This document shows, piece by piece, positions 1-64,000 of a stretch of 64,000 nt of DNA (position 1 is its first letter; every line of letters starts with the position of its first letter). The notes under the pieces are model-generated. The model was given only the letters and a program-made list of their open reading frames with translations. It was not told the origin of the DNA and searched no databases. Source of the stretch: Isoptericola jiangsuensis (lineage in GTDB: Bacteria > Actinomycetota > Actinomycetes > Actinomycetales > Cellulomonadaceae); contig NZ_PDJJ01000001.1 of the NCBI RefSeq assembly GCF_002563715.1, forward strand, positions 62,001 to 126,000. The letters are read 5' to 3'. The position numbers and the translations under genes were made by a program.

Positions 1-233
1 GTGGAGAACCCTGTGGAAAACGTGGGGCAACGCACACGCGCGGGGGCGTCGGACCCGCGGTTTCACGGGCATTCGCGGTAGACTCGTCTGGTGTTCCGGG
101 GGGCGTCCCGGGGCCGATTCGAGCACCGACGAGCAGCCGGCACGCCACCCCTGTGCCATTCCCGTGCGCTGCGGCCCGGACGCGTCCGGGTGCCCCTGTC
201 GCGTGCGTGGAACGACGAGGAGTGCTCCCGCCT
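1..233 (+). promoter_or_regulatory. gyrB upstream region with DnaA-box-like motifs and possible promoter
   Basis: No gene is seen here. TGTGGAAAAC (12-21) and the partial GTGGAGAAC (1-9) each resemble the reverse complement of the DnaA box TTATCCACA with about one mismatch. TAGACT at 79-84 is a possible -10 element, but no convincing -35 sits 17 bases upstream. A gyrB start near the origin would fit the usual dnaA-dnaN-recF-gyrB order, but those neighbours are outside the window. Low certainty. Confidence 0.3.
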
Positions 234-2315
234 GTGGCACAGCGATCCGACGGCGCCTACGACGCCGGGAACATCACCGTCCTCGAGGGTCTCGAGGCGG
301 TCCGCAAGCGACCCGGCATGTACATCGGGTCCACCGGCGAGCGAGGCCTGCACCACCTCGTGTACGAGGTCGTCGACAACTCGGTGGACGAGGCGCTGGC
401 CGGGCACGCGGACACGATCGACGTGACGCTGCTCGCCGACGGCGGCGTGCGCGTCCGCGACAACGGTCGTGGCATCCCGGTGGCCATGCACCCGACGGAG
501 GGCAAGCCGACCGTCGAGGTCGTCATGACGATCCTGCACGCCGGCGGCAAGTTCGGTGGCGGCGGGTACGCGGTCTCGGGCGGTCTGCACGGCGTGGGCA
601 TCTCCGTGGTCAACGCGCTGTCGACGCGCGTGGTGACCGAGGTGCAGCGCGACGGTCACGCGTGGCGCCAGGAGTTCGCGGACGGCGGCAACCCGGTCAC
701 GGGCCTGGAGCAGCTCGGCGAGTCCACGCAGACGGGCACCACGCAGACGTTCTGGGCCGACCCCGGCATCTTCGAGACGACGGTCTACGACTTCGAGACC
801 CTGCGGTCGCGGTTCCAGCAGATGGCGTTCCTCAACAAGGGCCTGCGCATCACGCTGACCGACGAGCGCGTCGAGCACGTGTCCGGTCCGGACGAGGTCA
901 CGGGCACGCTGGACTCGCGCGACGTGGTGGCCGCGCTGGCCGCGCAGGACGAGGACGCCACGGCCTCCCCGGACGACGCGGTGCACGACGCCGAGTCGGT
1001 CGCCGGTCCGGTGCGCACGGTCACCTTCAAGTACGACGGCGGTCTGACGGACTACGTCCGGCACATCAACGGCGCGAAGAAGGCCGAGATCGTCCACCCC
1101 GAGGTCATCGACATCGAGGCGGAGGACACGGAGGCGACCATCTCCGTGGAGATCGCGATGCAGTGGACGACGGCGTACAGCGAGTCGGTGCACACCTTCG
1201 CGAACACGATCTCGACGACGGAGGGCGGCACGCACGAGGAGGGCTTCCGTGCGGCGCTGACGACGCTCGTCAACAGCTACGCCCGGGAGAAGGGGATCCT
1301 CAAGGAGAAGGAGGAGAACCTCACGGGCGACGACATCCGCGAGGGCCTCACGGCGGTGCTCAGCGTGAAGCTCGGCGAGCCGCAGTTCGAGGGCCAGACG
1401 AAGACGAAGCTCGGCAACACCGAGGCGAAGTCGTTCGTGCAGCGGGTGGTCCGGGAGCGTCTGGTCGACTGGTTCGACTCGCACCCCAACGAGGCGCGCG
1501 ACGTGATCCGCAAGGCGATCTCGGCGTCGCAGGCCCGCATCGCGGCCCGCAAGGCGCGCGAGGCGACCCGGCGCAAGGGCATCCTCAGCTCGGGCGGCAT
1601 GCCCGGCAAGCTGAAGGACTGCCAGTCGGGCCGTCCGGAGGAGTGCGAGATCTACATCGTCGAGGGTGACTCGGCGGGCGGTTCCGCGGTTCGCGGCCGC
1701 GACCCGCACCACCAGGCGATCCTGCCGCTGCGCGGCAAGATCCTCAACGTGGAGCGGGCGCGCCTGGACAAGGCGCTGTCGAACGCCGAGGTGCAGGCGC
1801 TGATCACGGCGTTCGGCACGGGCATCGGCGAGGACTTCGACATCGCGCGGCTGCGGTACCACAAGATCGTGCTCATGGCCGACGCCGACGTCGACGGCCA
1901 GCACATCTGCACGCTGCTCCTCACGCTGCTGTTCCGCTACATGCGTCCGCTCATCGAGCACGGGCACGTGTACCTCGCCCAGCCGCCGCTGTACCGGCTC
2001 AAGTGGTCGAACGCCCCGCACGACTACGTGTACTCCGACCGGGAGCGCGACGCGTTCCTCAAGGAGGGCCTGGCGAGCGGCAAGCGGATCCCGAAGGAGA
2101 ACGGGATCCAGCGGTACAAGGGTCTGGGCGAGATGGACTACAGCGAGCTGTGGGACACCACGATGGACCCGGAGCACCGCACGCTGCTGCAGGTCACGAT
2201 GGACGACGCGGCCGCGGCGGACGAGATCTTCTCCGTGCTCATGGGCGAGGACGTCGAGTCCCGCCGCAGCTTCATCCAGCGCAACGCCAAGGACGTCCGG
2301 TTCCTCGACATCTGA
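234..2315 (+). CDS. gyrB: DNA gyrase subunit B
   Basis: This is the ATPase subunit of DNA gyrase, the type II topoisomerase that introduces negative supercoils. The GHKL ATPase domain is near the N-terminus ([10 protein letters not shown] at about residue 45, then the [14 protein letters not shown] loop). The TOPRIM region carries EGDSAGGSA at about residue 477 and an Asp-rich DADVDG metal site. The C-terminal RYKGLGEM motif is intact. GTG 234 was chosen because GAGGAG lies at 217-222, 11 bases upstream, and it gives 693 residues, usual for the family. An in-frame GTG at 153 would add an Arg/Pro-rich tail not typical of GyrB. gyrA follows after 98 bases. Confidence 0.97.
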
Positions 2316-2320
2316 CCCCG

Positions 2321-2350
2321 GCGGACCGTGTACATCCATGCACGGTCCGC
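2321..2350 (+). terminator. Hairpin between gyrB and gyrA
   Basis: GCGGACCGTG and CACGGTCCGC form a perfect 10-bp stem with a 10-base loop, six bases after the gyrB stop. There is no T-run after it, so it may attenuate or process the transcript rather than fully end it. Confidence 0.5.
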
Positions 2351-2413
2351 TTGTACATCGGATGACGAGGACAGGATCCGCGCCCCGGCGGCGCAGGAAG
2401 GAACGATGACACG

Positions 2414-5046
<2,633 letters not shown>

Positions 5047-5047
<1 letters not shown>

Positions 5048-5955
5048 TGGCCAGCGACAACACCTCGCCGAAGGCGGGGACGAGGACGGCGGAGGCGGCC
5101 GCGGACAGCACGCAGCCGCTGGCCCCCGTGGACGCCTCGGACGCGGGCACGACCGACGCCGCGTCGGTCCCGGGCACGAAGAGCACCGCGACGGGCTCGT
5201 CGAACGGCGCCGCATCCAACGGCGCCGCATCGAACGGTGCGGCATCCACCGGTGTCGCGTCCCAGCCCACGCCGACCGCCGCACCGGCGTCCGACGAGGC
5301 CACCGCGCCGGGCACGGCCGTCAAGGACGGTGCCGTGAAGGCCGCCGCCGCCGCCCTCGCGGCGGCCCGCACCGCCGCGAAGAAGGTCCAGTCGGCCGCG
5401 TCGTCGGCATCCGCGAGCGTCGCGGGGTCGCAGCCCGCGCAGGGCTCGTCCGCCACGCCGCCGCCGGCGGACGCCACGGAGTCGGCGTCGCGCCCCCAGA
5501 TGCACTACTCGGCGGGCGGCGTGCACGGCACGGCGCAGCCGGAGCAGACGGGCGGGAACGACGCCCCCGAGCCCGTCGAGGAGGCGGCGCTGGGCAGCCC
5601 ACGCCGCGTCCGCCTGTCGGTGTCGCGCATCGACCCGTGGTCGATCATGAAGCTGGCGTTCCTGCTGTCGGTCGCGATCGGCGTCATGACGGTCGTCGCG
5701 ACGGTCGTCGTCTGGTACTCACTGAACTCGCTGGGCACGTTCGCCACGATCCAGGAGTTCATGGTGGAGACGCTCGGCCCGCAGGCCGTGAACCTCACCC
5801 AGTTCGTCGAGTTCGAGCGCATGGTGTCCCTGGCGACGCTCATCGCGCTGGTGAACATCGTGCTGCTGACCGCCATCGCCACGATCATGGCGATGCTGTA
5901 CAACATCACGGCGGCGCTGGTCGGGGGCATCCACCTCACGCTGACGGACGAGTGA
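5047..5955 (+). CDS. DUF3566 transmembrane protein
   Basis: This is the actinobacterial membrane protein that regularly follows gyrA (Rv0007 in M. tuberculosis). Residues 1 to about 185 are a low-complexity Ala/Ser/Thr-rich region with short NGAAS repeats. The conserved C-terminal domain has two membrane segments (about 203-225 and 262-287). Its role is unknown. The ATG overlaps the gyrA stop by one base, so it is co-transcribed and probably translationally coupled. A strong hairpin follows at 5991. Confidence 0.85.
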
Positions 5956-5990
5956 CGGGCTCCGTCGCCGACCGCGACGGACGTCACACC

Positions 5991-6023
5991 GGTCCTGCCC
6001 CCGCCGGGTTTGGGGGCAGGACC
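5991..6023 (+). terminator. Terminator after the gyrase operon
   Basis: GGTCCTGCCCCC and GGGGGCAGGACC form a perfect 12-bp stem with a 9-base loop, 35 bases after the DUF3566 stop. Confidence 0.8.
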
Positions 6024-6039
6024 ACCGGTACGGTAATGT
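6010..6039 (+). promoter_or_regulatory. Promoter for tRNA-Ile
   Basis: TTGGGG (6010-6015) and TAATGT (6034-6039) are separated by 18 bases, and the tRNA begins 35 bases after the -10. The -35 overlaps the right arm of the preceding terminator. Confidence 0.45.
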
Positions 6040-6074
6040 TCCGTGCTGCACGCGCTTCTCGGAGCAGCGTGCAT

Positions 6075-6148
6075 GGGGCTATAGCTCAGACGGTTAGAGC
6101 GCTTCCCTGATAAGGAAGAGGTCGGAGGTTCAAGTCCTCCTAGCCCCA
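6075..6148 (+). tRNA. tRNA-Ile (GAT anticodon)
   Basis: The acceptor arms GGGGCTA and TAGCCCC pair fully. The anticodon loop CTGATAA contains GAT, and the T arm GGAGGTTCAAGTCCTCC is canonical. The gene has 74 bases with discriminator A at 6148. CCA is not encoded. Confidence 0.96.
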
Positions 6149-6169
6149 CATCCGACGAGGAGGTCCAGC

Positions 6170-6289
6170 ATGAAGAAGCTGATGATCGTGCTGCTCGCCG
6201 CTGCGGCGGGCTACCTCGTCTGGCGCCGGGTCTCCACCGACGCGGCCGACCGGGACCTGTGGACCGAGGTCACCGACACCCTCGACTGA
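6170..6289 (+). CDS. DLW-39 family small protein
   Basis: This 39-residue protein begins MKKLMIVLLAAAAGYLVW, a single hydrophobic helix, followed by a short acidic tail containing the DLW motif (RDLWTEVTD) that names the family. Exact length, motif and position between tRNA-Ile and tRNA-Ala all match the actinobacterial family. It is probably a single-pass membrane protein; its function is unknown. GACGAGGAGG lies just upstream of the ATG. It is probably co-transcribed with the flanking tRNAs. Confidence 0.85.
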   Translation: MKKLMIVLLAAAAGYLVWRRVSTDAADRDLWTEVTDTLD

Positions 6290-6316
6290 GCCCCCGGCTC
6301 GTCGAACCTCCCCCTC

Positions 6317-6392
6317 GGGGCCATGGCGCAATTGGTAGCGCACCTGCTTTGCAAGCAGGGGGTTAGGGGTTCGAGTCCCCTTGGCTCCACCA
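6317..6392 (+). tRNA. tRNA-Ala (TGC anticodon)
   Basis: The acceptor arms GGGGCCA and TGGCTCC pair with one G-U. The anticodon loop TTTGCAA contains TGC. The mature body ends at 6389, and CCA is encoded at 6390-6392. A strong terminator starts 4 bases downstream. Confidence 0.96.
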
Positions 6393-6395
6393 TCC

Positions 6396-6438
6396 ACGAC
6401 GAGAGCCCCCGTCCTCAACGGACGGGGGCTCTCGTCGT
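6396..6438 (+). terminator. Terminator after tRNA-Ala (copy 1 of a duplicated hairpin)
   Basis: A perfect 19-bp stem (left arm 6396-6414, loop TCAAC, right arm 6420-6438) ends the tRNA transcript. Its right arm GGACGGGGGCTCTCGTCGT is repeated exactly at 7379-7397 after the next gene. Confidence 0.88.
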
Positions 6439-6480
6439 GTTGGAAGCACTTCAGTAGCCGAGTAAAGGCACCTTGAGAAC

Positions 6481-6510
6481 GGAGTTCACCCACCGGGATT
6501 GCTGAACTCC
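6481..6510. promoter_or_regulatory. Inverted repeat upstream of the lipoprotein gene
   Basis: GGAGTTCA (6481-6488) and TGAACTCC (6503-6510) are perfect 8-base inverted arms 14 bases apart. They lie 55 bases before the likely start of the lipoprotein gene and could be an operator or a leader hairpin. The protein that would bind them is not known. Confidence 0.35.
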
Positions 6511-6564
6511 TCCAACCGGACGGCTAGCGTGTGGGCGTTTGACCGGTCTTGGGGAGGAAGTTCG

Positions 6565-7356
6565 TTGCGTGCTGGAGTAGTGGTTGGTGCGTTGGTGATT
6601 CTGGCGGTAGTGGCGGGGTGCAGCGACGGGGAGCCGCCGACGATGCCGGATGTGGTGGGTCAACAACTCGACGTTGCGTTGAGCGACATCGACCGCGCCG
6701 GCATTTCAGACGAGGCAGAGATCATCGGTGGTGGCCTCTTCGGCGTGGTGGACGAGTCGAACTGGACCGTGTGCGATCAGTTGCCCCTTGCAGGTGATGC
6801 GGCAGTGGAGCAACCGCGACTCACCGTGGAACGGGCATGCGGTGGGGACTCGGCCTTGGAAGGGGTGCAGACTGACGAGGACGAGTCTGAGCTCGAAACG
6901 AAAGCGTCGGAGGATGTGGCGGGCACAGGGGTGAAGGAGGGCGCTGACGGCATTGGTGACCCAGGGGTGCTTACCCGCAAGTCAAGTGACGAGATGGCCG
7001 CAGTGCTCGACGAGCGGGACAACTGCTCCGAGCTCATCGGTGCGTTTGCCAAGAAGTACCAGGGCCAAGAGATCCAGTTCAATGGGACGTTCGTGTACAT
7101 GGCTCTGCATGGCGACTACAGCACGAGGTACGACTTCCTGATCCAGCAGGGTGACGTTGACCCCTCCGCTGCAGGGACGGGGCCTGTGTTTCAGTTCAGA
7201 GATGTGAACATCGTGCACGACCTGCATCTCGCCGGCGACATCCCCGAGACGGTCGGCCAGGGGGACAGGGCCCGCTTCACGGCCGAGGTTTCCGAGTACA
7301 ACCCGGACACCTGCGTACTCCAGCTACGTCCAGTGCGGACCGTCATTCGGCGCTGA
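6565..7356 (+). CDS. DUF4839-like lipoprotein with an N-terminal PASTA-like segment
   Basis: This is a secreted lipoprotein of 263 residues. The signal peptide ends in the lipobox AVVAGC, with Cys at about residue 19. A PASTA-like segment follows (MPDVVGQQLDVALSDIDRAG), then an acidic linker. The C-terminal domain has HGDYSTRYDFLIQQGD, which resembles the DUF4839 signature. TTG 6565 was chosen because GGGGAGGAAG sits just upstream and the signal peptide then starts correctly; the open frame extends further 5' without support. Third positions and overall GC are clearly lower than in the neighbours. Two copies of one terminator hairpin flank the gene, which suggests later insertion. Function is unknown. 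Confidence 0.7.
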   Translation: MRAGVVVGALVILAVVAGCSDGEPPTMPDVVGQQLDVALSDIDRAGISDEAEIIGGGLFGVVDESNWTVCDQLPLAGDAAVEQPRLTVERACGGDSALEGVQTDEDESELETKASEDVAGTGVKEGADGIGDPGVLTRKSSDEMAAVLDERDNCSELIGAFAKKYQGQEIQFNGTFVYMALHGDYSTRYDFLIQQGDVDPSAAGTGPVFQFRDVNIVHDLHLAGDIPETVGQGDRARFTAEVSEYNPDTCVLQLRPVRTVIRR

Positions 7357-7357
7357 C

Positions 7358-7394
7358 ACGAGAGCCCCCGTCCGGTGAGGACGGGGGCTCTCGT
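7358..7394. terminator. Bidirectional terminator (copy 2 of the duplicated hairpin)
   Basis: A 16-bp perfect stem (arms 7358-7373 and 7379-7394, loop GGTGA) sits between the convergent lipoprotein gene and the 7413-8234 gene. The stem is identical to that at 6399-6435; only the five loop bases differ. Confidence 0.85.
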
Positions 7395-7412
7395 CGTCTG
7401 CGTCGGGACGAA

Positions 7413-8234
7413 CTACTTGGTGTCGTCCGTGTCGCCGGTCTTGTCCTCGACAGCGCGGCCGGCGTCCTCCACCGCCTCGGCGGCGTCCTCGGCGGCCTCG
7501 CCCGTCTTCTTGCGGGCGCGGGACGCGCGGGCGGCGACGTCCTCGCGGACCTCCGCCGCCTTCTCCGTCAGCTTCTCGCCGGCCTCACGGCTCTTGGCGA
7601 CGGCGGCACCGGCGGCCTCGCCGACGGCCTCCGCGGCGTCACCGACGACGTGCCGGGCGTCCCGGGCGGCGCCGTCGAAGTCCGGGGCGGTGGACTGCTC
7701 CCACGGCTCGGCCCAGGGGTCGTTCTGCGGCTGGGCGCGACGGTAGAACGCGTACCCGGCGGCCGCGGTCGCACCGAGGACGGCCGTCCACACGAGCGCC
7801 TTGCGCCGTCGGCCCTTGCGCTGCTGCTTCTTGGCGGCCTTCTCCGCCTCCTTGGCCGCCTTGTGAGCGGCCTTCGCCACCTCCTCCGCGGTGGCGCCCG
7901 CGCGAGCCGCGGCGGCATTGAACGCCGTCACCAGCTTCGGCAGGTACTCGTCGACGATCTTCTCGTGGGCCGTGTCGACCAGCGGCCCGGCCTTGGTCGC
8001 GGCCTGCTCGACGCGCGGGGCCGCGGCCTGCACGCTGTCGTTCCAGGCCTTCTCGGCGCGCGGGCGGAGCCACTCGACGAACGAGTCCACGCGCGGCGAC
8101 GCCCAGTCCTTGGCCTGACCTGCTGCGTCGCGGGCACCGTCGGCGGCGCGGGAGCCCGCACCGACCAGTGCGGCCGCGACCTCGGCGGCCGAGTCCTTCA
8201 CCTTGTCCGTGTCGATCTTCGGGGTCTGCACCAT
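7413..8234 (-). CDS. DUF5324-like Ala-rich membrane-anchored protein
   Basis: This 273-residue protein is rich in Ala, Lys and Glu with long predicted helices. One membrane segment (about 145-164, ALVWTAVLGATAAAGYAFYR) is preceded by a very basic stretch. Composition, the central transmembrane helix and divergence from a cyclophilin gene resemble the DUF5324 proteins of Streptomyces. The C-terminal half is low-complexity and coiled-coil like. No catalytic motif is visible. ATG 8234 is the first methionine that excludes a junk N-terminus; its ribosome site (GTGGGG) is weak. Function is unknown, possibly envelope structural. Confidence 0.65.
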   Translation of the reverse strand: MVQTPKIDTDKVKDSAAEVAAALVGAGSRAADGARDAAGQAKDWASPRVDSFVEWLRPRAEKAWNDSVQAAAPRVEQAATKAGPLVDTAHEKIVDEYLPKLVTAFNAAAARAGATAEEVAKAAHKAAKEAEKAAKKQQRKGRRRKALVWTAVLGATAAAGYAFYRRAQPQNDPWAEPWEQSTAPDFDGAARDARHVVGDAAEAVGEAAGAAVAKSREAGEKLTEKAAEVREDVAARASRARKKTGEAAEDAAEAVEDAGRAVEDKTGDTDDTK

Positions 8235-8321
8235 GACCCCACTCTGCCACCGAGGCTCCCCGAGCGCACCGTCACACGCCCCTCGGCCCGACGGACGGCC
8301 GCAGGTGCCAGAATGGGAAAC

Positions 8322-8861
8322 ATGTTCGCAACCCTGCACACCTCCGCCGGTGACATCCGTATCGAGCTGCTCCCGGACCACGCTCCGAAGACGGTCGCCA
8401 ACTTCGTCGGGCTCGCCCAGGGCACGAAGGCCTGGACCGACCCGCGCACGGGCGCCGAGCGCACCGACCCCCTGTACGACGGCGTGATCTTCCACCGGGT
8501 CATCGACAACTTCATGATCCAGGGCGGTGACCCCCTGGGCACCGGCACCGGTGGCCCCGGCTACACCTTCAACGACGAGATCCACCCCGAGCTCGGCTTC
8601 TCGGAGAAGTACATCCTCGCGATGGCGAACGCCGGCAAGCGGCGCAACCCGGTCTCGGGCGAGGTCGAGGGCACCAACGGCTCGCAGTTCTTCATCACCA
8701 CCACGGAGACCCCGTGGCTGAACGGCAAGCACACCATCTTCGGCAAGGTCGCGGACGACGAGTCCCGCACGGTCGTCGACGCCATCGGCACGACCCGCAC
8801 CCGCCCGGGCGACCGCCCGGTCGAGGACATCGTCATCAACTCGGTCACGATCGAGGACTGA
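8322..8861 (+). CDS. Cyclophilin-type peptidyl-prolyl cis-trans isomerase
   Basis: This cytoplasmic cyclophilin catalyses cis-trans isomerisation of prolyl bonds. The active-site signature IFHRVIDNFMIQGGD is intact, as are GTNGSQFFITT and the late Trp-containing segment WLNGKHTIFGKV. It has 179 residues and no signal peptide, matching actinobacterial PpiA. ATG 8322 is preferred; an in-frame ATG at 8313 would add three residues. The rhomboid gene follows after 47 bases, probably in the same transcript, as in other actinobacteria. Confidence 0.92.
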   Translation: MFATLHTSAGDIRIELLPDHAPKTVANFVGLAQGTKAWTDPRTGAERTDPLYDGVIFHRVIDNFMIQGGDPLGTGTGGPGYTFNDEIHPELGFSEKYILAMANAGKRRNPVSGEVEGTNGSQFFITTTETPWLNGKHTIFGKVADDESRTVVDAIGTTRTRPGDRPVEDIVINSVTIED

Positions 8862-8908
8862 CCTCCCCCGACCCGGACCGACCGACCCGACCCGCGGAGG
8901 GCCGAGCC

Positions 8909-9781
8909 ATCTCCACGCCACAGCCAGCCCCGCAGCAGGGGGGCGAGGCCCCGGTGTGCCCGCGTCACCCGGACCGGGTCGCCTACGTCCGCTGCCAGCG
9001 CTGCGGGCGCCCCACGTGCCCCGAGTGCCAGCGTCCGGCCGCGGTCGGTGTGCAGTGCGTCGACTGCGTCGCCCAGGCGGCGCGGTCGACGCGCAGCGCC
9101 CGCACCCTGTTCGGGGCGACGGTGCGCGAGGGCCGGCCCGTGGTGACCCTGACGATCATCGCGCTGTGCGCGGTGAGCTGGGTCCTGCAGCTCACGACGC
9201 CCTCGTGGACGTCGCAGTGGGCGTTCGCTCCGTGGATCGCGCAGGAGGAGCCCTGGCGGTTCCTCACGGCGGCGTTCCTGCACTCGCGCAGCCCGTTGCA
9301 CATCCTGTTCAACATGTACGCGCTGTGGCTCGTCGGACCGTTCCTCGAGCAGGCGTTCGGCCGGGCGCGCTTCCTCGCGCTGTACGTCCTGGCGGCCGTC
9401 GGCGGCTCGGTCGGCGTGCTGCTGCTGGCGTCGCCCTACGAGGCGAGCTGGATGCAGGCCGTCGTGGGGGCGTCCGGCGCCGTGTTCGGCCTGTTCGGCG
9501 CGATCATCCCGGTGCTGCGGCGCATGGGACGCGACGCCGGACAGATCGTCGTCCTCATCGCGATCAACATGGCGCTGCCGCTCTTCGTCGGGGGCATCGC
9601 CTGGCAGGCGCACGTGGGCGGGCTGGTCGTGGGCCTGGTGATCGGCGCCGGGTACGCGGCCGCCCCGCGCGAGCGGCAACGACTGGTCGGGTGGGCGCTG
9701 CCCGCCGTCGTCGCCGTCGCGCTCGTCGGGCTGACGGTCTGGAAGTACTCGACCGTGCCCGCCCTGATCAACCTGTTCTGA
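8909..9781 (+). CDS. Rhomboid family intramembrane serine protease
   Basis: This membrane protease cleaves transmembrane substrates. An N-terminal zinc-ribbon/B-box-like region holds Cys pairs (CPRH, CQRC, CPEC, CVDC; residues 17-53), followed by about six membrane helices. The catalytic serine is in GASGAVFG (about Ser189), the histidine in AHVGG (about His235), and HILFNMYALW is the conserved helix-2 motif. The natural start appears to be ATC at 8909: GGAGGG sits 7 bases upstream, the protein then begins (M)STPQPAP, and no ATG, GTG or TTG is suitably placed. The fallback is GTG 8954, which starts at the zinc ribbon. The domain call is secure; the start is not. Confidence 0.88.
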   Translation: MSTPQPAPQQGGEAPVCPRHPDRVAYVRCQRCGRPTCPECQRPAAVGVQCVDCVAQAARSTRSARTLFGATVREGRPVVTLTIIALCAVSWVLQLTTPSWTSQWAFAPWIAQEEPWRFLTAAFLHSRSPLHILFNMYALWLVGPFLEQAFGRARFLALYVLAAVGGSVGVLLLASPYEASWMQAVVGASGAVFGLFGAIIPVLRRMGRDAGQIVVLIAINMALPLFVGGIAWQAHVGGLVVGLVIGAGYAAAPRERQRLVGWALPAVVAVALVGLTVWKYSTVPALINLF

Positions 9782-9798
9782 GGACTGTCCCCAGGGTT

Positions 9799-9828
9799 GT
9801 ACACAGGTGTGGAATCACACCCGTGTAC
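9799..9828. terminator. Hairpin between convergent rhomboid and crgA genes
   Basis: GTACACAGGTGTG and CACACCCGTGTAC are 13-base arms with one mismatch and a GAAT loop. The position between two convergent stops fits a bidirectional terminator, although the stem is less GC-rich than others here. Confidence 0.65.
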
Positions 9829-9838
9829 TTGTACAGCC

Positions 9839-10096
9839 CTACTTCCAGCGGGTCGTCAGCGCGAAGCCGGAGATGATCAGCACGAAGCCGACGACGAGGT
9901 TCCAGTTGCCGAGGGCCGGGATCGGCAGGCCCAGGTTCTGGCTCGTCAGGTAGTAGGTGACGATCCACGCGAGACCCGCGATCATGAGCGTCAGCATGGT
10001 CGGGACGAGCCAGCGCGGGTTCAGCGACGTCCGTCCCGGCACGGCCACGGGCTCGGCCTTCTTCTTCTCCGGCTTCGACGACTTCGACTCGGACAC
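9839..10096 (-). CDS. crgA: Cell division protein CrgA
   Basis: This small membrane protein of the actinobacterial divisome recruits peptidoglycan enzymes and FtsZ partners in mycobacteria and Streptomyces. The 85 residues comprise a Lys-rich cytoplasmic N-terminus (SSKPEKKKAEP) and two membrane segments (about 30-50 and 62-81), ending TTRWK. NPRWLVPTM and LGNWNLVVGF are conserved CrgA features. It has the same neighbours as in M. tuberculosis (Rv0011c). Confidence 0.93.
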   Translation of the reverse strand: MSESKSSKPEKKKAEPVAVPGRTSLNPRWLVPTMLTLMIAGLAWIVTYYLTSQNLGLPIPALGNWNLVVGFVLIISGFALTTRWK

Positions 10097-10220
10097 GGCT
10101 GGACTCCTGTCAGCTCTGGTGCGACGTGAGGACGGGCCTGCACGCCGACGACGGTTCGTCGTCTAGCGTAGTGGCCAGCACGCCGCGCCCGTGCATCGTC
10201 ATCGACCAGGAAGGCCTGAC

Positions 10221-10952
10221 ATGAGCCCACGGATCCGCTCCGGGATCCTCGTCGGGACCGTGCTCGGCCTGTCCGGGGTCCTGTTCACTGTCTCGGCGCA
10301 GCTCGACGACGACGACCAGGACCGGCACAGCGAGGACCTCGCGTCCGTCGTCGCCGACGAGTCGGACCGGGTCGAGGAGCTCACCGAGCAGGTCACGACC
10401 CTCGACGACGAGATCGACGCCCTGAGCGATGCCGTGGCGCAGGACGTCCCGTCGCGCGGCACCGACCTGCGTGCCCGCGAGGGCGTCGCGTCCGGGGCGT
10501 GGCCGGTCGCCGGGACCGGGCTCACCGTCGCCCTCGAGGACGCGCCGTCGTCGGCGCTGGACGTCGAGGGCGTGCGGCCCGACGACCTGGTGGTGCACCA
10601 GCAGGACCTGCAGCACGTGATCAACGCCCTGTGGGCGGGCGGAGCGGAGGCGATGACGCTCCAGGGGCAGCGGGTGACGTCGACGAGCGCGTTCCGCTGC
10701 TCGGGGAACATCCTGCTGCTGCACGGACGGGTGTACTCCCCGCCGTACGTCGTCGAGGCGATCGGGGACCCGGACCGTCTCCAGGCGTCCCTCGACTCGT
10801 CGCCCGGGGTGGGCGTGTACCGGCAGTACGTCGACTGGATCGGCCTCGGCTACGACGTGCGGCGCGAGGACGCGATCGAGATGCCGGCCTACACGGGCGG
10901 CAAGGAGCTCGAGCACGCCGAGGTGCCCGAGGGCACGGACGTGTTCTCGTGA
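10221..10952 (+). CDS. DUF881 family membrane-anchored protein
   Basis: This 243-residue protein (Rv0012-like position) has a signal-anchor at about residues 8-25, a coiled-coil (about 45-75) and a DUF881 domain containing VHQQDLQHVINALWAGGAEA. Family members are membrane proteins next to division genes and their function is unknown. ATG 10221 is preceded by AGGAAGG; an upstream in-frame GTG would only add a His/Arg-rich tail. The stop overlaps the sortase start (GTGA). Confidence 0.88.
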   Translation: MSPRIRSGILVGTVLGLSGVLFTVSAQLDDDDQDRHSEDLASVVADESDRVEELTEQVTTLDDEIDALSDAVAQDVPSRGTDLRAREGVASGAWPVAGTGLTVALEDAPSSALDVEGVRPDDLVVHQQDLQHVINALWAGGAEAMTLQGQRVTSTSAFRCSGNILLLHGRVYSPPYVVEAIGDPDRLQASLDSSPGVGVYRQYVDWIGLGYDVRREDAIEMPAYTGGKELEHAEVPEGTDVFS

Positions 10953-11809
10953 GGCACGTGCGGGACGCCGTACCGAGCGGCCCGCCCCCCGGAGCACCGG
11001 CCCCGCCCGCGCACGGCCGGGTGCGGCACCGTGGCGGGGTGCTCGGCGCGGTCGTCGGGTTCGTCGGCGAGCTGCTCATCACCGCCGGGGTGTTCCTCGG
11101 CCTGTTCGTCGTCTGGCAGCTCTGGTGGACCGACGTGCAGGCGGACCGGGTGCACACCGAGGTGATGGCGGCCCAGGACTGGCCGGACCCGCCCGTGGTG
11201 ACGGAGGCCGACGAGGGTCCGGCCGTCGCGACGGAGCACCGCGGGGAGCCGCCGGTGCTGGACGAGCCGCCGCTGGAGGACGTGTTCGCGCGCTTCTACG
11301 TGCCCCGCTGGGGTGGCGACTACGAGGAGCCGGTCGCGCAGGGCGTCGACAAGGCGACGGTGCTGGACCGGCTCGGCATCGGCCACTACCCGGGCACCGC
11401 GATGCCGGGCGACGTCGGCAACTTCGCCGTGGCGGGCCACCGCACCACGTACGGCAAGCCGTTCCACCGGGTGGCCGAGCTGAAGAAGGGTGACGCGCTC
11501 ATCGTCCGTACCAAGGACACCTGGTACGTGTACAAGATGACGGAGCACCAGATCGTGTGGCCCCACCAGGTCGAGGTGGTCTCCCCCGTGCCCGGGCTGA
11601 TGCCCGGCGAGCCCGTCCCCGAGCTCACCCGGCGGTTCATCACCATGACGGCCTGCCACCCCATGTACTCCGCGGCGCAGCGGTACATCGTGCACGGCGA
11701 GCTGGACTACTGGGCGCCCGTCAGCGAGGGCACCCCGGCCGAGCTGCTGGACGCCGGCTACGACGTCCAGGCGGCGGCCGCTACCCTCGTCCCGACGGGG
11801 GTGAGATGA
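10949..11809 (+). CDS. Class E sortase
   Basis: This membrane-anchored cysteine transpeptidase attaches secreted proteins to the cell wall; actinobacterial class E enzymes favour LAXTG signals. A single membrane helix lies at about 33-58. The active-site His is in AGHRTTYG (about His164), the Cys in TMTACHPMYS (about Cys236) and the Arg in AQRYIVHG (about Arg245). It has 286 residues. GTG 10949 overlaps the DUF881 stop by four bases. The stop in turn overlaps the next small gene, so all four genes to 12623 look like one translationally coupled operon. Confidence 0.92.
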   Translation: MRHVRDAVPSGPPPGAPAPPAHGRVRHRGGVLGAVVGFVGELLITAGVFLGLFVVWQLWWTDVQADRVHTEVMAAQDWPDPPVVTEADEGPAVATEHRGEPPVLDEPPLEDVFARFYVPRWGGDYEEPVAQGVDKATVLDRLGIGHYPGTAMPGDVGNFAVAGHRTTYGKPFHRVAELKKGDALIVRTKDTWYVYKMTEHQIVWPHQVEVVSPVPGLMPGEPVPELTRRFITMTACHPMYSAAQRYIVHGELDYWAPVSEGTPAELLDAGYDVQAAAATLVPTGVR

Positions 11810-11973
11810 TGTACGGCCTGCTGTGGCGCGCCCTGCCGGGGCCCGTGTGGCTCCGCGTGCTGCTGGTCCTGATCCTCCTCGCGGCGGCCGTCTGGGTCTG
11901 CTTCGAGTGGGTCTTCCCCTGGTTCTCCGAGTACGTCCCCATCAACGACAACACCGTCGAGGCGCACCCATGA
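11806..11973 (+). CDS. Small single-pass membrane protein
   Basis: This 55-residue protein starts MMYGLLWRALPGPVWLRVLL, has one membrane helix (about 16-36) and ends in an acidic SEYVPINDNTVEAHP tail. It overlaps the sortase stop (ATGA; a second ATG is at 11809) and the amidotransferase start (ATGA), so it is a real coupled gene. Similar small proteins occupy this slot in related actinobacteria. Function is unknown; it may partner the sortase or the divisome. Confidence 0.8.
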   Translation: MMYGLLWRALPGPVWLRVLLVLILLAAAVWVCFEWVFPWFSEYVPINDNTVEAHP

Positions 11974-12623
11974 CCTCCATCCTCGTCGTCGACAACTACG
12001 ACTCGTTCGTGTACACGATCGTCGGCTACCTCGACCAGCTCGGCGCGCGCACCACCGTGGTGCGCAACGACGCCGTGCCCGAGCCCGACGCTGACGGCCG
12101 CTTCTGGCACTCCGACGGGACGCCCTTCGACGGCGTGCTGGTCTCGCCCGGGCCGGGCACGCCCAAGGAGGCCGGGTCGTCGGAGGACGTCATCCGGGCC
12201 TGCGCCCGCTCGGCGACGCCCATGCTGGGCGTCTGCCTCGGCCACCAGGCCCTGGCCGAGGTGTACGGCGCGACGGTGTCGCACGCGCCCGAGCTCATGC
12301 ACGGCAAGACGAGCCTCGTGGAGCACGACGGCGTGGGCGTGCTCGACGGACTCGCCGCGCCCTTCACCGCGACCCGCTACCACTCGCTCGCCGTCGAGCC
12401 GCACACCGTCCCGGCCGAGCTCGAGGTCACCTGCACGACCGCCAACGGCGTCGTCATGGGGCTCCAGCACCGTGACCTGCCGCTGCACGGCGTGCAGTTC
12501 CACCCGGAGTCCGTGCTCACCGAGGGCGGCCACCGGCTGCTCGCGAACTGGCTCGCCGTCTGCGGCGACGCCGGCGCCGTCGAGCGGTCCGCCGGCATGG
12601 CCCCCCTGGTGCACGTGGCCTGA
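11970..12623 (+). CDS. TrpG/PabA-like glutamine amidotransferase
   Basis: This class I glutamine amidotransferase releases ammonia from glutamine for a synthase partner (anthranilate or 4-amino-4-deoxychorismate). The triad is complete: Cys in GVCLGHQ (about Cys89), His and Glu in GVQFHPES (about His178, Glu180). The oxyanion motif SPGPGTP is present. At 217 residues it matches Rv0013, which sits in the same place in M. tuberculosis. No trpE or pabB is nearby, so the partner is unknown and a PabA role is as likely as TrpG. Confidence 0.9.
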   Translation: MTSILVVDNYDSFVYTIVGYLDQLGARTTVVRNDAVPEPDADGRFWHSDGTPFDGVLVSPGPGTPKEAGSSEDVIRACARSATPMLGVCLGHQALAEVYGATVSHAPELMHGKTSLVEHDGVGVLDGLAAPFTATRYHSLAVEPHTVPAELEVTCTTANGVVMGLQHRDLPLHGVQFHPESVLTEGGHRLLANWLAVCGDAGAVERSAGMAPLVHVA

Positions 12624-12658
12624 GCCCTCAGCGGCCGCGCCGCATCACCTCGCGCACG

Positions 12659-12705
12659 ACGGAGCCCCGCCGCCGACACTCTCCGTGTCGGCGGCGGGGC
12701 TCCGT
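12659..12705. terminator. Bidirectional terminator between trpG-like and pknB genes
   Basis: A perfect 21-bp stem (12659-12679 with 12685-12705, loop TCTCC) lies between the convergent genes. Confidence 0.9.
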
Positions 12706-12723
12706 GATTCCTGCGCGGACCTG

Positions 12724-14778
12724 TCAGGGGGACGGCGGACCGCTGTCGTCGTCACCCTCGTCCTCGGTCGCGGCCGGGGTGGGACCGCCCGCGGAGCAGT
12801 CCTGCCCGGGAGCACCGGTCGACACGGTGATCGTCACGTTGCTGCCGACCTCGACCTCGGTCCCGGCGGGCGGGTCCGACGCCGTCACGTAGCCCGGGCA
12901 GTACTCCTCCGAGCCCGCGGTGGTCTGCACGGCGTTCAGGTTGGCCTCGCTGCTGAGCGTCGACACGGCGTCGTCGGCGGACATCCCCGTGACCTCCGGG
13001 ACGTCGACCATCTCGGCCTCCGGCTCCTCACCGATGGTGAGGGTGATCCGGGTGTCCTGGCCGACCGTGCCCGCCTCGGGCGACTGCTGCACGACCTTGC
13101 CGACGTCGCCGGCGTCGTCCACGGGCATCGACTCGGTGTCGTAGCGCAGGTCGAGGTCGTCGAGCGTCGCCTTCGCGGACTCCTCCGTCTGACCGATGAG
13201 GTTCGGCAGGTCGACCTGGCCGCTCGCGACCACGAGGTCGACGGTGTCGCCGGGGTTGACGGCCTCGCGCGGGCCGGGGGCGGAGGAGATGACCTCGTCC
13301 TCCTCGGCGCCGGCCTGCGCCTGCTCGGAGACGTCACCGACGGACAGGCCCGCCTCCTCGATCGCGTCCTGGGCGTCGTCGAGGCTCATGCCGGTGACGT
13401 CCGGCATCGGGAAGGTCTCCGGACCGCCGGAGAAGTACACCTCGACGGTGCTGCCGACGGCGACCTGCTCGCCGGAGCCCGGGTCGGACCTCGTCAGCGT
13501 GCCCTCGGGCTCCTCCGACTCGCCGTCGATGCGCTCGGAGTACACCAGCCCGACGTCGGTGATCGCCCGCTGCGCCTCGGTGCGGCTCATCGTCGACGAG
13601 AGCTCGGGGACGACGACCGTCTCCGGCTCGTCGTTCCCGCTGTTCAGCACCAGCAGGGTGATGATCGTCGCCAGCGCGATGACGCCGATCGCGATCAGCG
13701 TCCACATGAGGGCCTTGCGGTTCGGCTTCTCGTCCTCGTCGGGCGGGTTGGGTGACCCGACCCCCGTCTGGTCGGCGGGCAGCCCGGTCGCACCCCACGG
13801 CGCGGCCTGCGTCGGGTTCATGACCTGCGTGCCCGCCGGGTCGCCCAGGACCTGCGTGGCGGCGTAGCCGGCGCCCATCGCGGCCGCACCCATGCCCAGC
13901 ATGGGGGCCGTCACCGAACCGCCGCGCATCGCCGACTCGAGGTCCGCACGGAACTCCGCGGCGGACGAGTAGCGGTGGTCGCGGTTCTTCGTCAGCGCCT
14001 TGAGGGTGATGCGGTCCAGCACGTCGGGGACGTCGCTCGCGATCTCCGACGGGCGCTGCGCCTCCTGGCCCACGTGCTGGTAGGCGAGCGCGACCGGGGA
14101 GTCGCCCACGAACGGCGGGCGCCCCGTCAGCAGCTCGAACAGGACGCAACCGGTCGAGTACAGGTCGCTGCGGGCGTCGACCTGCTCGCCGCGCGCCTGC
14201 TCGGGCGACAGGTACTGGGCCGTGCCGATGACGGCCTGGCCCTGGGTCATCGTCGCCGCGGAGTCCGCCACCGCGCGCGCGATGCCGAAGTCCATCACCT
14301 TGACCGCGCCCGTCGGCGTGATCATGACGTTCGCCGGCTTGATGTCGCGGTGCACGATGCCCGCGTGGTGCGAGTACTCCAGGGCGCTGAGGATCCCGAC
14401 CGTGATCTCCACGGCCTCCTCGATCGGCACCGCGGCGCCGTCGGCGAGGATGTCGCGGACCGTGTGGCCCTCGACGTACTCCATGACGATGAACGGGATG
14501 TGGACCTGGTTGCCGGTCGGGTCGGTGGAGATGTCCTCGCCGGTGTCGTACACCGCGACGATCGCCGGGTGGTTCAGGGCGGCGGCCGACTGCGCCTCGC
14601 GGCGGAACCGGGCGAGGAACGACGGGTCGCGCGCCAGGTCGGACCGGAGCACCTTGATGGCGACGGTGCGGCCGAGGCGTGCGTCGTGGCCGATGTGCAC
14701 CTCGGCCATGCCTCCACGGCCGATGAGCTCACCGACCTCGTACCGTCCCGCGAGCACGCGGGGAGTGTTGTCCACCAC
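12724..14778 (-). CDS. pknB: Ser/Thr protein kinase PknB with four PASTA domains
   Basis: This receptor-type kinase senses cell-wall fragments and phosphorylates division and wall-synthesis proteins. In the kinase domain (1-275), the ATP-binding Lys is in VAIKV (about Lys42), the catalytic loop is HRDIKPAN (about Asp145) and DFG is near residue 163. A juxtamembrane linker is followed by one membrane helix (about 355-378) and four extracellular PASTA repeats, each starting V/M-P-D/E/N-L/V. It has 684 residues. The GTG start directly abuts the pknA stop. It is the last gene of the fhaA-to-pknB operon. Confidence 0.96.
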   Translation of the reverse strand: MVDNTPRVLAGRYEVGELIGRGGMAEVHIGHDARLGRTVAIKVLRSDLARDPSFLARFRREAQSAAALNHPAIVAVYDTGEDISTDPTGNQVHIPFIVMEYVEGHTVRDILADGAAVPIEEAVEITVGILSALEYSHHAGIVHRDIKPANVMITPTGAVKVMDFGIARAVADSAATMTQGQAVIGTAQYLSPEQARGEQVDARSDLYSTGCVLFELLTGRPPFVGDSPVALAYQHVGQEAQRPSEIASDVPDVLDRITLKALTKNRDHRYSSAAEFRADLESAMRGGSVTAPMLGMGAAAMGAGYAATQVLGDPAGTQVMNPTQAAPWGATGLPADQTGVGSPNPPDEDEKPNRKALMWTLIAIGVIALATIITLLVLNSGNDEPETVVVPELSSTMSRTEAQRAITDVGLVYSERIDGESEEPEGTLTRSDPGSGEQVAVGSTVEVYFSGGPETFPMPDVTGMSLDDAQDAIEEAGLSVGDVSEQAQAGAEEDEVISSAPGPREAVNPGDTVDLVVASGQVDLPNLIGQTEESAKATLDDLDLRYDTESMPVDDAGDVGKVVQQSPEAGTVGQDTRITLTIGEEPEAEMVDVPEVTGMSADDAVSTLSSEANLNAVQTTAGSEEYCPGYVTASDPPAGTEVEVGSNVTITVSTGAPGQDCSAGGPTPAATEDEGDDDSGPPSP

Positions 14779-16212
14779 TCAGACGTCCTTCTCGGTCGTG
14801 GCCGCCCCCAGCAGGGGCGACGGTTCTGGGAGCATCATCCCAGAGTCGGGCACGGTCGACGCCTGCGACATCACGCCGATCCGCGTGGTCGCGGCCGTCA
14901 GGGCGCCGGAGGCGCCGTCGTCACCGTCGGAACCGCCCAGGAGACCGCTGACGACGGACGCGACGGCGAGCACGACCAGCAGTCCCAGGAGCGCGAGCAG
15001 GGGCCACGAGAAGCGGCCGAGGGGGCCCAGGCGCTGGCCCGTCGTCGTCGACGCGCGCCGGGCCGGCGGGTCGTCCGGCCGGTGCAGGTCGCTGCGGCTG
15101 CGCGTGCCCTGCGGCGGGGTGGGGCGGTGCATGGAGGTGCTGCGCAGGTCGCGCCGCGCCGGGTAGGACCGGGGCGGCGGCGGGGTGTCGCGCGGCGACT
15201 CGGGGGCCGTGGGCGGGCGGGTCGGCACGGGGTCGGGACGCGTGCGCTGCCGCGGCGCGGCGGGGACGTCCGACGGCGTGTCGGTGCGGCCCTGGGCGTC
15301 GTCGGGGCGGGCGTGCCGGACCGGCGCGGGCTTCCCCGTGCGGGCGGCGCGGCGCGCGGCGCGCGACCGGGCGCCCAGCGGGTCCTCCGCGATCTCGTGG
15401 GCGAGCGCGTCCAGCTCGTTGGCCAGGGCCTCCCCCGAGGCCGGTCGGCGGCCCGGGTCCTTGGCGAGCAGCCGCATGATCACGTCGACCAGGCCCGGGT
15501 GCACGGTGGTCGGCAGCGGGGGCACCGCGCTGTTGACGTGCGCGACCGCGATGTCCACCGGGGTGGAGCCGGTGAACGGCCGCCGTCCCGCCGTCGCCTC
15601 GTACGCCACGATGCCCAGGGCGTACAGGTCGGACGCCGGCGTCGCGGGCTGCCCGACCGCCTGCTCCGGGGAGAGGTACTGGGCGGTGCCCATCACCATG
15701 CCCGTCGCCGTCATCGTCGCCTGGTTCGCCGCCAGGGACACCCCGAAGTCGGTGATCTTCACCGCGCGGGTGTTGTGCTCCAGCAGGATGTTGCCCGGCT
15801 TGACGTCGCGGTGCACCACCTTCGCCAGGTGGGCGTGGTGCAGGCCGCGCGCCGTGGCCGACAGGATCGGCAGGAGGTGGCGCGGCGCGATGACGGGTTC
15901 GCGCTCCAGCAGGTCGGCCAGCGGTTCGCCCAGCACGAGCTCCATGACGAGGAACCCGGCGCCGTCCTGCTCGCCGTAGTCGTACATCTGCGCGATGTTC
16001 GGGTGCGACAGGGCGGCGCTGTTGCGCGCCTCCGTCCGCAGCCGCTTGAGGAAGTCCTCGTGGCCGGTGTACTCCTCGCGCAGCACCTTCACGGCGACGT
16101 CGCGGCCCAGGTAGCCGTCGTCGGCCACCCACACCTCGCCCATGCCGCCGACGGCGATGCGCCGCGTCAGGCGGTAGCGGTCGCCCAGGGAGATGCCCAC
16201 CGCCGGCCTCAT
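14779..16212 (-). CDS. pknA: Ser/Thr protein kinase PknA
   Basis: This is the second kinase of the division operon. The 477 residues include a kinase domain with VAVKV (about Lys42), HRDVKPGN (about Asp136) and DFG near 155-157. A long Pro/Arg-rich cytoplasmic linker (about 280-400) and one membrane helix (about 404-427) follow, with a short extracellular tail that has no PASTA domain. ATG 16212 overlaps the pbpA stop (ATGA). Phosphorylation of FHA proteins and RodA-associated factors is known for the family. Confidence 0.95.
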   Translation of the reverse strand: MRPAVGISLGDRYRLTRRIAVGGMGEVWVADDGYLGRDVAVKVLREEYTGHEDFLKRLRTEARNSAALSHPNIAQMYDYGEQDGAGFLVMELVLGEPLADLLEREPVIAPRHLLPILSATARGLHHAHLAKVVHRDVKPGNILLEHNTRAVKITDFGVSLAANQATMTATGMVMGTAQYLSPEQAVGQPATPASDLYALGIVAYEATAGRRPFTGSTPVDIAVAHVNSAVPPLPTTVHPGLVDVIMRLLAKDPGRRPASGEALANELDALAHEIAEDPLGARSRAARRAARTGKPAPVRHARPDDAQGRTDTPSDVPAAPRQRTRPDPVPTRPPTAPESPRDTPPPPRSYPARRDLRSTSMHRPTPPQGTRSRSDLHRPDDPPARRASTTTGQRLGPLGRFSWPLLALLGLLVVLAVASVVSGLLGGSDGDDGASGALTAATTRIGVMSQASTVPDSGMMLPEPSPLLGAATTEKDV

Positions 16213-17675
16213 CCGTTCAGCACCGCTTCCATGACGGCCTTCGCGATGGGGGCGGAGACGGAGCCGCCGGTCGCCTGGCCGCCCAGGTCGCCGCCGTTCT
16301 CCACGACGACGGCCACGGCGACCTGCGGGTCGTCCGCCGGCGCGAAGCCCGTGAACCACACGTGCGGCGGCTCGGAGTTGTCGCCGTGCTGCGCGGTGCC
16401 CGTCTTGCCGGCGACCCGCACGCCCGAGATCTGCGCGCTGGTGCCCGAGCCGTCCTCGACGACGCTCACCATCATGTCGGTGAGCGCGGCGGCGGTGCTG
16501 CTGGACACGGCGTCGCCGAGGCTGGAGGGCCGCGTCTCGGAGACGACCTCGAGCTCGGGGTTGCGCACCCGCTCCACCGAGTAGGGCTCCATCAGCTCGC
16601 CGCCGTTGGCGATGGCGGCGGACGTCATCGCGACCTCCAGCGGGGTGGCCGCCACGCTGCCCTGGCCGATGCCCGACAGCTCGACCCGGTCGGTCGACAT
16701 GCTGCTCGCGTCGGGGTCGTACTGGCTCACGGCCGAGGCGAAGGGGATGCTGAACGAGCTGCCGTAGCCGAACTTCTCCGCCTGCTCGTCCATGGCCTCG
16801 GCGCCGAGGTCCCCGGCGAGCCCGAGGTAGGCGGTGTTGCAGGAGATCCGCAGCGCGTCGGCGAGCGTCATCTCGCCCGACGACGCGCACGACGTGCCGG
16901 CGAAGTTCCCGACGTCCGTGCGGGTGCCCGTGAGGGTGTAGGTCGAGGGCGCCGGGACGACGGTGTCGGGCTCGTAGTCGCCGCTCTCCAGCGCCGCGGC
17001 CGTGGTGACCAGCTTGAACGTCGACCCCGGTGGGTAGATCGTCGCGGTCGCGCGGCTCTCCAGCGGCTTCTTGTCCCGGTCGTTGAGCAGGTCGAGGTAC
17101 GCCTCGTTGGCGTCGCCCGTGTCGTGCGAGGCGAGGTCGTTCGGGTCGAACGTCGGCTTCGCCACGAGGGCGAGGATCCGTCCCGTGGAGGGCTCCAGGG
17201 CGACGACGGCGCCCCGCTGGTCGCCGAGCGCGTCCCACGCCGCCTGCTGGGCGGCGGGGTCGATGGTGAGCTCCACCGCCGACCCCTGCGCGTCCGTGCC
17301 GGTGAGGACGTTCTGCAGGCGGTCGACCCACAGGGCGTCCGCGGTGCCGGCGAGGAAGTCGTTCTCGGCCCGCTCGATGCCGGAGGTGCCGCTCACCAGC
17401 GAGTAGTAGCCGGTCAGCGGGGCGTACAGGCGGCCCTGGGCGTACTCGCGCTGGTAGTTCCACTCGTCGTCCACGGGGACCGAGCTGGCGATGGCCTCGC
17501 CGCCGACGACGATCGGTCCGCGGTCCGTGCCGAACTGCTCGTACAGGGCGCGGGCGTTGCGCGGGTCGGAGTTGAGGTCGTCGGCCCGGAAGAACTGGAT
17601 CCACGTCGTGGAGACGAGCAGCGCCAGGAACATGACCATGACGATGGAGGCGAGGCGGCGGGTCGTGGTGTTCAC
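16209..17675 (-). CDS. pbpA: Penicillin-binding protein PbpA (class B transpeptidase)
   Basis: This septal or elongation D,D-transpeptidase cross-links peptidoglycan outside the membrane. An N-terminal signal-anchor (about 8-28) is followed by the transpeptidase domain with all three motifs: STFK (Ser218-Lys221), SCN (278-280) and KTGT (424-427). It has 488 residues, usual for PbpA. The GTG start overlaps the rodA stop by four bases, pairing it with the glycosyltransferase RodA/FtsW upstream. Confidence 0.96.
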   Translation of the reverse strand: MNTTTRRLASIVMVMFLALLVSTTWIQFFRADDLNSDPRNARALYEQFGTDRGPIVVGGEAIASSVPVDDEWNYQREYAQGRLYAPLTGYYSLVSGTSGIERAENDFLAGTADALWVDRLQNVLTGTDAQGSAVELTIDPAAQQAAWDALGDQRGAVVALEPSTGRILALVAKPTFDPNDLASHDTGDANEAYLDLLNDRDKKPLESRATATIYPPGSTFKLVTTAAALESGDYEPDTVVPAPSTYTLTGTRTDVGNFAGTSCASSGEMTLADALRISCNTAYLGLAGDLGAEAMDEQAEKFGYGSSFSIPFASAVSQYDPDASSMSTDRVELSGIGQGSVAATPLEVAMTSAAIANGGELMEPYSVERVRNPELEVVSETRPSSLGDAVSSSTAAALTDMMVSVVEDGSGTSAQISGVRVAGKTGTAQHGDNSEPPHVWFTGFAPADDPQVAVAVVVENGGDLGGQATGGSVSAPIAKAVMEAVLNG

Positions 17676-19249
17676 CGCTGGTCACCTCCCTCGGGGTGCT
17701 GGTCGGGGTCGATTCTCTCGGTGGGTGCGGCCGGTGTCCCGGTGCTGTCCCCGTCGCGGTCGGCGATGCGTCGTCGGGGCAGCGGGCTGCCCTGCGCGGG
17801 CGTGCCCTCGGGGCCGGTGGCGTCCTCGCCGTCGGGCGCCCCCACGAGGATCGGTTCCGGCTCGCGCGCCCCGCCCGCCGAGACGTGGCCGCGCACGGGC
17901 AGGTCGGAGGGTCGGCGGGCGATGTCGGAGATGCGCAGCAGCAGGGCGATGACGATCCAGTTCGCGAGCAGCGACGACCCGCCCTGCGCCATGAAGGGCA
18001 GGGTGAGGCCGGTCAGCGGGATGACGCGCGTGATGCCGCCGACGACGACGAAGATCTGCAGCGCCATGACGAACGCGAGACCGCCGGCGAGCAGCTTGCC
18101 GAACCCGTCGCGCACCGTGAGGGCGGCCTTGAAACCGCGCTGCACGACGAGCAGGTAGGTCAGGAGGATGGCCGCGAGGCCGGTGAGGCCGAGCTCCTCG
18201 CCGAGGGCGGCGTAGATGAAGTCGGAGAAGGCGTACGGGATCTGGAAGGGCCGGCCCTCGCCCCAGCCGGTGCCGAACAGGCCGCCGTTCGCCATGGAGA
18301 ACATGCCCTGCACGAGCTGGTACGACCCGCCGGGGTCACGCTCGTACTGGGCGGCGTCGAAGGGGTGCAGCCAGACGTCGATGCGCGCGCCGACGTGCGG
18401 GAACAGCTGGGCGGCCGCCAGCGCTCCGGCGGCGAACATCGTCAGGCCCAGCAGGATCCAGCTCGACCGGGCGGTCGCCTGGTACAGCATGGCGACGAAC
18501 AGGCCGAAGAACAGCAGCGACGTACCGAGGTCGCGCTGCATGACGAGGACGACCAGGGACGCGGCCCACACCACGAGGATCGGTCCGAGGTCGCGCAGGC
18601 GCGGCAGGTGCAGCCCGAGGATCTTCGGCCCGGCGAGGGCGAGCGTGTCGCGGTTGACCACGAGGTAGCCGGCGAAGAACACGGCGAACGCGATCTTCGC
18701 GAACTCGGCGGGCTGCAGGGAGAAGCCGCCGACCGTGATCCAGATGCGGGCACCGTTGATCTCCTGGCCGAGGCCGGGGATCAGGGGCAGGGCGACCAGG
18801 GCCAGACCGACCAGCATCGCGGTGTACGTGTACCGCCGCAGCCAGCGGTGGTCCCGCAGCAGCCAGAGCATCGCGAAGGCGACGGTGGCCCCGATGAGGG
18901 ACGCCTGGAGGTTGCCGGCCGCGGAGGCGCCGGCCATGGCGCGGGAGCCGGAGATCTCCAGGCGCCAGATCATGGCGAGGCCGATCCCGTTGAGCAGCAC
19001 GACGGCCGGCAGGATCACCTGGTCGGCCCACGGGGCGCGCAGACGCAGGACGACGTGCGCGACCAGGGCGGTGGCGGCCAGCAGCAGGCTGCGGGTCCAG
19101 AACCCGTCGGGCAGCTCGCCGCGGATCGACAGCCCCACCATCGCGAAGCCGCCGATGCCTCCCGCGAGGGCGATGACCAGCAGGAAGATCTCGGCGAGGC
19201 GCAGCGGACGCCGTCGGCGCGGGGTCACCGCCGGGCTGTCGACGCTCAC
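17672..19249 (-). CDS. rodA: RodA/FtsW family peptidoglycan glycosyltransferase
   Basis: This SEDS-family polymerase of lipid II works with a class B penicillin-binding protein, here PbpA encoded directly downstream. The 525 residues form about 12 membrane helices; FSLQPAEFAKIAF, QRDLGTS and GITRVIPLTGLTLPF are SEDS signatures. The last 90 residues are a hydrophilic Pro/Gly-rich cytoplasmic tail. GTG 19249 overlaps the phosphatase stop by four bases. FtsW is an alternative name, but the operon position matches rodA of mycobacteria (Rv0017c). Confidence 0.94.
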   Translation of the reverse strand: MSVDSPAVTPRRRRPLRLAEIFLLVIALAGGIGGFAMVGLSIRGELPDGFWTRSLLLAATALVAHVVLRLRAPWADQVILPAVVLLNGIGLAMIWRLEISGSRAMAGASAAGNLQASLIGATVAFAMLWLLRDHRWLRRYTYTAMLVGLALVALPLIPGLGQEINGARIWITVGGFSLQPAEFAKIAFAVFFAGYLVVNRDTLALAGPKILGLHLPRLRDLGPILVVWAASLVVLVMQRDLGTSLLFFGLFVAMLYQATARSSWILLGLTMFAAGALAAAQLFPHVGARIDVWLHPFDAAQYERDPGGSYQLVQGMFSMANGGLFGTGWGEGRPFQIPYAFSDFIYAALGEELGLTGLAAILLTYLLVVQRGFKAALTVRDGFGKLLAGGLAFVMALQIFVVVGGITRVIPLTGLTLPFMAQGGSSLLANWIVIALLLRISDIARRPSDLPVRGHVSAGGAREPEPILVGAPDGEDATGPEGTPAQGSPLPRRRIADRDGDSTGTPAAPTERIDPDQHPEGGDQR

Positions 19250-20565
19250 GCGGACGCCCCCTCGGCGTCGGCGGACGCGGACGGTCGGGGCGACGGCTTC
19301 GCGCTGGTGGACGGCGACGGCGACGGGCTCGGCGTGACGCTCGGCGTCGGCGTGGGCGTCGGGGTGGGGAGCGCCTCGGCGATGAGCTCGTCGGCGCGCA
19401 CCACGGCCTCGTCCAGGGAGGAGGCCCGGATGGTGCCGTCCAGACGTTCCGTCCAGTAGGCCGGCAGCTCGTCGACGGACGTGCCCGTGAGCTCGACCGG
19501 CCGGGACAGCGTGAGCGGGCCCGCCTCCTGCGGGATGCCCTGGTAGACCGCGACCTGACCGTCCGCGATCCCCACGTAGTACTGGTCCTGCGTCCACCCG
19601 TACGCCCACCACGCGCCGTACCCGAGGCCGCCGAGCACCACCAGCCACACGACCACGGCCAGCCAGGGGCGGCGGCGCGGGCGCTCCTCGTCGTCCGGGT
19701 CCTCGTCCTCGTCGTCCTCGTCGTCGGACGACGCCGCGGGCTGCTCCGGCGCGGCCTCCTGGTGGGCCAGCGCGGGCGACGTGCCCTTCGCGGCGGCGCC
19801 CACGACCTGCTTCGTGTCGGCCGGGGCGGCCTCCTGGTCGGTGTCGACGACCTCCGCCACGACCACGGTGATGTTGTCGGTGCTGCCGGCCGTCATGGCG
19901 AGCGTCATGAGGATGTCGGCGGCCTCCTCGACGGTCTCCGACTCCACGAGGACGTCGGCGAGCTGCTCGCCCCCGACGAACCCGGACAGGCCGTCCGAGC
20001 AGAGGAGCCAGCGGTCGCCCGCGCGCGCCTCCCGGATCGACATGTCGGGGGTGAGGTCGACGTCGAAGTCGCCGAGGACGCGCATGACGACGTTGCGCTG
20101 CGGGTGGGTCTCGGCCTCGTCCGGGGAGATCCGCCCGGTGTCGACGAGGTGCTGCACGAACGTGTGGTCGACCGTGACCTGCGTGAGCGTGTCGTCGCGC
20201 AGCAGGTAGGCGCGCGAGTCGCCCAGGTGCGCCATCGCCAGGGTGTTCCCCGAGCGCAGCAGCGCGGTGACGGTGGTGCCCATGCCGGCGAGGTCCGGGT
20301 CGACCTCGGAGGCGTGCACGAGGTCCTGGCGGGCCTGCTCGACGGTCCGCTCGAGGTCGGCCAGGGCCTGCTCGGGGCCGTGGTCCGGGGTGTCCAGCGG
20401 GGCGAGGGCCGCGACCGCCAGGGCGGAGGCGATGTCACCGCCCGCGTGTCCGCCCATCCCGTCGGCGACGACCAGCAGGTTCGGACCCGCGTAGGCGGAG
20501 TCCTGGTTGTCGTGGCGCACGAGCCCGACGTCGGACCGCGCCGCGTAGCGCAGGGCGAGTGTCAC
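19246..20565 (-). CDS. pstP: PP2C-family Ser/Thr phosphatase PstP
   Basis: This Mn-dependent phosphatase reverses PknA and PknB phosphorylation. The PP2C core (about 1-235) has RHDNQD, VADGMGGHAGGD, MGTT, AHLGDSRAYLL, CSDGLSGF and GSTDNITVVV. An acidic linker is followed by one membrane helix (about 283-303) and an extracellular domain that ends in Pro/Thr/Ser-rich repeats. It has 439 residues. GTG 20565 starts 6 bases after the fhaB stop. Confidence 0.95.
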   Translation of the reverse strand: MTLALRYAARSDVGLVRHDNQDSAYAGPNLLVVADGMGGHAGGDIASALAVAALAPLDTPDHGPEQALADLERTVEQARQDLVHASEVDPDLAGMGTTVTALLRSGNTLAMAHLGDSRAYLLRDDTLTQVTVDHTFVQHLVDTGRISPDEAETHPQRNVVMRVLGDFDVDLTPDMSIREARAGDRWLLCSDGLSGFVGGEQLADVLVESETVEEAADILMTLAMTAGSTDNITVVVAEVVDTDQEAAPADTKQVVGAAAKGTSPALAHQEAAPEQPAASSDDEDDEDEDPDDEERPRRRPWLAVVVWLVVLGGLGYGAWWAYGWTQDQYYVGIADGQVAVYQGIPQEAGPLTLSRPVELTGTSVDELPAYWTERLDGTIRASSLDEAVVRADELIAEALPTPTPTPTPSVTPSPSPSPSTSAKPSPRPSASADAEGASA

Positions 20566-20571
20566 TCCGGA

Positions 20572-21057
20572 TCACCCCTGCAGCTCGACGACGGACCGGC
20601 CGATCTGCACGCCGACCCCCGGGGGCAGGTGCGTCGGTCCGCCCACCCGCTCGTCGCCCATGTAGGTGCCGTTCGTGGACCCGAGGTCCTCCACGTACCA
20701 GTGGTCGCCCTGCGGGAAGATGCGGGCGTGGCGCGACGACGAGTAGTCGTCGTCGAGGACGAGCGTGCAGCTGGGTGCACGACCGATGAGGATCGACGAC
20801 GTCGACAGCGGCAGCGTGGTGCCGGTCAGGGGGCCGGCCGTCACGACCAGCCGGGTCGGGCCCGACGACTTGGCCGCCGCGCGCGCGGGGGCCGCGGACT
20901 GCTCGGCCGGGGCGGACGGCTCGTCGGCCGTCCTGCGGCGCCCGCGCGGGGCGCGCAGGGCCAGGTCGCGGCGCAGCACCGCGACCGCGGAGAGCACGAA
21001 CACCCAGAGCAGCACCAGGTAGCCCAGCCGCAGCAGGGTGATCGTCAGCTCGCTCAT
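20572..21057 (-). CDS. fhaB: FHA-domain membrane protein FhaB (FipA)
   Basis: This phosphothreonine-binding adaptor of the divisome has 161 residues: an N-terminal membrane helix (about 7-27), a Pro/Ala linker and a C-terminal FHA domain. The domain carries GRAPSCTLVLDDDYSSSRHA and DLGSTNGTYMG, the conserved phosphopeptide-binding residues. It lies between fhaA and pstP as in M. tuberculosis (Rv0019c). Confidence 0.94.
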   Translation of the reverse strand: MSELTITLLRLGYLVLLWVFVLSAVAVLRRDLALRAPRGRRRTADEPSAPAEQSAAPARAAAKSSGPTRLVVTAGPLTGTTLPLSTSSILIGRAPSCTLVLDDDYSSSRHARIFPQGDHWYVEDLGSTNGTYMGDERVGGPTHLPPGVGVQIGRSVVELQG

Positions 21058-21067
21058 CCTCGGTCGA

Positions 21068-21787
21068 TCACCAGTCCTCGGTCTGCCGGCCGGCCTGGGT
21101 GCCGGTCCAGAACATGATGCGGGTGCGGCCGATCGTCAGCGTGTTCCCGTCCAGGAGCGTCGCGGCCGGGACCTGGTGGCCCTCCACGAACAGGCCGTTC
21201 GTCGACCCGAGGTCCGTGGCGACCACGCCCTCCGGCGCGACGCGGATCTCCAGGTGCCGACGGGACACGCCCGGGTCGTCCACCACGATGTCGGCGTCCG
21301 CGTCCCGGCCGATCACCGTGACGGGACCGGTCAGCAGGTAGCGCTGGCCGTCGATGTCGATCAGGGGGTGCCGGGTGCTCGGCGCGGGGTTCGTCGCGGG
21401 TGCCACGTTGCCGCGCACGGTCGCCGACCGGATCTGGAACCGGCCGCCCGTCAGCTCGTCGTGGCGTTCGAACGACACGCTCACCGGACCCACGAACGCG
21501 TAGTGCTGCGACGCCGCGTACTCGGTGAGGTTCGTGGCGAGCTCGTCCGCGAGGGTCTCGGCGCCCCAGTTCTGCACCTGCTCGAAGTCGGGCGCCGACA
21601 GGTCGATGGTGAACTCGTTCGGCGCGACCGTCCGGTCGTGCCCGACGACGGCGGCACGGTCGTCGATCTCGCGCCGCAGCCGGCTCGCGAGCTCCACCGC
21701 CTTGACCTCGCCCGCGCGACCGACCTTCGCGAACGCGTTGTTCATCAGTCGCTCCACACTCTTCTCGAAGCGGTCCAGCGCGCCCAT
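21068..21787 (-). CDS. fhaA: FHA and DUF3662 domain protein FhaA
   Basis: First gene of the wall/division operon. FhaA binds phosphorylated MviN and PknB substrates in mycobacteria. The N-terminal DUF3662 domain (about 1-115, MGALDRFEKSVERLMN) is followed directly by an FHA domain (about 150-230) with VIGRDADADIVV, SRRHLEI and DLGSTNGLFV. At 239 residues it lacks the long low-complexity linker found in the roughly 527-residue mycobacterial protein. ATG 21787 has a GGGAGGAGG ribosome site; an in-frame start at 21811 would add only eight Gly-rich residues. Confidence 0.93.
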   Translation of the reverse strand: MGALDRFEKSVERLMNNAFAKVGRAGEVKAVELASRLRREIDDRAAVVGHDRTVAPNEFTIDLSAPDFEQVQNWGAETLADELATNLTEYAASQHYAFVGPVSVSFERHDELTGGRFQIRSATVRGNVAPATNPAPSTRHPLIDIDGQRYLLTGPVTVIGRDADADIVVDDPGVSRRHLEIRVAPEGVVATDLGSTNGLFVEGHQVPAATLLDGNTLTIGRTRIMFWTGTQAGRQTEDW

Positions 21788-21988
21788 GCCACCTCCTCCC
21801 GTCGCCCGCATCCGTTTGCGGGCAGACTATCCAGATCGTAGGCAGCGGCGCACCCACCCCGCCCACGAACCTGTGGATTTCGTGCGAATGCCTCGCGCAG
21901 ACCCTCCCGCCGAGGTCACGGCCCGGTCACGGGCCCGGGCGGCCGGTGCGGCTGTGACGCACGTCCCCGTCCCGGGCGGTCGATCGGG

Positions 21989-22017
21989 TTGGGATCCGAC
22001 CCTCGCGCCGTGCTAAT
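21989..22017 (+). promoter_or_regulatory. Promoter for tRNA-Leu
   Basis: TTGGGA (21989-21994) and GCTAAT (22012-22017) are 17 bases apart, ending 12 bases before the tRNA. The 21812-21988 segment upstream holds the divergent fhaA promoter region, in which no clear -35/-10 pair could be fixed. Confidence 0.5.
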
Positions 22018-22029
22018 CTCCTTCAGCAC

Positions 22030-22113
22030 GCGCGAGTGGCGGAATAGGCAGACGCGCACGGTTCAGGTCCGTGTGCCCGAAAGGGCGTGGGGGTTCAACT
22101 CCCCCCTCGCGCA
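22030..22113 (+). tRNA. tRNA-Leu (CAG anticodon)
   Basis: The 84-base class II tRNA has acceptor arms GCGCGAG and CTCGCGC. The anticodon loop TTCAGGT contains CAG, there is a long variable arm, and the T loop is GTTCAACTC. Discriminator A is at 22113; CCA is not encoded. Confidence 0.95.
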
Positions 22114-22120
22114 CGTGAAG

Positions 22121-22153
22121 AAGTCCCGGTCAGGTTCTCCTGGCCGGGACTTT
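22121..22153 (+). terminator. Terminator after tRNA-Leu
   Basis: AAGTCCCGGTCAGG and CCTGGCCGGGACTT form a 14-bp stem with one wobble and a TTCT loop, followed by a short T run. Confidence 0.85.
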
Positions 22154-22434
22154 CTGCGTCCCAGGTCGGTGCGGAGCGGTGTACGACGGCGTTCGACAGC
22201 TCTGCGCGTGGCCGGCAGGGTCCTTGGGGTCTTGGGATGAGTTGGGCGGTGTGCGGAGGCATCGGAAGGTACCTCAGGCCGCCGCACGGCCACTGCTCCG
22301 GCCATCGTCGAAACGTCAGTCCGAGTTTCCACTGAAACCGGGGTGCGAGACTGGCCGTGCCTCCGCGGCGTAGCAAGGGCAACGCTCCTCTGGCGAACGA
22401 GGGAATGCCCAGCACTACGGGCGTTGGGTGACGT
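22154..22434. other. Non-coding stretch downstream of tRNA-Leu
   Basis: About 280 bases between the terminator and the Fic pseudogene stop. Short frames here lack ribosome sites and the local base-position pattern of genes. No repeat of the tRNA 3' end, integrase remnant or hairpin was found. It may be decayed sequence at the edge of the accessory stretch. Confidence 0.4.
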
Positions 22435-23071
22435 TCAACCCTCCTCGACCGCGACAAGGCCGACCAGGTCTGCGAGCTCACTGGGGTCGCGGGCCCGGTC
22501 GAATCGGCGCAAGGCTGGGATGTAGAGCGTCTTGTCCAGGTCCCAGTCAAACACGACCGCGGGCTCGTCATCGGGCGTCGCGGCGAGCAGGACGAGGTCG
22601 GCCAACAGTCGGGTTGACCTGCCGTTGCCGTCGGCGAACGGGTGGATCCGCACAGCCTCGGCGTGCGTGGCAATCGCCAATTGCTTGGCCGTCCAGTCCG
22701 ACGCGTGTTCCCAGCGGTATCGCAGGTTCTCGAGGGTGGATCGCAGCTCGACCGCGATCATGACCGGGTCGATGCCGATGCTGAGCTCGCGCTGGGGGGG
22801 CTACGCCCGCCCAGGTCCAGATATTCTCGTAGAGGCGAGCATGCAGATCCCGAAGCGTCCAATCGGTCAGCAGATCGGTCAGGGATAGCTCGCCCGCCGC
22901 GGCGCGCACCACGAACGCTTCGCGCACCGCGTCCTCGTACGCCTGCTCCAGCTCATATACCGAGGTCATCGTTACCGGGTCTCCGATCGCCTCGGCGACC
23001 TCCGGCAGAAGGGCGTCCAGCTCCTCGAAGTCGAGCGGCGTGCTGCCGTAGTCCGGGTCGAGCCCGCTCAC
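22435..23071 (-). pseudogene. Fic/DOC family protein, frameshifted
   Basis: Fic proteins usually transfer AMP to target proteins and often act as toxins. The N-terminal part (VSGLDPDYGSTPLDFEELD to ENIWTWAG) reads from GTG 23071. The C-terminal part, with the catalytic motif HPFADGNGRSTR, is in another frame ending at 22435. The break falls at a run of seven C on the coding strand (seven G at 22794-22800); six would restore one frame of about 211 residues. The HPFx[D/E]GNGRxxR motif is intact. Either the gene is inactive, the run is phase-variable, or the base is a sequencing error. The GTG start overlaps the stop of a small upstream gene. Confidence 0.8.
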
Positions 23072-23220
23072 TTCGTCCGCGCGGGGCGCGCCGCAACATA
23101 GCGGCCGGTTTCCGCAGAGCGCGTCGAGGACTTGACGGCGCGACCTTCGAGCTTCGCGGGCGCTCTCGTCGAGCGAACTGCTACCCGTGCGGCGTCGCTC
23201 GCACTGATCTTCTTGGCCAT
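23068..23220 (-). CDS. Small basic protein upstream of fic, possible antitoxin
   Basis: This 50-residue basic protein starts MAKKISASDAARVAVRS and ends SAETGRYVAARPARTK. GGAGGTGGGCAG precedes the ATG. Its stop overlaps the fic GTG by four bases, so the two would be made together in fixed order, a typical toxin-antitoxin layout. It shows no resemblance to the known VbhA or FicA antitoxin motif ([S/T]xxxE[G/N]), so antitoxin activity is only inferred from context. Confidence 0.6.
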   Translation of the reverse strand: MAKKISASDAARVAVRSTRAPAKLEGRAVKSSTRSAETGRYVAARPARTK

Positions 23221-23451
23221 CTGCCCACCTCCGTCGCAGTCTTCTCCAGAATAGCGCCGGGCCCAGCGTCGGCGACCTACCGGTCGACACAGCGAGTGCG
23301 GCCTCATGTCCGATGGCTCACGGTGTGCCTCGATGCCCAGTCTCGGTGTGCCTGGCAGCGGTGCCTCACCGGTACGTGGTGGTCAGCGAGTTTCTTGCGG
23401 GGCAGGCCGGGGCCGCCTGGTCAGGCTCCGACAGGCGAGATCCCCATCTCG

Positions 23452-24132
23452 CTAGTCGCGTCCGCTCTCGTAGCGCCAGATGCGGTGATCGAGGACGCGC
23501 TCGGACACCCCCATGCTCGCGGCCGCGTCCTTGACTGCGGCCCTCGCTCGGATATCACTGACCCGCACGCTCTCGCCGACGGCGCGCGTCACGAACCGGC
23601 GGATCATCGTGTCGGCCTTCACTCCTTCGGTGCCGACATGCATGAGCAGGTAGTCCCACGACGCCAGCCCCAGTCCCCGGACTCCTCGCCATGCCCGTTG
23701 CGCTGCAGCGAGGGTGCTGTCGGAGGCGCCACGCAGATCGGCTGCCGACGTGATGCCCACTTCTTCCAGCGCGGAGACGCCGGCGACGAGAGCCGAGACC
23801 TTCAAGACCTGTCCCTGCCTCCCCCGGCCGGTACCCGGAGCGATCGACCGGTTGAACGTGTCGACCACCTGCTCCGGACCGCCGCCTCGTTCGATGAAAG
23901 CGAGCAGCTCCGGCCCGGAATCGTGCTCGGGCTCTGCGCCCTCGCCTCGGCGCGCCTGCCGGTAGCGGCGAAGGATGCTCTCCACGGCGGAGTACCGGCT
24001 CTGCAAGGAGAACACCGAGTCGATGGCCGCCAGCGCCAACGAGTCCGGGTAACCCGTCGGAACCTTCCACGTCTCGGGGATGCCAAGCACCCGTCCGGCC
24101 AGGACCTGAACCGCCGCGCCGTCGTCGCTCAT
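23452..24132 (-). CDS. HhH-GPD-like (endonuclease III fold) hypothetical protein
   Basis: This 226-residue protein contains YPDSLALAAIDSVFSLQSRYSAVESILRR-type helices near residue 30 and a C-terminal block (GVRGLGLASWDYLLMHVG, then VKADTMIRRFV) resembling the helix-hairpin-helix and GPD region of endonuclease III-like proteins. The catalytic Lys/Asp and the iron-sulfur Cys residues of true glycosylases are not evident, so enzyme activity is doubtful. Such proteins occur sporadically in actinobacterial accessory regions. ATG 24132 was taken as start; the open frame continues upstream without a ribosome site. A role in DNA repair or defence is possible. Confidence 0.6.
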   Translation of the reverse strand: MSDDGAAVQVLAGRVLGIPETWKVPTGYPDSLALAAIDSVFSLQSRYSAVESILRRYRQARRGEGAEPEHDSGPELLAFIERGGGPEQVVDTFNRSIAPGTGRGRQGQVLKVSALVAGVSALEEVGITSAADLRGASDSTLAAAQRAWRGVRGLGLASWDYLLMHVGTEGVKADTMIRRFVTRAVGESVRVSDIRARAAVKDAAASMGVSERVLDHRIWRYESGRD

Positions 24133-24298
24133 GGCCCGGAACGTATCTGAAGCACGGCCAAGTCCCCTCGGCCACGCTGAGCGCCGTCGGACATTCACCC
24201 GACACGACCCGGGCCAACGGCAGCCCTGGGGTGCAACGGACCTGCGAGTTCACGCTCGGCTGATCGGGTCCGCTCGAGTCGCGCCCCCCACCGCGGGG

Positions 24299-25492
24299 TC
24301 AGGTCAGGACGACGGCCGCGACGCCCGCGGCGACGGCGAGCGGGGCGAGCACCACGCCCTGCAGCACGACCCGACGCACGAGCCCGGTGGGCTGTGCCGC
24401 CCAGGCGTGGCGGCGGTACTGCTGGAGCCAGAGGAGCGTGGCCAGCGAGCCCCACGGGGTGACGAGCGGTCCGGCGTTGACCCCGACGAGGAGCGCGGCG
24501 AGGCGGGCGTCGCTGCCGGTGACGGTGGGGGCGAGCGCGAGGTAGGCGGGCAGGTTGTTGACGCCGTTGGCGGTGAGCGCGCCGACGGCGGCGACCTGGG
24601 CGAGGTCGCCGGGTCCGGTGCCGGCGCCGGTGAGGTGGGAGAGCAGCGCGGTGAGGCCGTGCGCGTGCCACGTGCCGACGGCGACGAACAGCCCGGCGGT
24701 GACGATCGCGGTCCGCCACGGCACCATCTGCGTGACGGGCACGGTGATCGGGACGCGCCGCCAGGCCGTGGCCGCGCCCAGCACGGCCGCCGCGACGACG
24801 GCGGTGGGCAGCACCGGCAGCTCGATGGCGAACGCCGCTCCCATGAGCAGCACGACGACGCCCGACACCCGCAGCAGCACGGGGTCGCGCGGCGCGCGGC
24901 GCGGCGGGACGTCGTACCGGCCGTGCAGCGCCCGGCGGTGCAGCACGGCGAGGGCCGCCACGACGACGACCAGCACCGCGACGGCGGGTGCCGCCATCGT
25001 GCCGACGTAGCCGTCGTCGAACGACCGGGCCGCCATGAGGTTGGTGAGGTTCGAGACGGGCAGCAGCAGCGACGCGGTGTTCGCCAGGGCGAGGACGCAC
25101 AGGGCGAGCGGCAGCGGGTCGCGTCCCGTGCGGCGGGCGACGGCGATCACGGCGGGCGTGAGCAGCACGGCGGTCGTGTCGAGGGACAGGACCACGGTGC
25201 AGGCCGTCGCGACCGCGACGACGAGGAGCCACAAGATCGCAGGTCGTCCGCGGGCGAGGCGTGCGGCGCCGTCCGCGACGGCGTCGAACAGGCCCGCGCC
25301 GGCGCACAGCTCGGCCACCACGGTGAGGACCACGACGAACCCGAGCACCGGACCCGTGAGGGCGGCGAGTTCGGCGAAGTCGTCGGCGGGCAGGGCGCCG
25401 CTCAGCGGGAGCAGCAGGACCAGCGCGGCGGCGACGATCCACAGGTGCGGTGTCACGACGGCCCACCACCCGTGGCGTCCGGCGCGGGTCAC
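24299..25492 (-). CDS. ArsB/NhaD (ion transporter superfamily) membrane protein
   Basis: This 397-residue integral membrane protein has about 11 helices. SLDTTAVLLTPAVIAVARR and NTASLLLPVSNLTNLM are typical of the ArsB/SLC13 fold, and the matching half-repeat is TANGVNNLPAYLALAPT. The family exports arsenite or exchanges Na+ for H+ or dicarboxylates. No arsR, arsC or arsenite gene is adjacent, so the substrate cannot be assigned. The GTG start (encoding MTRAGRHGWW) has only a weak ribosome site. Confidence 0.82.
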   Translation of the reverse strand: MTRAGRHGWWAVVTPHLWIVAAALVLLLPLSGALPADDFAELAALTGPVLGFVVVLTVVAELCAGAGLFDAVADGAARLARGRPAILWLLVVAVATACTVVLSLDTTAVLLTPAVIAVARRTGRDPLPLALCVLALANTASLLLPVSNLTNLMAARSFDDGYVGTMAAPAVAVLVVVVAALAVLHRRALHGRYDVPPRRAPRDPVLLRVSGVVVLLMGAAFAIELPVLPTAVVAAAVLGAATAWRRVPITVPVTQMVPWRTAIVTAGLFVAVGTWHAHGLTALLSHLTGAGTGPGDLAQVAAVGALTANGVNNLPAYLALAPTVTGSDARLAALLVGVNAGPLVTPWGSLATLLWLQQYRRHAWAAQPTGLVRRVVLQGVVLAPLAVAAGVAAVVLT

Positions 25493-25540
25493 CGAGGGCT
25501 CGGGTCGTGCGGCACGCCCCGAGGGTAGCCCCGGGGGACG

Positions 25541-25577
25541 GCGCGGGCCCGCCGGGGTGTCCCCCGACGGGCCCGCG
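25541..25577. terminator. Hairpin downstream of the Ig-like protein gene
   Basis: GCGGGCCCG and CGGGCCCGC pair perfectly. After a single mismatch the stem continues with CGGGG and CCCCG. It would end the minus-strand Ig-like repeat gene that stops at 25589. Confidence 0.65.
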
Positions 25578-25588
25578 TCACGGCGTCG

Positions 25589-27625
25589 TCAGCTGCCGAT
25601 CCGCTTCCAGCGGCAGCCGAACGTCTCGAAGCCCTCGTCGGAGCTGCGGATGCGCACGGTGTCCCCGGCGTCCCCGGAGCCACGGGCGATGACGTTCCGG
25701 CCCTGGGGCCCGGTGTAGCCGAGGAACGACCGCAGGCGGGTCCAGTGGCACTGCTCGTCGGCGAACACCGGTCCGGACGTCTCGTACAGTCCGGGTCGGA
25801 GCTGGCTGCCGACCTTGAGCACCCCGTCCGCCGCGGTCCGGCTCTGCTGGCCCCCGACCGGGTAGAACTTGTACCAGGAGCCGCAGCCGTATGTACGGAA
25901 GTACTCGTCGGACGACTTGATGGTGACGATCCGTTGTCCGTACCCGTAGTCGTTGGCCAGCTCTCCCTTGGCGGTGTTCCTCGCGTCGGAGCGTCGCGAC
26001 CAGGTGCACCACGTGTCGCCCCAGGCGTAGGCCACGTACGTGCCCGGCTTGATGTCACGGCCGACCTTGAAGGTGCCCTCCCGGGTCAGCGCGGGCCTCG
26101 GCAGCTTGACCTTCGACGTCCGGTCGCTGGTGCGCGACGTCGGCAGGTAGGTCTTGCGGTGCGCGGTGACGGTGACGGTGACGCGCTTGCCGTAGTCGGC
26201 CCCGCGCAGCTTGTACGTCCGGCCGGTGGCGACGGTCTTGCCGCCGACCTTCCACCGGTAGGTGAAGGACGACGGGTCGGGGTCCCAGTTCCCGCGGGTG
26301 ACGCGCAGGGTGGAGCCGAGGCGGACCTCGCCGGTGATCTTCGGCTGCGGTGTGCGGGTGAAGGGCTTGGCGACGGCGGCGCCGCTGCTGGTGACGGCCT
26401 TGGCGGTGAAGCCGGTGCGGTACCCGGTGACGGTGACGGTGATCTTCTTGCCGGCCTGCTTCGCCTTGGGTGTGTAGGTGGACGACGTGGCGCCGGAGAT
26501 GGCGCGGCCGTCGATCTTCCACCGGTAGCGCAGGGTGGTGGGGCGCGGCGACCAGGAGCTGGTGCGGGGCTGCGCGGTGAGCTTCTTGCCGACCTTCGCC
26601 TTGCCGCCGACGAGCCCGGCGATGGTGGGCCGGGGTGCGGACAGCACGCCGGCGGCGACGGTGCGGGCGGCGCTGGTGCGGGTGACGGGCGCGGAGCCGC
26701 TGCGGGTGCCGGTGACCTTGACGGTGAGCCGGTCGCCGCGCTGCGCGGCGGTGAGCGTGAAGGTCGAGGCGTCGGCGCCGGAGACGGCGCGCCCGTCGGC
26801 GTACCAGCGGTAGGTGAGCCGGGTCCCGGTGGGCCAGGTGCCGGGCCGCGCGGTGACCTTCTTGCCGACCTGCACGGTGCCGGAGATCGTGGGGGTGGGC
26901 CACACGGGGGCGGCGGCCACGGTGACGGCCGCGGTCTCGGCCGTGGCGTCGTCGTGGCCGGCGAGGCTGCCGACGACGCGCAGCACGAGGGACCGGCCGG
27001 CGTGCGCTGACGTCAGGGTGAGGGTGTCGGCGGTGGACACGGGCGTCCCGTCGACCAGCCACGTGGTGGCGAGTGCCGTCCCTGCTGCCCAGGTTCCGGG
27101 GTCGGCGGCGACGGTCGAGCCGACCTCGACGCGTCCCGAGACCTTCGGCGTCCCCGGGCGGAGGGTGCCCGGCGCGACGGTGCCGACGGGCACGCGGACC
27201 GTCGCCGACGCGGGCGGGTCGCCGGGCAGGGTGCCGGTGACGTCGAGCGCGAGCGTGGTGCCCACGAGGTCGGCCGTGGGGGTGAGGGTGTGGGTGGTCG
27301 CGCCGGCGACCGGTACGTCGTCCGCGACCCACTGGTAGGTGAGGTCCAGGCCGGTGGTGGGCTGCCAGTCGGAGGCGCGCCCGGAGACGTCGAGGCTGCC
27401 CCCGACGGCGATGTTCCCGTCGACGAAGAACGTCTCCGGGGCCGGGGCGACGACCTGCGGCGTCACCGGCGCGGAGACGCTGGGCGTCGGCTCGGGCAGG
27501 GGGTCGTCGGCGGACGCGGGGGCGACGCCGACGGTGGGGCCGACGAGCAGGGCGAGGGCGGTGGTGACGGTGACGAGGGCGCGCGGGCGGCGGCGCCGGC
27601 CGGCGTGCACGGTCGAGACGGGCAA
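25589..27625 (-). CDS. Large secreted protein with repeated Ig-like domains
   Basis: This 678-residue exported protein has a basic signal peptide ending near ASADD. Five to six repeats follow, each about 85 residues, with the pattern PxIxGxVxVGxxLxAxPGxW and LTYRWxxDGxxISGATxxTY, typical of actinobacterial Ig-like adhesion modules. The last 170 residues form two related units with WCTWSRR and QCHWTRL plus SSDEYFRTYGC and SSDEGFETFGC, where paired Cys are likely disulfide-bonded. No LPXTG or enzyme motif is present, so it may be released or bind the wall. TTG 27625 has GAAGGGA five bases upstream. The substrate is unknown. Confidence 0.78.
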   Translation of the reverse strand: MPVSTVHAGRRRRPRALVTVTTALALLVGPTVGVAPASADDPLPEPTPSVSAPVTPQVVAPAPETFFVDGNIAVGGSLDVSGRASDWQPTTGLDLTYQWVADDVPVAGATTHTLTPTADLVGTTLALDVTGTLPGDPPASATVRVPVGTVAPGTLRPGTPKVSGRVEVGSTVAADPGTWAAGTALATTWLVDGTPVSTADTLTLTSAHAGRSLVLRVVGSLAGHDDATAETAAVTVAAAPVWPTPTISGTVQVGKKVTARPGTWPTGTRLTYRWYADGRAVSGADASTFTLTAAQRGDRLTVKVTGTRSGSAPVTRTSAARTVAAGVLSAPRPTIAGLVGGKAKVGKKLTAQPRTSSWSPRPTTLRYRWKIDGRAISGATSSTYTPKAKQAGKKITVTVTGYRTGFTAKAVTSSGAAVAKPFTRTPQPKITGEVRLGSTLRVTRGNWDPDPSSFTYRWKVGGKTVATGRTYKLRGADYGKRVTVTVTAHRKTYLPTSRTSDRTSKVKLPRPALTREGTFKVGRDIKPGTYVAYAWGDTWCTWSRRSDARNTAKGELANDYGYGQRIVTIKSSDEYFRTYGCGSWYKFYPVGGQQSRTAADGVLKVGSQLRPGLYETSGPVFADEQCHWTRLRSFLGYTGPQGRNVIARGSGDAGDTVRIRSSDEGFETFGCRWKRIGS

Positions 27626-27887
27626 CGTTGTCCCTTCGGTGGGCGTCGACCGAGGCGTCGACGCGCGCCGAACCTAGCGCGGGCTCCCACCCCGTTCCCA
27701 GGGGTTTCGCAGGAGACCTGCGCCACAACCGGACATTTCACCCGCTCGGGCCCTTGCGGAGACCGGTGGGCGCGGGCCGTGGCGTGTTCGCGTCATGGCG
27801 TGGACACGTCACCCGGAGGCCTCCCGCGGGCCCGTCCGCGGTGCGAGCGTGGGGCCACCCCCGTCCTCGACAGATCGGAAACCGACG

Positions 27888-30800
27888 ATGTCCCGTCCAC
27901 CCTCCGCACGTCTCCAGCGGTCGTTGGCGGCGGCGGGCGCCGTCGCGGCCGTGGCCGCGACGTCGTTCGTGCTGCCCTCGTCGGCCGCCGACGACCCCGA
28001 CCTCGGGGTCCCCGGCGACGCGCTGTTCAGCACCGCGGGCCGCGCCGACGACGCCGCGACCGGACCGACGACGACGCCGGTCACGCTGGTGACGGGTGAC
28101 ACGGTCCTGCTGACCGTCGCGGCGGACGGCTCCCCGACGGTCGCGGTCCCCGGTGACGTCGAGGTGGTGACCAAGCGGGTCGGCGACGACCTGTACGTCT
28201 ACCCCACCTCCGTCCTGGACGCGGTGCGGGACGACCGGCTGGACCCCGAGCTGTTCAACGTGACCGGTCTGGTGGCCCAGGGCTACGGGGACACCGAGCG
28301 CGACGACCTCCCCCTCATCGTCTCGGGCGCGGTCCCGGCGTCGCGGGCGGCGGGCGTCACGTCGACGGCGGAGCTGGAGTCGATCGGCGCGACGGCCGTC
28401 ACGGTGGACAAGGACGGTGCGGGGGCGCTCCTCGGCCGCCTGCTGGGCACGGCCCGCTCGGCGGGCACGGCGCAGAAGGTGTGGCTGGACGCCATGGTCC
28501 CGGCGCTCGATGACCCGACCTCGGACCTGGTGACGTCGACGTCCGTGCCGGCGGCCACGGCACTCGACCCGGGCACGGGGGTCGAGCAGACGGGCGCCCC
28601 GCTGGCGTGGGACCGCGGCCTCACCGGGGCCGGCGTCACCGTCGCGGTGCTGGACTCCGGCTACGACGCGACCCACCCGGACCTCGAGGGCCGCGTCGTC
28701 GGCACCGCGGACTTCACCGGGCGTGGCATGACGGACTCGGGCGGGCACGGCACGCACGTCGCCTCGACGATCGCGGGCACCGGGGCCGCCGACCCGAGCC
28801 GCGTCGGGATGGCCCCGGACGCGGACCTGCTGGTCGGGCACGTCCTCAACGACACGGGCGGGCAGCTGTCCTGGATCGTCGACGGCATGGAGTGGGCCGT
28901 GGAGTCCGGCGCGGACGTCGTCAACATGAGCCTCGGCAGCCGCGACTCGTCGGACTGCACCGACCCGCTGTCCCTGGCGGCGCAGGAGCTCACCACGACG
29001 TCGGACACGCTGTTCGTCGTGGCGGCCGGCAACGACGGGTCGGCCCGGTCGACCGTCGCGTCCCCCGCCTGCGTGGAGGGGGTGCTCACCGTCGCCGCGG
29101 TCGACGCCGACGGTGCGACGGCACCGTTCTCGAGCCGCGGCGCGACGGTCGGCGAGCACCGGGTCAAGCCCGACGTCGCCGCCCCGGGCGTACAGGTCGT
29201 CGGAGCCTGGGCCACGAGCCCGGGTGGCGTCCGCTACCGCGCGATGTCCGGCACGTCGATGGCGTCCCCGCACGTCGCCGGTGCGGCGGCGATGGTGCGC
29301 CAGGCGCACCCGGGCTGGACGGCCGCGCAGGTCAAGGCCGCGATCACGGCGGGCGTGAAGGACGAGCGCGCCGACGGCGTGTACGCCCAGGGCGCCGGTG
29401 AGCTGTGGGTGCCGGGGGCGGTGGACGCGGAGGTGACGACGCCGTCCGGCGTCCTGCTGGGTGCGTTCGACTGGCCGCACGGCCGCGATCAGCGCACGAC
29501 GACGTCGGTGACGTACACCAACGGCTCGGACGAGGACGTGCGCGTGTCGGTCGCGGTCGCCGACCTGCTCGGCGCCGACGGCGGCACGGTGCCGTCCTCG
29601 CTGGTCCAGGTCGACCACCGGCCCGTCGTGGTGCCGGCGGGCGGCAGCGTCGACGTGCCGGTGTCGGTCCGGCCGGACCTGCCGCTGCGCGACGACGCCT
29701 ACGGCGAGATCGGTGCACGGCTCGTCGCGACGGTGACCGACGCGGCCGGCTCCCGCTCGACCGTGACGACCGCCGTCGGCGCGTGGGTCGAGCCGGAGAC
29801 CGTCGAGGTGACGTTCCGCGTCCTCGACGGCCTGGGCGAGCCGGCGACCCGCGGCGTCCTGGACGTCACGGACCTGCACCAGCCGACGCGGTCCTACACG
29901 CCGCTGACCGGCACCGACCAGACCCTGGCGCTCCGCGCGGGCGAGCACTCCGTGGCGGCCCTGGTCCGCACGGACGACGCCGACGGCGCCGAGTGGGCGT
30001 CGATCAGCGTGCCCTCGGCGATCCTGGACCGCGACCGGACCGTCGTCCTCGACGCCCGCGACGCCGTGCCGGTGACGGTGGAGGCGGACCGCCCCCTCGA
30101 CCTCACGTCCGGCAGCCTGGTCGCGCAGCGCACCTGGGACGACACGTGGATCGTCGAGACGGCGGTGCGGGCGAACGGGACCACGTTCGCCGTCGCGCCG
30201 ACGGCCGCGGTCCGTCGCGGCACGTTCACGCAGGCCACGTTCCTGCGCGGTCTCGAGCCGGGCACCCCGGAGGCGGACAGCCCGTACGTGTACAACCTCG
30301 CGTTCGTCGAGGAGGGACGCGTCGGCACGGACCAGGCGCGGACGGCGCACGACGCCGACCTCGCGACGGTCACCGAGCACTGGTACGCCCAGCGGGACGG
30401 CTGGCGGGCCGTCGAGGTGGCGCAGGTCGTCCCGGCGCAGGGCGGCATCGTCACCGTGTCCGGGACGGGGGCGATCAACACGCCCACCACGCGGACGGCC
30501 TACTACTCGCCCGACGTGCCCTGGCGCCAGTCGGCGTCCAGCACGACGCGCATGGCCGAGACGTGGACGGACCCCGTGCGCACCTACGGCGCGGGCGAGC
30601 AGCGCTCGACCGACTGGTTCAAGCTGCCGACGAGCACCGCCCTGCCCGCCGACGCGAGCGGCGCCCCCGGCCGGGTCGCGGAGCGGCAGGGCACGCTGGT
30701 CGGCTTCGCGTTCCCGCACTGGCAGGACACCGTCGACGGACGGTTCGGCGAGGCCGGGTTCCGGGACGTCGGGAACGTGCAGGTCTGGGTCGACGGCGTG

Positions 30801-31334
30801 TACCGGGGGGCCTCGGCGTTCCCCCGCGCACAGCTCACCGTGGCTCCGGGGTCGCACGAGATCCGGATGTTGCTGACCCAGCTCCGCTGGGGTCGTGGCG
30901 ACACGTGGGAGCTCGGGACCGGTGCGATGACGACGTTCAGGTTCGTCTCGGACCAGCCGGACGGCGACGAGGTCGCGGCCCTGCCGGTCGCGATCCCGCG
31001 CTACGACGCCGACGTGGACGACCACAACCGGGCCCCGGCGGAGGACGGGTTCCCGGTGGCGGTCGAGCTGCACGGTCAGGACGGGTACGACCCGGGCGCC
31101 GTCGTGCAGATGTCCGCGCAGTTCACGTTCGAGAAGATCGACGTGCGTGGGAGCAAGGCGCCGTCGGAGTACACCTGGACGGACGCGCGCGTGGAGCGTC
31201 GTGACGGACGGTGGGTCGTGCTGGTCGACAATGCCGGACGCTCGGGCGAGACGGTGTCGCTGCACGTGTCGACGACGGACGAGCACGGCTCCGCGGTCGA
31301 CCAGTACCTGATCGACCTGTACGCGGTCGGCTGA
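27888..31334 (+). CDS. Secreted S8 family (subtilisin-like) serine protease
   Basis: This large extracellular protease has 1148 residues. The signal peptide ends near SSAADD. A propeptide-like segment precedes the catalytic domain, which has Asp in VLDSGYDATHPDLEG (about 256), His in GHGTHVAS (about 287) and Ser in GTSMASPHVAG (about 457). The roughly 600-residue C-terminal part is beta-rich without a recognised repeat. ATG 27888 gives a proper signal peptide; the upstream ATG at 27795 does not. It is divergent from the Ig-like protein gene, with 262 bases between in which no clear operator was found. Confidence 0.9.
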   Translation: MSRPPSARLQRSLAAAGAVAAVAATSFVLPSSAADDPDLGVPGDALFSTAGRADDAATGPTTTPVTLVTGDTVLLTVAADGSPTVAVPGDVEVVTKRVGDDLYVYPTSVLDAVRDDRLDPELFNVTGLVAQGYGDTERDDLPLIVSGAVPASRAAGVTSTAELESIGATAVTVDKDGAGALLGRLLGTARSAGTAQKVWLDAMVPALDDPTSDLVTSTSVPAATALDPGTGVEQTGAPLAWDRGLTGAGVTVAVLDSGYDATHPDLEGRVVGTADFTGRGMTDSGGHGTHVASTIAGTGAADPSRVGMAPDADLLVGHVLNDTGGQLSWIVDGMEWAVESGADVVNMSLGSRDSSDCTDPLSLAAQELTTTSDTLFVVAAGNDGSARSTVASPACVEGVLTVAAVDADGATAPFSSRGATVGEHRVKPDVAAPGVQVVGAWATSPGGVRYRAMSGTSMASPHVAGAAAMVRQAHPGWTAAQVKAAITAGVKDERADGVYAQGAGELWVPGAVDAEVTTPSGVLLGAFDWPHGRDQRTTTSVTYTNGSDEDVRVSVAVADLLGADGGTVPSSLVQVDHRPVVVPAGGSVDVPVSVRPDLPLRDDAYGEIGARLVATVTDAAGSRSTVTTAVGAWVEPETVEVTFRVLDGLGEPATRGVLDVTDLHQPTRSYTPLTGTDQTLALRAGEHSVAALVRTDDADGAEWASISVPSAILDRDRTVVLDARDAVPVTVEADRPLDLTSGSLVAQRTWDDTWIVETAVRANGTTFAVAPTAAVRRGTFTQATFLRGLEPGTPEADSPYVYNLAFVEEGRVGTDQARTAHDADLATVTEHWYAQRDGWRAVEVAQVVPAQGGIVTVSGTGAINTPTTRTAYYSPDVPWRQSASSTTRMAETWTDPVRTYGAGEQRSTDWFKLPTSTALPADASGAPGRVAERQGTLVGFAFPHWQDTVDGRFGEAGFRDVGNVQVWVDGVYRGASAFPRAQLTVAPGSHEIRMLLTQLRWGRGDTWELGTGAMTTFRFVSDQPDGDEVAALPVAIPRYDADVDDHNRAPAEDGFPVAVELHGQDGYDPGAVVQMSAQFTFEKIDVRGSKAPSEYTWTDARVERRDGRWVVLVDNAGRSGETVSLHVSTTDEHGSAVDQYLIDLYAVG

Positions 31335-31392
31335 CCGGACCGACCGCCGGGTCGGCGGACGTGGTCGGCGGGACGGGTCGTCGCGGCGGGGT

Positions 31393-32346
31393 TCACACCC
31401 AGCCGCGGCGGCCCGCCTCGTAGCCGAGCTGGACGCGGGACCCGGCCTGCGCCCGGTCCATCATGATCCGGACCCGCCGCTGCACGGTGCGGACCGACAG
31501 CCCGAGGTGGCTGCCGATGGCCCGGTCGGTGAGGCCCGTGAGCAGGAGGGTCAGGACGTCGACGTCGACGGCGTCGAGCACGCTCGTCGCGGTGGTGCCC
31601 TGCGGCAGCAGGTGTGCCGCGGAGCGCCAGACGGACTCGAAGTGCTCCAAGAGGACGTCGAGCAGGGCGCTCTCGTGGACGAGCAGCGCGCCGGTGCCCT
31701 CCGTGCCGTCGCCGGTGCGCATGGGGAGCATGGCGATGCGGCGGTCCACGGCGAGCATGCGGATCGGCAGGGTGGCGGCGACGCGGACCTGCTCGCCGCG
31801 GCGGAGACCTTCGCGGGCGTCGTCGACGAAGCCGGGACGGTCCAGCACGTCGCGCTCGACGACCACCCGGTAGTCGACGCCGCGCTCCAGCGCACGGTCC
31901 TCGTCGGTGCCGGGGGCGGCCGCGACCACGTCCGTCCGGACGAACGCGACGACCTCGTGGGTGGCGCCGCGCTGCAGCTGGGTGAAGCGCTGCGCGACGG
32001 CGGCCCGCCCGTCGACGACGTCCACGACGTCGGCGAGGCCGTGGCCCGAGCTCGCCCGGTAGAGCGCGGACAGCTCGCCGAGCTCGAGCTCGGCCCGGCG
32101 GAGCGCGTCGTGGTGCTCGACGAGGAGGGCGCCGATCGCCATGTCGGGCGGTGACGCGGTGAAGCGGTCGCGGTCGGACGAGGAGCGTGCGACCAGGCCG
32201 CGGCGCTCCAGGTCGACGAGGTCGTGGCGGACGCCCGTCGCCCGGCGTCCGAGGGCGGCGGCGAGCTCGTCCGGCGCCGCGGAGCGCCGTGTGACGAGGT
32301 GCCGGTAGACCTCGAGGACCTGCCCGTCCAGTCCCAGTGCGTCCAT
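31393..32346 (-). CDS. Two-domain HTH regulator (TrmB-like N-terminus, LuxR-type C-terminus)
   Basis: This 317-residue transcription factor has an N-terminal winged-helix region (about 1-60, VLEVYRHLVTRRSAAPDELAAALG) of the TrmB type. A middle domain resembles those of sugar or effector sensors, and a C-terminal LuxR-type HTH (about 250-310) carries LTDRAIGSHLGLSVRTVQRRV. This architecture is common in Streptomyces and related genera, where it often controls secreted or secondary functions. It is convergent with the protease gene and divergent from the reductase gene at 32470, so it may regulate either. The effector is unknown. Confidence 0.8.
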   Translation of the reverse strand: MDALGLDGQVLEVYRHLVTRRSAAPDELAAALGRRATGVRHDLVDLERRGLVARSSSDRDRFTASPPDMAIGALLVEHHDALRRAELELGELSALYRASSGHGLADVVDVVDGRAAVAQRFTQLQRGATHEVVAFVRTDVVAAAPGTDEDRALERGVDYRVVVERDVLDRPGFVDDAREGLRRGEQVRVAATLPIRMLAVDRRIAMLPMRTGDGTEGTGALLVHESALLDVLLEHFESVWRSAAHLLPQGTTATSVLDAVDVDVLTLLLTGLTDRAIGSHLGLSVRTVQRRVRIMMDRAQAGSRVQLGYEAGRRGWV

Positions 32347-32469
32347 GCGTCGACCTCCTCCGTCGCGGTGGCAGGGTAACGGCCCCAGGTCACCGGGAGG
32401 TTGCCCGGGGCTCCCGAACCGGCGTGTCCGTGGTGTCACGGACCGGCACCCTGCCTCGTCGGAGGGGGC

Positions 32470-33270
32470 ATGAGCGAGAACAGGGCGCAGGGCATGCGGG
32501 TCGCGGTCGCGGGCGCGACGGGCACGGTCGGGCGGCACGTCGTGGACGTGGCGCGCGAGCACGGCCACGAGGTCGTGCCGTTGACGAGGTCGACGGGCGT
32601 CGACCTCACCACGGGCTCCGGACTGACGGAGCGTCTCGCCGGGGTGGACGCCGTCGTGGACGTGACGAACGCGCTCGTCCGGTCGCGGCAGGACGCCGAG
32701 GCGTTCTTCGGTGGCGTGACACGGACGTTGCTCGCCGCGGAGCGCGCCGCCGGGGTGGGGCACCACGTGGCGCTGTCGATCATCGGCGTCGACGACGTCC
32801 CGTGGGGCTACTACCAGGGCAAGCAGCTCCAGGAGCGGCTGGTCGCGGCGAGCGGGCAGGGCTGGAGCGTGCTGCGCGCCGCGCAGCTCCACGAGTTCGC
32901 GGGCCAGGTGCTCGACGCCGCGCGGCTGGGCCCCGTCAGCCTGGTGCCCCGGATGCTGTCGCAGCCGGTGGCGGGCCGGGAGGTCGGCGAGGCGTTGGTG
33001 GACCTGGTCGAGCGAGGACCGCAGGGCCGGGTGCCGGACCTCGCGGGTCCGGAGGTGCTCCTGCTGCACCGGGCGTCGCGGCGGCTGGTCCGGGCGCGCG
33101 CGCTGCGCCGTCTCGTGGTGCCCGTGCCGATGCCGGGCGCGGCGGGCCGGGGGATGCGGGACGGCTCGCTGACGGCGCAGGGCGACCCGGGTGCGGCCGT
33201 CGGCCGGACGACGTTCGACGCCTGGCTGGCCGCGCTCCCCGGTGCCGGGGACGGCGCGCGCGTGCGCTGA
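32470..33270 (+). CDS. NmrA/SDR-like NAD(P)-binding protein
   Basis: This 266-residue cytoplasmic protein has an N-terminal Rossmann fold with GATGTVGRHVVD (about 15-26), the glycine-rich dinucleotide motif. YYQGKQLQE near residue 118 places a Tyr and Lys as in atypical SDR enzymes. A substrate is not evident; homologues are annotated as NmrA-like regulators or quinone reductases. GGAGGGGG precedes ATG 32470. It is divergent from the HTH regulator gene, which may control it. Confidence 0.8.
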   Translation: MSENRAQGMRVAVAGATGTVGRHVVDVAREHGHEVVPLTRSTGVDLTTGSGLTERLAGVDAVVDVTNALVRSRQDAEAFFGGVTRTLLAAERAAGVGHHVALSIIGVDDVPWGYYQGKQLQERLVAASGQGWSVLRAAQLHEFAGQVLDAARLGPVSLVPRMLSQPVAGREVGEALVDLVERGPQGRVPDLAGPEVLLLHRASRRLVRARALRRLVVPVPMPGAAGRGMRDGSLTAQGDPGAAVGRTTFDAWLAALPGAGDGARVR

Positions 33271-33279
33271 CGTGGGGAT

Positions 33280-33314
33280 CCGCGCCGGCGGGGTTCCGTA
33301 CCGAGCCGGCGCGG
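33280..33314 (+). terminator. Hairpin after the NmrA-like gene
   Basis: CCGCGCCGGC and GCCGGCGCGG form a perfect 10-bp stem with a 15-base loop, ten bases after the stop at 33270. It ends three bases before the palindrome of the next gene. Confidence 0.65.
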
Positions 33315-33316
33315 AA

Positions 33317-33332
33317 CTGTACCGAAGTACAG
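33317..33332. promoter_or_regulatory. Palindromic operator upstream of the M16-like gene (CTGTAC-N4-GTACAG)
   Basis: The core TGTAC-CGAA-GTACA (33318-33331) is extended by C and G. The same core with spacer TTTC occurs at 36431-36444 before the kinase and peptide genes. TACCGT (33355-33360) could be the -10 for the gene at 33397, which puts the palindrome over or just upstream of the -35 region, fitting an activator site. A NarL-type response regulator is encoded between the two sites. Confidence 0.55.
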
Positions 33333-33396
33333 GTCGGGTCGCGGGGAACGTTCCTACCGTCGGTGGTGTCCTGGCACGACGACGTCGAGGAGCGAC

Positions 33397-34434
33397 ATGC
33401 GGGGTCTCCAGCTCACCAGCACGTACCTTCCTGACGACGTGCCGTCGCCGTACGACCTGCGCCTCGGCCCGGTCCGCGGGGACGCCGCCCGCCGCGCCGG
33501 CGGTCACGCCCCGACGACCTCCGGGCCGCTCGCGGTCGTGGACGACCGGGCGCCGGTCACGGCGCTCGCCCTCGCCTGGCCGTCGGACGTCGCCGAGGAC
33601 CGCCCCGACGCCGCGACGGTCGACCAGGCGCGGCGTGCGGCGATCTCCCGGGAGGTGCTGGAGCACGGGTCGGACGTCGTGGTCGACGTCGTCTGGTCGC
33701 CCGGGACCGGGGCCGACCTGGTGACGTTCGTGCTGCCGCACGCCGCCGCCGTGGACGAGGCGCCCCGCCTCGTGGACGTGGTGCGTTCCCGGCTCGCGCA
33801 CCCCGACCCCGTGGTCGCCGTCGTCGGCCCGGCCGACGTCGTGGCGGGCACCGCGGCGCTCACGACGCGCCGCCTGCGACCTCCCGCCCCGCCGGTCGTG
33901 AGCACGATGCGGCAGAGCCGTGTCCAGGGGTTCGACCAGGTGTGCATCATCGGCGCGGACCCGGCGGCCGAGGTCGGGCACGCCGCCACGCTGGTGTCGC
34001 TCTGCCGCGCCGCCGCCGGCCCCGGGAGCCTCGTCCCGCAGGCGCTGTCCGACGCGGGGGTGCGGGCCTCGGTGCAGCCGGTGCGCTGCCTGCGCGACGG
34101 CGCCCCGGTCATCACCTGGCACGTCGTGTGCCGGGCCGGGGACAGCATGCTCACCCTGGAGACCCTCGCCGCCACCCTCCTGGACCCGCGGCTCACCGCG
34201 GACCCGGCCGCGACCGACGCCACCCGGGAGGTGGTCCGGGAGAACCTGCGACGGGTCCGGCGCTCGCCGCAGGGCCTCGCGGGGTCGCTCGCCGAGTACT
34301 CGGTGATGGGCTGGGGCGCGCACCTGCTGGCGGACCCCGACGCCGCGCTGGACGACGTCGAGCCCGCGGACCTCGCGCAGGCGACGGCCGCGCTGGTCCG
34401 GCCCGTCGCGGACGTCCTCGGCTGGGAGGGCTGA
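33397..34434 (+). CDS. M16 (insulinase)-like protein lacking a zinc-binding motif
   Basis: This 345-residue cytoplasmic protein was not confidently recognised. The order of elements resembles an M16 peptidase: an N-terminal half with VVAVVGPADVVAGTAAL before a Pro-rich linker, then QSRVQGFDQVCIIGAD. The C-terminal half ends SLAEYSVMGWGAHLLADPDAALDDVEPADLAQATAAL, like an M16 C-domain with its helical ending. No HxxEH metal motif is present, so it is probably not a peptidase by itself; inactive M16 partners exist in other systems. GAGGAG precedes ATG 33397. It is convergent with the response regulator (4 bases between stops) and preceded by the shared palindrome. Confidence 0.45.
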   Translation: MRGLQLTSTYLPDDVPSPYDLRLGPVRGDAARRAGGHAPTTSGPLAVVDDRAPVTALALAWPSDVAEDRPDAATVDQARRAAISREVLEHGSDVVVDVVWSPGTGADLVTFVLPHAAAVDEAPRLVDVVRSRLAHPDPVVAVVGPADVVAGTAALTTRRLRPPAPPVVSTMRQSRVQGFDQVCIIGADPAAEVGHAATLVSLCRAAAGPGSLVPQALSDAGVRASVQPVRCLRDGAPVITWHVVCRAGDSMLTLETLAATLLDPRLTADPAATDATREVVRENLRRVRRSPQGLAGSLAEYSVMGWGAHLLADPDAALDDVEPADLAQATAALVRPVADVLGWEG

Positions 34435-34438
34435 GGGT

Positions 34439-35104
34439 TCAGGAGTCGTCGCGGAGGTCGACGAGCCCGTGGCGTGCCGCGGTGACGAGGATCTGCACGC
34501 GGTCGCGCACCCCGAGCTTCTCCATCACCTTGACGAACCGCGCCTTCACCGTGGACTCGGTGACGTACAGCTCCTGCGCGATCTCCCGGTTGCTCATCCC
34601 GCGGGCCAGCAGCCGGATGACCTCCAGCTCCTTCTCCGTCAGCGCCGCCAGGAGCGTGGCGTCGGGACGCACCTGGGCCGGCACCGACGCCTCCAGCCCG
34701 CGCACGACGTGCCGTGCCACCTCGGGGGACAGCACGGCGTCCCCGGCGGCGACGGTGTGCACGGCGGCGATGATGTCCCGCGGCAGGGTGTCCTTCACGA
34801 GGTAGCCCGACGCCCCGGCCCGCAGCAGGTCGATGACGTAGCGGTCCGTGGAGAACGTCGTCAGGCCCAGCACCGCGACGTCGGGGTGCTCGGCGAGGAT
34901 CTGCGCGGTCGCGGCGACGCCGTCCAGGACGGGCATCTGCATGTCCATGAGCACGACGTCGGGCCGCAGCGCGGCGGTCTGCTGGACGGCCACCCGCCCG
35001 TTGGACGCCTCCCCCACGACCTGGATCGACGGGTCGGCCGACAGGTAGTCGCGCAGGGTGTCGCGGATCATCGACTCGTCGTCGACCAGCAGCACCTGGA
35101 TCAT
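34439..35104 (-). CDS. NarL/LuxR-family response regulator
   Basis: This DNA-binding response regulator has 221 residues. The receiver domain (1-120) has the acidic pair at 8-9, phosphoacceptor Asp54 in VLMDMQMP, a conserved Thr and KD near 104. A C-terminal LuxR-type HTH (about 150-215) reads LTEKELEVIRLLARGMSNREIAQELYVTESTVKARF. ATG 35104 overlaps the kinase stop by four bases. Family members bind short inverted repeats as dimers, so it is the natural candidate to bind TGTAC-N4-GTACA at 33318 and 36431. Confidence 0.92.
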   Translation of the reverse strand: MIQVLLVDDESMIRDTLRDYLSADPSIQVVGEASNGRVAVQQTAALRPDVVLMDMQMPVLDGVAATAQILAEHPDVAVLGLTTFSTDRYVIDLLRAGASGYLVKDTLPRDIIAAVHTVAAGDAVLSPEVARHVVRGLEASVPAQVRPDATLLAALTEKELEVIRLLARGMSNREIAQELYVTESTVKARFVKVMEKLGVRDRVQILVTAARHGLVDLRDDS

Positions 35105-36357
35105 GCGTTCGGGACTCCCTCGGTGGTGGGGCGGACCCGCGCGTCCAGCGGGATCGTCATGGTGGTGCGCCAGCGGCCGTCGTGGGCGCCGGCCGTGAGC
35201 TCGCCGCCGAACACCTCGCAGCGGGCGCGCATGGCCTCGAGGCCGGTCAGCGACGAGGAGATCGGGGCGGCGGTCGCGACGACGTTCGTCGAGGCGAGGG
35301 TGACGCTGTCCGGCCCGACGGTGAGCCGTAGCTCGACGGGGGCGGCGGCGTCGCCGTGCTTGAGGATGTTGGTGCCCAGCTCGCGCACCGTGCGGCGCAG
35401 GGCCTGGCGCAGGCTGGTCGGCACGCGGGAGACCGCCCCGGTGGTGGTCAGGTGGGCCGTGAACCCGGCGCGTTCGAGGGCGTCGCCGACGCCGTGGAAG
35501 TCGCGGACGAACGCGGCCGCCGTCGTGGTCTCGCCGGACATCTCGAGCGCCTCGACGGTGCTGGCGCCGGGTTCGGCGGGATCGCCCGGGCCGACGCCGA
35601 CGGCGGTGGGCGGGGCGTCCTCCTTGAGGAGCACGACGAGGCTGCGCAGGTTCTGCAGCGCCTGCTGCGCGGCCCGCCCGATGTTGTCGAGGATCGCGGT
35701 CGTCTTGTCGGGGTCGGCGACGAACTCCGCGCGCCGTGCCTGCATGGCGATGATCGTGACGTCGTGCGCGACGATGTCGTGCAGCTCGTGGGCGAGCCGG
35801 GTGCGTTCCTCGTTGCGGATCCGGGCCTGGCGTTCCTCGAGCTCGCGGACCTGGGTCTCGCTGTGCTCGGAGCGGAGCCGGAAGAAGTTGACGGTGAGCC
35901 CGGCCACGGCCGCGAGGAGCGTGAGGACGGCGAGCCCGGCGGCGAGGACGGCGCCGTCCGGGTTGGCGACGAGCACCAGCGGCATCGTGGCGACGGCGGA
36001 GGCGGCGACCACCGCGGCGGCCACCCAGGGCAGCAGGTACGTGCAGAACCCGATGACGAGGATCGTCGGGAAGGCGAAGGCGGACACCAGCAGGGACTGG
36101 GCGCCGAGGGCGAGGACGGCGGCGAACGCGACGAACCAGGCGGCGGTGGCGGGGACGGGGCCGATCGCCAGGCCGAGCACGGGGACGTAGGGGAGCAGGA
36201 GCTCGGCGACGCCGCGCGGGGACGACAGCTCGAGCGTGCCGCCGGTCGCGTCGAGCGCGACGAGGCCCAGGAACGCGAGCACGAGCAGGACCCGCGCGAC
36301 CCAGCCTCCCGGCAGGGGCCGGACCTGTCCCGTCGTCCGCACCGTCCCTGCTGTCAC
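35101..36357 (-). CDS. NarL-type sensor histidine kinase (HisKA_3)
   Basis: This membrane sensor kinase has 418 residues. The N-terminal third (about 20-160) has five to six membrane helices with short loops and no large extracellular domain, so it probably senses a membrane or small-peptide signal. The HisKA_3 dimerisation domain has ELHDIVAHDVTIIAMQARR with phosphoacceptor His193. The ATPase N-box is RELGTNILKHG (about Asn330); the G-box is SLTGLEAMRAR. It starts with GTG at 36357. It is divergent from the 59-residue peptide gene across 190 bases with two palindromes. Confidence 0.9.
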   Translation of the reverse strand: MTAGTVRTTGQVRPLPGGWVARVLLVLAFLGLVALDATGGTLELSSPRGVAELLLPYVPVLGLAIGPVPATAAWFVAFAAVLALGAQSLLVSAFAFPTILVIGFCTYLLPWVAAAVVAASAVATMPLVLVANPDGAVLAAGLAVLTLLAAVAGLTVNFFRLRSEHSETQVRELEERQARIRNEERTRLAHELHDIVAHDVTIIAMQARRAEFVADPDKTTAILDNIGRAAQQALQNLRSLVVLLKEDAPPTAVGVGPGDPAEPGASTVEALEMSGETTTAAAFVRDFHGVGDALERAGFTAHLTTTGAVSRVPTSLRQALRRTVRELGTNILKHGDAAAPVELRLTVGPDSVTLASTNVVATAAPISSSLTGLEAMRARCEVFGGELTAGAHDGRWRTTMTIPLDARVRPTTEGVPNA

Positions 36358-36430
36358 GTTCGTCAGGATAGGCGGGCGCGTCGTACGGCGGCCTGCGCGG
36401 GGCCGGATCCTGAGACCTCCACCACCCGCT

Positions 36431-36444
36431 TGTACTTTCGTACA
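36431..36444. promoter_or_regulatory. Palindromic operator TGTAC-N4-GTACA between kinase and peptide genes
   Basis: This is the same core as at 33318-33331, with a different spacer (TTTC). It lies 74 bases from the kinase start and 104 bases from the peptide start. TCTATC (about 36464-36469) is a possible -10 for the peptide gene, so the site would sit near its -35. Probable target of the adjacent response regulator. Confidence 0.55.
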
Positions 36445-36449
36445 TCGCA

Positions 36450-36461
36450 GAAGTCGACTTC
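36450..36461. promoter_or_regulatory. Perfect 12-base palindrome GAAGTCGACTTC
   Basis: It begins five bases after the TGTAC palindrome, between it and the possible -10 of the peptide gene. It could be a second operator, perhaps for a repressor. No other copy was noticed in the window. Confidence 0.4.
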
Positions 36462-36547
36462 CGTCTATCGGCCGACGACCTGAGCCCCGGGATGGTCGAT
36501 CCGACCCCGGGACGCCCCGGGGATCCGCACACGGAAGAGGTCGTCAC

Positions 36548-36727
36548 ATGCTCACCTCCACGATCGCCGGCACGCTCGTCGCCGCCGCTCTCGTCGGACC
36601 GCCGGCCGAGGCCCCGGTCGAGCTCGCCCCCGTGACGTCTCAGGTCGTCGTCGTCGGCACCGGCCCGGACGTCTCGACGGACTACTGGCGCGAGATGTGG
36701 TGCATCACCCTCGGCTGGTGCAAGTAG
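36548..36727 (+). CDS. 59-residue peptide with Trp/Cys-rich C-terminus, candidate signal or RiPP precursor
   Basis: This small gene was not recognised. Residues 1-22 are hydrophobic (MLTSTIAGTLVAAALVGPP) but carry no Lys or Arg at the start, so it is either an atypical signal peptide or a leader. A Val/Pro-rich middle is followed by a C-terminus DYWREMWCITLGWCK with three Trp and two Cys. GGAAGAGG lies seven bases before ATG 36548, and a strong terminator follows. It is divergent from a two-component pair and shares their operator. Thr54 and Cys58 are spaced for a lanthionine ring, but no modifying enzyme is encoded nearby. A disulfide-bonded secreted peptide or a ComX-like pheromone precursor is possible. 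Confidence 0.6.
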   Translation: MLTSTIAGTLVAAALVGPPAEAPVELAPVTSQVVVVGTGPDVSTDYWREMWCITLGWCK

Positions 36728-36758
36728 AGACGTCGGGCGCATCGTCCCGCCACTGTCC

Positions 36759-36797
36759 CGCAGGGCCGCACCGGAGGGTTCCCGGTACGGCCCTGCG
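36759..36797. terminator. Bidirectional terminator between the peptide and pectate lyase genes
   Basis: CGCAGGGCCG and CGGCCCTGCG pair over 10 bp, and after one mismatch the stem continues with ACCGG and CCGGT. It lies between the convergent stops at 36727 and 36842. Confidence 0.82.
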
Positions 36798-36841
36798 TCC
36801 TTCCCGGCCGCGGGTGTGGCGCCCCCGCGACCGCGACCTGC

Positions 36842-38269
36842 TCAGGACACGGCGGGGACCACGGCGTCGCTCGGTGCCTGCACGGGCAGGATCGCCCCGG
36901 TGCGGTGCTTGCCCCACGCCTTCACCGCGGCCGGTGAGGTCAGCACCTCGAGGTCGTAGACGTCCGCGGGGTCCCAGTCGACGCCCCAGGTGATCTCCGC
37001 GGGCAGCGTCGCCCGCAGGTCCACGGGCTGCATCGCGAACCACGAGCCGGAGTCCACGAACGACCCGCCCGCGCCCCAGACCAGGCGGGACGCGTCGGCG
37101 CCCGGACCCGTGTACTCGAAGAGGTTGCGCTCCGAGACGACCTGCGACTCGACGCCGACCCCGATGAAGTAGCCCGCACCGGGTCGCACCGGTGACACGG
37201 GGTCCTTCACCGAGGCCGTGAAGTAGTTGTTGACGACGTGCGCCTTGCCGAACCGCACGCGCGGGGAGCGCTGGGTGACGCCGTCGAACACGTTGCGCAC
37301 GAACGTGACGTTGAGCCGGCCCTCGTCGGTGTCGCCGTTGTCGTCGCCCGAGCCGATGAGCATCGCCTTGTCGTGGTCCTCGACCCTGCTGTTCGACATC
37401 GTCACGAAGTCGGTGCCGTCCTTGAGGTCGAACAGGCCGTCGTGGAAGTTGACCGGCTTGCCGTTCGGACCGGTCGGGGCCGTGCTGTCGGGGAACCGGC
37501 CGTCGGTGAGGGTGACGTGGTCTAGCCAGATGTTCGTGCTGGTCACCGACGACACGGCGTCGAAGCGGGCGTTCCACGAGCCCTGCTCGCCGTCCCACGG
37601 GTCCCAGCTGCTGAAGAAGTCGCGGGGCGCCTCGACGGTGAGGTTGCGGACCACCACGTCGTGCGCGAGGTGCAGCATCACCGTCGCGCCGCGGATCTCG
37701 GCGTCGTCGCCGACGCCGAGGATGGTCGTCTCGCTCGGCACCGAGATCTCGGTCTGCCGCTTGAGGTTGTTGCTGCCGGTCTGCCGCTTGCGCCGCTGAT
37801 CGCCGCAGTAGTCGTGGGTGGCGTCGCTCCAGCCGGTCTCGGTGAAGCAGCTGAGGTACTTCTCCAGGTCGTAGCCCGGGGCGTAGTCCTGCTCGCCCAT
37901 GAGCGTGCCGTCGGCCCGCTCGTTGCCGTCGATGACCCCGTCGACGTAGATGACCTTCGGCGCGGTGCGCTGCCCGCCGTTGTCGAGCGCGGCCAGCAGC
38001 TCGGCGCGCGTGGACACGACGTAGGTGGACGACGCGGGGGCGCCGGCCCCGCCGTCGGTGCCGCCGTTCGCGGTGGCCCACCCGGTGGGGGCCGCGTCCT
38101 GGGCGAGGTCGTGGACGGCGGACAGGTCGTCCGGGGCGGCCTGGGCGGCGGGTCCGAGCGGCGCGGCGAGGGCGCCGGCGGTCAGGACCGCGGTGGCGAT
38201 CGCGAGACGACCACGGCGGCGGACGGCGGGTCCGGTGGCGGTCGGGTGGGGGGTGGCCTGGTGGGGCAC
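36842..38269 (-). CDS. Secreted pectate lyase, PL1 family
   Basis: This extracellular lyase cleaves polygalacturonate by beta-elimination with Ca2+. The 475 residues include a signal peptide ending near AAQA. The parallel beta-helix has the PL1 signatures NIWLDHVTLTDG, HDGLFDLKDGTDFVTMSNS (Ca-binding Asp residues) and RSPRVRFGKAHVVNNYF (catalytic Arg). GTG 38269 has GAGGAG upstream. A LacI-type palindrome begins 17 bases before the start, so it is probably induced by pectin breakdown products. Confidence 0.9.
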   Translation of the reverse strand: MPHQATPHPTATGPAVRRRGRLAIATAVLTAGALAAPLGPAAQAAPDDLSAVHDLAQDAAPTGWATANGGTDGGAGAPASSTYVVSTRAELLAALDNGGQRTAPKVIYVDGVIDGNERADGTLMGEQDYAPGYDLEKYLSCFTETGWSDATHDYCGDQRRKRQTGSNNLKRQTEISVPSETTILGVGDDAEIRGATVMLHLAHDVVVRNLTVEAPRDFFSSWDPWDGEQGSWNARFDAVSSVTSTNIWLDHVTLTDGRFPDSTAPTGPNGKPVNFHDGLFDLKDGTDFVTMSNSRVEDHDKAMLIGSGDDNGDTDEGRLNVTFVRNVFDGVTQRSPRVRFGKAHVVNNYFTASVKDPVSPVRPGAGYFIGVGVESQVVSERNLFEYTGPGADASRLVWGAGGSFVDSGSWFAMQPVDLRATLPAEITWGVDWDPADVYDLEVLTSPAAVKAWGKHRTGAILPVQAPSDAVVPAVS

Positions 38270-38285
38270 GACGACTCCTCGACGG

Positions 38286-38303
38286 TGAGAAAGCGGTTTC
38301 TCA
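38286..38303. promoter_or_regulatory. LacI-type operator upstream of the PL1 pectate lyase
   Basis: TGAGAAAGCGGTTTCTCA is an 18-base near-perfect palindrome with a central CG, as bound by LacI-family repressors. Two related sites lie before the other pectate lyase gene at 40555-40592. Confidence 0.65.
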
Positions 38304-38356
38304 TCCACCCTGACCGAGGGTCGAACGGTTGTCAACAGCAACGGACCGGGCGCGGT

Positions 38357-39622
38357 TCAGCGCTCGAAGCCCCACTCCCGGTCGGTCAGCATCCGGGCGA
38401 CGGCGAGCCCGATGGCGAGCGCGGCGACGACCAGCGCGGCCTCGACGGCATAGGCGAGCGCCTGCGTCGTCTCGCCGTTCGAGAGGTAGTAGATCGCCCG
38501 GTAGGCGGTGGCGCCGGGCACCATGATGACGACGGCCGGCACCGACACCGTCACCCGCGGCACGTTCATGCGGGGGGCGACGACGGCCGCGAGCAGGCCG
38601 ACCAGCAGCGCGACGACCGCCGCGGCGGCCTGGACGGGGACGTCGAGGTCGACCATCCACAGGCGCACGACGTTCGCGACCATCCCGACGAGCGCGGCGG
38701 CCAGCGCCATCGACCACGGGCTGTTGAACATCAGGGCGAACCCGAGGACGCCGAGGAAGCTCGCGAGGAACCGCAGGGACAGCAGCAGCCCGGCGTCCAG
38801 CCCGGGCGGGACCTCGGGCTCCGGCGTGAACCCGACCAGCATCGACACGGCCCACAGGGCCAGCGCGGCCGACGTGAGGATCATCAGGGCGTAGGTCAGC
38901 CGTGCGACGCCCGCGGAGAAGTCGAGCTTCGCGAGGTCGAGCGCCCCGGTGACCAGCGGGAACCCGGGCACGAGGAACAGCACGGCCGACACGTACCCGG
39001 CCTCGTGGCTGGTCGCGGCGCCGCCGAGCGCCCCGAACGCCGCGAGGAGGAGCACGTAGGTGAGCGTCGCGAGGGCGGCCGCGAGCATCGTGACGCCGAA
39101 CTGGTTCCAGCCCCGGTGCACCAGGGTGCGGCGCAGGTACTGGCCCGCCCCGGCGCCGAAGAACACCCCGATCACCTCGACGAGCCCACCGTTGTTGAGG
39201 AAAGCGAACGCGGCGCACGCCACCGCCGCCCACAGGGCGTTGAGGACGGCGGGGTACAGCGGGCGGGCGGACTGGATGCGGTCCAGCGCGCGGGTGGCGT
39301 CCTCCACCGTGACGGGGGCGCGCCGCTCGACGTCCTGCGCGAACCGTTCCAGGGCGCACAGCCGGTTCGCGTCGATCCCGACGGACCGGACCTCGGTCAC
39401 CTCGGTGCGAAAGCTCGACCCGCGGTGCGACGTCGTCGTGATCTCGGTGAGGGTGACGTGCGCGTGGTGCTGCTCGATCCCCAGGGAGCGGGCCACGCGG
39501 GCCATCGAGGCCTTGACCCGGTAGGCGCCGGTCCCGGCGGACAGCGACAGGCGGCCGACGCGCAGCGCGACGCCGGAGCGGCGGATGAGCTCGAGCTCGG
39601 CGTCGTCGGGGGTGGTGGGCAC
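38357..39622 (-). CDS. ThrE-like threonine/serine exporter family protein
   Basis: This 421-residue protein has an N-terminal soluble region (about 1-125, the ThrE/YjjP domain with AYRVKASMARVARSLG) followed by about ten membrane helices. Fused YjjP-like and YjjB-like halves are typical of actinobacterial ThrE, which exports threonine and serine. GTG 39622 starts 42 bases after the alarmone synthetase stop, so the two may share a transcript. The exported amino acid here is not proven. Confidence 0.82.
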   Translation of the reverse strand: MPTTPDDAELELIRRSGVALRVGRLSLSAGTGAYRVKASMARVARSLGIEQHHAHVTLTEITTTSHRGSSFRTEVTEVRSVGIDANRLCALERFAQDVERRAPVTVEDATRALDRIQSARPLYPAVLNALWAAVACAAFAFLNNGGLVEVIGVFFGAGAGQYLRRTLVHRGWNQFGVTMLAAALATLTYVLLLAAFGALGGAATSHEAGYVSAVLFLVPGFPLVTGALDLAKLDFSAGVARLTYALMILTSAALALWAVSMLVGFTPEPEVPPGLDAGLLLSLRFLASFLGVLGFALMFNSPWSMALAAALVGMVANVVRLWMVDLDVPVQAAAAVVALLVGLLAAVVAPRMNVPRVTVSVPAVVIMVPGATAYRAIYYLSNGETTQALAYAVEAALVVAALAIGLAVARMLTDREWGFER

Positions 39623-39664
39623 GGCACCATCCTGGCGGGCGCCGGGGCGGCGCGCGCGCCGTCG

Positions 39665-40429
39665 TCAGGGCCGCGGTGCCTCGGGCGTGTCGTCGTGCTG
39701 GTGCGGCGAGGGCCGCACCTCGTCGCGCAGGCGTCCCATGCGGTCGTCGAGGTCGGCCGCGAGGCGGGCGGCGTCCTCGATCTCGGCGGCCAGGTGCGGC
39801 GGCATCTCGGCGCGGTACTTGTAGTGGAGCTTGTGCTCCATCGACGCCCAGAAGTCCATCGCGATGGTGCGGATCTGCAGCTCGACCGTGACGTGCTCGA
39901 CCGTGCGGGACAGGAACACCGGGACCTCGACGATGAGGTGCAGCGAGCGGTACCCGTTGGGCTTCGGATGGGCGATGTAGTCCTTGGTCGTCAGGAGCCG
40001 CAGGTCCGCCTGGGTGCTGAGCATCTCGGCGATCCAGTAGACGTCGGACACGAAGCTGCAGGTGATGCGGATGCCCGCGATGTCGCGGATCTCGGCGCGG
40101 ATCGCGGGGACGGCGAGCTCGGTGCCCTGGCGCAGCGCCTTGGTGAGCATGCTGTCGGGCGACTTGAGCCGGGTGCGGACGTGCTCGATGGGGCTGTAGT
40201 CGTACGTGCTCTCGAACTCCTGGCGCAGGATGTCGATCTTGGTGGAGACCTCGTCGATGCCGAACCGGTAGATCATCCGCAGCTGCTGGAACTCGTCGCG
40301 CAGCGCGCGGAAGCGGGCCAGCATGTCGTCGGTGATCCCGTCGGGGGTCGCCGTCCCCGCGCCGGGCTCGGCCCGCAGCCAGGCCAGCAGCTCGCGGTCC
40401 ACGTGCACGGCCCGGGTCGTCTCGTCCAT
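39665..40429 (-). CDS. Small alarmone synthetase (RelA/SpoT domain, RelQ-like)
   Basis: This protein should make (p)ppGpp from ATP and GDP or GTP. The 254 residues contain only the synthetase domain, with IRDIAGIRITCSFVSDV, IAHPKPNGYRSLH and VELQIRTIAMDFWASMEHK; the hydrolase and regulatory domains of long Rel proteins are missing. ATG 40429 was chosen because upstream codons extend into an unsupported frame. It is divergent from the pectate lyase promoter region, so growth arrest signalling and pectin use are only neighbours by position. Confidence 0.88.
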   Translation of the reverse strand: MDETTRAVHVDRELLAWLRAEPGAGTATPDGITDDMLARFRALRDEFQQLRMIYRFGIDEVSTKIDILRQEFESTYDYSPIEHVRTRLKSPDSMLTKALRQGTELAVPAIRAEIRDIAGIRITCSFVSDVYWIAEMLSTQADLRLLTTKDYIAHPKPNGYRSLHLIVEVPVFLSRTVEHVTVELQIRTIAMDFWASMEHKLHYKYRAEMPPHLAAEIEDAARLAADLDDRMGRLRDEVRPSPHQHDDTPEAPRP

Positions 40430-40745
40430 CTCTGCTCCCTGTCGTCCTGCCGCCTTCCTCAACGGTCCGGGCGTCGAGGGCGTTCCGTGCCGGGGCGCCG
40501 GTCCTGGCCGACGGGAGGGTCGTCACCACGGTAAGCGCGGTGGGGGCTTGCCGAGTGGGAAACCGGTCTCTAGAGTGGGAAACCGGTTCCTAGCGGAACC
40601 TGTCTCATCTGGGTGACCCCGTTCCACCGTCGGACCGGGGTTGCGACAGGGGCCTCGTGATGAGTCCGCGCGTCGACGACGACGCGTGCGTACGACCCGG
40701 CGACCACCGGGGCACTGCCCGATTCGACGACGAAGTGAGGCAACG
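40430..40745. other. Divergent regulatory region before the large pectate lyase gene
   Basis: This 316-base gap holds no gene. It contains two LacI-type operators (40555-40592) and a 150-base leader before the lyase start. No clear -10/-35 pair was fixed for either direction. Confidence 0.6.
40555..40592. promoter_or_regulatory. Two tandem LacI-type operators before the PL1-PL9-like gene
   Basis: GTGGGAAACCGGTCTCTA (40555-40572) and GTGGGAAACCGGTTCCTA (40575-40592) are direct repeats exactly 20 bases apart. Each is centred on a palindrome GGAAACCGGTTCC-like core. The 20-base period puts them on nearly the same helix face. Their cores resemble the operator at 38286. Confidence 0.72.
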
Positions 40746-43454
40746 ATGAGAAGAGCAGCCGCAGCCCGGCTCACCGCGGCAGGGGCCACCTTGGCCCTCG
40801 CCGCCACGATGGGCGCGACCGCCCTGTGGACGACCGACGCGCAGGCCGCGACCGGCACCGCCACGGGCTTCGCCACGCAGAACGGCGGGACGACCGGCGG
40901 CGCCGGCGGCCAGACCGTCCGGGCCACCACCGGTACGCAGATCCACCAGGCGCTGTGCAACAGGGCCGCCGACGACACCCCGATCATCATCGAGGTCGAG
41001 GGCACCATCAACCACGGCAACACCGCGAAGGTGTCCGGGGACTCCTGCAACACCGCCGACGGCGTGATCGAGCTCAAGGAGATCAGCAACGTCACCCTCG
41101 TGGGCGTGGGCTCCGGGGCGCTGTTCGACGAGCTCGGCATCCACATCCGCTCGGCCGAGAACATCATCATCCAGAACGTCCACGTGCGGAACGTGAAGAA
41201 GTCCGGCTCCCCCACCTCCAACGGCGGCGACGCCATCGGCATGGAGTCCGACGTCTCCAACGTCTGGGTCGACCACGTGACCCTCGAGGCGTCCGGCGGC
41301 GAGTCCGAGGGCTACGACGCCCTGTTCGACATGAAGGCGGACACCACGTTCGTCACGCTGTCGTACTCGATCCTGCGCAACTCCGGTCGTGGCGGCCTCG
41401 TGGGGTCCAGCGACTCCGACACGGGCAACGGCCCGGTGACCTACCACCACAACCTGTACGAGAACATCGACTCCCGCACGCCGCTGCTGCGCGCGGGCAC
41501 CGCCCACTCGTACAACAACCACTACCTCGGCCTGGTGAAGTCGGGCATCAACGCCCGCCTGGGTGCGAAGGCCCTGGTGGAGAACAACTACTTCGAGGAC
41601 TCGCGCGACCCGCTCGGCACGTTCTACACCGACGACATGGGGTCGTGGGAGGTCGCGGGCAACGTCTGGGACAACATCACCTGGTCGGCCGAGGGCAGCG
41701 ACAACCACCCCGCGGGCCCGGAGCCGACGTCGACGACGAACGTGAGCGTGCCCTACGCCTACGACCTCGACGCGGCCGCGTGCGTCCCGGCCCTGCTCGC
41801 CGCCACCGCCGGCGCGAACAAGGGCCTGCAGGTCTCGGACGGGTCCTGCTCGCCGCAGACCCCGGAGCCCACCCCGACGCCGACGACCGAGCCGACCACG
41901 GACCCGACGGGCGAGCCCACCACCGAGCCGACCGAGCAGCCGGAGCCCGGTACGGGAGCGATCTACGTCGCCCCGAACGGCACCGCGGGCGCGGCCGGCA
42001 CCCTCGCCGCGCCGACGACGCTCGCCACGGCGATCACCCGCGTGCAGCCGGGCGGCGAGATCTACCTGCGCGGCGGCACGTACAACCTGTCGCAGACGAT
42101 CACCATCCAGCCGGGCAACGACGGGACGTCGTCCGACCGCACCCTGCTGTCGGCGTACCCCGGCGAGAAGCCGGTGCTGAACTTCTCCGCGCAGGCCGAG
42201 AACTCCGCCAACCGCGGCCTCGCCATCGGCGGCGACTGGTGGCACGTCTACGGCATCGTCGTGGAGCACGCCGGCGACAACGGAATCCTGCTGGGCGGCG
42301 ACAACAACGTCATCGAGCGCGTCGTGACGCGCTTCAACCACGACACCGGGCTGCAGATCGCCCGGCTCGTCGCGGGTGCCCCGTCGAGCGAGTGGCCGTC
42401 GAACAACCTCGTGGTCTCGTCCGAGTCGCACGACAACGCAGACTCCGACGGTGAGGACGCCGACGGTTTCGCGGCGAAGCTCACCGCCGGTCCCGGCAAC
42501 GTGTTCCGCGACACCGTCGCCCACCACAACATCGACGACGGCTGGGACCTGTACACGAAGACCGACACGGGCCCCATCGGCACGGTGACGATCGAGAACT
42601 CCCTCGCCTGGGAGAACGGCACGCTGTCCAACGGCGCCCAGGCCGGCAACGGTGACCGCAACGGGTACAAGCTCGGCGGCGAGGACATCCCGGTCAACCA
42701 CACCATCCGCAACTCCTACGCGGTGGACAACGGCAAGCACGGCCTGACGTACAACTCGAACCCGGGCTCCATCACGGTGACGAACAACGTGTCCGTGGGC
42801 AACGCCCAGCGGAACTTCTCGTTCGACGAGGGCACGCACCGCTACAGCGGCAACACGTCCTGCGACTCGGGCTCGAACGACAAGACGGTCGGCACCGACC
42901 TCGGCGGCAACCAGTTCGACACCGGGTCCAACGGGTCGCGCTGCTCGGCCTACGACGGTGACCTCGCCTGGTGGTTCGCGGCCGACGGGTCCCTGCAGGT
43001 GAGCTTCGGCGGGTCCACCCCGACGCCCACCCCGACCCCGACCCCGACCCCGACGCCCGAGCCCACCCCGACCCCGACGGCCCCGACCGGCACCAACCTG
43101 TCGATCGGCGCCGGCTCGGACGGGTCGAGCAAGGCGAGCGGCACCAGCTACGGCAACGTGCGTGACGGCGACCTCGCCACCTACTGGTCGCCGTCCGGGT
43201 CGACCGGCACCATCTCGATCAAGTGGGACTCCGCGAAGACGGTGTCGAAGATCGTCGTGAGGACGGCCTCCGGCAGCGGCTCGATCACCGGCTGGCGGAT
43301 CGTGAACAACGACACCGGTGCGGTGCTGAAGTCCGGCACCGGGACCCCCGGCACGGTGAGCTTCACCGCGACGTCGCTGTCCAAGGTCAACCTGGTCATC
43401 ACCGGCGCCTCGGGCACCCCCCGGATCGCCGAGCTGGAGACCTACGCGGGCTGA
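40746..43454 (+). CDS. Secreted multidomain pectate lyase (PL1, PL9-like and C-terminal sugar-binding domain)
   Basis: This 902-residue extracellular enzyme has a signal peptide ending near AQAA. A PL1 domain (about 45-350) contains NVWVDHVTLEAS, YDALFDMKADTTFVTLS and SRTPLLRAG. A Pro/Thr/Glu-rich linker (about 378-405) leads to a PL9-like right-handed beta-helix (about 410-750) with GGTYNLSQTITIQPG and DADGFAAKLTAGPGN. A second TPTP linker leads to a 120-residue C-terminal F5/8 type C-like domain (SIGAGSDGSSKASGTSYGN onward), probably sugar binding. The two catalytic folds suggest combined attack on pectate chains. ATG 40746 matches the signal peptide. Confidence 0.88.
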   Translation: MRRAAAARLTAAGATLALAATMGATALWTTDAQAATGTATGFATQNGGTTGGAGGQTVRATTGTQIHQALCNRAADDTPIIIEVEGTINHGNTAKVSGDSCNTADGVIELKEISNVTLVGVGSGALFDELGIHIRSAENIIIQNVHVRNVKKSGSPTSNGGDAIGMESDVSNVWVDHVTLEASGGESEGYDALFDMKADTTFVTLSYSILRNSGRGGLVGSSDSDTGNGPVTYHHNLYENIDSRTPLLRAGTAHSYNNHYLGLVKSGINARLGAKALVENNYFEDSRDPLGTFYTDDMGSWEVAGNVWDNITWSAEGSDNHPAGPEPTSTTNVSVPYAYDLDAAACVPALLAATAGANKGLQVSDGSCSPQTPEPTPTPTTEPTTDPTGEPTTEPTEQPEPGTGAIYVAPNGTAGAAGTLAAPTTLATAITRVQPGGEIYLRGGTYNLSQTITIQPGNDGTSSDRTLLSAYPGEKPVLNFSAQAENSANRGLAIGGDWWHVYGIVVEHAGDNGILLGGDNNVIERVVTRFNHDTGLQIARLVAGAPSSEWPSNNLVVSSESHDNADSDGEDADGFAAKLTAGPGNVFRDTVAHHNIDDGWDLYTKTDTGPIGTVTIENSLAWENGTLSNGAQAGNGDRNGYKLGGEDIPVNHTIRNSYAVDNGKHGLTYNSNPGSITVTNNVSVGNAQRNFSFDEGTHRYSGNTSCDSGSNDKTVGTDLGGNQFDTGSNGSRCSAYDGDLAWWFAADGSLQVSFGGSTPTPTPTPTPTPTPEPTPTPTAPTGTNLSIGAGSDGSSKASGTSYGNVRDGDLATYWSPSGSTGTISIKWDSAKTVSKIVVRTASGSGSITGWRIVNNDTGAVLKSGTGTPGTVSFTATSLSKVNLVITGASGTPRIAELETYAG

Positions 43455-43477
43455 CCCCGGTCGGTCCCGCCTGACGT

Positions 43478-43517
43478 CGGAGCCCCGGCCGGTCCCCACG
43501 GACCGGCCGGGGCTCCG
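43478..43517. terminator. Terminator after the multidomain pectate lyase
   Basis: An 18-bp perfect stem (43478-43495 with 43500-43517, loop CCAC) is shared by the convergent gene ending at 43546. Confidence 0.88.
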
Positions 43518-43545
43518 GCACGTCCCGGCGGCACCGCCGGACCCG

Positions 43546-44073
43546 TCAGGACACCGTGAACGCCGCCACGCGACCGGACACGTCGCTGACCTCGTCGATC
43601 CACCCGGAGACCGCTCCACCCGCGTCGAGGAACGCGTCGTGCAGCTGCACGTCACAGCGGTGGAACGTCTCCACGGAGCCGACGTGGCCCAGCAGGGCGA
43701 GCAACGGCCCCGCGAGGTCGCCGCCGCCCTCGTCGTCCGAGGTCCGCGCCGTGCAGGCCGCGAGGGCGGTGGCGAGGAACACGTGGACCCGCGCGCCGTG
43801 GAACCACGGCTCCGCGTACAGGATCGCGACGAGCGCCCCCGGCTCGTCCGGCCCGAACGACGTGCAGCCCTGCACCCCGGGACGGATCGTGCAGAACAGC
43901 ACGGGCGGCGCGGCGGTGAGCGTCACGTCGGGCCGCGCCTGCCCGGCGTGGATCGGCCGGGGCTCGGTCGACAGGGAGCCGGACGCCGGGGCGGCCGCGA
44001 GGAGCAGGGGCAGGAGGACGGAGATCGCCGCCACCAGGGCGGCACGCGCGACGCTGCGCGCGGGGCGGGACAT
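43546..44073 (-). CDS. Secreted hypothetical protein
   Basis: This 175-residue protein was not recognised. The signal peptide (MSRPARSVARAALVAAISVL and following) ends near APASG. The mature part has Cys at CTIRPGVQGC, AACTAR and HRCDVQ, probably two disulfides, and an acidic DDEGGGD loop. No enzyme motif, anchor or repeat is visible. ATG 44073 gives a clean signal peptide; upstream in-frame codons do not. It could be a secreted inhibitor or a substrate-binding protein. Confidence 0.6.
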   Translation of the reverse strand: MSRPARSVARAALVAAISVLLPLLLAAAPASGSLSTEPRPIHAGQARPDVTLTAAPPVLFCTIRPGVQGCTSFGPDEPGALVAILYAEPWFHGARVHVFLATALAACTARTSDDEGGGDLAGPLLALLGHVGSVETFHRCDVQLHDAFLDAGGAVSGWIDEVSDVSGRVAAFTVS

Positions 44074-44187
44074 GGGGACCACCGGCTCGGACGGCGTGGT
44101 TGCTGACACCTGGAGGGAGGGTCCCGGCACACCCGTCGATACCGTCCGGGCGCCGCTTCACCCGGCGCCGGGACGCCGCTCGGTCGC

Positions 44188-44574
44188 TCAGCCGAGCGCG
44201 TCGAGGGCGGCGCGCAGCCGCACGCCGGCGTCCTGCGCGACGGCGGCCAGCTCGGGGCTGTCGGCGACGGACATCATGGCGTGCGGGTCGACGGCCTCGA
44301 CGACGGTGGCCCCGTCCGCCTCACGGACGACGACGTTGCAGGGCAGCAGCGCACCGACGGACGGGTCGGCCTGGAGGGCCCGGTGCGCGAGCGGGGGGTT
44401 GCAGGCGCCGAGCACGAGGTAGGGCGGCAGGTCGACGCCGAGCTTGGTGCGCAGGGTGGCGGCCATGTCGATCTCGGTGAGGACGCCGAACCCCTGCTCG
44501 GCGAGCGCGGCGCGGACGGCGTCGACGGTGTCGGCGAACGGGGTGGTCAGGGTGGTGCTGAGCGTGTAGGTCAC
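44188..44574 (-). CDS. DUF302 family protein
   Basis: This 128-residue cytoplasmic protein has the DUF302 core: FADTVDAVRAALAEQGFGVLTEIDM, then LGACNPPLAHRALQADPSVGALLPCNVVV. DUF302 proteins often sit near metal or redox stress genes, and the conserved Cys residues in ACNPP and LPCNV may bind a metal or thiol. Biochemical role is unknown. GTG 44574 has GAGGAG five bases upstream. The upstream membrane gene and a copper-type palindrome suggest one metal-responsive operon. Confidence 0.82.
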   Translation of the reverse strand: MTYTLSTTLTTPFADTVDAVRAALAEQGFGVLTEIDMAATLRTKLGVDLPPYLVLGACNPPLAHRALQADPSVGALLPCNVVVREADGATVVEAVDPHAMMSVADSPELAAVAQDAGVRLRAALDALG

Positions 44575-44597
44575 GGGTCTCCTCGGGTCGTGGGTGG

Positions 44598-44981
44598 TCA
44601 GACGGGGCAGGCCGCGGCGGCGGCAGGCCGGCGCTGGTAGAGGCCGATCGCGGTGGCGACGACGGCGACCAGCGCCATGGAGGCGGAGCCCGGTGCGGAC
44701 GTCAGGAGCAGGACGGGCGCGACGACGGTCGCGCCGGCGACGACGTCGCAGGGTCCGCAGCCGAGGACGCTGCGCCAGGTGTGGCCGGCCGGGGGCACCC
44801 ACGTGGCGACGGTGGCGGCGCCGAGGGCGGCGCTGACGGCGAGGAGCACGGTGGTGACCGGGTGGCCCGGACCGCCCGCGGCCGTGACGTACCAGGCGAG
44901 CAGCAGGGGGAGGGCGAGGGCGCCGACGGCGAGGCGTCGGCGGCTGCGGGGGCGTCGGACGGTGGCGGGCGGGACGGTCAT
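44598..44981 (-). CDS. Small membrane protein with CGPC motif
   Basis: This 127-residue protein has about four membrane helices after a basic N-terminus (VRRPRSRRRL). CGPCDVV in the middle is a thioredoxin-like CxxC pair within or next to the membrane. It is not recognised as a known family. GGAGGAG lies upstream of ATG 44981, and the DUF302 gene follows after 23 bases. A role in metal or thiol handling is inferred from the operator and neighbour. Confidence 0.65.
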   Translation of the reverse strand: MTVPPATVRRPRSRRRLAVGALALPLLLAWYVTAAGGPGHPVTTVLLAVSAALGAATVATWVPPAGHTWRSVLGCGPCDVVAGATVVAPVLLLTSAPGSASMALVAVVATAIGLYQRRPAAAAACPV

Positions 44982-45032
44982 GCGGGGTGCTCCTCCGCGA
45001 GGCCGGGGTGGGTGCGGCGGCCTCGTTCCCCC

Positions 45033-45058
45033 ACCGTATACCCCCCTGGGTATACGGT
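45033..45058. promoter_or_regulatory. CsoR-type (copper) operator
   Basis: ACCGTATACCC and GGGTATACGGT are perfect 11-base inverted arms around CCCT, giving the core TATACCCCCCTGGGTATA. This matches the known pattern of CsoR/RcnR-like (DUF156) repressor sites. It lies 52 bases before the membrane/DUF302 genes on one side and 80 bases before the DUF6328 gene on the other. No csoR gene is in the window. Confidence 0.65.
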
Positions 45059-45137
45059 CCAGACGGGCGGCCACCACCCCTCGCCCCCTCGCCCCCCGTC
45101 CGCCACCATGGACCGCAGGGACGACGAAGGAGGTGCG

Positions 45138-45635
45138 GTGAGCGACGACGCCACCGGGGCGCTCGCGGGCGGCGTCGGGCACGGCCGGCCCGAGACGCCC
45201 GAGCAGCGGTCCGACCGCAACTGGAACGAGCTGCTCCAGGAGCTGCGCGTGCTCCAGACCGGCGTGCAGATCCTCACCGGGTTCCTGCTGATCCTGCCGT
45301 TCCAGTCGACGTTCTCCGGCCTCGACCGGTACCAGGTCGCCGTCTACCTGGCGGACGTGCTCGTCGCGATCACCGCCACCGGCCTGTTCATCGCGCCCGT
45401 CGCGCTCCACCGCGCGCTGTTCCGGGAGCACCGCAAGCCGTCGGTGGTCACCGGCGGGGACCGCCTCACCCGGGTCGGGCTCGTGTTCCTCGCCGCGTCG
45501 CTGTCCGCGACCGCCCTGCTGGTGTTCGACGTCGTCGTGGGGCGCGTCGCGGGGTGGGTGGTCGGCGGGAGCGTCGCCGTGCTGCTCCTCGGGCTGTGGG
45601 AGATCATGCCGCTCGCGGTGCGGCGGCGCGGCTGA
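45138..45635 (+). CDS. DUF6328 family membrane protein
   Basis: This 165-residue protein has an N-terminal RNWNELLQELRVLQTGVQILTGF segment typical of the family, then four membrane helices. Function is unknown. GTG 45138 follows AAGGAGG at 45127-45133; an in-frame ATG at 45108 has no ribosome site. It may be co-regulated by the CsoR-type palindrome upstream. Its last 32 bases overlap the convergent gene at 45604. Confidence 0.8.
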   Translation: MSDDATGALAGGVGHGRPETPEQRSDRNWNELLQELRVLQTGVQILTGFLLILPFQSTFSGLDRYQVAVYLADVLVAITATGLFIAPVALHRALFREHRKPSVVTGGDRLTRVGLVFLAASLSATALLVFDVVVGRVAGWVVGGSVAVLLLGLWEIMPLAVRRRG

Positions 45636-46299
45636 GACCGCGGCGGCGCAACCACAGCTCGGCGACGACGAGGTTCGGCACCCAGCACCCGAACGGCACG
45701 AGCGCGTACGCGCGGTCGAACGCCGCCGCCGGGTCGACGTCGAGCAGCATCACCTGACCGCCGACCAGCAGGCCCGTCCACAGGCGCAGGGTCACGGCGG
45801 CGAACGTGAGCGCGAACGTGCGGGTCATCCACCGCCGGTGCGCGGCGACGTCGCCCGCCCGGATCGCGCGGAAGCCCTGCCAGGCCGTCCACACCCACGC
45901 GGCCCCGAGGAGCCCGAACCCCGCGGTGCCGATCGGACCGGCGTGGTTGAACGGCGCGAGCACGATCCCCGCGGTCCCGGCGACGAGGATCGCCGCCACG
46001 GTGACCCGGCCCGCCCACCGGTGCACGGCGGGCACCCGGCGTCGCAGCCCGGGCCAGAGCTGCACCGGCGACAGCAGGAGCGCGACGCCCCCGGCCACGA
46101 CGTGCGTGAGGAGGACGCCCCGGACCACCGCCGGGCGGGCGGCGTACCCCGCGGCGAGCCCGACGTCGTCCGCGGCGAGGGTGTCCAGGGAGGCCGTGAG
46201 GTAGGGCGTGACGGCCACGGCCGCGACCGTCACGCACAGCAGGGTGAGGACGCTCAGGCTCCACGGGTGGCGCGACCTCGTCGTCGTCGGTGCGGTCAT
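45604..46299 (-). CDS. DUF2306 family membrane protein
   Basis: This 231-residue protein has seven or so membrane helices. HVVAGGVALLLSPVQLWPGLRRRVPAVHRWAGRV and HRRWMTRTFALTFAAVTLRLW are typical of DUF2306, which has conserved His residues resembling haem-binding membrane cytochromes. Role is unknown. ATG 46299 was chosen to match the first helix. Its 3' end overlaps the DUF6328 gene by 32 bases on the opposite strand. Confidence 0.8.
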   Translation of the reverse strand: MTAPTTTRSRHPWSLSVLTLLCVTVAAVAVTPYLTASLDTLAADDVGLAAGYAARPAVVRGVLLTHVVAGGVALLLSPVQLWPGLRRRVPAVHRWAGRVTVAAILVAGTAGIVLAPFNHAGPIGTAGFGLLGAAWVWTAWQGFRAIRAGDVAAHRRWMTRTFALTFAAVTLRLWTGLLVGGQVMLLDVDPAAAFDRAYALVPFGCWVPNLVVAELWLRRRGLSRAAAPRAA

Positions 46300-46419
46300 G
46301 GGTCCATCGACCCACGGGCGGGGGCGCGCACGGATCCGGGGCCGTACCGGAGCGTCCCCTGAACCGTCCCGGACCCGGCCCCGGGGTCCACCCTGGCCCC
46401 GCCCCCGTGGAACGCCTGG

Positions 46420-46450
46420 TGGCAACCGATTTCCATCCGCTAGGTTGCCA
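46420..46450. promoter_or_regulatory. Inverted repeat over the promoter of a leaderless lipoprotein gene
   Basis: TGGCAACC (46420-46427) and GGTTGCCA (46443-46450) are perfect arms 15 bases apart. TAGGTT (46441-46446) looks like the -10, and the GTG start at 46454 comes seven bases after it, so the mRNA may be leaderless and the right arm would cover -10 and the transcription start. A repressor site is plausible. Confidence 0.5.
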
Positions 46451-46453
46451 CGG

Positions 46454-47089
46454 GTGAGCCGCAACGACGCGAGACATCTCCCCCTGACCACCGCCCTCCT
46501 GGCGACCGCCGCCCTGCTCCTCGCCGGGTGCGCCGCCGCCGACGACGAGCCCGACGACGTCGTGGCCGCCGACGCCTCGGCCCCCGCGGCCGTCGCCCCC
46601 GCCACGTCCAGCGACTGCGCCGGCGGCGTCGTCGTGGACCCGCAGGGCTCCCCCGACGAGCAGAAGCTCTACACCGCCATCGTGCTGTCCAAGGTCTCCG
46701 GGTCCGGTGAGGTCGCCGTCGTCGACTCCTGGGACCGGCAGGAGGACGCCGGGCTCAAGGTCCGCGGCGGCGCGACCGACGCGCAGCAGGCCGTCCTCGA
46801 CGACGCCCTCGCGGGCGGGCTGCTCGCGGTCCAGCGCGCGCCGCGCCTCGCCGACCCCGCCGAGCTGCTCGTCGGCAAGGACAAGGGCCGCTACGTCCAG
46901 TACTCGTACACGCGCCGCAGCACCCAGGACGTCGTCGTGTCCTGCGCGGACGGCACCGAGCCCGTCGAGGCGTCGTGGACCAGCTTCGAGCTCGTCTCGA
47001 CCGGGCTGTCGTCCTGCACCGACACGCCCGACCCCGTCAGCGAGTTCGTCGCGGCCGACGCCATCAGCACCTACTGCGACCGGGCATAG
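46454..47089 (+). CDS. Hypothetical lipoprotein
   Basis: This 211-residue lipoprotein has a signal peptide (MSRNDARHLPLTTALLATAA) with lipobox LLAGC, the lipid-carrying Cys at about residue 26, then an Ala/Asp-rich linker. The C-terminal domain contains five further Cys and KGRYVQYSYTRRSTQDVVVSC. No known family was recognised. The GTG start has no Shine-Dalgarno; a -10 box seven bases upstream suggests leaderless translation. A structured hairpin region follows the stop. Confidence 0.7.
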   Translation: MSRNDARHLPLTTALLATAALLLAGCAAADDEPDDVVAADASAPAAVAPATSSDCAGGVVVDPQGSPDEQKLYTAIVLSKVSGSGEVAVVDSWDRQEDAGLKVRGGATDAQQAVLDDALAGGLLAVQRAPRLADPAELLVGKDKGRYVQYSYTRRSTQDVVVSCADGTEPVEASWTSFELVSTGLSSCTDTPDPVSEFVAADAISTYCDRA

Positions 47090-47093
47090 GAAG

Positions 47094-47152
47094 ACCCGCG
47101 GGTCGGAGATCGACTCCTGCCGTGCTGGACGAGGGCACGGCACCCGCGGGTC
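47094..47152. terminator. Nested hairpin region
   Basis: GACCCGCGGG near the left and CCCGCGGGTC on the right pair around an inner TGCCGTGC/GCACGGCA hairpin. It lies just after the lipoprotein stop and could also end the minus-strand 12-codon transcript. Confidence 0.6.
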
Positions 47153-47168
47153 CCGGTGGTCGCGGGTC

Positions 47169-47207
47169 TCAGCCCGCGACCACCTCGTAGGTCCGAAGAG
47201 TCTTCAC
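47169..47207 (-). CDS. 12-codon ORF with an extended Shine-Dalgarno sequence
   Basis: GTG 47207 begins a 12-residue peptide (M)KTLRTYEVVAG ending at TGA 47169. Upstream, 15 bases (47213-47227) match the complement of the 16S rRNA 3' end exactly, including GGAGGTGATCC. A well-formed promoter precedes it. The downstream side is non-coding and ends in hairpins, so it is not the leader of a nearby gene. It may be a very small protein, or the translation itself or ribosome capture may be the function. Confidence 0.5.
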   Translation of the reverse strand: MKTLRTYEVVAG

Positions 47208-47241
47208 TTCTCGGATCACCTCCTTTCCGGTACGTGCTCCG

Positions 47242-47270
47242 AGGCTAGGCCGCTCCCCCGCGACCGCCAA
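47242..47270 (-). promoter_or_regulatory. Promoter of the 12-codon ORF
   Basis: Read on the minus strand, TTGGCG (47270-47265) and TAGCCT (47247-47242) are separated by exactly 17 bases. Transcription would start near 47235, giving a leader of about 28 bases before the GTG. Confidence 0.5.
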
Positions 47271-47287
47271 CGGAATTTCCGGGACCT

Positions 47288-48217
47288 TCACACGACGTCC
47301 GACGGCGGCGGCACGGCCAGCAGGTGCTCCCACTCCGCCGGGTAGTCGTCCAGCCACTGCTCGAACGACCGCGCCGGCCGCCCCACCAGGCGCCCCACGT
47401 CCCCGGACACCGCCGCCAGCGCGCCCGCCGCGATCGCCTCGTACGACGAGATCCACCCCGCCAGCTCCACCGCCGACGCCCCCAGGTGCTCGCGCGACGC
47501 GTACGCCTGCCGCACCGACTCCGCCTCGTACCGGATCTCGCGGCCCGTCGCCGCGGACAGCAGGCCCGCCACCTCCGTCAGCGTGAGCGCCTGCGGACCC
47601 GTCACGTCGTAGACGACGCCGTCGTGGCGGCGCGGGTCCTCGTCCAGCAGCACCGCGGTCGCGACGTCCGCGACGTCGTCGTGCGACACCGACGCGACCC
47701 GCCCCGAGCCCGCAGGGCCCCGGATCACGCCGTCCTCCCCCACGAACGACGCCAACGCCTGGTGGTAGAGGTTGTCCCGCAGCACCGTCCAGCGCACCCC
47801 GACGGACCGCAGGTGCTCCTCGGTGTGGAAGTGGTCGCGCGCGAACGTGAACACGGCGTCCGGGGCGGCACCCACGAACGACACGTACACGACCCGCTCC
47901 ACCCCGGCCGCCACGGCCGCGTCGATCGCCGCGACGTGCTGCGTCACCCGGTCCTCGCCCTCGCGGGCGCTCACCAGGAACACCGACTGCGCGCCCGCGA
48001 ACGCGGCCCGCATGCCCGCGGCGTCGTCGTACCCGGTCGCGGTGACGACCTCGCACTCCGGCAGGGGACGGCCGTCCGCCAGGCGGGGCGCCCGCGCGGG
48101 GTCCCGCACCACGAGCCGCTGCCGCGCGCCCTCGGCCGCCAGCCGGAAGGCGAGGCGCGAACCCAGCCGCCCCGACGCGCCCGTCACGGCCACCAGCCCG
48201 TCGCCCGACCACCTCAT
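47288..48217 (-). CDS. NmrA-like NAD(P)-binding SDR protein
   Basis: This 309-residue protein has an N-terminal dinucleotide motif VTGASGRLGSRLA and YVSFVGAAPDAVFTFARDHFHTEEHL in the middle, close to NAD(P)H:quinone oxidoreductase type 2 (QOR2/NmrA-like) proteins. Substrate is not evident. It starts at ATG 48217, ten bases downstream of the hydrolase stop, so the two genes are co-transcribed. Confidence 0.82.
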   Translation of the reverse strand: MRWSGDGLVAVTGASGRLGSRLAFRLAAEGARQRLVVRDPARAPRLADGRPLPECEVVTATGYDDAAGMRAAFAGAQSVFLVSAREGEDRVTQHVAAIDAAVAAGVERVVYVSFVGAAPDAVFTFARDHFHTEEHLRSVGVRWTVLRDNLYHQALASFVGEDGVIRGPAGSGRVASVSHDDVADVATAVLLDEDPRRHDGVVYDVTGPQALTLTEVAGLLSAATGREIRYEAESVRQAYASREHLGASAVELAGWISSYEAIAAGALAAVSGDVGRLVGRPARSFEQWLDDYPAEWEHLLAVPPPSDVV

Positions 48218-48226
48218 GGAGCCACG

Positions 48227-49327
48227 CTACGTGCGACCGCCCGCGGTCGCCGGGCGGGAGCGCCCACCGAACCAGCGGCGCCACCGGGACGGCCCCGGCT
48301 CCGGCGCGGGTTCCGGGGGCGCGGCCGGCGGCGGCGCGTAGGCGCGCCACCAGCGGTCCAGCTCGCGCCAGACGACGTCGCGCACGGGTGCGGCGGACAG
48401 GGTGACGTCGTGCAGCGCGCCCTCGACGCGGCACAGGGTGACCAGGGGGCCGAGCTGGACGGTGCGGCGGGCGACGCCCTCGACGTCGAGCACGGTGTCG
48501 GTGCGCATCATGTCGTCGCTCCAGCGCAGCGGCGTCGTGGAGCGGGTGGACAGCAGGACGAGCACCGGCGCGTCGATGTGCAGGCCGCGGGCGACACGGT
48601 CGTGGCCGGAGAAGATCGCCGCCATCCACGCGGGCGTGGCGCGCCAGCCCTCGTCGGGCCGCCACGCCGGGTCGATGTCCCACTCGCCGTCGAACCGGGA
48701 CGACACGGACCGGACGTAGTACCCGAGGTCGACGTTGATCAGGTGCCGCTTGGGGGCGAGCGCGGCCTGGGCGCGCATGCTCGGCTCCAGCACCATGCGT
48801 CCGACGCGGCGCGTCTGGAACTCGAGCCACGGGCTGTTGAGGACGAGCGCGTCGGCGCGACCCGGCCGGTGCTCGCACCACAGGCTCAGCACGAGACCGC
48901 CGGTGGAGTGACCCATGAGGACCAGGCGGCGGTCGGACTCCACCTCGGGGCCGTGCCCGAGCAGGGCGAGCGCCGCCTCGACGTCCTCGTCGTACGTGCG
49001 CAGCCGCGTGACGAACCCGGGGGTCTGGTGCTCCCGGATGCTGCGCCCGTACTTGCGCAGGTCCAGGGCGTGGAACCGCACGCCGCGCCGCTCCCAGAAG
49101 TCCGCGAGGTGCGCCTGGAAGAAGTAGTCCGTCCAGCCGTGCACGTACAGCACGTCGGTGCGGGCGTCCGGGACGCCGTCCGCCGTCCCGGGCCGGACGC
49201 GGCGCACCACGGTCGCCACGACGTCGCCCTCGAAGTCGGGCGCGAGGTCCAGGGTGCGCTGCTCGAAGCCGGGCAGGACGTCCGGGACCCAGCCCGGCGA
49301 CGTCGGCGGCGGGGCGGCGGGCTCCAT
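48227..49327 (-). CDS. Alpha/beta hydrolase
   Basis: This 366-residue cytoplasmic serine hydrolase has the nucleophile elbow GHSTGGLV, the early VLYVHGWTDYFF oxyanion strand, and a late His in EGALHDVTLS. DLRKYGRSIR resembles monoglyceride lipase-like or lysophospholipase enzymes. The C-terminal 30 residues are Pro/Arg-rich. It starts at ATG 49327. Natural substrate is unknown. Confidence 0.82.
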   Translation of the reverse strand: MEPAAPPPTSPGWVPDVLPGFEQRTLDLAPDFEGDVVATVVRRVRPGTADGVPDARTDVLYVHGWTDYFFQAHLADFWERRGVRFHALDLRKYGRSIREHQTPGFVTRLRTYDEDVEAALALLGHGPEVESDRRLVLMGHSTGGLVLSLWCEHRPGRADALVLNSPWLEFQTRRVGRMVLEPSMRAQAALAPKRHLINVDLGYYVRSVSSRFDGEWDIDPAWRPDEGWRATPAWMAAIFSGHDRVARGLHIDAPVLVLLSTRSTTPLRWSDDMMRTDTVLDVEGVARRTVQLGPLVTLCRVEGALHDVTLSAAPVRDVVWRELDRWWRAYAPPPAAPPEPAPEPGPSRWRRWFGGRSRPATAGGRT

Positions 49328-49374
49328 GGCCCGAACCTAGGCGGCCCGGGCGCGGGCCGCGACCGGACGCCGCG

Positions 49375-50187
49375 TCAGACGGCGCGCAGCAGGTCCGGCG
49401 TGGGCAGGAACGTCACGGGGACGTCGACGACGTCGCGCAGCCAGGCGGCGAACCCCGACATCCCGGCCTGCTCGCTCGGCAGGTGCCCGACGACGACCAG
49501 GCCCGTGCCCAGGATGCGAGCGGCGTCCGTGGCGTACGACGCCGTCTCCCACTCGTGCGCCTCCCCCACGAGGACGACGTCGACGTCGTCGCGGCGCAGC
49601 AGGGCGCGGTTGCGCGCGAACCCGCGGAACCCGAGGTCGAGCGCGACCCGCCGCACCGGGGTGTCGGGGTCGCCGGCGAACCGCAGCTGCGTGGAGCCGA
49701 GGACGTCGGCGACGTGGCGGGCCAGCGCGCCGAGGGTCGTGGCGGGGACGTCGCACACCGCGGTGCCGTGCGCGGCCTCGGCCGGGTCGAGCGTCCAGCC
49801 GAGCGCGTCGGCCGTCCCGGCGTCGACGCCGTCGGGGCGGCGGTCGTGCCAGGCGTCGTGCACGCGCCACACGACCAGGCCGTGCTCGGCCACGTACGCG
49901 GCCTTCGCGGCCTGCACGGGGTCGCCCTCCGCGACGAGCACGGGCACCTGGTCGCCCTGGTGGTCGAAGTACGGCGGCTCGTGCGTGACCACCACGTTCG
50001 CGCCCGCCGCGACGGCCCGCTCCAGCACGTCGAGCGTCGCCAGGGTCGTCACGGCGACGCCGGTGACGACGGTCGCCGGGTCGCCGGCGTCGATCCCGTC
50101 GACGGTGGTGGGGCGGGCGTCCACGCCCAGGGCCGCGGTGGCGCGGGCGACCAGGTCGCCCGCCGTCGTCGTCGTCACGGCGTCCAC
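49375..50187 (-). CDS. Nif3-like dinuclear metal centre protein
   Basis: This 270-residue member of the Nif3/YbgI (DUF34) family forms toroidal hexamers with a two-metal site. THEPPYFDHQGD holds metal-binding His residues, and VVGHLPSEQAG near the C-terminus supplies the second set. It lacks the mid-domain insertion seen in longer actinobacterial versions. GTG 50187 is the start. Suggested roles include GTP cyclohydrolase-type or other hydrolase activity, but this is not settled for the family. Confidence 0.8.
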   Translation of the reverse strand: MDAVTTTTAGDLVARATAALGVDARPTTVDGIDAGDPATVVTGVAVTTLATLDVLERAVAAGANVVVTHEPPYFDHQGDQVPVLVAEGDPVQAAKAAYVAEHGLVVWRVHDAWHDRRPDGVDAGTADALGWTLDPAEAAHGTAVCDVPATTLGALARHVADVLGSTQLRFAGDPDTPVRRVALDLGFRGFARNRALLRRDDVDVVLVGEAHEWETASYATDAARILGTGLVVVGHLPSEQAGMSGFAAWLRDVVDVPVTFLPTPDLLRAV

Positions 50188-50249
50188 GCTACCGGCGCGC
50201 GGGTGCCCGACCGTCCTGCCGGCACGTCCGTCGCGGGCATGATGGGGGA

Positions 50250-51425
50250 ATGAAGGTGTCGCGCCGCAGCCACGTGCCCCCGTTCGCCGTGATGGAGGTG
50301 CTCGCCGCGGCCAACGCGCGGCGCGCCGCCGGGCACGACGTGCTCAACCTGTGCGCCGGGGAGCCGTCCACGGGGGCGTCCGACGTGGTGCGCGAGCGGG
50401 CCGCGGACCTGCTGCGCGGCGCCGACCTCGGGTACACCGAGGCGATGGGCGTCCCCGCGCTGCGCGCCGAGATCGCCGGGCACTACCGCCGCTGGTACGA
50501 CGTCGAGGTCGACCCCGCCCGGATCGCCGTCACCACGGGGTCGAGCGGCGGGTTCGTCCTCGCGTTCCTCGCCGCGTTCGACGTCGGCGACCGGGTGGCG
50601 CTGGCCCGCCCCGGCTACCCGGCGTACAAGAACATCCTCGCGGCGCTCGGGTGCGAGGTCGTCGAGCTCGACTGCGGCCCGGCCACGCGCTACCAGCCGA
50701 CCGTGTCCCAGCTCATGGAGGCGTACTACGGCGGCGGGTTGGACGGCGTCGTCGTCGCCTCCCCGGCCAACCCGACGGGCACGATGATCACCCCGGCCGA
50801 GCTCGCCGCCGTCGCCGAGTGGTGCGCCGCGCACGACGTCCGCCTCATCAGCGACGAGATCTACCACGGCATCGCCTACACCGACGACGTCCAGCAGTCC
50901 ACGGCCGCCACGCACACCGACCGCGGCGCCGTCGTCGTCAACTCGTTCTCCAAGTACTGGGCGATGACGGGCTGGCGGCTCGGCTGGCTCGTGCTGCCCG
51001 ACGAGCTCGTCGCCCCCGTCGACGCGCTGGCCGGGAACGTCGCCCTGTCTCCCCCGGCGCTCGCCCAGCACGCCGGCATCGCCGCCTTCACGCCCGAGGG
51101 GTACGCGGCCGCTGCGGACAACGTCGCCGCCTACGCCGCGTCGCGTGCGGCGCTGCTCGACCGGGTCGACGAGCTCGGCTGGCGTCCCGTCGCCCCCGCC
51201 GACGGCGCGTTCTACCTCTACGGGAACGTCTCCCGGTTCGGGATGGACGCCGTGACGTACTGCGCCCGGCTGCTCGCCGAGGCCGACGTGGCGATCACGC
51301 CCGGCACGGACTTCGACGGCGAGCGGGGCGGCGACTGGGTGCGGCTGTCGTTCGCGGCGGCGCCCGACGTCGTGGCGCGCGCCGTGGACCGCATCGTGGC
51401 CTGGCAGGCGACCCTGGAGGACTGA
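50250..51425 (+). CDS. PLP-dependent class I aminotransferase
   Basis: This 391-residue aspartate aminotransferase-fold enzyme carries the PLP lysine in NSFSKYWAMTGWRLGW (about Lys235), SPANPTGTM, SDEIYHGIAY and the C-terminal VRLSFA arginine. It is close to AspC-like or valine-pyruvate-type aminotransferases; the amino-acid substrate is not defined by sequence. ATG 50250 is divergent from the Nif3-like gene by 62 bases. Confidence 0.9.
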   Translation: MKVSRRSHVPPFAVMEVLAAANARRAAGHDVLNLCAGEPSTGASDVVRERAADLLRGADLGYTEAMGVPALRAEIAGHYRRWYDVEVDPARIAVTTGSSGGFVLAFLAAFDVGDRVALARPGYPAYKNILAALGCEVVELDCGPATRYQPTVSQLMEAYYGGGLDGVVVASPANPTGTMITPAELAAVAEWCAAHDVRLISDEIYHGIAYTDDVQQSTAATHTDRGAVVVNSFSKYWAMTGWRLGWLVLPDELVAPVDALAGNVALSPPALAQHAGIAAFTPEGYAAAADNVAAYAASRAALLDRVDELGWRPVAPADGAFYLYGNVSRFGMDAVTYCARLLAEADVAITPGTDFDGERGGDWVRLSFAAAPDVVARAVDRIVAWQATLED

Positions 51426-51446
51426 TGCCCGGCCCCGGGGACGCCG

Positions 51447-51479
51447 ACGCCCCGCGGTCCGGGTCGGACGGCGGGGCGT
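51447..51479. terminator. Hairpin between the convergent aminotransferase and CBU_0592-like genes
   Basis: ACGCCCCGC and GCGGGGCGT form a perfect 9-bp stem with a 15-base loop, just before the minus-strand stop at 51495. Confidence 0.5.
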
Positions 51480-51494
51480 GCGGGGCGGTGGTGC

Positions 51495-51995
51495 TCAGGC
51501 GACGACGGGCACCCGCAGCGCGACGGGCACGGTCTCCGTCGTGACGGACGGCACCACGACGGGCACCGCGCCGGTGAGGGTGACGGACTCGGCGGCCCGC
51601 TCCGCGTCGGCCAGGTCGAGCGGGGTGTCCACGAGCGGCAGGTCGACGTCGAGGACGGTGGTGTCCGGGGCGACGGCCTCGTGGTGCTCGGCGCCGGCGG
51701 CCGTCGTGACGGTGACGGCGGGAGCGGCCTGCTGCTCGGCCAGCCGGGTGCGGTGCGCGACCAGGAGCGTCTGGATGCCGATGACGACCCACGCGACGTT
51801 CGCGGCGGCCGACGGCCACACGCCGTTGATGCCGGCGACGACCATCATGAGGAGCGCGGCCGCGATGTTGGTGAGCTGGAAGGCCCACGAGCTCGACGTC
51901 CAGCGACCCTTGCTCACCTGGGCATAGGCCACCAGGCCGGCGGCGGCGCCGACCCAGCCGAGGGCGGTGATCACGGTGACGAGGGTGGACGACAT
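51495..51995 (-). CDS. CBU_0592-like small membrane protein
   Basis: This 166-residue protein has three membrane helices in the first 80 residues: LGWVGAAAGLVAYAQVSKG, SWAFQLTNIAAALLMMVVAG and AANVAWVVIGIQTLL. That matches the CBU_0592 domain pattern. The C-terminal half is a soluble Val/Thr-rich acidic tail. Function is unknown. ATG 51995 has GGAG six bases upstream. It is divergent from a LysR-type regulator, which may control it. Confidence 0.65.
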   Translation of the reverse strand: MSSTLVTVITALGWVGAAAGLVAYAQVSKGRWTSSSWAFQLTNIAAALLMMVVAGINGVWPSAAANVAWVVIGIQTLLVAHRTRLAEQQAAPAVTVTTAAGAEHHEAVAPDTTVLDVDLPLVDTPLDLADAERAAESVTLTGAVPVVVPSVTTETVPVALRVPVVA

Positions 51996-52138
51996 CTTGG
52001 CTCCGGGCACGACGGTGGCAGCAGGCTGCCAGGGCAGGGTGAGGGGGAAGCGCCGGGTCCCGGGAGCCGGGTCCCCCCGGGGTGGTCCCCGGGGCCGGCG
52101 CTGACTCCATGGTGAGGCAGATTTTCGTTCAGCACAAT

Positions 52139-52167
52139 TTCATGCTTCTCCGTGTGGGAGTTAGCAT
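52139..52167 (+). promoter_or_regulatory. Promoter of the LysR-type gene (leaderless)
   Basis: TTCATG (52139-52144) and TAGCAT (52162-52167) are 17 bases apart. The ATG at 52174 starts six bases after the -10, so transcription should begin at or next to the start codon. The locally AT-rich 52120-52150 stretch is a likely place for LysR binding. Confidence 0.6.
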
Positions 52168-52173
52168 CGCTAC

Positions 52174-53082
52174 ATGGCCGCCGACCCACGAAGACTTGCC
52201 TTTCTCCTTGCCGTGCACCGCGCGGGAGGCGTGCTCGCGGCAGCAGATCTTCTGCACGTGACCCCGTCCGCCGTGTCTCAGCAAATCGCTCGTCTGGAGC
52301 GCGAGGAGGGCTTCCCCGTCCTCGACCGGGGACCCCGCGGCGTCACCCTCACGCCCGCCGGACGCGTCCTCGCGGACGCCGCCGAACGCATCGAGTCCGA
52401 GCTGCTGGAGGCGCGCCAGGCCATCGCGAACCTCGGCGAGGGCGTCACCGGCTCCGTCGCCATCGGCGCGTTCCAGTCCGCCATCCGCGCCGTCGTCGCC
52501 CCCCTGCTCGCGCCGCTGGCCGAGCAGTACCCCGGCATCACCATCGACGTGCGGGAGCACGAGCCCGCCGACTCCCTGCGGATGCTGCGCGCCGGCGACC
52601 TCGACATGGTGCTGCTCGAGCGCGACGTCGACGTCGACTCCCCCGCCCCCCGCGGCTCCCACGACGTGCCGCTCCTGGACGAGCCGTGGCTGCTCGTCGT
52701 GCCGCTCAGCCTGCCCGCGCCCGAGCGCATCGACGACCTGAGCGACGTGCCGTGGGTCGGCGCCATGCCGAACACCGCCGCCGACCTCGCGCTGCGCCGC
52801 CTCGGTCGCACCCTCGGCACGTCCCTGGAGGTCCGGCACTCGTTCTTCGACTTCGACACCGCGCTCGCCCTCGTCGGCGCCGGGCAGGGGCTCGCCATGC
52901 TCCCCGCGCTGGCGGTCCGCCGGTCCGAGCCGCCGGAGGGCACCCAGATCGTCTCCCTGCCCGGACTCGGCTCCCGCCGCATCGTCGCCCGGCACCGCTC
53001 CACCCGCCACGAGCCCGGACCGGCCGTGCGCGCGGTGGTCGACGCGATGGTGGACGTCGCGCGCGACCTCGAGCTCGGCTGA
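52174..53082 (+). CDS. LysR-family transcriptional regulator
   Basis: This 302-residue regulator has an N-terminal winged HTH (LLAVHRAGGVLAAADLLHVTPSAVSQQIARLE) and a C-terminal periplasmic-binding-like effector domain with GSVAIGAFQSAIRAVVAPLL. It is divergent from the CBU_0592-like gene, the usual LysR target layout. The start codon seems to be used on a leaderless mRNA. The inducer is unknown. Confidence 0.9.
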   Translation: MAADPRRLAFLLAVHRAGGVLAAADLLHVTPSAVSQQIARLEREEGFPVLDRGPRGVTLTPAGRVLADAAERIESELLEARQAIANLGEGVTGSVAIGAFQSAIRAVVAPLLAPLAEQYPGITIDVREHEPADSLRMLRAGDLDMVLLERDVDVDSPAPRGSHDVPLLDEPWLLVVPLSLPAPERIDDLSDVPWVGAMPNTAADLALRRLGRTLGTSLEVRHSFFDFDTALALVGAGQGLAMLPALAVRRSEPPEGTQIVSLPGLGSRRIVARHRSTRHEPGPAVRAVVDAMVDVARDLELG

Positions 53083-53202
53083 GACGGAGGCGCAGCGCAG
53101 GGTGCGGGCCGAGGGACGAGGCGCTCGCCCGGAGCGGAACCGCAGGCTCGGCCGACGACGGACACGGTTGAGGCGGCTGACCTGAGACCGGGATCACCCG
53201 GG

Positions 53203-53208
53203 TAGACT
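53203..53208 (+). promoter_or_regulatory. Likely -10 of the gcv operon
   Basis: TAGACT lies 30 bases before the riboswitch. The best -35 candidate, CTGACC at 53177-53182, is 20 bases away, so only the -10 is proposed. Confidence 0.35.
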
Positions 53209-53238
53209 CGCGCACACAACCGCACAGCCGCTCGAACC

Positions 53239-53430
53239 GTGTCGGGAGAGTCTGCCGGCGTTCCGGCAGCGCCGAAGGAGCAAGCCCTCCCCGGGAATCT
53301 CTCAGGCCCACGTACCGTCACGGCGAGGCACCTCTGGAAAGCGACGCGTCGGCGACGGCGGGTCCACCGACGGGGCAAGCCGGACGCCGACGCGACCGGC
53401 CAAACTCTCAGGTCCCATGACAGAGCGGGG
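53239..53430 (+). ncRNA. Tandem glycine riboswitch
   Basis: Two glycine aptamers lie directly upstream of gcvP. The first (about 53239-53335) has GTCGGGAGAG, GCCGAAGGAGCAAGCC and AATCTCTCAGG. The second (about 53340-53430) has CCGACGGGGCAAGCC and AAACTCTCAGG. These conserved cores and the short linker are diagnostic. Glycine binding would turn on the glycine cleavage operon. The 3' end of aptamer two reaches close to the ribosome site of gcvP, so control could be at translation or at termination. Confidence 0.92.
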
Positions 53431-53461
53431 AGGGCCACGTCGACCGACCCTGGAGCGCCCT

Positions 53462-56341
53462 GTGTCCCACTCCCCCGCCGACCCGGACCTGTTCGCCGAC
53501 CGGCACCTCGGCCCGCGCGCCGACGAGACCGCGACGATGCTGGCCGCCCTCGGCTACGCGGACCTCGACGCGCTCGTCGACGCGGCCGTCCCGGCGTCGA
53601 TCCGTCAGCCCGCCGCCCTGGACCTCCCGGCCGCGCGCACGGAGACCGAGGTGCTCGCGCACCTGCGCGAGATCGCGGGCCGGAACCAGGTCAAGCGGCA
53701 GATGATCGGGCAGGGCTACTACCCCGCGGTCACCCCTGCCGTGATCCGCCGCAACCTGCTGGAGTCCCCCGCCTGGTACACGGCGTACACGCCGTACCAG
53801 CCGGAGATCTCGCAGGGGCGCCTGGAGGCGTTGCTGAACTTCCAGCAGATGGTCGAGGACCTGACGGGCCTGGAGATCGCGGGCGCGTCGCTGCTGGACG
53901 AGGCCACGGCGGTCGCGGAGGCCGTCGCGCTGATGTGGCGGGCGTCGCGGGCCAAGGAGGGGTACGTCGTCCTGGACGCCGACCTGTTCGCGCAGTCGCT
54001 CGCGGTGACCCGCGGGCGCGCCGACGCGGTGGGGCTGCCCGTCGTGGTCGCGGACCTGTCCGACGGCCTGGAGGCCGGTCTCGCGGCGGCGGGCCCGCTG
54101 CCCGGGGGCGACCTGGTGGGCGTGGTCGTGCAGCAGAGCGGCGCGTCGGGCCGGGTGCTGGACCTGCGCGGCGTGGTCGCGGAGGCCAAGGAGCGGGGCG
54201 CGCTGGTCACGGTCGTGACGGACCTGCTGGCGCTGACCCTGACGACGTCGCCCGGCGAGCTCGGCGCGGACGTCGCGGTGGGGTCGGCGCAGCGGTTCGG
54301 CGTGCCCCTGTTCTACGGCGGGCCGCACGCGGCGTACATCTCGGTGCGCAAGGGCCTGGAGCGGCAGCTCCCGGGCCGACTGGTGGGCGTCTCGGTGGAC
54401 GCGGACGGCGCGGTGGCCTACCGCCTCGCGCTGTCGACGCGCGAGCAGCACATCCGCCGCGAGAAGGCGACGTCGAACATCTGCACCGCGCAGGCCCTGC
54501 TGGCGAACGTGGCGTCGATGTACGCCGTCTACCACGGGCCGCAGGGGCTGCGGGCGATCGGCGAGCGGGTGCACGGCCGGGCCGTGGCGCTGGCCGCGGG
54601 CCTGCGCGCCGCCGGGGTCGCGGTGGTGCACGAGTCGTTCTTCGACACGGTGCGGGTGTCCGTGCCGGGGCGTGCGGAGGCGATCGGCTCGGCCGCCGTC
54701 GAGGCGGGCTACAACCTGTACGTCGCGGACGCCGATCATGTACAGATCGCGTGCGACGAGACCACGACCAGCGACGACGTCGCGGCCGTCCTCGCGCTGT
54801 TCGGCGCGGCGCCCGCCGACGCGGGCGAGGACCTCGGGCTCGGCGACGCCCTGCTGCGCACCACCGGGTACCTCGAGCACCCCGTCTTCCACCGGCACCG
54901 CTCCGAGACGGCGATGCTGCGCTACCTGCGCGCCCTGAGCGACAAGGACCTCGCGCTGGACCGCACGATGATCCCGCTCGGCTCGTGCACGATGAAGCTC
55001 AACGCGACGGCCGAGATGGAGCCGATCAGCTGGCCGGAGTTCGCGGACCTGCACCCCTACGTGCCGGCCGACCAGGCGCTGGGCTACGCGGAGCTCGTGG
55101 GGACGCTCCAGGACCAGCTCGCCGAGATCACCGGGTACGCGGCGGTGTCCGTGCAGCCCAACGCCGGTTCGCAGGGCGAGCTCGCGGGCCTGCTCGCGAT
55201 CCGCGCCTACCACGCCTCGCGCGGCGAGGCGCAGCGCGACGTCGTCCTCATCCCCGCCTCCGCGCACGGCACCAACGCCGCCTCGGCGACGCTCGCGGGC
55301 CTGCGCGCCGTGGTCGTGGCGACCGCCGAGGACGGCGAGATCGAGCTCGCCGACCTGCACGCGAAGATCGCGCAGCACGCCGGCCGCGTCGCGGCGATCA
55401 TGATCACCTACCCGTCCACGCACGGCGTGTTCGAGGACCACGTGCGCGAGGTCTGCGGCGCTGTACATGACGAGGGTGGTCAGGTGTACATCGACGGCGC
55501 GAACCTCAACGCGCTGGTCGGGCTCGCCCGGCCGGGCGAGTTCGGCGGCGACGTCTCGCACCTCAACCTGCACAAGACGTTCTGCATCCCGCACGGCGGC
55601 GGCGGCCCCGGCGTCGGCCCGGTCGCGGTGGCCGAGCACCTGGTGCCGTTCCTGCCCGGCGACCCGACGCCGGGCGCGAAGGCCGCGGAGTCCGCCGTGA
55701 CGGCCGTCTCGGCCGCGCCGCACGGGTCGGCCGGCATCCTGCCGATCTCGTACGCCTACCTCGCCCTCATGGGCCCTGACGGACTCGTGCGCGCCACCCA
55801 GCACGCCGTCCTCGCCGCGAACTACGTCGCGCAGCGCCTCGCCCCGCACTACCCCGTCCTCTACACGGGTCACGCCGGGCTGGTCGCCCACGAGTGCATC
55901 CTCGACCTGCGCGCCATCACCGCCGAGACCGGCGTGACCGTCGACGACGTCGCCAAGCGGCTCGTCGACTTCGGGTTCCACGCCCCGACGATGGCGTTCC
56001 CCGTCGCCGGCACCCTCATGGTCGAGCCCACCGAGTCGGAGGACCTCGCCGAGCTGGAGCGGTTCGTCGAGGCGATGGTGCACATCCGCGGCGAGATCGA
56101 CGCCGTCGCCGCGGGCCGCTGGGACGTCGCCGACTCCCCGCTGCGCCAGGCGCCGCACACTGCGGCGTCCGTCCTCACGGACACCTGGGACCGCCCGTAC
56201 AGCCGCGAGGAGGCGGCGTTCCCCGTCGCTCGCCTGCGGGACGCCAAGTACTGGCCGCCGGTGCGCCGCATCGACCAGGCCCACGGCGACCGCAACCTGC
56301 AGTGCTCCTGCCCGCCCGTCGCGGCCTACGCCGAGAACTGA
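53462..56341 (+). CDS. gcvP: Glycine dehydrogenase (decarboxylating), P protein
   Basis: This PLP enzyme decarboxylates glycine and passes the aminomethyl group to the lipoyl arm of GcvH. The 959 residues are fused alpha and beta halves. The PLP lysine is in [17 protein letters not shown] in the C-terminal half; [14 protein letters not shown] and [13 protein letters not shown] are conserved. The start was set at GTG 53462, preceded by GGAG. An in-frame ATG at 53417 lies inside the second riboswitch aptamer and would make a basic non-conserved tail. First gene of gcvPTH. Confidence 0.95.
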
Positions 56342-56350
56342 GGACCCGTC

Positions 56351-57535
56351 ATGCCTGAGACCGTGCCCGAGGCCGCGACCGCGGCGGCGACCCTGTCCCC
56401 CCTGCACGACGAGCACGTCGCGCTCGGGGCCAACCTCACCGAGTTCGGCGGGTGGCTCATGCCGCTGCGCTACACGTCCGACCTCGCCGAGCACAAGGCG
56501 GTCCGCGGGGCCGCCGGCCTGTTCGACCTGTCGCACATGGGCGGCATCTCCGTCACCGGACCCGATGCCGGGGCGTTCCTCGACCACGCGCTGATCGGCA
56601 ACCTGTCCGGGCTGGCCGTCATGCGCGCCCGCTACACGATGATCTGCGCGCCCGACGGGGGAGTGCTGGACGACCTCATCGTCTACCACGTCGCGCCGGG
56701 GGAGTACTTCGTCGTCGCGAACGCGGCGAACGCCGCGACGGTGCTGGTGGCGCTGCTGGAGCGCGCCGCCGGGTTCGACGCGCAGGTCCGCGACGTGTCC
56801 GCGAACCAGGCCCTGATCGCCGTGCAGGGCCCGCGGGCGGAGGAGATCCTGCGCGAGGTCCTCACCGAGGACGCCGAGATCTCCGGCGGCACCGCGCTGG
56901 ACGACCTGCGCTACTACGCCTGCCTGGGCATGCGGTTCGGCGACGAGACCGTGCTGGTCGGCCGCACCGGCTACACCGGCGAGGACGGGTTCGAGGTGTG
57001 GGTCGACGTGCCGCACGCCGTCGCGCTGTGGCGCGCGCTCCTCGCCGCGGGGGAGCCGTACGGCCTGGTCCCGGCAGGGCTGTCGGCCCGCGACTCGCTG
57101 CGGCTCGAGGCCGGCATGCCGCTGTACGGGCACGAGCTGGACACCACGACGACGCCGTTCGAGGCGGGGCTGGGGCGCGTCGTGCGCCTCGACAAGACGT
57201 CCGAGGACGGCACCCCGGTGGACTTCGTGGGCCGCGAGGCCCTGGCCGCGCGCAAGGACAGCGCGCCCGCCCGGGTGCTCGTGGGTCTGCGGGGGACCGG
57301 GCGGCGCCCGGCCCGTGCCGGCTACCCCGTGGTGCGTCCGGGCGCCGACGGCGCCCCGGGCCCGCAGGTCGGCACCGTCACGTCGGGCGCGCCGTCGCCC
57401 ACCCTCGGCAGCCCGGTCGCGATGGCGTACGTGACGCCCGAGGTGTCCGCCGAGGGCACCGAGCTGGCCGTCGACGTGCGCGGGCGGGCCGAACCGTTCG
57501 TCGTCGTCGCCCTGCCGTTCTACCGTCGTGGCTGA
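56351..57535 (+). CDS. gcvT: Aminomethyltransferase, T protein
   Basis: This protein transfers the methylene group from aminomethyl-lipoyl GcvH to tetrahydrofolate, releasing ammonia. The 394 residues have the folate-binding fold with FGGWLMPLRY, FDLSHMGGISVTG, GRTGYTGEDGFEVW and DSLRLEAGMPLYGHEL. ATG 56351 lies 9 bases after the gcvP stop. Confidence 0.96.
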   Translation: MPETVPEAATAAATLSPLHDEHVALGANLTEFGGWLMPLRYTSDLAEHKAVRGAAGLFDLSHMGGISVTGPDAGAFLDHALIGNLSGLAVMRARYTMICAPDGGVLDDLIVYHVAPGEYFVVANAANAATVLVALLERAAGFDAQVRDVSANQALIAVQGPRAEEILREVLTEDAEISGGTALDDLRYYACLGMRFGDETVLVGRTGYTGEDGFEVWVDVPHAVALWRALLAAGEPYGLVPAGLSARDSLRLEAGMPLYGHELDTTTTPFEAGLGRVVRLDKTSEDGTPVDFVGREALAARKDSAPARVLVGLRGTGRRPARAGYPVVRPGADGAPGPQVGTVTSGAPSPTLGSPVAMAYVTPEVSAEGTELAVDVRGRAEPFVVVALPFYRRG

Positions 57536-57579
57536 GCCACGTCCCTGACCCCCGTACTTTCCCGTAGAGGAGCTTGATC

Positions 57580-57948
57580 ATGGCCGACTTCCCCGCGAAC
57601 CTGCGCTACTCCGTCGAGCACGAGTGGATCGACGACGCGTCGCCCGCCACCGTGGGCGTGACGTCGGTGGCCGCCGACGCGCTCGGCGACGTCGTCTACC
57701 TGGAGCTGCCCGAGGTGGGCGCCACGATCGAGGCCGGCACCGTCGTCGGCGAGATCGAGTCCACCAAGTCCGTCTCGGAGCTGTACTCCCCGGTGTCCGG
57801 CACGGTCGTCGAGGTCAACACCGCGGCCGTGGACGACCCCGCCGTCGTCAACGCGGACCCGTTCGGCGCGGGCTGGCTGTTCAAGGTCGAGGTGTCGGCC
57901 GAGGGGCAGCTCCTGAGCGCCGAGGAGTACGCCCAGCACACCGCCTGA
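57580..57948 (+). CDS. gcvH: Glycine cleavage system H protein
   Basis: This lipoyl carrier shuttles intermediates between P, T and L proteins. The 122 residues include the lipoylation site Lys in [14 protein letters not shown] and the typical YSVEHEWI start. ATG 57580 has GAGGAG eight bases upstream; TTG 57574 in the same frame is less likely. No lpd or lipoyl synthase gene follows, so the L protein is supplied from elsewhere. Confidence 0.96.
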
Positions 57949-58196
57949 GCAGTCGTGACCAGATCGTGATGTAATTTGTGGCCCGACCCGGCAACGACGC
58001 AGTCAGCCCGCTGACCTGCGACGATGGCGGGTCGCGGCGCGTCCGGGCCCGGCCGGGAGCCTCGTGGGGCCTCCGGTTGCGCAAACTCGCGGACGTGATC
58101 CGCGTCATGAATGGCGGTCATCACACTCTCTCCACGTGACGGCAGATCCCCAGGTCGACCACGAAAGGTCGGCGGCTGTCAATGGAGGAAAGAACG

Positions 58197-58430
58197 ATGA
58201 GTGCTATCGAGCTCGACCGGACGTACACCAACCCCGGTCTGACCCGCCGCGAGCAGGTCGTGCTGTCGAACCTCTCCGAGGACGTGACCCTCGAGCAGAT
58301 CGCCAGCCGCCTCTTCGTCACGCGGAACACGGTGAAGTCGCAGGTGCGCAGCGTCTACCGCAAGCTCGGGGTCTCCACCCGCGCCGACGCGGTCGCCTGG
58401 GCCGAGGAAGCGGGGATCCGCCAGTTCTGA
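58197..58430 (+). CDS. Orphan LuxR-type HTH protein
   Basis: This 77-residue protein is only a LuxR/NarL-type HTH domain: LTRREQVVLSNLSEDVTLEQIASRLFVTRNTVKSQVRSVYRKLGV. No receiver or ligand domain is fused. GGAGG lies eight bases before ATG 58197; ATG 58182 in frame would overlap the ribosome site. A strong terminator follows, so it is a single-gene unit 248 bases after gcvH. It may act as a small constitutive regulator or need a partner. Confidence 0.85.
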   Translation: MSAIELDRTYTNPGLTRREQVVLSNLSEDVTLEQIASRLFVTRNTVKSQVRSVYRKLGVSTRADAVAWAEEAGIRQF

Positions 58431-58443
58431 TCCGAGTCACGGT

Positions 58444-58489
58444 CACGAGCCCCGCCACCACTCGGGGGATGTCGGTGGCGGGGCTCGTG
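58444..58489 (+). terminator. Terminator after the orphan HTH gene
   Basis: A perfect 16-bp stem (58444-58459 with 58474-58489) begins 14 bases after the stop at 58430. Confidence 0.85.
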
Positions 58490-58542
58490 TCGTCCCCGGA
58501 CGGAAACGGGCGCGAAACCTGACCGATGGCAGAATCGCGCCC

Positions 58543-58965
58543 ATGACCCGACGCCTCGTGGTCGCCACGGCGATCGTCGACTCGCTGGACCGCCCGACGC
58601 GACTGCTCGCCGCCCGCCGGTCCCGCCCCGTCGAGCTCGCCGGCCGCTGGGAGTTCCCCGGCGGCAAGGCCGAGCCGGGGGAGGCGCCCGTCGACGCCGT
58701 GCACCGCGAGATCCGCGAGGAGCTCGGCGTCACCATCACGCTCGGCGACGAGATCGTCGGGCCCGACGACGGCGGCTGGATCATCACCGACCGCCACGTC
58801 CTGCGCCTCTGGTTCGCCACCGTCGACCAGGGCGAGCCCGTGCCGCTCGTCGAGCACGACGCCCTGGAGTGGCTCACGCCCGACACCCTGTGGACGGTCG
58901 ACTGGCTCGACGGCGACGTCCGCATCGTCGAGGCCCTCGCCCCGCAGCTCACCCCCGCCGGCTGA
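58543..58965 (+). CDS. MutT/Nudix hydrolase
   Basis: This Nudix pyrophosphohydrolase removes oxidised nucleotides such as 8-oxo-dGTP, or another nucleoside diphosphate compound. The 140 residues include the full Nudix box GGKAEPGEAPVDAVHREIREELG. Length and sequence (MTRRLVVATAIVDS, WEFPGGK) match the 8-oxo-dGTP diphosphatase MutT type. It starts at ATG 58543. Confidence 0.88.
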   Translation: MTRRLVVATAIVDSLDRPTRLLAARRSRPVELAGRWEFPGGKAEPGEAPVDAVHREIREELGVTITLGDEIVGPDDGGWIITDRHVLRLWFATVDQGEPVPLVEHDALEWLTPDTLWTVDWLDGDVRIVEALAPQLTPAG

Positions 58966-58986
58966 CCCGGCGACCCGGCGCACCTC

Positions 58987-59046
58987 CCCGCGAGTCAGCG
59001 CAGGTTCCCGCGAGTCAGCGCAGGTTCCCGCGACTCAGCGCACGAA
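58987..59046. repeat. Three tandem 20-base repeats
   Basis: CCCGCGAGTCAGCGCAGGTT occurs at 58987-59006 and 59007-59026 as exact copies. A third copy at 59027-59046 differs at C/G in the centre and in its last bases. They lie between the MutT-like gene and the convergent P-loop kinase gene. Confidence 0.85.
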
Positions 59047-59064
59047 GACGAGGTCGCAGCGCGG

Positions 59065-59637
59065 TCAGCGGGCGGCCAGCCCGGCGAGCCAGCGGTCGGC
59101 CTCGCGACGGCTGCGCAGCCGCACCACCGTGACGTGAGGTGCGTCGTCGGCGAGCCGTTCGTCGAGGCGGTCGAACTTGTGGCGGGTGGTCCACGCCCAG
59201 CGCACGACGTGCTCCTCGTCCCGCAGGATCGTCCACAGCGGCGGTTCGACGTTCCCGTTCCACAGGACGGTGCGGTGGATCCGTCGGGAGATCGTGCGTC
59301 GCAGCACCTGTCGCATGACGACGTGGACGGGGAGGTCGAGCCACACGAGCAGCTCGGCGCGACGGAGCAGGATCGGACGGGCCGGCTGGTACTGCCACTC
59401 CGTCACCCACGCGTCGGACGCGGCCAGCGACCGCACCTCGTCCATGAACTCGGGGCGTGGCACCCAGCCGGGGCCGTGGAACAGGCCGTCGAGCTCGACG
59501 TGGGGCAGGTCCAGGAGCCGTCCGAGGTGCCGGGCCAGGGTGGTCTTGCCCGCCCCGGCGGTGCCGGCGACGAGGACGCGACGCGCTCGCGGGCCGTCGG
59601 GCCCGAGGTGGTGGGTGCGTGGGCGGTCGTGGCGCAC
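59065..59637 (-). CDS. P-loop nucleoside kinase-like (topology-modulation family), copy 1
   Basis: This 190-residue AAA/kinase-fold protein has Walker A GTAGAGKTTLARHLG and a Walker B-like strand LLVWLDLP. WVTEWQYQPARP and RWAWTTRHKF are typical of proteins called DNA topology modulation FlaR-like, related to adenylate or shikimate kinases. Substrate is unknown. It is a close paralogue of the next gene, which ends 38 bases upstream. Confidence 0.8.
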   Translation of the reverse strand: MRHDRPRTHHLGPDGPRARRVLVAGTAGAGKTTLARHLGRLLDLPHVELDGLFHGPGWVPRPEFMDEVRSLAASDAWVTEWQYQPARPILLRRAELLVWLDLPVHVVMRQVLRRTISRRIHRTVLWNGNVEPPLWTILRDEEHVVRWAWTTRHKFDRLDERLADDAPHVTVVRLRSRREADRWLAGLAAR

Positions 59638-59674
59638 GGCGCGACGCTACCGCTCGACGACGTCCCGTGGGAGG

Positions 59675-60220
59675 TCAGCGGGCCAGCCCGGCGAGCCACC
59701 GCTCGGCCTCGCGGTGGCTGCGCAGCCGTACGACGACGACGTGCGGCGCGTCCTGCGGGAACGCGGCGACACGGGCTGCGGTGTCGTGCCGGGTGCGCCA
59801 CGCCCACCGCACGATGTGGTTGCGCTCGGTGAAGAACGTCCACAGGGGCGCCTCGCGGTTGCCCGCCCACAGCTCGGTGCCGCGCAGGCTGCGGAGGACG
59901 GTGCGGCGCACCACCTGCGTCATGACGACGGGTGTCGGCAGGTCGAGCCACACCACGGCCTGGGCGCGGGCGAGCAGCACGGGCCGGGCGGGTGGGTAGA
60001 GCCACTCGGTGACCCAGGCGTCGGACGCGGCGAGCTCGGTGACGTCGTCGAGGAACTCGGGTCGTGGCGTCCAGCGGGGGCCGTGGTGCAGGGCGTCGAT
60101 CTCGGTGTACGGCACGTCGAGGGCGGCGCCGATGCGCCGGGCGAGGGTGCTCTTGCCCGCGCCGGACGTCCCGGCGACGAGGACGCGTCGCAGGGCGGGG
60201 GAGGGGCCGGTGCCGGGCAC
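59675..60220 (-). CDS. P-loop nucleoside kinase-like (topology-modulation family), copy 2
   Basis: This 181-residue paralogue of the previous protein has Walker A GTSGAGKSTLARRIG, VVWLDLPTPVVM, WVTEWLYPPARP and RWAWRTRHDT. Conserved spacing along the whole length shows tandem duplication. It starts at GTG 60220. Both copies look intact, so they may act on different small molecules. Confidence 0.8.
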   Translation of the reverse strand: MPGTGPSPALRRVLVAGTSGAGKSTLARRIGAALDVPYTEIDALHHGPRWTPRPEFLDDVTELAASDAWVTEWLYPPARPVLLARAQAVVWLDLPTPVVMTQVVRRTVLRSLRGTELWAGNREAPLWTFFTERNHIVRWAWRTRHDTAARVAAFPQDAPHVVVVRLRSHREAERWLAGLAR

Positions 60221-60261
60221 GTCGTGAACCTAGCGGACCGTCCCCGCCCCCGCCTGCGGCG

Positions 60262-62160
60262 TCAGTGACGGACGGGCCGGAGCACCATGGCGGCGCCGCC
60301 GCCGCGTCGTCGGGGCTCGGACACGGCGGTGAGGAGTCCGTCGTCACTGATCTGCACGGCGGTGGCCGCGCCGATCTCGGCGGCGGACGTGAACTGGTCG
60401 CCGGACGCCACCAGCGTGTGCCCGTACGTCTCCAGCGCCGGCCCGTACGCCGCGATGAACTCGGGCTCGGCGATGACGTTCGCCGTGTTGCGCTGGGTCG
60501 CGCGGGGTGCAGCGAGGGCCAGGTCGATCGGCATCCCCCGGTCGAGATGGTTGGTGAGGGTCTGCAGGACCGTCGTGATGATGGTCGACCCGCCGGGGGA
60601 GCCGAGGGCGAGGACGGGGTCGCCGTCCCGCGTCACGAGGGTGGGCGCCATGGACGAGCGGGGCCGCTTGCCGGGCTCGATCCGGTTCGGGTCCTCGGCG
60701 TCCCACACGAGCGAGAAGTCGGTGAGCTCGTTGTTGAGGAGGAACCCGCGGCCCGGCACGACCATCCCGGAACCGCCGGTCTGCTCGATGGTCAGCGTGT
60801 ACTCGACGACGTTCCCCCACCGGTCCACGACCGTCAGGTTGGTCGTCGACACGTTCTCGGTGTCGTCCCGCTCGGGCGCGATCGTCTCGCCGCACGCGGA
60901 GTCGTCGGCGTCGACGTCGCCCGGCGGCACCGGCTTGGCGGCCGCCGCCGTCGGGTCGACGAGGCACGCCCGCTCGGCCGCGAAGTCGTCGGACAGCAGG
61001 GTGTCGAGCGGGACGTCGACGAACGCCGCGTCACCGAGGTAGGCGCCACGGTCGGCGAACGCCAGGGCGGACGCCTCCAGGTAGTGGTGCAGGTAGTCGA
61101 CGTCCGACATCGACGCCAGGTCGAACGTCTCCAGGATGTTCAGCGCCTCACCCACCGTCGAGCCGCCGGACGACGGCGGCGCCATCCCGTACACGTCGTA
61201 CTCCCGGTAGTCCGACACCGTCGGGGCCTGCACCCTCGCCTCGTAGGCGGCGAGGTCCTCCAGCGCGAGGTAGCCGGGCGGCACGGGGAGCGTCGTCGCG
61301 GGGTCGGTCACCGGCTCCTGCACGGCCGACACCATCTCGGCCGCCAAGGGCCCTGTGTAGAACGCGTCCGTGCCGCGCTTCGCGAGCAGCGCGTACGTGC
61401 GCGCCAGGTCCGGGTTGCGGAACCGGCTGCCCACCTGCGGCGCGTCGCCGCCCGGCAGGAACAGGTCCGCCGTCGCGGGGAACGCCGCGAACCGTGCCGC
61501 GTTGTCCAGCGTCTGCTGCCGGAACGTCGCGTCGACGACGAAGCCCCGCTGCGCGAGCGTCGTCGCCGGCCGCAGCGCCCTGGCCAGCGACCACGTGCCC
61601 CACTCGTCCAGCGCCGTCTCCCACGTCGCCGCCGTCCCCGGCGTCCCCACCGACACGCCGCTCGTCACCAGCTCCGGTGTGAACCGGTACGGCGCACCCG
61701 TCGCCGGGTCGAGGAACGCGTCGCGCGGCATCGCCAGCGGCGCCGTCTCCCGCCCGTCGATCGTCGACACCTCGCCCGTCGCGGCGTCGTAGTGGAGGAA
61801 GAACCCGCCACCGCCGATCCCCGCGCTGTACGGCTCCGTCACCCCCAGCGCGGCCGCCGCCGCCACCGCCGCGTCCACCGCGTTCCCGCCACGACGCAGC
61901 ACGTCCAGCCCCACCCGGCTCGCCTCGGCGTCCACCGTGGCGACCGCCCCGCCGTACCCGACCGCCGTCGGGACCTTGTCGTCCCACCGGCCGTGCCGTG
62001 CGCTCTCGGCGCCCGACGACGACGGCGGCCCGGCGCTCGCGGTGGTCGCGACGGCGGTGGTGGCAGCGAGGGTGGCCGCGGCGACGGCGGCGACCAGCCG
62101 GGGGCCGGTGCGCCGTCTCGTGCCGGGACGGGTCCGGGGTGCGGAACGACGGTGGTCCAT
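60262..62160 (-). CDS. ggt: Gamma-glutamyltransferase (secreted)
   Basis: This enzyme hydrolyses or transfers the gamma-glutamyl group of glutathione-like compounds outside the cell. The 632 residues include a signal peptide ending near TASAGP. The large-subunit motifs GGNAVDAAVAAAAALGVTEP and GIGGGGFFLHYD are present. The autocleavage/nucleophile Thr is in VSTTNLTVVDRWGN, followed by GSPGGSTI in the small subunit. The His that usually follows the two Thr is Asn here. ATG 62160 was taken as start. The single chain is expected to self-cleave. Confidence 0.9.
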   Translation of the reverse strand: MDHRRSAPRTRPGTRRRTGPRLVAAVAAATLAATTAVATTASAGPPSSSGAESARHGRWDDKVPTAVGYGGAVATVDAEASRVGLDVLRRGGNAVDAAVAAAAALGVTEPYSAGIGGGGFFLHYDAATGEVSTIDGRETAPLAMPRDAFLDPATGAPYRFTPELVTSGVSVGTPGTAATWETALDEWGTWSLARALRPATTLAQRGFVVDATFRQQTLDNAARFAAFPATADLFLPGGDAPQVGSRFRNPDLARTYALLAKRGTDAFYTGPLAAEMVSAVQEPVTDPATTLPVPPGYLALEDLAAYEARVQAPTVSDYREYDVYGMAPPSSGGSTVGEALNILETFDLASMSDVDYLHHYLEASALAFADRGAYLGDAAFVDVPLDTLLSDDFAAERACLVDPTAAAAKPVPPGDVDADDSACGETIAPERDDTENVSTTNLTVVDRWGNVVEYTLTIEQTGGSGMVVPGRGFLLNNELTDFSLVWDAEDPNRIEPGKRPRSSMAPTLVTRDGDPVLALGSPGGSTIITTVLQTLTNHLDRGMPIDLALAAPRATQRNTANVIAEPEFIAAYGPALETYGHTLVASGDQFTSAAEIGAATAVQISDDGLLTAVSEPRRRGGGAAMVLRPVRH

Positions 62161-62270
62161 GGGTCCTGCCTCTCGGTCGGGCGGAGGAACGTCCAGGGTC
62201 ACCACCGTCGCGCGGGGCAACGGTTCTCGCGACCGGAGACGCCGGCCGGCGGGTGGGGGAGACTGCGGGG

Positions 62271-62834
62271 GTGAGCGTCCACGAGTACCCCGTCGAGGTG
62301 CTGCACCTCCTCGTCTCGCCCGAGCACGCCTACTTCGGGCGGCCTCGCGACGGTGCCGCGGACGTGCCGACGGCGGACGTCGAGGAGGTGCGGGTCGTGG
62401 CGGGCAAGGGGATCGTCGGGGACCGGTTCTTCGGCAAGGCCGCGCACATGGACGCCGCGGTGACGCTGTTCGCCGTGGAGGCGCTGGAGGGTGTGGCGCA
62501 CGACCTCGACGCCGGGCCGTTCGACCCGTTGGCGCCGCGTCGCAACGTGGTGCTGCGCGGGGCGGAGCTGGGGCCGCTGGTGGGGCACGACGTCACCCTG
62601 CGCACCGGTGACGGGTCGGTGACGCTGCGCGTGGGTCGGCCCGCGAACCCGTGCGCGTGGATGGACCGGGTGCTGGCCCCGGGCGCGTTCCACGCCCTGC
62701 GTGGCCGGGGCGGGGTGCGCTGCATGCCGCTCACCGACGGGACGCTGCGCCGTGGCTCCGGGGTGCTGGAGAGCCCGGTGGAGCTCGACCCGGCGCGGGC
62801 CGGTCTGGCGGTCCGCAGGCCCCGGCTGCCCTGA
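62271..62834 (+). CDS. MOSC domain protein
   Basis: This 187-residue protein consists of a MOSC (molybdenum cofactor sulfurase C-terminal) domain: GKGIVGDRFFGKA and NPCAWMDRVLAPGAF, with the conserved Cys in NPC. Such proteins handle sulfur or bind molybdenum cofactor. GTG 62271 follows a G-rich stretch. It stands alone, so its partner is unknown. Confidence 0.85.
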   Translation: MSVHEYPVEVLHLLVSPEHAYFGRPRDGAADVPTADVEEVRVVAGKGIVGDRFFGKAAHMDAAVTLFAVEALEGVAHDLDAGPFDPLAPRRNVVLRGAELGPLVGHDVTLRTGDGSVTLRVGRPANPCAWMDRVLAPGAFHALRGRGGVRCMPLTDGTLRRGSGVLESPVELDPARAGLAVRRPRLP

Positions 62835-62855
62835 GCGGGGACTACGCTGGGCCCC

Positions 62856-63074
62856 ATGAGCGACTTCCAGGTGAACCCGGCCCCGAAGAACGACGCCCCC
62901 GGCGCCATGCTCGGGCGGGTCATCGTCTCGATGATCCTGTTCGTGGGTGGCCTGGTCCTCATCGGCACCGGCGCGATCGCCGACCCGGCCATCGCCCCGT
63001 ACGTCTTCACCGGCGGCATCCTGGCGATCGGTCTGGCGTTCGGCCTCCCGATGATCGGCGCTTCGGAGCGCTGA
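62856..63074 (+). CDS. Small two-helix membrane protein
   Basis: This 72-residue protein has a short polar N-terminus (MSDFQVNPAPKNDAPG) and two membrane helices (about 20-42 and 48-68). No family was recognised. It begins 22 bases after the MOSC stop and is probably co-transcribed. A hairpin overlaps its stop. Confidence 0.7.
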   Translation: MSDFQVNPAPKNDAPGAMLGRVIVSMILFVGGLVLIGTGAIADPAIAPYVFTGGILAIGLAFGLPMIGASER

Positions 63075-63107
63075 ACCGGAGCGAGCTTGCGAGTGCAGGT
63101 TCAGCGC
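63068..63107. terminator. Terminator overlapping the small membrane protein stop
   Basis: GCGCTGAACC (63068-63077) and GGTTCAGCGC (63098-63107) are perfect 10-base arms 20 bases apart. They are followed by a similar GCGCTGAGCCGGAGC near 63122. Confidence 0.7.
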
Positions 63108-63135
63108 GACCACGAGACCGAGCGCTGAGCCGGAG

Positions 63136-64000
63136 CTAGGCCCCCGTCACCATCCAGGTCGTGCCGCGTGCGCGCAGGCCGGTGGTGAGGGCGCGGGCGA
63201 GCATGAACACGCCGGCGAACGCGATCCACAGCCAGGCGAGCCCGGCGGCGCCGTCGGGTGCGAGGGCGCGGACGGCGAGCGCGACGGGCGCGTAGGCGAC
63301 GAGCGTGAGCATGCCCGCCCAGGCGAGGTAGCGGCCGTCGCCGGCGCCGATGAGGACGCCGTCGAGGACGAACACCCAGCCCGCCATGGGCATGAGGACG
63401 CCGGTGACGACGAGCCCGGCGGTGATGGCGACGCGCACGTCGGGGTCGGTGCTGAACAGCGGCGCGATCCACCACGATCCGGCGGCGAGGATGACGCCGA
63501 TGACGGCGCCCGCGCCGACGCCCCACTGGAGGCAGCGGCGCAGCACCTCGCGGACACGGTCGGTGTCGGCGGAGCCGAGGCCGTGGCCGACGAGGGCCTG
63601 CGCGGCGATGGCGAGGGCGTCGAGCGCGAACGCGGCGAGCCCCCACAGGCTGTTGACGACCTGGTGACCGGCGAGCGCGGTGGCGCCGAGCCCGGTGGCG
63701 ACCCACACGGTGAGCAGGATGGCGAGCCGCAGGGACACGGTGCGCACGAGCAGGGGGGCGCCGGTGACGGCGTTGGCCCAGATCCCGGCGTGGTGGGGGC
63801 GCAGGGAGGCGCCGCGGCGGCGGGCCCCGCGGACCACGACGACGCCGAGGACGACCGCCATGGTGAGCTGCGCCGTCGTCGTGGCGAGGGCGGACCCGGC
63901 GATGCCCATGCCCGCGCCGTAGACGAGGGACACGGAGCCGACGGCGTTGAGGACGGCGCCGCCGGACGCCACCCACAGGGGGGTGCGGGTGTCCTGGAGG
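63136..64000 (-). CDS. MATE family efflux transporter (C-terminal part, cut by the window edge)
   Basis: This multidrug/Na+ antiporter-type membrane protein has at least seven helices visible. LQDTRTPLWVASGGAVLNAVG at the edge, GLGATALAGHQVVNSLWGLAAFALDALAIAAQALVGHGLG and LDGVLIGAGDGRYL are typical of DinF-like MATE proteins. The reading frame stays open to base 64000, so the N-terminal part lies outside. The stop TAG is at 63136. Confidence 0.88.
   Translation of the reverse strand, partial: LQDTRTPLWVASGGAVLNAVGSVSLVYGAGMGIAGSALATTTAQLTMAVVLGVVVVRGARRRGASLRPHHAGIWANAVTGAPLLVRTVSLRLAILLTVWVATGLGATALAGHQVVNSLWGLAAFALDALAIAAQALVGHGLGSADTDRVREVLRRCLQWGVGAGAVIGVILAAGSWWIAPLFSTDPDVRVAITAGLVVTGVLMPMAGWVFVLDGVLIGAGDGRYLAWAGMLTLVAYAPVALAVRALAPDGAAGLAWLWIAFAGVFMLARALTTGLRARGTTWMVTGA

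Follow-up and report, generated by a model that had tools for sequence, protein, structure and literature searches.

The peptide, kinase, regulator and M16-like genes described here probably form a peptide-pheromone/two-component circuit that, on comparative sequence evidence, derives from the control genes of a class V lanthipeptide cluster. Support comes from the conservation of the genes and their operator, a fixed promoter spacing, the recurrence of peptides with a C-terminal cysteine pair under an operator of their own, purifying selection, and the absence of the cluster itself.

Architecture of the locus

The locus lies in a stretch of 64,000 nucleotides (the window) belonging to a complete 4.04 Mb genome of Isoptericola jiangsuensis, whose relatives in the order include Arthrobacter, Glutamicibacter and Microbacterium. 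A sequence-only reading had placed four genes and two palindromes here, and these were found as reading frames and exact palindromes. The features are:

33318..33331, no strand: operator TGTACCGAAGTACA of the M16-like gene; exact palindrome, kept in the sister species (G012) and at the same place in relatives
33355..33360, plus strand: presumed -10 element TACCGT, exactly 23 bases past the operator; TANNNT at equal spacing in 14/14 ABC/M16 promoters
33397..33522, plus strand: codons 1-42 of the M16-like gene, with an MxGLQLT start and a neutral linker; presumed deletion scar
33397-34434, plus strand: M16-like protein, a predicted inactive M16B-type subunit by its orthology to the second lanthipeptide-cluster M16 gene, its fold and its lack of HxxEH
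34439-35104, minus strand: NarL/GerE-type response regulator, by Response_reg and GerE domains and orthologues
35101-36357, minus strand: HisKA_3 histidine kinase with a multi-helix membrane half, by its HisKA_3 domain, hydrophobic segments (residues 14 to 161) and orthologues
36431..36444, no strand: operator TGTACTTTCGTACA of the peptide gene; exact palindrome that fits the peptide-promoter form TGnnCTTTyGTAyA of relatives
36548-36727, plus strand: peptide gene, 59 residues, presumed pheromone precursor with the C-terminal sequence DYWREMWCITLGWCK; likeness to the sister species and counterparts in other lineages
36701..36721, plus strand: C-terminal cysteine pair CITLGWC, a presumed disulfide loop; the C-x4-6-C tail is common to the peptides

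The M16-like and regulator genes form a convergent pair. Two pectate-lyase-like genes (36842-38290 and 40641-43454) flank the region, and a large subtilisin-like protease (27795-31334) adjoins it; by the operator evidence, all three stand outside the circuit.

Conservation and selection

The locus is present in two of the 150 genomes of the family, those of the window species and its sister species; at the thresholds used, searches of the remainder found neither the kinase nor the M16-like protein. In the sister species all four genes recur in an unchanged arrangement, with both palindromes identical in sequence, and its proteins share 86% (peptide), 85% (kinase), about 92% (regulator) and 80% (M16-like) identity with those of the window. 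The bases up to the presumed -10 element are largely conserved, while the flanks have diverged. All four genes are under purifying selection, with dN/dS values (NG86) of 0.12-0.29 overall and 0.12-0.20 for the peptide gene.

Relatives beside class V lanthipeptide clusters

The lanthipeptide origin is invisible from the window alone and was seen through distant orthologues of the kinase. A kinase profile gave eight clear orthologues in the genome contigs (E about 1e-72 or better; next best 2e-19), then 23 in 395 genomes of the family of genome G231 and two more in the order. Most of them adjoin a full class V cluster, the first operon of which bears the same palindrome. No kinase relatives were found on plasmids, and searching the family around G223 added no locus.

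With a profile built on the M16-like protein, one clear distant relative was detected in the order, in G231 (E 2.7e-52); a pattern scan of the genome contigs with the same protein found none. The G231 relative is the second of two M16 genes, the first of which carries the active site HLLEH. This pair closes a gene run with an ABC ATPase, a permease, a HopA1-type lyase, a cysteine decarboxylase and an unknown protein, which also holds an LxmK equivalog (369 bits; cut-off 315) and two LxmA-like precursors, both below the family cut-off. We assign this run as a class V lanthipeptide cluster. A regulator and kinase orthologous to the window's pair are convergent with it, and the window's regulator is 73-75% identical to orthologues adjoining lanthipeptide clusters. 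The regulator, the kinase and the inactive M16 subunit have orthologues in genuine class V clusters, and in lineage after lineage a small precursor gene is genetically linked to the membrane histidine kinase and its regulator.

The sequence-only reading had proposed a self-induced secreted signal acting through the two-component system and a shared operator, to be checked by the joint occurrence of these elements in relatives. Comparative genomics supports the idea, since peptide, kinase pair and operator stay together in distant relatives.

The window itself has no class V biosynthetic genes. Nothing in the window genome or in the sister species exceeded the LxmK cut-off (best in the window genome 24 bits against 315), with G231 as the positive control at 369 bits.

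Reduced loci occur in other lineages. Four of them (L153, L169, L170 and L173) are cluster-deleted and keep an ABC transporter, the two-component system and only a C-terminal M16B fragment; they probably represent immunity and sensing without production. In Micrococcales bacterium 31B (L052, 9941-11177) the kinase gene reads as interrupted, with a frameshift near 10264, and the upstream operator-type site is retained.

The operator and its promoters

The 4.04 Mb genome contains only two exact copies of the palindrome TGTAC-N4-GTACA, one ahead of the peptide gene and one ahead of the M16-like gene, and the reversed-pattern control gave 0 exact matches genome-wide. When one mismatch was allowed, 4 extra matches were obtained compared with 5 for the control, so there is no excess. 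A one-mismatch palindrome at 25892-25905, conserved in the sister species, was not counted as an operator because it lies inside the coding region of a cell-surface-type protein and is conserved as protein sequence.

In all 14 ABC or M16 promoters compared, the palindrome is followed by exactly 23 bases and then TANNNT; the palindrome is exact in 12 of these and has one mismatch in two. The promoters come from the window genome, the sister species, Arthrobacter, Glutamicibacter, Nesterenkonia, Microbacterium and further genera, and are not all independent, several being from one genus. The fixed spacing places the operator centre near -42, the position at which LuxR-type activators usually sit. 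Since the regulator is also the common neighbour, the palindrome is very likely the site to which the regulator would bind.

Between the operator and the -10 element, GGAACGTTCC and GAAGTCGACTTC have the look of inverted repeats, which was taken as chance because their sequence and phase differ. In Arthrobacter and Glutamicibacter the main ABC operator is preceded, at 23 bases centre to centre, by a further site, TGAACTTTTGTACA (L045 805-841, L049 20361-20397 and relatives); no such site is evident before the M16-like gene of the window.

The M16-like protein and the loss of the cluster

Neither Pfam nor NCBIfam gives an M16 match for the M16-like protein. Its structure was predicted from nine relatives (pLDDT 79, pTM 0.78), a model from two sequences being too poor to use, and matches M16B peptidase subunits and bc1 core proteins with Z up to 15.9; the matches listed include TTHA1265, a Bacillus halodurans metallopeptidase and bc1 core proteins, at Z 14.7-15.9. 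The HxxEH zinc motif is absent from the M16B proteins of the window, the sister species, L045, L050 and L051, and present in the M16A protein of L045. By sequence, therefore, the protein is assigned as the inactive M16 subunit of a leader-peptidase pair and not itself a protease. It had been put forward as a processing partner of the peptide or as a binding partner: the first role is unsupported, because the protein lacks HxxEH and appears to be a relict inactive subunit of a lanthipeptide leader-peptidase pair, and the second is possible. The locus has no gene for an active partner, and elsewhere in the genome only one M16 domain has a clear match.

The start of the M16-like gene carries what may be the trace of a deletion. 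It reads MRGLQLT, and most ATPases of the relatives start with MNGLQLT or MLGLQLT, behind the same operator at the same spacing; among 367 other ATG starts with a ribosome site, GLQLT at that place was found only in ATPase starts. The match is significant at the protein level, unlike that at the nucleotide level (24 of 42 bases at best, close to the highest null values). The first 42 residues are disordered in the model (pLDDT under 50) and have a dN/dS of 0.95, which is neutral, compared with 0.23 for the rest. The simplest reading is a single deletion spanning the interval between the ATPase start and the M16B gene.

The opposite order of events was considered, namely that the stand-alone quartet of peptide, kinase, regulator and M16B is ancestral and that the lanthipeptide genes were inserted later between operator and M16B. 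This would alter the history and leave the proposed mechanism as it is. Nesterenkonia has a peptide, kinase, regulator and operator-driven M16B (dN/dS 0.21) without the cluster, Microbacterium likewise carries the quartet and no class V cluster, and the tree gives the quartet no clear root. We nevertheless consider an ancestral quartet unlikely, as the M16-like gene of the window opens with the MxGLQLT of the ATPases, whose GLQLT was seen, in the 367 other starts checked, only in ATPase starts, and an M16B subunit without an active partner makes most sense as a leftover.

A deletion also raises the question of whether the locus is a decaying remnant whose genes have no present function. Absence of the cluster from the window genome, neutral evolution of the M16-like N-terminus, presence in just two of the 150 family genomes, and the fragments and damaged peptides of related lineages would all suit such decay. 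It is nonetheless very improbable given the intact operators and promoter cores, conserved in the sister species, the constraint on all four genes, and the same quartet under constraint in Nesterenkonia. On the preferred reading, that of a functioning circuit reduced by deletion, M16B seems to keep a function in reduced circuits, because it is constrained in both the window and the Nesterenkonia loci; that it binds the precursor, or partners the genome's one other M16 protein, are guesses.

Peptides with a C-terminal cysteine pair

A query with the peptide itself gave only the sister species above noise. More distant counterparts have diverged too far for such a query and were found by synteny and, later, by cysteine-pair and operator filters. 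In most lineages a gene that adjoins the kinase, or lies across the operator from the ABC gene, codes for a small peptide that is hydrophobic towards its N-terminus and carries a cysteine pair (C-x4-6-C) at its C-terminus. Such peptides occur in about 11 diverged groups; examples are MKNIRKALAVTSIVSALTLGFSPAHAATLPEDTDVKASPASASSMSPTFFHWLCKSGICD (L168), MKKRLATLAVVAVASLGLAAPGSSAS...SFACILMRMCR (L164), MKKYLVLAVSVVPSVFAFVPAAPATTGFWCAQLGWWC (L166), MLTSAAV...NFWCAFLRMCK (L051), MSNLLFTFTFALNSIATNVAEPAFSSAIVCGTFPLFC (L049) and MTNLVCTFALALNSIAIQMAEPAVFGYWFCSNFGAMC (L048). No recognisable peptide was found in four Arthrobacter loci, in Kocuria or in L172.

A fixed cysteine-pair filter, defined only after the first peptides had been seen, gave 20 peptides and one stray in 705 kb of target loci, in which loci from one genus are not independent, compared with 1 match in 1.33 Mb of control loci. 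Upstream of 14 of the 16 peptide genes, 76-103 bases before the start codon, TGnnCTTTyGTAyA is present at 13/14 or better, where about 0.004 sites of that score are expected per 130-base window; the weak operators are those of the L174 (11/14) and L178 (12/14) peptides. A probe with the operator alone found one further peptide of the same kind, MVNLPVATSLTFGFFADSLAKPSFGSLFCSYFGVC, in L162, which is the nearest approach here to a blind test.

Some of these loci have further features. In L162 (genome G607; 13698-13910 and 15478-15840) TGTACTTTAGTACA forms a second operator ahead of another precursor, MTTIMYEAPTVF...KSWWGAGC, which differs from the cysteine-pair peptide and is RiPP- or bacteriocin-like; the circuit may therefore drive another antibiotic type. 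In Microbacterium testaceum NS220 (L051, 744-9596) the peptide gene lies directly upstream of, and on the same strand as, a RiPP cluster with YcaO, nitroreductase and lantibiotic-dehydratase genes. The pheromone gene is damaged in L167 (about 11300-11500), by a frameshift ahead of the cysteine pair, and in L169 (about 9000-9180), where the second cysteine is lost (GIYD for GICD).

The peptides of Glutamicibacter-type loci have similar leaders followed by one of two tails. The kinases of different tail types are 65% identical in their sensor halves and 85% in their catalytic halves, compared with 89% and 93%, respectively, within one tail type. That divergence of the sensor half tracks the peptide tail is suggestive only, because membrane halves often diverge faster.

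The peptide could instead be an effector, such as a small bacteriocin or RiPP precursor, with the kinase sensing the lanthipeptide, envelope stress or another cue and the regulator switching on the whole set. Co-regulation of a lanthipeptide-like ABC operon, the Microbacterium peptide gene ahead of a YcaO/dehydratase cluster, and the four Arthrobacter loci with cluster and kinase and no recognisable peptide would be in keeping with this. However, cluster-bearing loci possess LxmA precursors of their own, and the peptide persists in loci that have lost every modifying enzyme, as in the window and Nesterenkonia. The variable tail behind a similar leader, with its more divergent kinase sensor half, also points away from an effector, and secreted cysteine-pair peptides beside a membrane kinase would suit a ligand. 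Overall, an effector is rather unlikely, and we retain the pheromone reading.

Proposed mechanism

In the proposed circuit, the 59-residue precursor would be exported, and trimming would yield a short peptide carrying a cysteine pair at its C-terminus, probably closed into a disulfide loop. Export by the Sec route is uncertain for the window peptide, because its N-terminus has no positive charge and is a poor Sec signal by that measure. The processed peptide would activate the membrane kinase, which would phosphorylate the NarL-type regulator; the regulator would then bind TGTAC-N4-GTACA just upstream of the -35 region and activate both the peptide gene, as positive feedback, and a target operon. 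In relatives the target appears to be the lanthipeptide cluster with its ABC transporter. In the window, a deletion beginning at about codon 8 of the ATPase and ending close to where the inactive M16 subunit starts would have taken out everything else. What is left would be an autoinducing signal with a single further perfect-operator target, the M16-like protein.

More broadly, these loci may well represent a new family of exported Cys-loop pheromones that, with dedicated HisKA_3/NarL-type systems, controls class V clusters across the Micrococcaceae and neighbouring families. The signalling unit would have outlived the antibiotic in several lineages, among them that of the window, as a stand-alone circuit that could eavesdrop on producers or govern nothing beyond the peptide and the inactive M16 protein. 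Should the peptides prove active, a synthetic peptide of 10-20 residues could switch on silent clusters, and the reduced loci would offer a test case for a signalling system after the loss of its antibiotic.

Comparison with known systems

As in the class V clusters of lexapeptide (lxm) and cacaoidin (cao), those beside the window's relatives have LxmK, a HopA1-type lyase, LxmA-like precursors, a decarboxylase and paired M16 subunits, whereas the window has none of the biosynthetic genes. The inactive subunit of the lanthipeptide pair is of the LxmP1 type, the counterpart of the M16-like protein (PMC8068269). The regulators described for cacaoidin are one LuxR/NarL, two XRE, one TetR and one SARP protein, with no histidine kinase or peptide mentioned (PMC8068269). 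In the open-access literature searched, we found neither a control circuit of this type described for class V lanthipeptides nor a Cys-loop pheromone system from these actinobacteria, although the system may be described elsewhere; pheromone-controlled bacteriocin regulation is already known, and for class V lanthipeptides is apparently undescribed. The heterodimeric M16B peptidases (TTHA1264/1265 and Sphingomonas 3amj) share the inactive-subunit fold, with Z up to 15.9.

The likeness to ComX-ComP-ComA of Bacillus, raised in the sequence-only reading, holds as an analogy only. A peptide precursor, a multi-helix kinase, a NarL/LuxR-type regulator and a palindrome with a 4-base spacer are shared; however, the peptides here end in a cysteine pair and not in an isoprenylated Trp site, the operator sequence, TGTAC-N4-GTACA, differs, and no ComQ isoprenyl transferase was found among the listed reading frames and Pfam matches around the locus or in the sister species.

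In the three-component bacteriocin induction of lactic acid bacteria, for example the enterocin A induction factor with EntK/EntR, a small secreted peptide, a membrane kinase and a regulator likewise switch on their own genes and the bacteriocin cluster, and some of the induction factors carry a cysteine pair. In those systems the leaders are of the double-glycine type with export by ABC transporters, the kinases belong to HPK10 and the regulators to LytTR, whereas the circuit described here has Sec-like or undefined leaders, a HisKA_3 kinase and a NarL-type regulator.

Follow-up and report, generated by a model that had tools for sequence, protein, structure and literature searches.

A palindrome upstream of CGPC and DUF302 genes in Isoptericola jiangsuensis is probably an operator of a CstR-type persulfide regulon

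We analyzed a 64,000-nucleotide stretch of the Isoptericola jiangsuensis genome (the window) in which a perfect palindrome separates two divergent units, and asked which regulator reads the palindrome and which of its neighbors it serves. The inverted repeat, ACCGTATACCC-CCCT-GGGTATACGGT (positions 45033 to 45058, 11+4+11), is a candidate operator whose core, ATACCCCCCTGGGTAT (positions 45038 to 45053), has the form ATACC-N6-GGTAT. On the minus strand lies a two-gene operon. Its first gene (44598 to 44981) encodes a 127-residue orphan membrane protein with a CGPC motif (the CGPC protein) and, after a gap of 23 bp, its second (44188 to 44574) encodes a 128-residue DUF302 protein (Pfam PF03625). 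On the plus strand, 80 bp from the palindrome, begins the gene for a 165-residue DUF6328 membrane protein (Pfam PF19853; 45138 to 45635). AGGAG-like ribosome sites were seen by eye at the start of all three genes, and scanning the intergenic stretch around the palindrome for promoter and terminator consensus sequences gave no match. The first-pass annotation had described a perfect 11-base inverted repeat of the CsoR-family operator type between divergent units with no known copper part among their products, and these statements held up: the core matches ATACC-N6-GGTAT, and Pfam found no copper exporter, chaperone or csoR among the three proteins. It had also read the site as copper type, with persulfide already on its list of stresses, and had counted DUF6328 as a dedicated part of the unit; the copper reading and the place given to DUF6328 did not survive the comparisons described here.

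Perfect 11-base repeats are common in GC-rich DNA of this kind, so palindromicity by itself is weak evidence. The window holds 17 entries of such repeats with a short loop, at seven distinct places, and each of 12 simulated first-order windows held 0 to 5; bare palindromicity was dropped as an argument. A search of the window for ATACCCN4GGGTAT with up to two mismatches gave one match (with 0 mismatches) against 0.32 expected, a modest result. The part beyond chance is the genome-wide count: ATACCN6GGTAT has five exact matches in the whole 4.04-Mb genome, and the reversed control has none. TACCCN4GGGTA with one mismatch did no better than its control (64 versus 65), and the motif counts use exact matches alone.

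The four other N6 sites all precede sulfur genes, judged by domain content, the NCBIfam names being below cut-offs. The site at 220116 lies before the gene for a 562-residue protein with pyridine-nucleotide-disulfide-reductase and rhodanese parts, which is followed by a CsoR-family (cstR) gene. The others stand before a rhodanese with a lipoprotein-like start, before an SQR-like oxidoreductase (with a transporter-like gene diverging on the opposite side), and before the gene for a metallo-beta-lactamase-rhodanese protein, behind which comes one for a TauE/SafE exporter. For these genes the more specific names CoA-disulfide reductase, SQR and persulfide dioxygenase are putative: the top NCBIfam models for the first two names, CoA-disulfide reductase and type III sulfide quinone reductase, scored below cut-off, and no NCBIfam model fitted the third name well.

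The genome has two CsoR-family genes. One (3799826) encodes a protein with the C-H-C copper ligands, sits with copZ and copA, and carries TACC-N7-GGTA in its promoter. The plain pattern TACCN7GGTA occurs three times in the genome and three times in the control, and among the three genome matches only that of csoR has CCC/GGG arms. The other gene (G000:C1:218131-218367) encodes a CstR-type protein with two cysteines 29 residues apart (C-x28-C) and no histidine at the copper position. This gene stands behind one of the five N6 sites, 111 kb from the CGPC-DUF302 unit.

We surveyed operator spacing at 91 CsoR-family matches from 59 genomes of the order, classed by their residues (as 92 stretches, since a gene of L178 fell into two), with flanks of 1.5 kb per side for 29 matches and about 2.5 kb or more for the rest, where the contig allowed. 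Among 50 C-H-C genes, 34 had an N7 site no more than 400 bp upstream, none had N6 nearby and 15 had neither. Among 38 C-x-C genes, 30 had N6 within 2.5 kb (14 of the 38 no more than 400 bp upstream), 1 had N7, 2 had N5 and 6 had none of these; in L147, a C-x-C gene has N7 directly upstream and N6 1.6 kb off. The four genes of the remaining class included one with N6 and one with N7. The contrasts between C-H-C and C-x-C spacing gave Fisher values of 1.6e-16 and 7e-11. The narrower windows of 29 C-H-C genes favor the CstR reading, and we therefore compared wide windows of equal size alone: N6 occurred in 0 of 21 C-H-C stretches versus 30 of 38 C-x-C stretches. The 8 of 38 C-x-C genes without N6 within 2.5 kb count against the CstR reading, as do the N7 site directly upstream in L147, the equal number of plain N7 matches in genome and control, the divergent transporter-like gene at the SQR-like site and the 111 kb between cstR and the unit studied here.

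Published sites fit this division in part. The CsoR-like sulfane-sulfur sensor of Streptomyces coelicolor (sco0620) is reported in the accessible text to bind ATACCn6GGTAT (PMC7533328), and the copper CsoR consensus of S. lividans, ATATACCCCTNAGGGGTATAT, has N7 spacing (PMC3902906). In the figure behind the TACX9GTA motif of the latter paper there is also a Staphylococcus aureus site, which in the accessible text could be either a copper or a CstR site (PMC3902906); for this reason we claim the spacing rule for the searched order alone, and outside it the rule may fail to hold. A search of the accessible literature found no published statement of a one-base N6/N7 rule. If true, the one-base spacer would let copper operators be distinguished simply from persulfide operators in these genomes. 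Both kinds readily receive a copper label there, and this site was an example.

The palindrome is thus most likely the operator of a CstR-type repressor and one of five sites of a persulfide or sulfane-sulfur regulon, with the DUF302 and CGPC proteins as its working parts. This interpretation, made at the level of sequence, follows from the fit of the site to the published sulfane-sulfur sensor operator (PMC7533328), from the sulfur genes behind the other four N6 sites, and from the N7 spacing of the genome's own csoR site. We infer that the CstR-type protein binds the palindrome and that persulfide induces the unit.

The DUF302 protein matched PF03625 with an E value of 2.9e-28 (98 bits against a cut-off of 23). 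Its structure model has the fold of the solved members, with Foldseek matches in the PDB to 1j3m (E = 8.1e-15) and 1q9u (E = 8.4e-11); two DUF302 structures were solved in 2004. At E values up to 0.001, the search returned five chains, these two and three chains of Brucella 7tj1. The 7tj1 entry was deposited as the putative fluoride transporter CrcB, and 126 of its columns align with the DUF302 model at TM-scores of 0.65 to 0.67. The NCBIfam CrcB model NF002454 matches the DUF302 protein weakly through the C-terminal part of the model, and the CrcB label of 7tj1 is possibly a naming error stemming from a fused protein. The two cysteines of the DUF302 protein, Cys58 (GACNP) and Cys79 (LLPCN), are kept in 44 of 45 DUF302 sequences, the exception (L047) being a partial match, and are present in both 1j3m and 1q9u. 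This near-invariant pair makes a direct biochemical test possible.

DUF302 genes were found in 13 of the 59 genomes of the order, at 14 loci, and in 60 of 197 genomes of the class, from which the 28 best-scoring further loci were read; matches also occurred in Thermus and archaea among the control genomes. An N6 site lay within about 1.5 kb at 8 of the 14 loci of the order and at 19 of the 28 best-scoring loci of the class, 27 of 42 in total, and N7 lay at none of the 42. A CsoR-family gene adjoined DUF302 at 5 of the 14 and 17 of the 28 loci, always of the C-x-C class. Two arrangements recurred, thioredoxin-DUF302-cstR and cstR-DUF302, and in some cases a dioxygenase-type or rhodanese gene was divergent from them. 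Through operators and neighbors, DUF302, a family with no assigned function, is thus linked in 27 of 42 loci to CstR-type control. At the other 15, no N6 was found within about 1.5 kb. Six of these were read again with longer flanks, contig permitting: in four, the sulfur queries used matched nothing, one had N6 about 2 kb off before a CoA-disulfide-reductase-like gene, and one is close to a copper-ATPase-like gene. Some DUF302 genes therefore fall outside the CstR-controlled kind.

The CGPC protein has three cysteines of interest, Cys75 and Cys78 in the CGPC motif and the C-terminal Cys125, which are conserved in 8, 10 and 9 of 10 aligned sequences, respectively. Hydropathy and a structure model of low confidence (mean pLDDT of 52) indicated four helices, and by the positive-inside rule both ends and the CGPC loop are predicted to be cytoplasmic. 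No Pfam family covers the protein (best E = 0.5, below cut-off), and a search of the PDB with a CGPC profile gave one chance match (E = 0.61). Profile searches assigned it to no Pfam or NCBIfam family. A YgaP-like identity (PF11127) was rejected, with no match at E values up to 1 and none for the L026 and L032 relatives at E values up to 0.1.

Relatives of the CGPC protein occur in 11 of 149 genomes of the order, I. jiangsuensis included, the last (L033) being doubtful. N6 was present at 9 of these 11 loci and N7 at none, and at the other 2 no N6 was found within about 1.5 kb. The site lies upstream of the CGPC gene in seven loci and just downstream in two (L027 and L030), where it precedes thioredoxin-DUF302-cstR or DUF302-cstR genes. 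DUF302 adjoins the CGPC gene in 5 of the 11, again counting the locus studied here. In L190, from the same genome as L028, the CGPC gene stands in a cluster of rhodanese, TauE, metallo-beta-lactamase/rhodanese (dioxygenase-type) and SQR-like genes with three N6 sites. A scan of 296 genomes of the class, which scored 14 candidates per genome among the rows listed and was not exhaustive, gave at least four matches to the CGPC profile outside the order (E values of 6.5e-5 to 9.4e-4); in two of these the match ran through a stop codon. One relative is in Paraoerskovia marina, an actinobacterium. A longer membrane-type protein of G001 (L085:1366-1923, plus strand) with the motif GCPVCNK matched the CGPC profile weakly; its gene is near a TauE-type gene (65% identity to the TauE of I. 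jiangsuensis), in a locus with neither N6 nor N7.

How might the unit work under a CstR-type repressor? At low sulfane sulfur, the repressor would block the CGPC-DUF302 operon. When persulfide builds up, both CstR cysteines would be modified, a mode of release shown for a relative (PMC7533328, accessible text), and the operon would be freed, as would the CoA-disulfide-reductase-like/rhodanese, rhodanese, SQR-like and metallo-beta-lactamase-rhodanese/TauE genes. The DUF302 protein, presumably cytosolic, would take up sulfane sulfur on Cys58 and Cys79, either as a sulfur carrier or as a persulfide reductase serviced by thioredoxin, whose gene is an operon neighbor of DUF302 in several relatives. 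On the inner side of the membrane, the CGPC protein would pass on sulfur or electrons. We hold only tentatively the fuller proposal that the two proteins form a two-part sulfane-sulfur relay and that a one-base spacer separates copper from persulfide operators here. In such a relay, DUF302 would hand the persulfide sulfur it collects to the cytoplasmic cysteines of the CGPC protein, which would get rid of that sulfur, or of its electrons, at the membrane, and the pair would form a persulfide-clearance branch beside the SQR-dioxygenase route. Independently of the relay, the probable operator places two proteins with no assigned function, one small with two cysteines and the other in the membrane with cysteines of its own, in the response of this bacterium to excess sulfur.

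That DUF302 is instead a sulfur-oxidation enzyme, acting for example on polythionates, is unlikely. In several chemolithotrophs, DUF302 genes lie within sox clusters, and the accessible part of the report on them proposes that DUF302 contributes to trithionate oxidation (PMC5037610). However, no export signal was seen by eye in the DUF302 protein, and its neighbors in the loci read here are frequently thioredoxin, rhodanese and CstR-type genes. The sox clusters and the SUL module described below mean that a sulfur link of DUF302 is already in print. We found no statement that places DUF302 under a CstR-type operator in the literature searched, part of which was available as partial text; in two papers that mention DUF302 (PMC6515984 and PMC6424457), "CsoR" is an author name and not the regulator.

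DUF6328 is the remaining neighbor of the palindrome, and its product matched PF19853 with an E value of 4.3e-57 (192.6 bits against a cut-off of 26.3). We consider it quite unlikely that this protein fully belongs to the persulfide unit and is purposely controlled from the palindrome, even with its gene starting so near the site and with the arrangement retained in one congener (G044; L024 and L055). DUF6328 is present in 29 of the 59 genomes of the order, and 27 of these 29 loci, including those of congeners G008 and G027, have no N6 within about 1.5 kb. Since both loci with N6 lie beside a CGPC-DUF302 pair, DUF6328 probably shares the intergenic region as a bystander, and we rejected it as a dedicated member. 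The difference in N6 between DUF302 and DUF6328 loci (Fisher p = 6.5e-7) serves as a guide, since related genomes are not independent. In G027 (L053), DUF6328 keeps a DUF2306-type neighbor (62% identity) in a genome with no DUF302 or CGPC match. In the window, the DUF2306 membrane protein gene (45604 to 46299, minus strand) converges on DUF6328 with a slight overlap. No mention of DUF6328 was found in the accessible literature.

Dual control, with CsoR and CstR both binding the site and with copper and persulfide both inducing the unit, appears distinctly improbable. The copper-type and CstR-type sites seen here differ mainly by one base of spacing, and cross-talk between the two regulators would be plausible; against this, the Thermus proteins TtCsoR and TTHA1953 bound each other's site little or not at all, and adding or removing one spacer base weakened TTHA1953 binding about 10- to 15-fold, according to the accessible text (PMC10318464). 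A CsoR-bound operator released by copper(I), with DUF302 and the CGPC protein handling copper, is highly improbable: CsoR and CstR operators are closely alike, the genome has a csoR-copZ-copA locus, the cysteine pairs could bind copper(I), and one DUF302 gene elsewhere is near a copper-ATPase-like gene, but we rejected a copper operator on the N6 spacing of the palindrome, which differs from the TACC-N7-GGTA of the copper regulon and of the genome's own csoR and was near none of the 50 copper-type genes, and on the sulfur genes that share its motif.

The CstR-type circuit proposed here most resembles that of sco0620 in S. coelicolor, which has the same 16-bp ATACCn6GGTAT operator, a two-cysteine CsoR-family repressor, and persulfide dioxygenase, rhodanese and sulfite-transporter targets (PMC7533328, accessible text). 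It differs in that sco0620 sits with its targets, whereas the unit studied here is a satellite far from cstR that consists of DUF302 and an orphan membrane protein. In Enterococcus faecalis, the CstR of a cst-like operon regulates a CoA-persulfide reductase (CoAPR) with a C-terminal rhodanese, which resembles the 562-residue protein at 220116; unlike here, no DUF302 or CGPC protein is mentioned in the accessible text (PMC9405070). The SUL module of Arthrobacter plasmids clusters a CsoR-family regulator, a sulfur dioxygenase, two rhodaneses, TauE/SafE and DUF302; its description, in the part available, gives neither an operator nor the type of the regulator and names no CGPC protein (PMC6305408). 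The csoR-copZ-copA operon of I. jiangsuensis and the S. lividans CsoR system share the repressor family and half-sites with the palindrome but differ in a spacer one base longer (N7, TACX9GTA), C-H-C ligands and copper targets (PMC3902906, accessible text).

Several further features were seen near the other N6 sites and in the window. Across from the CoA-disulfide-reductase-like/cstR operon, beyond its N6 site, lies the gene for a small zf-UBP zinc-finger protein (L018:10189-10542, minus strand). Behind another N6 site, the metallo-beta-lactamase-rhodanese and TauE genes are followed by a GGDEF (diguanylate cyclase) gene (L022:2235-3617, minus strand; near 3300919), a hint that persulfide may be connected with cyclic di-GMP. 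Long perfect hairpins, possibly transcription terminators, occur in the window at 6395 to 6439, 7358 to 7394, 12659 to 12705 and 43478 to 43517, the first two having the common arm ACGAGAGCCCCCGTCC.
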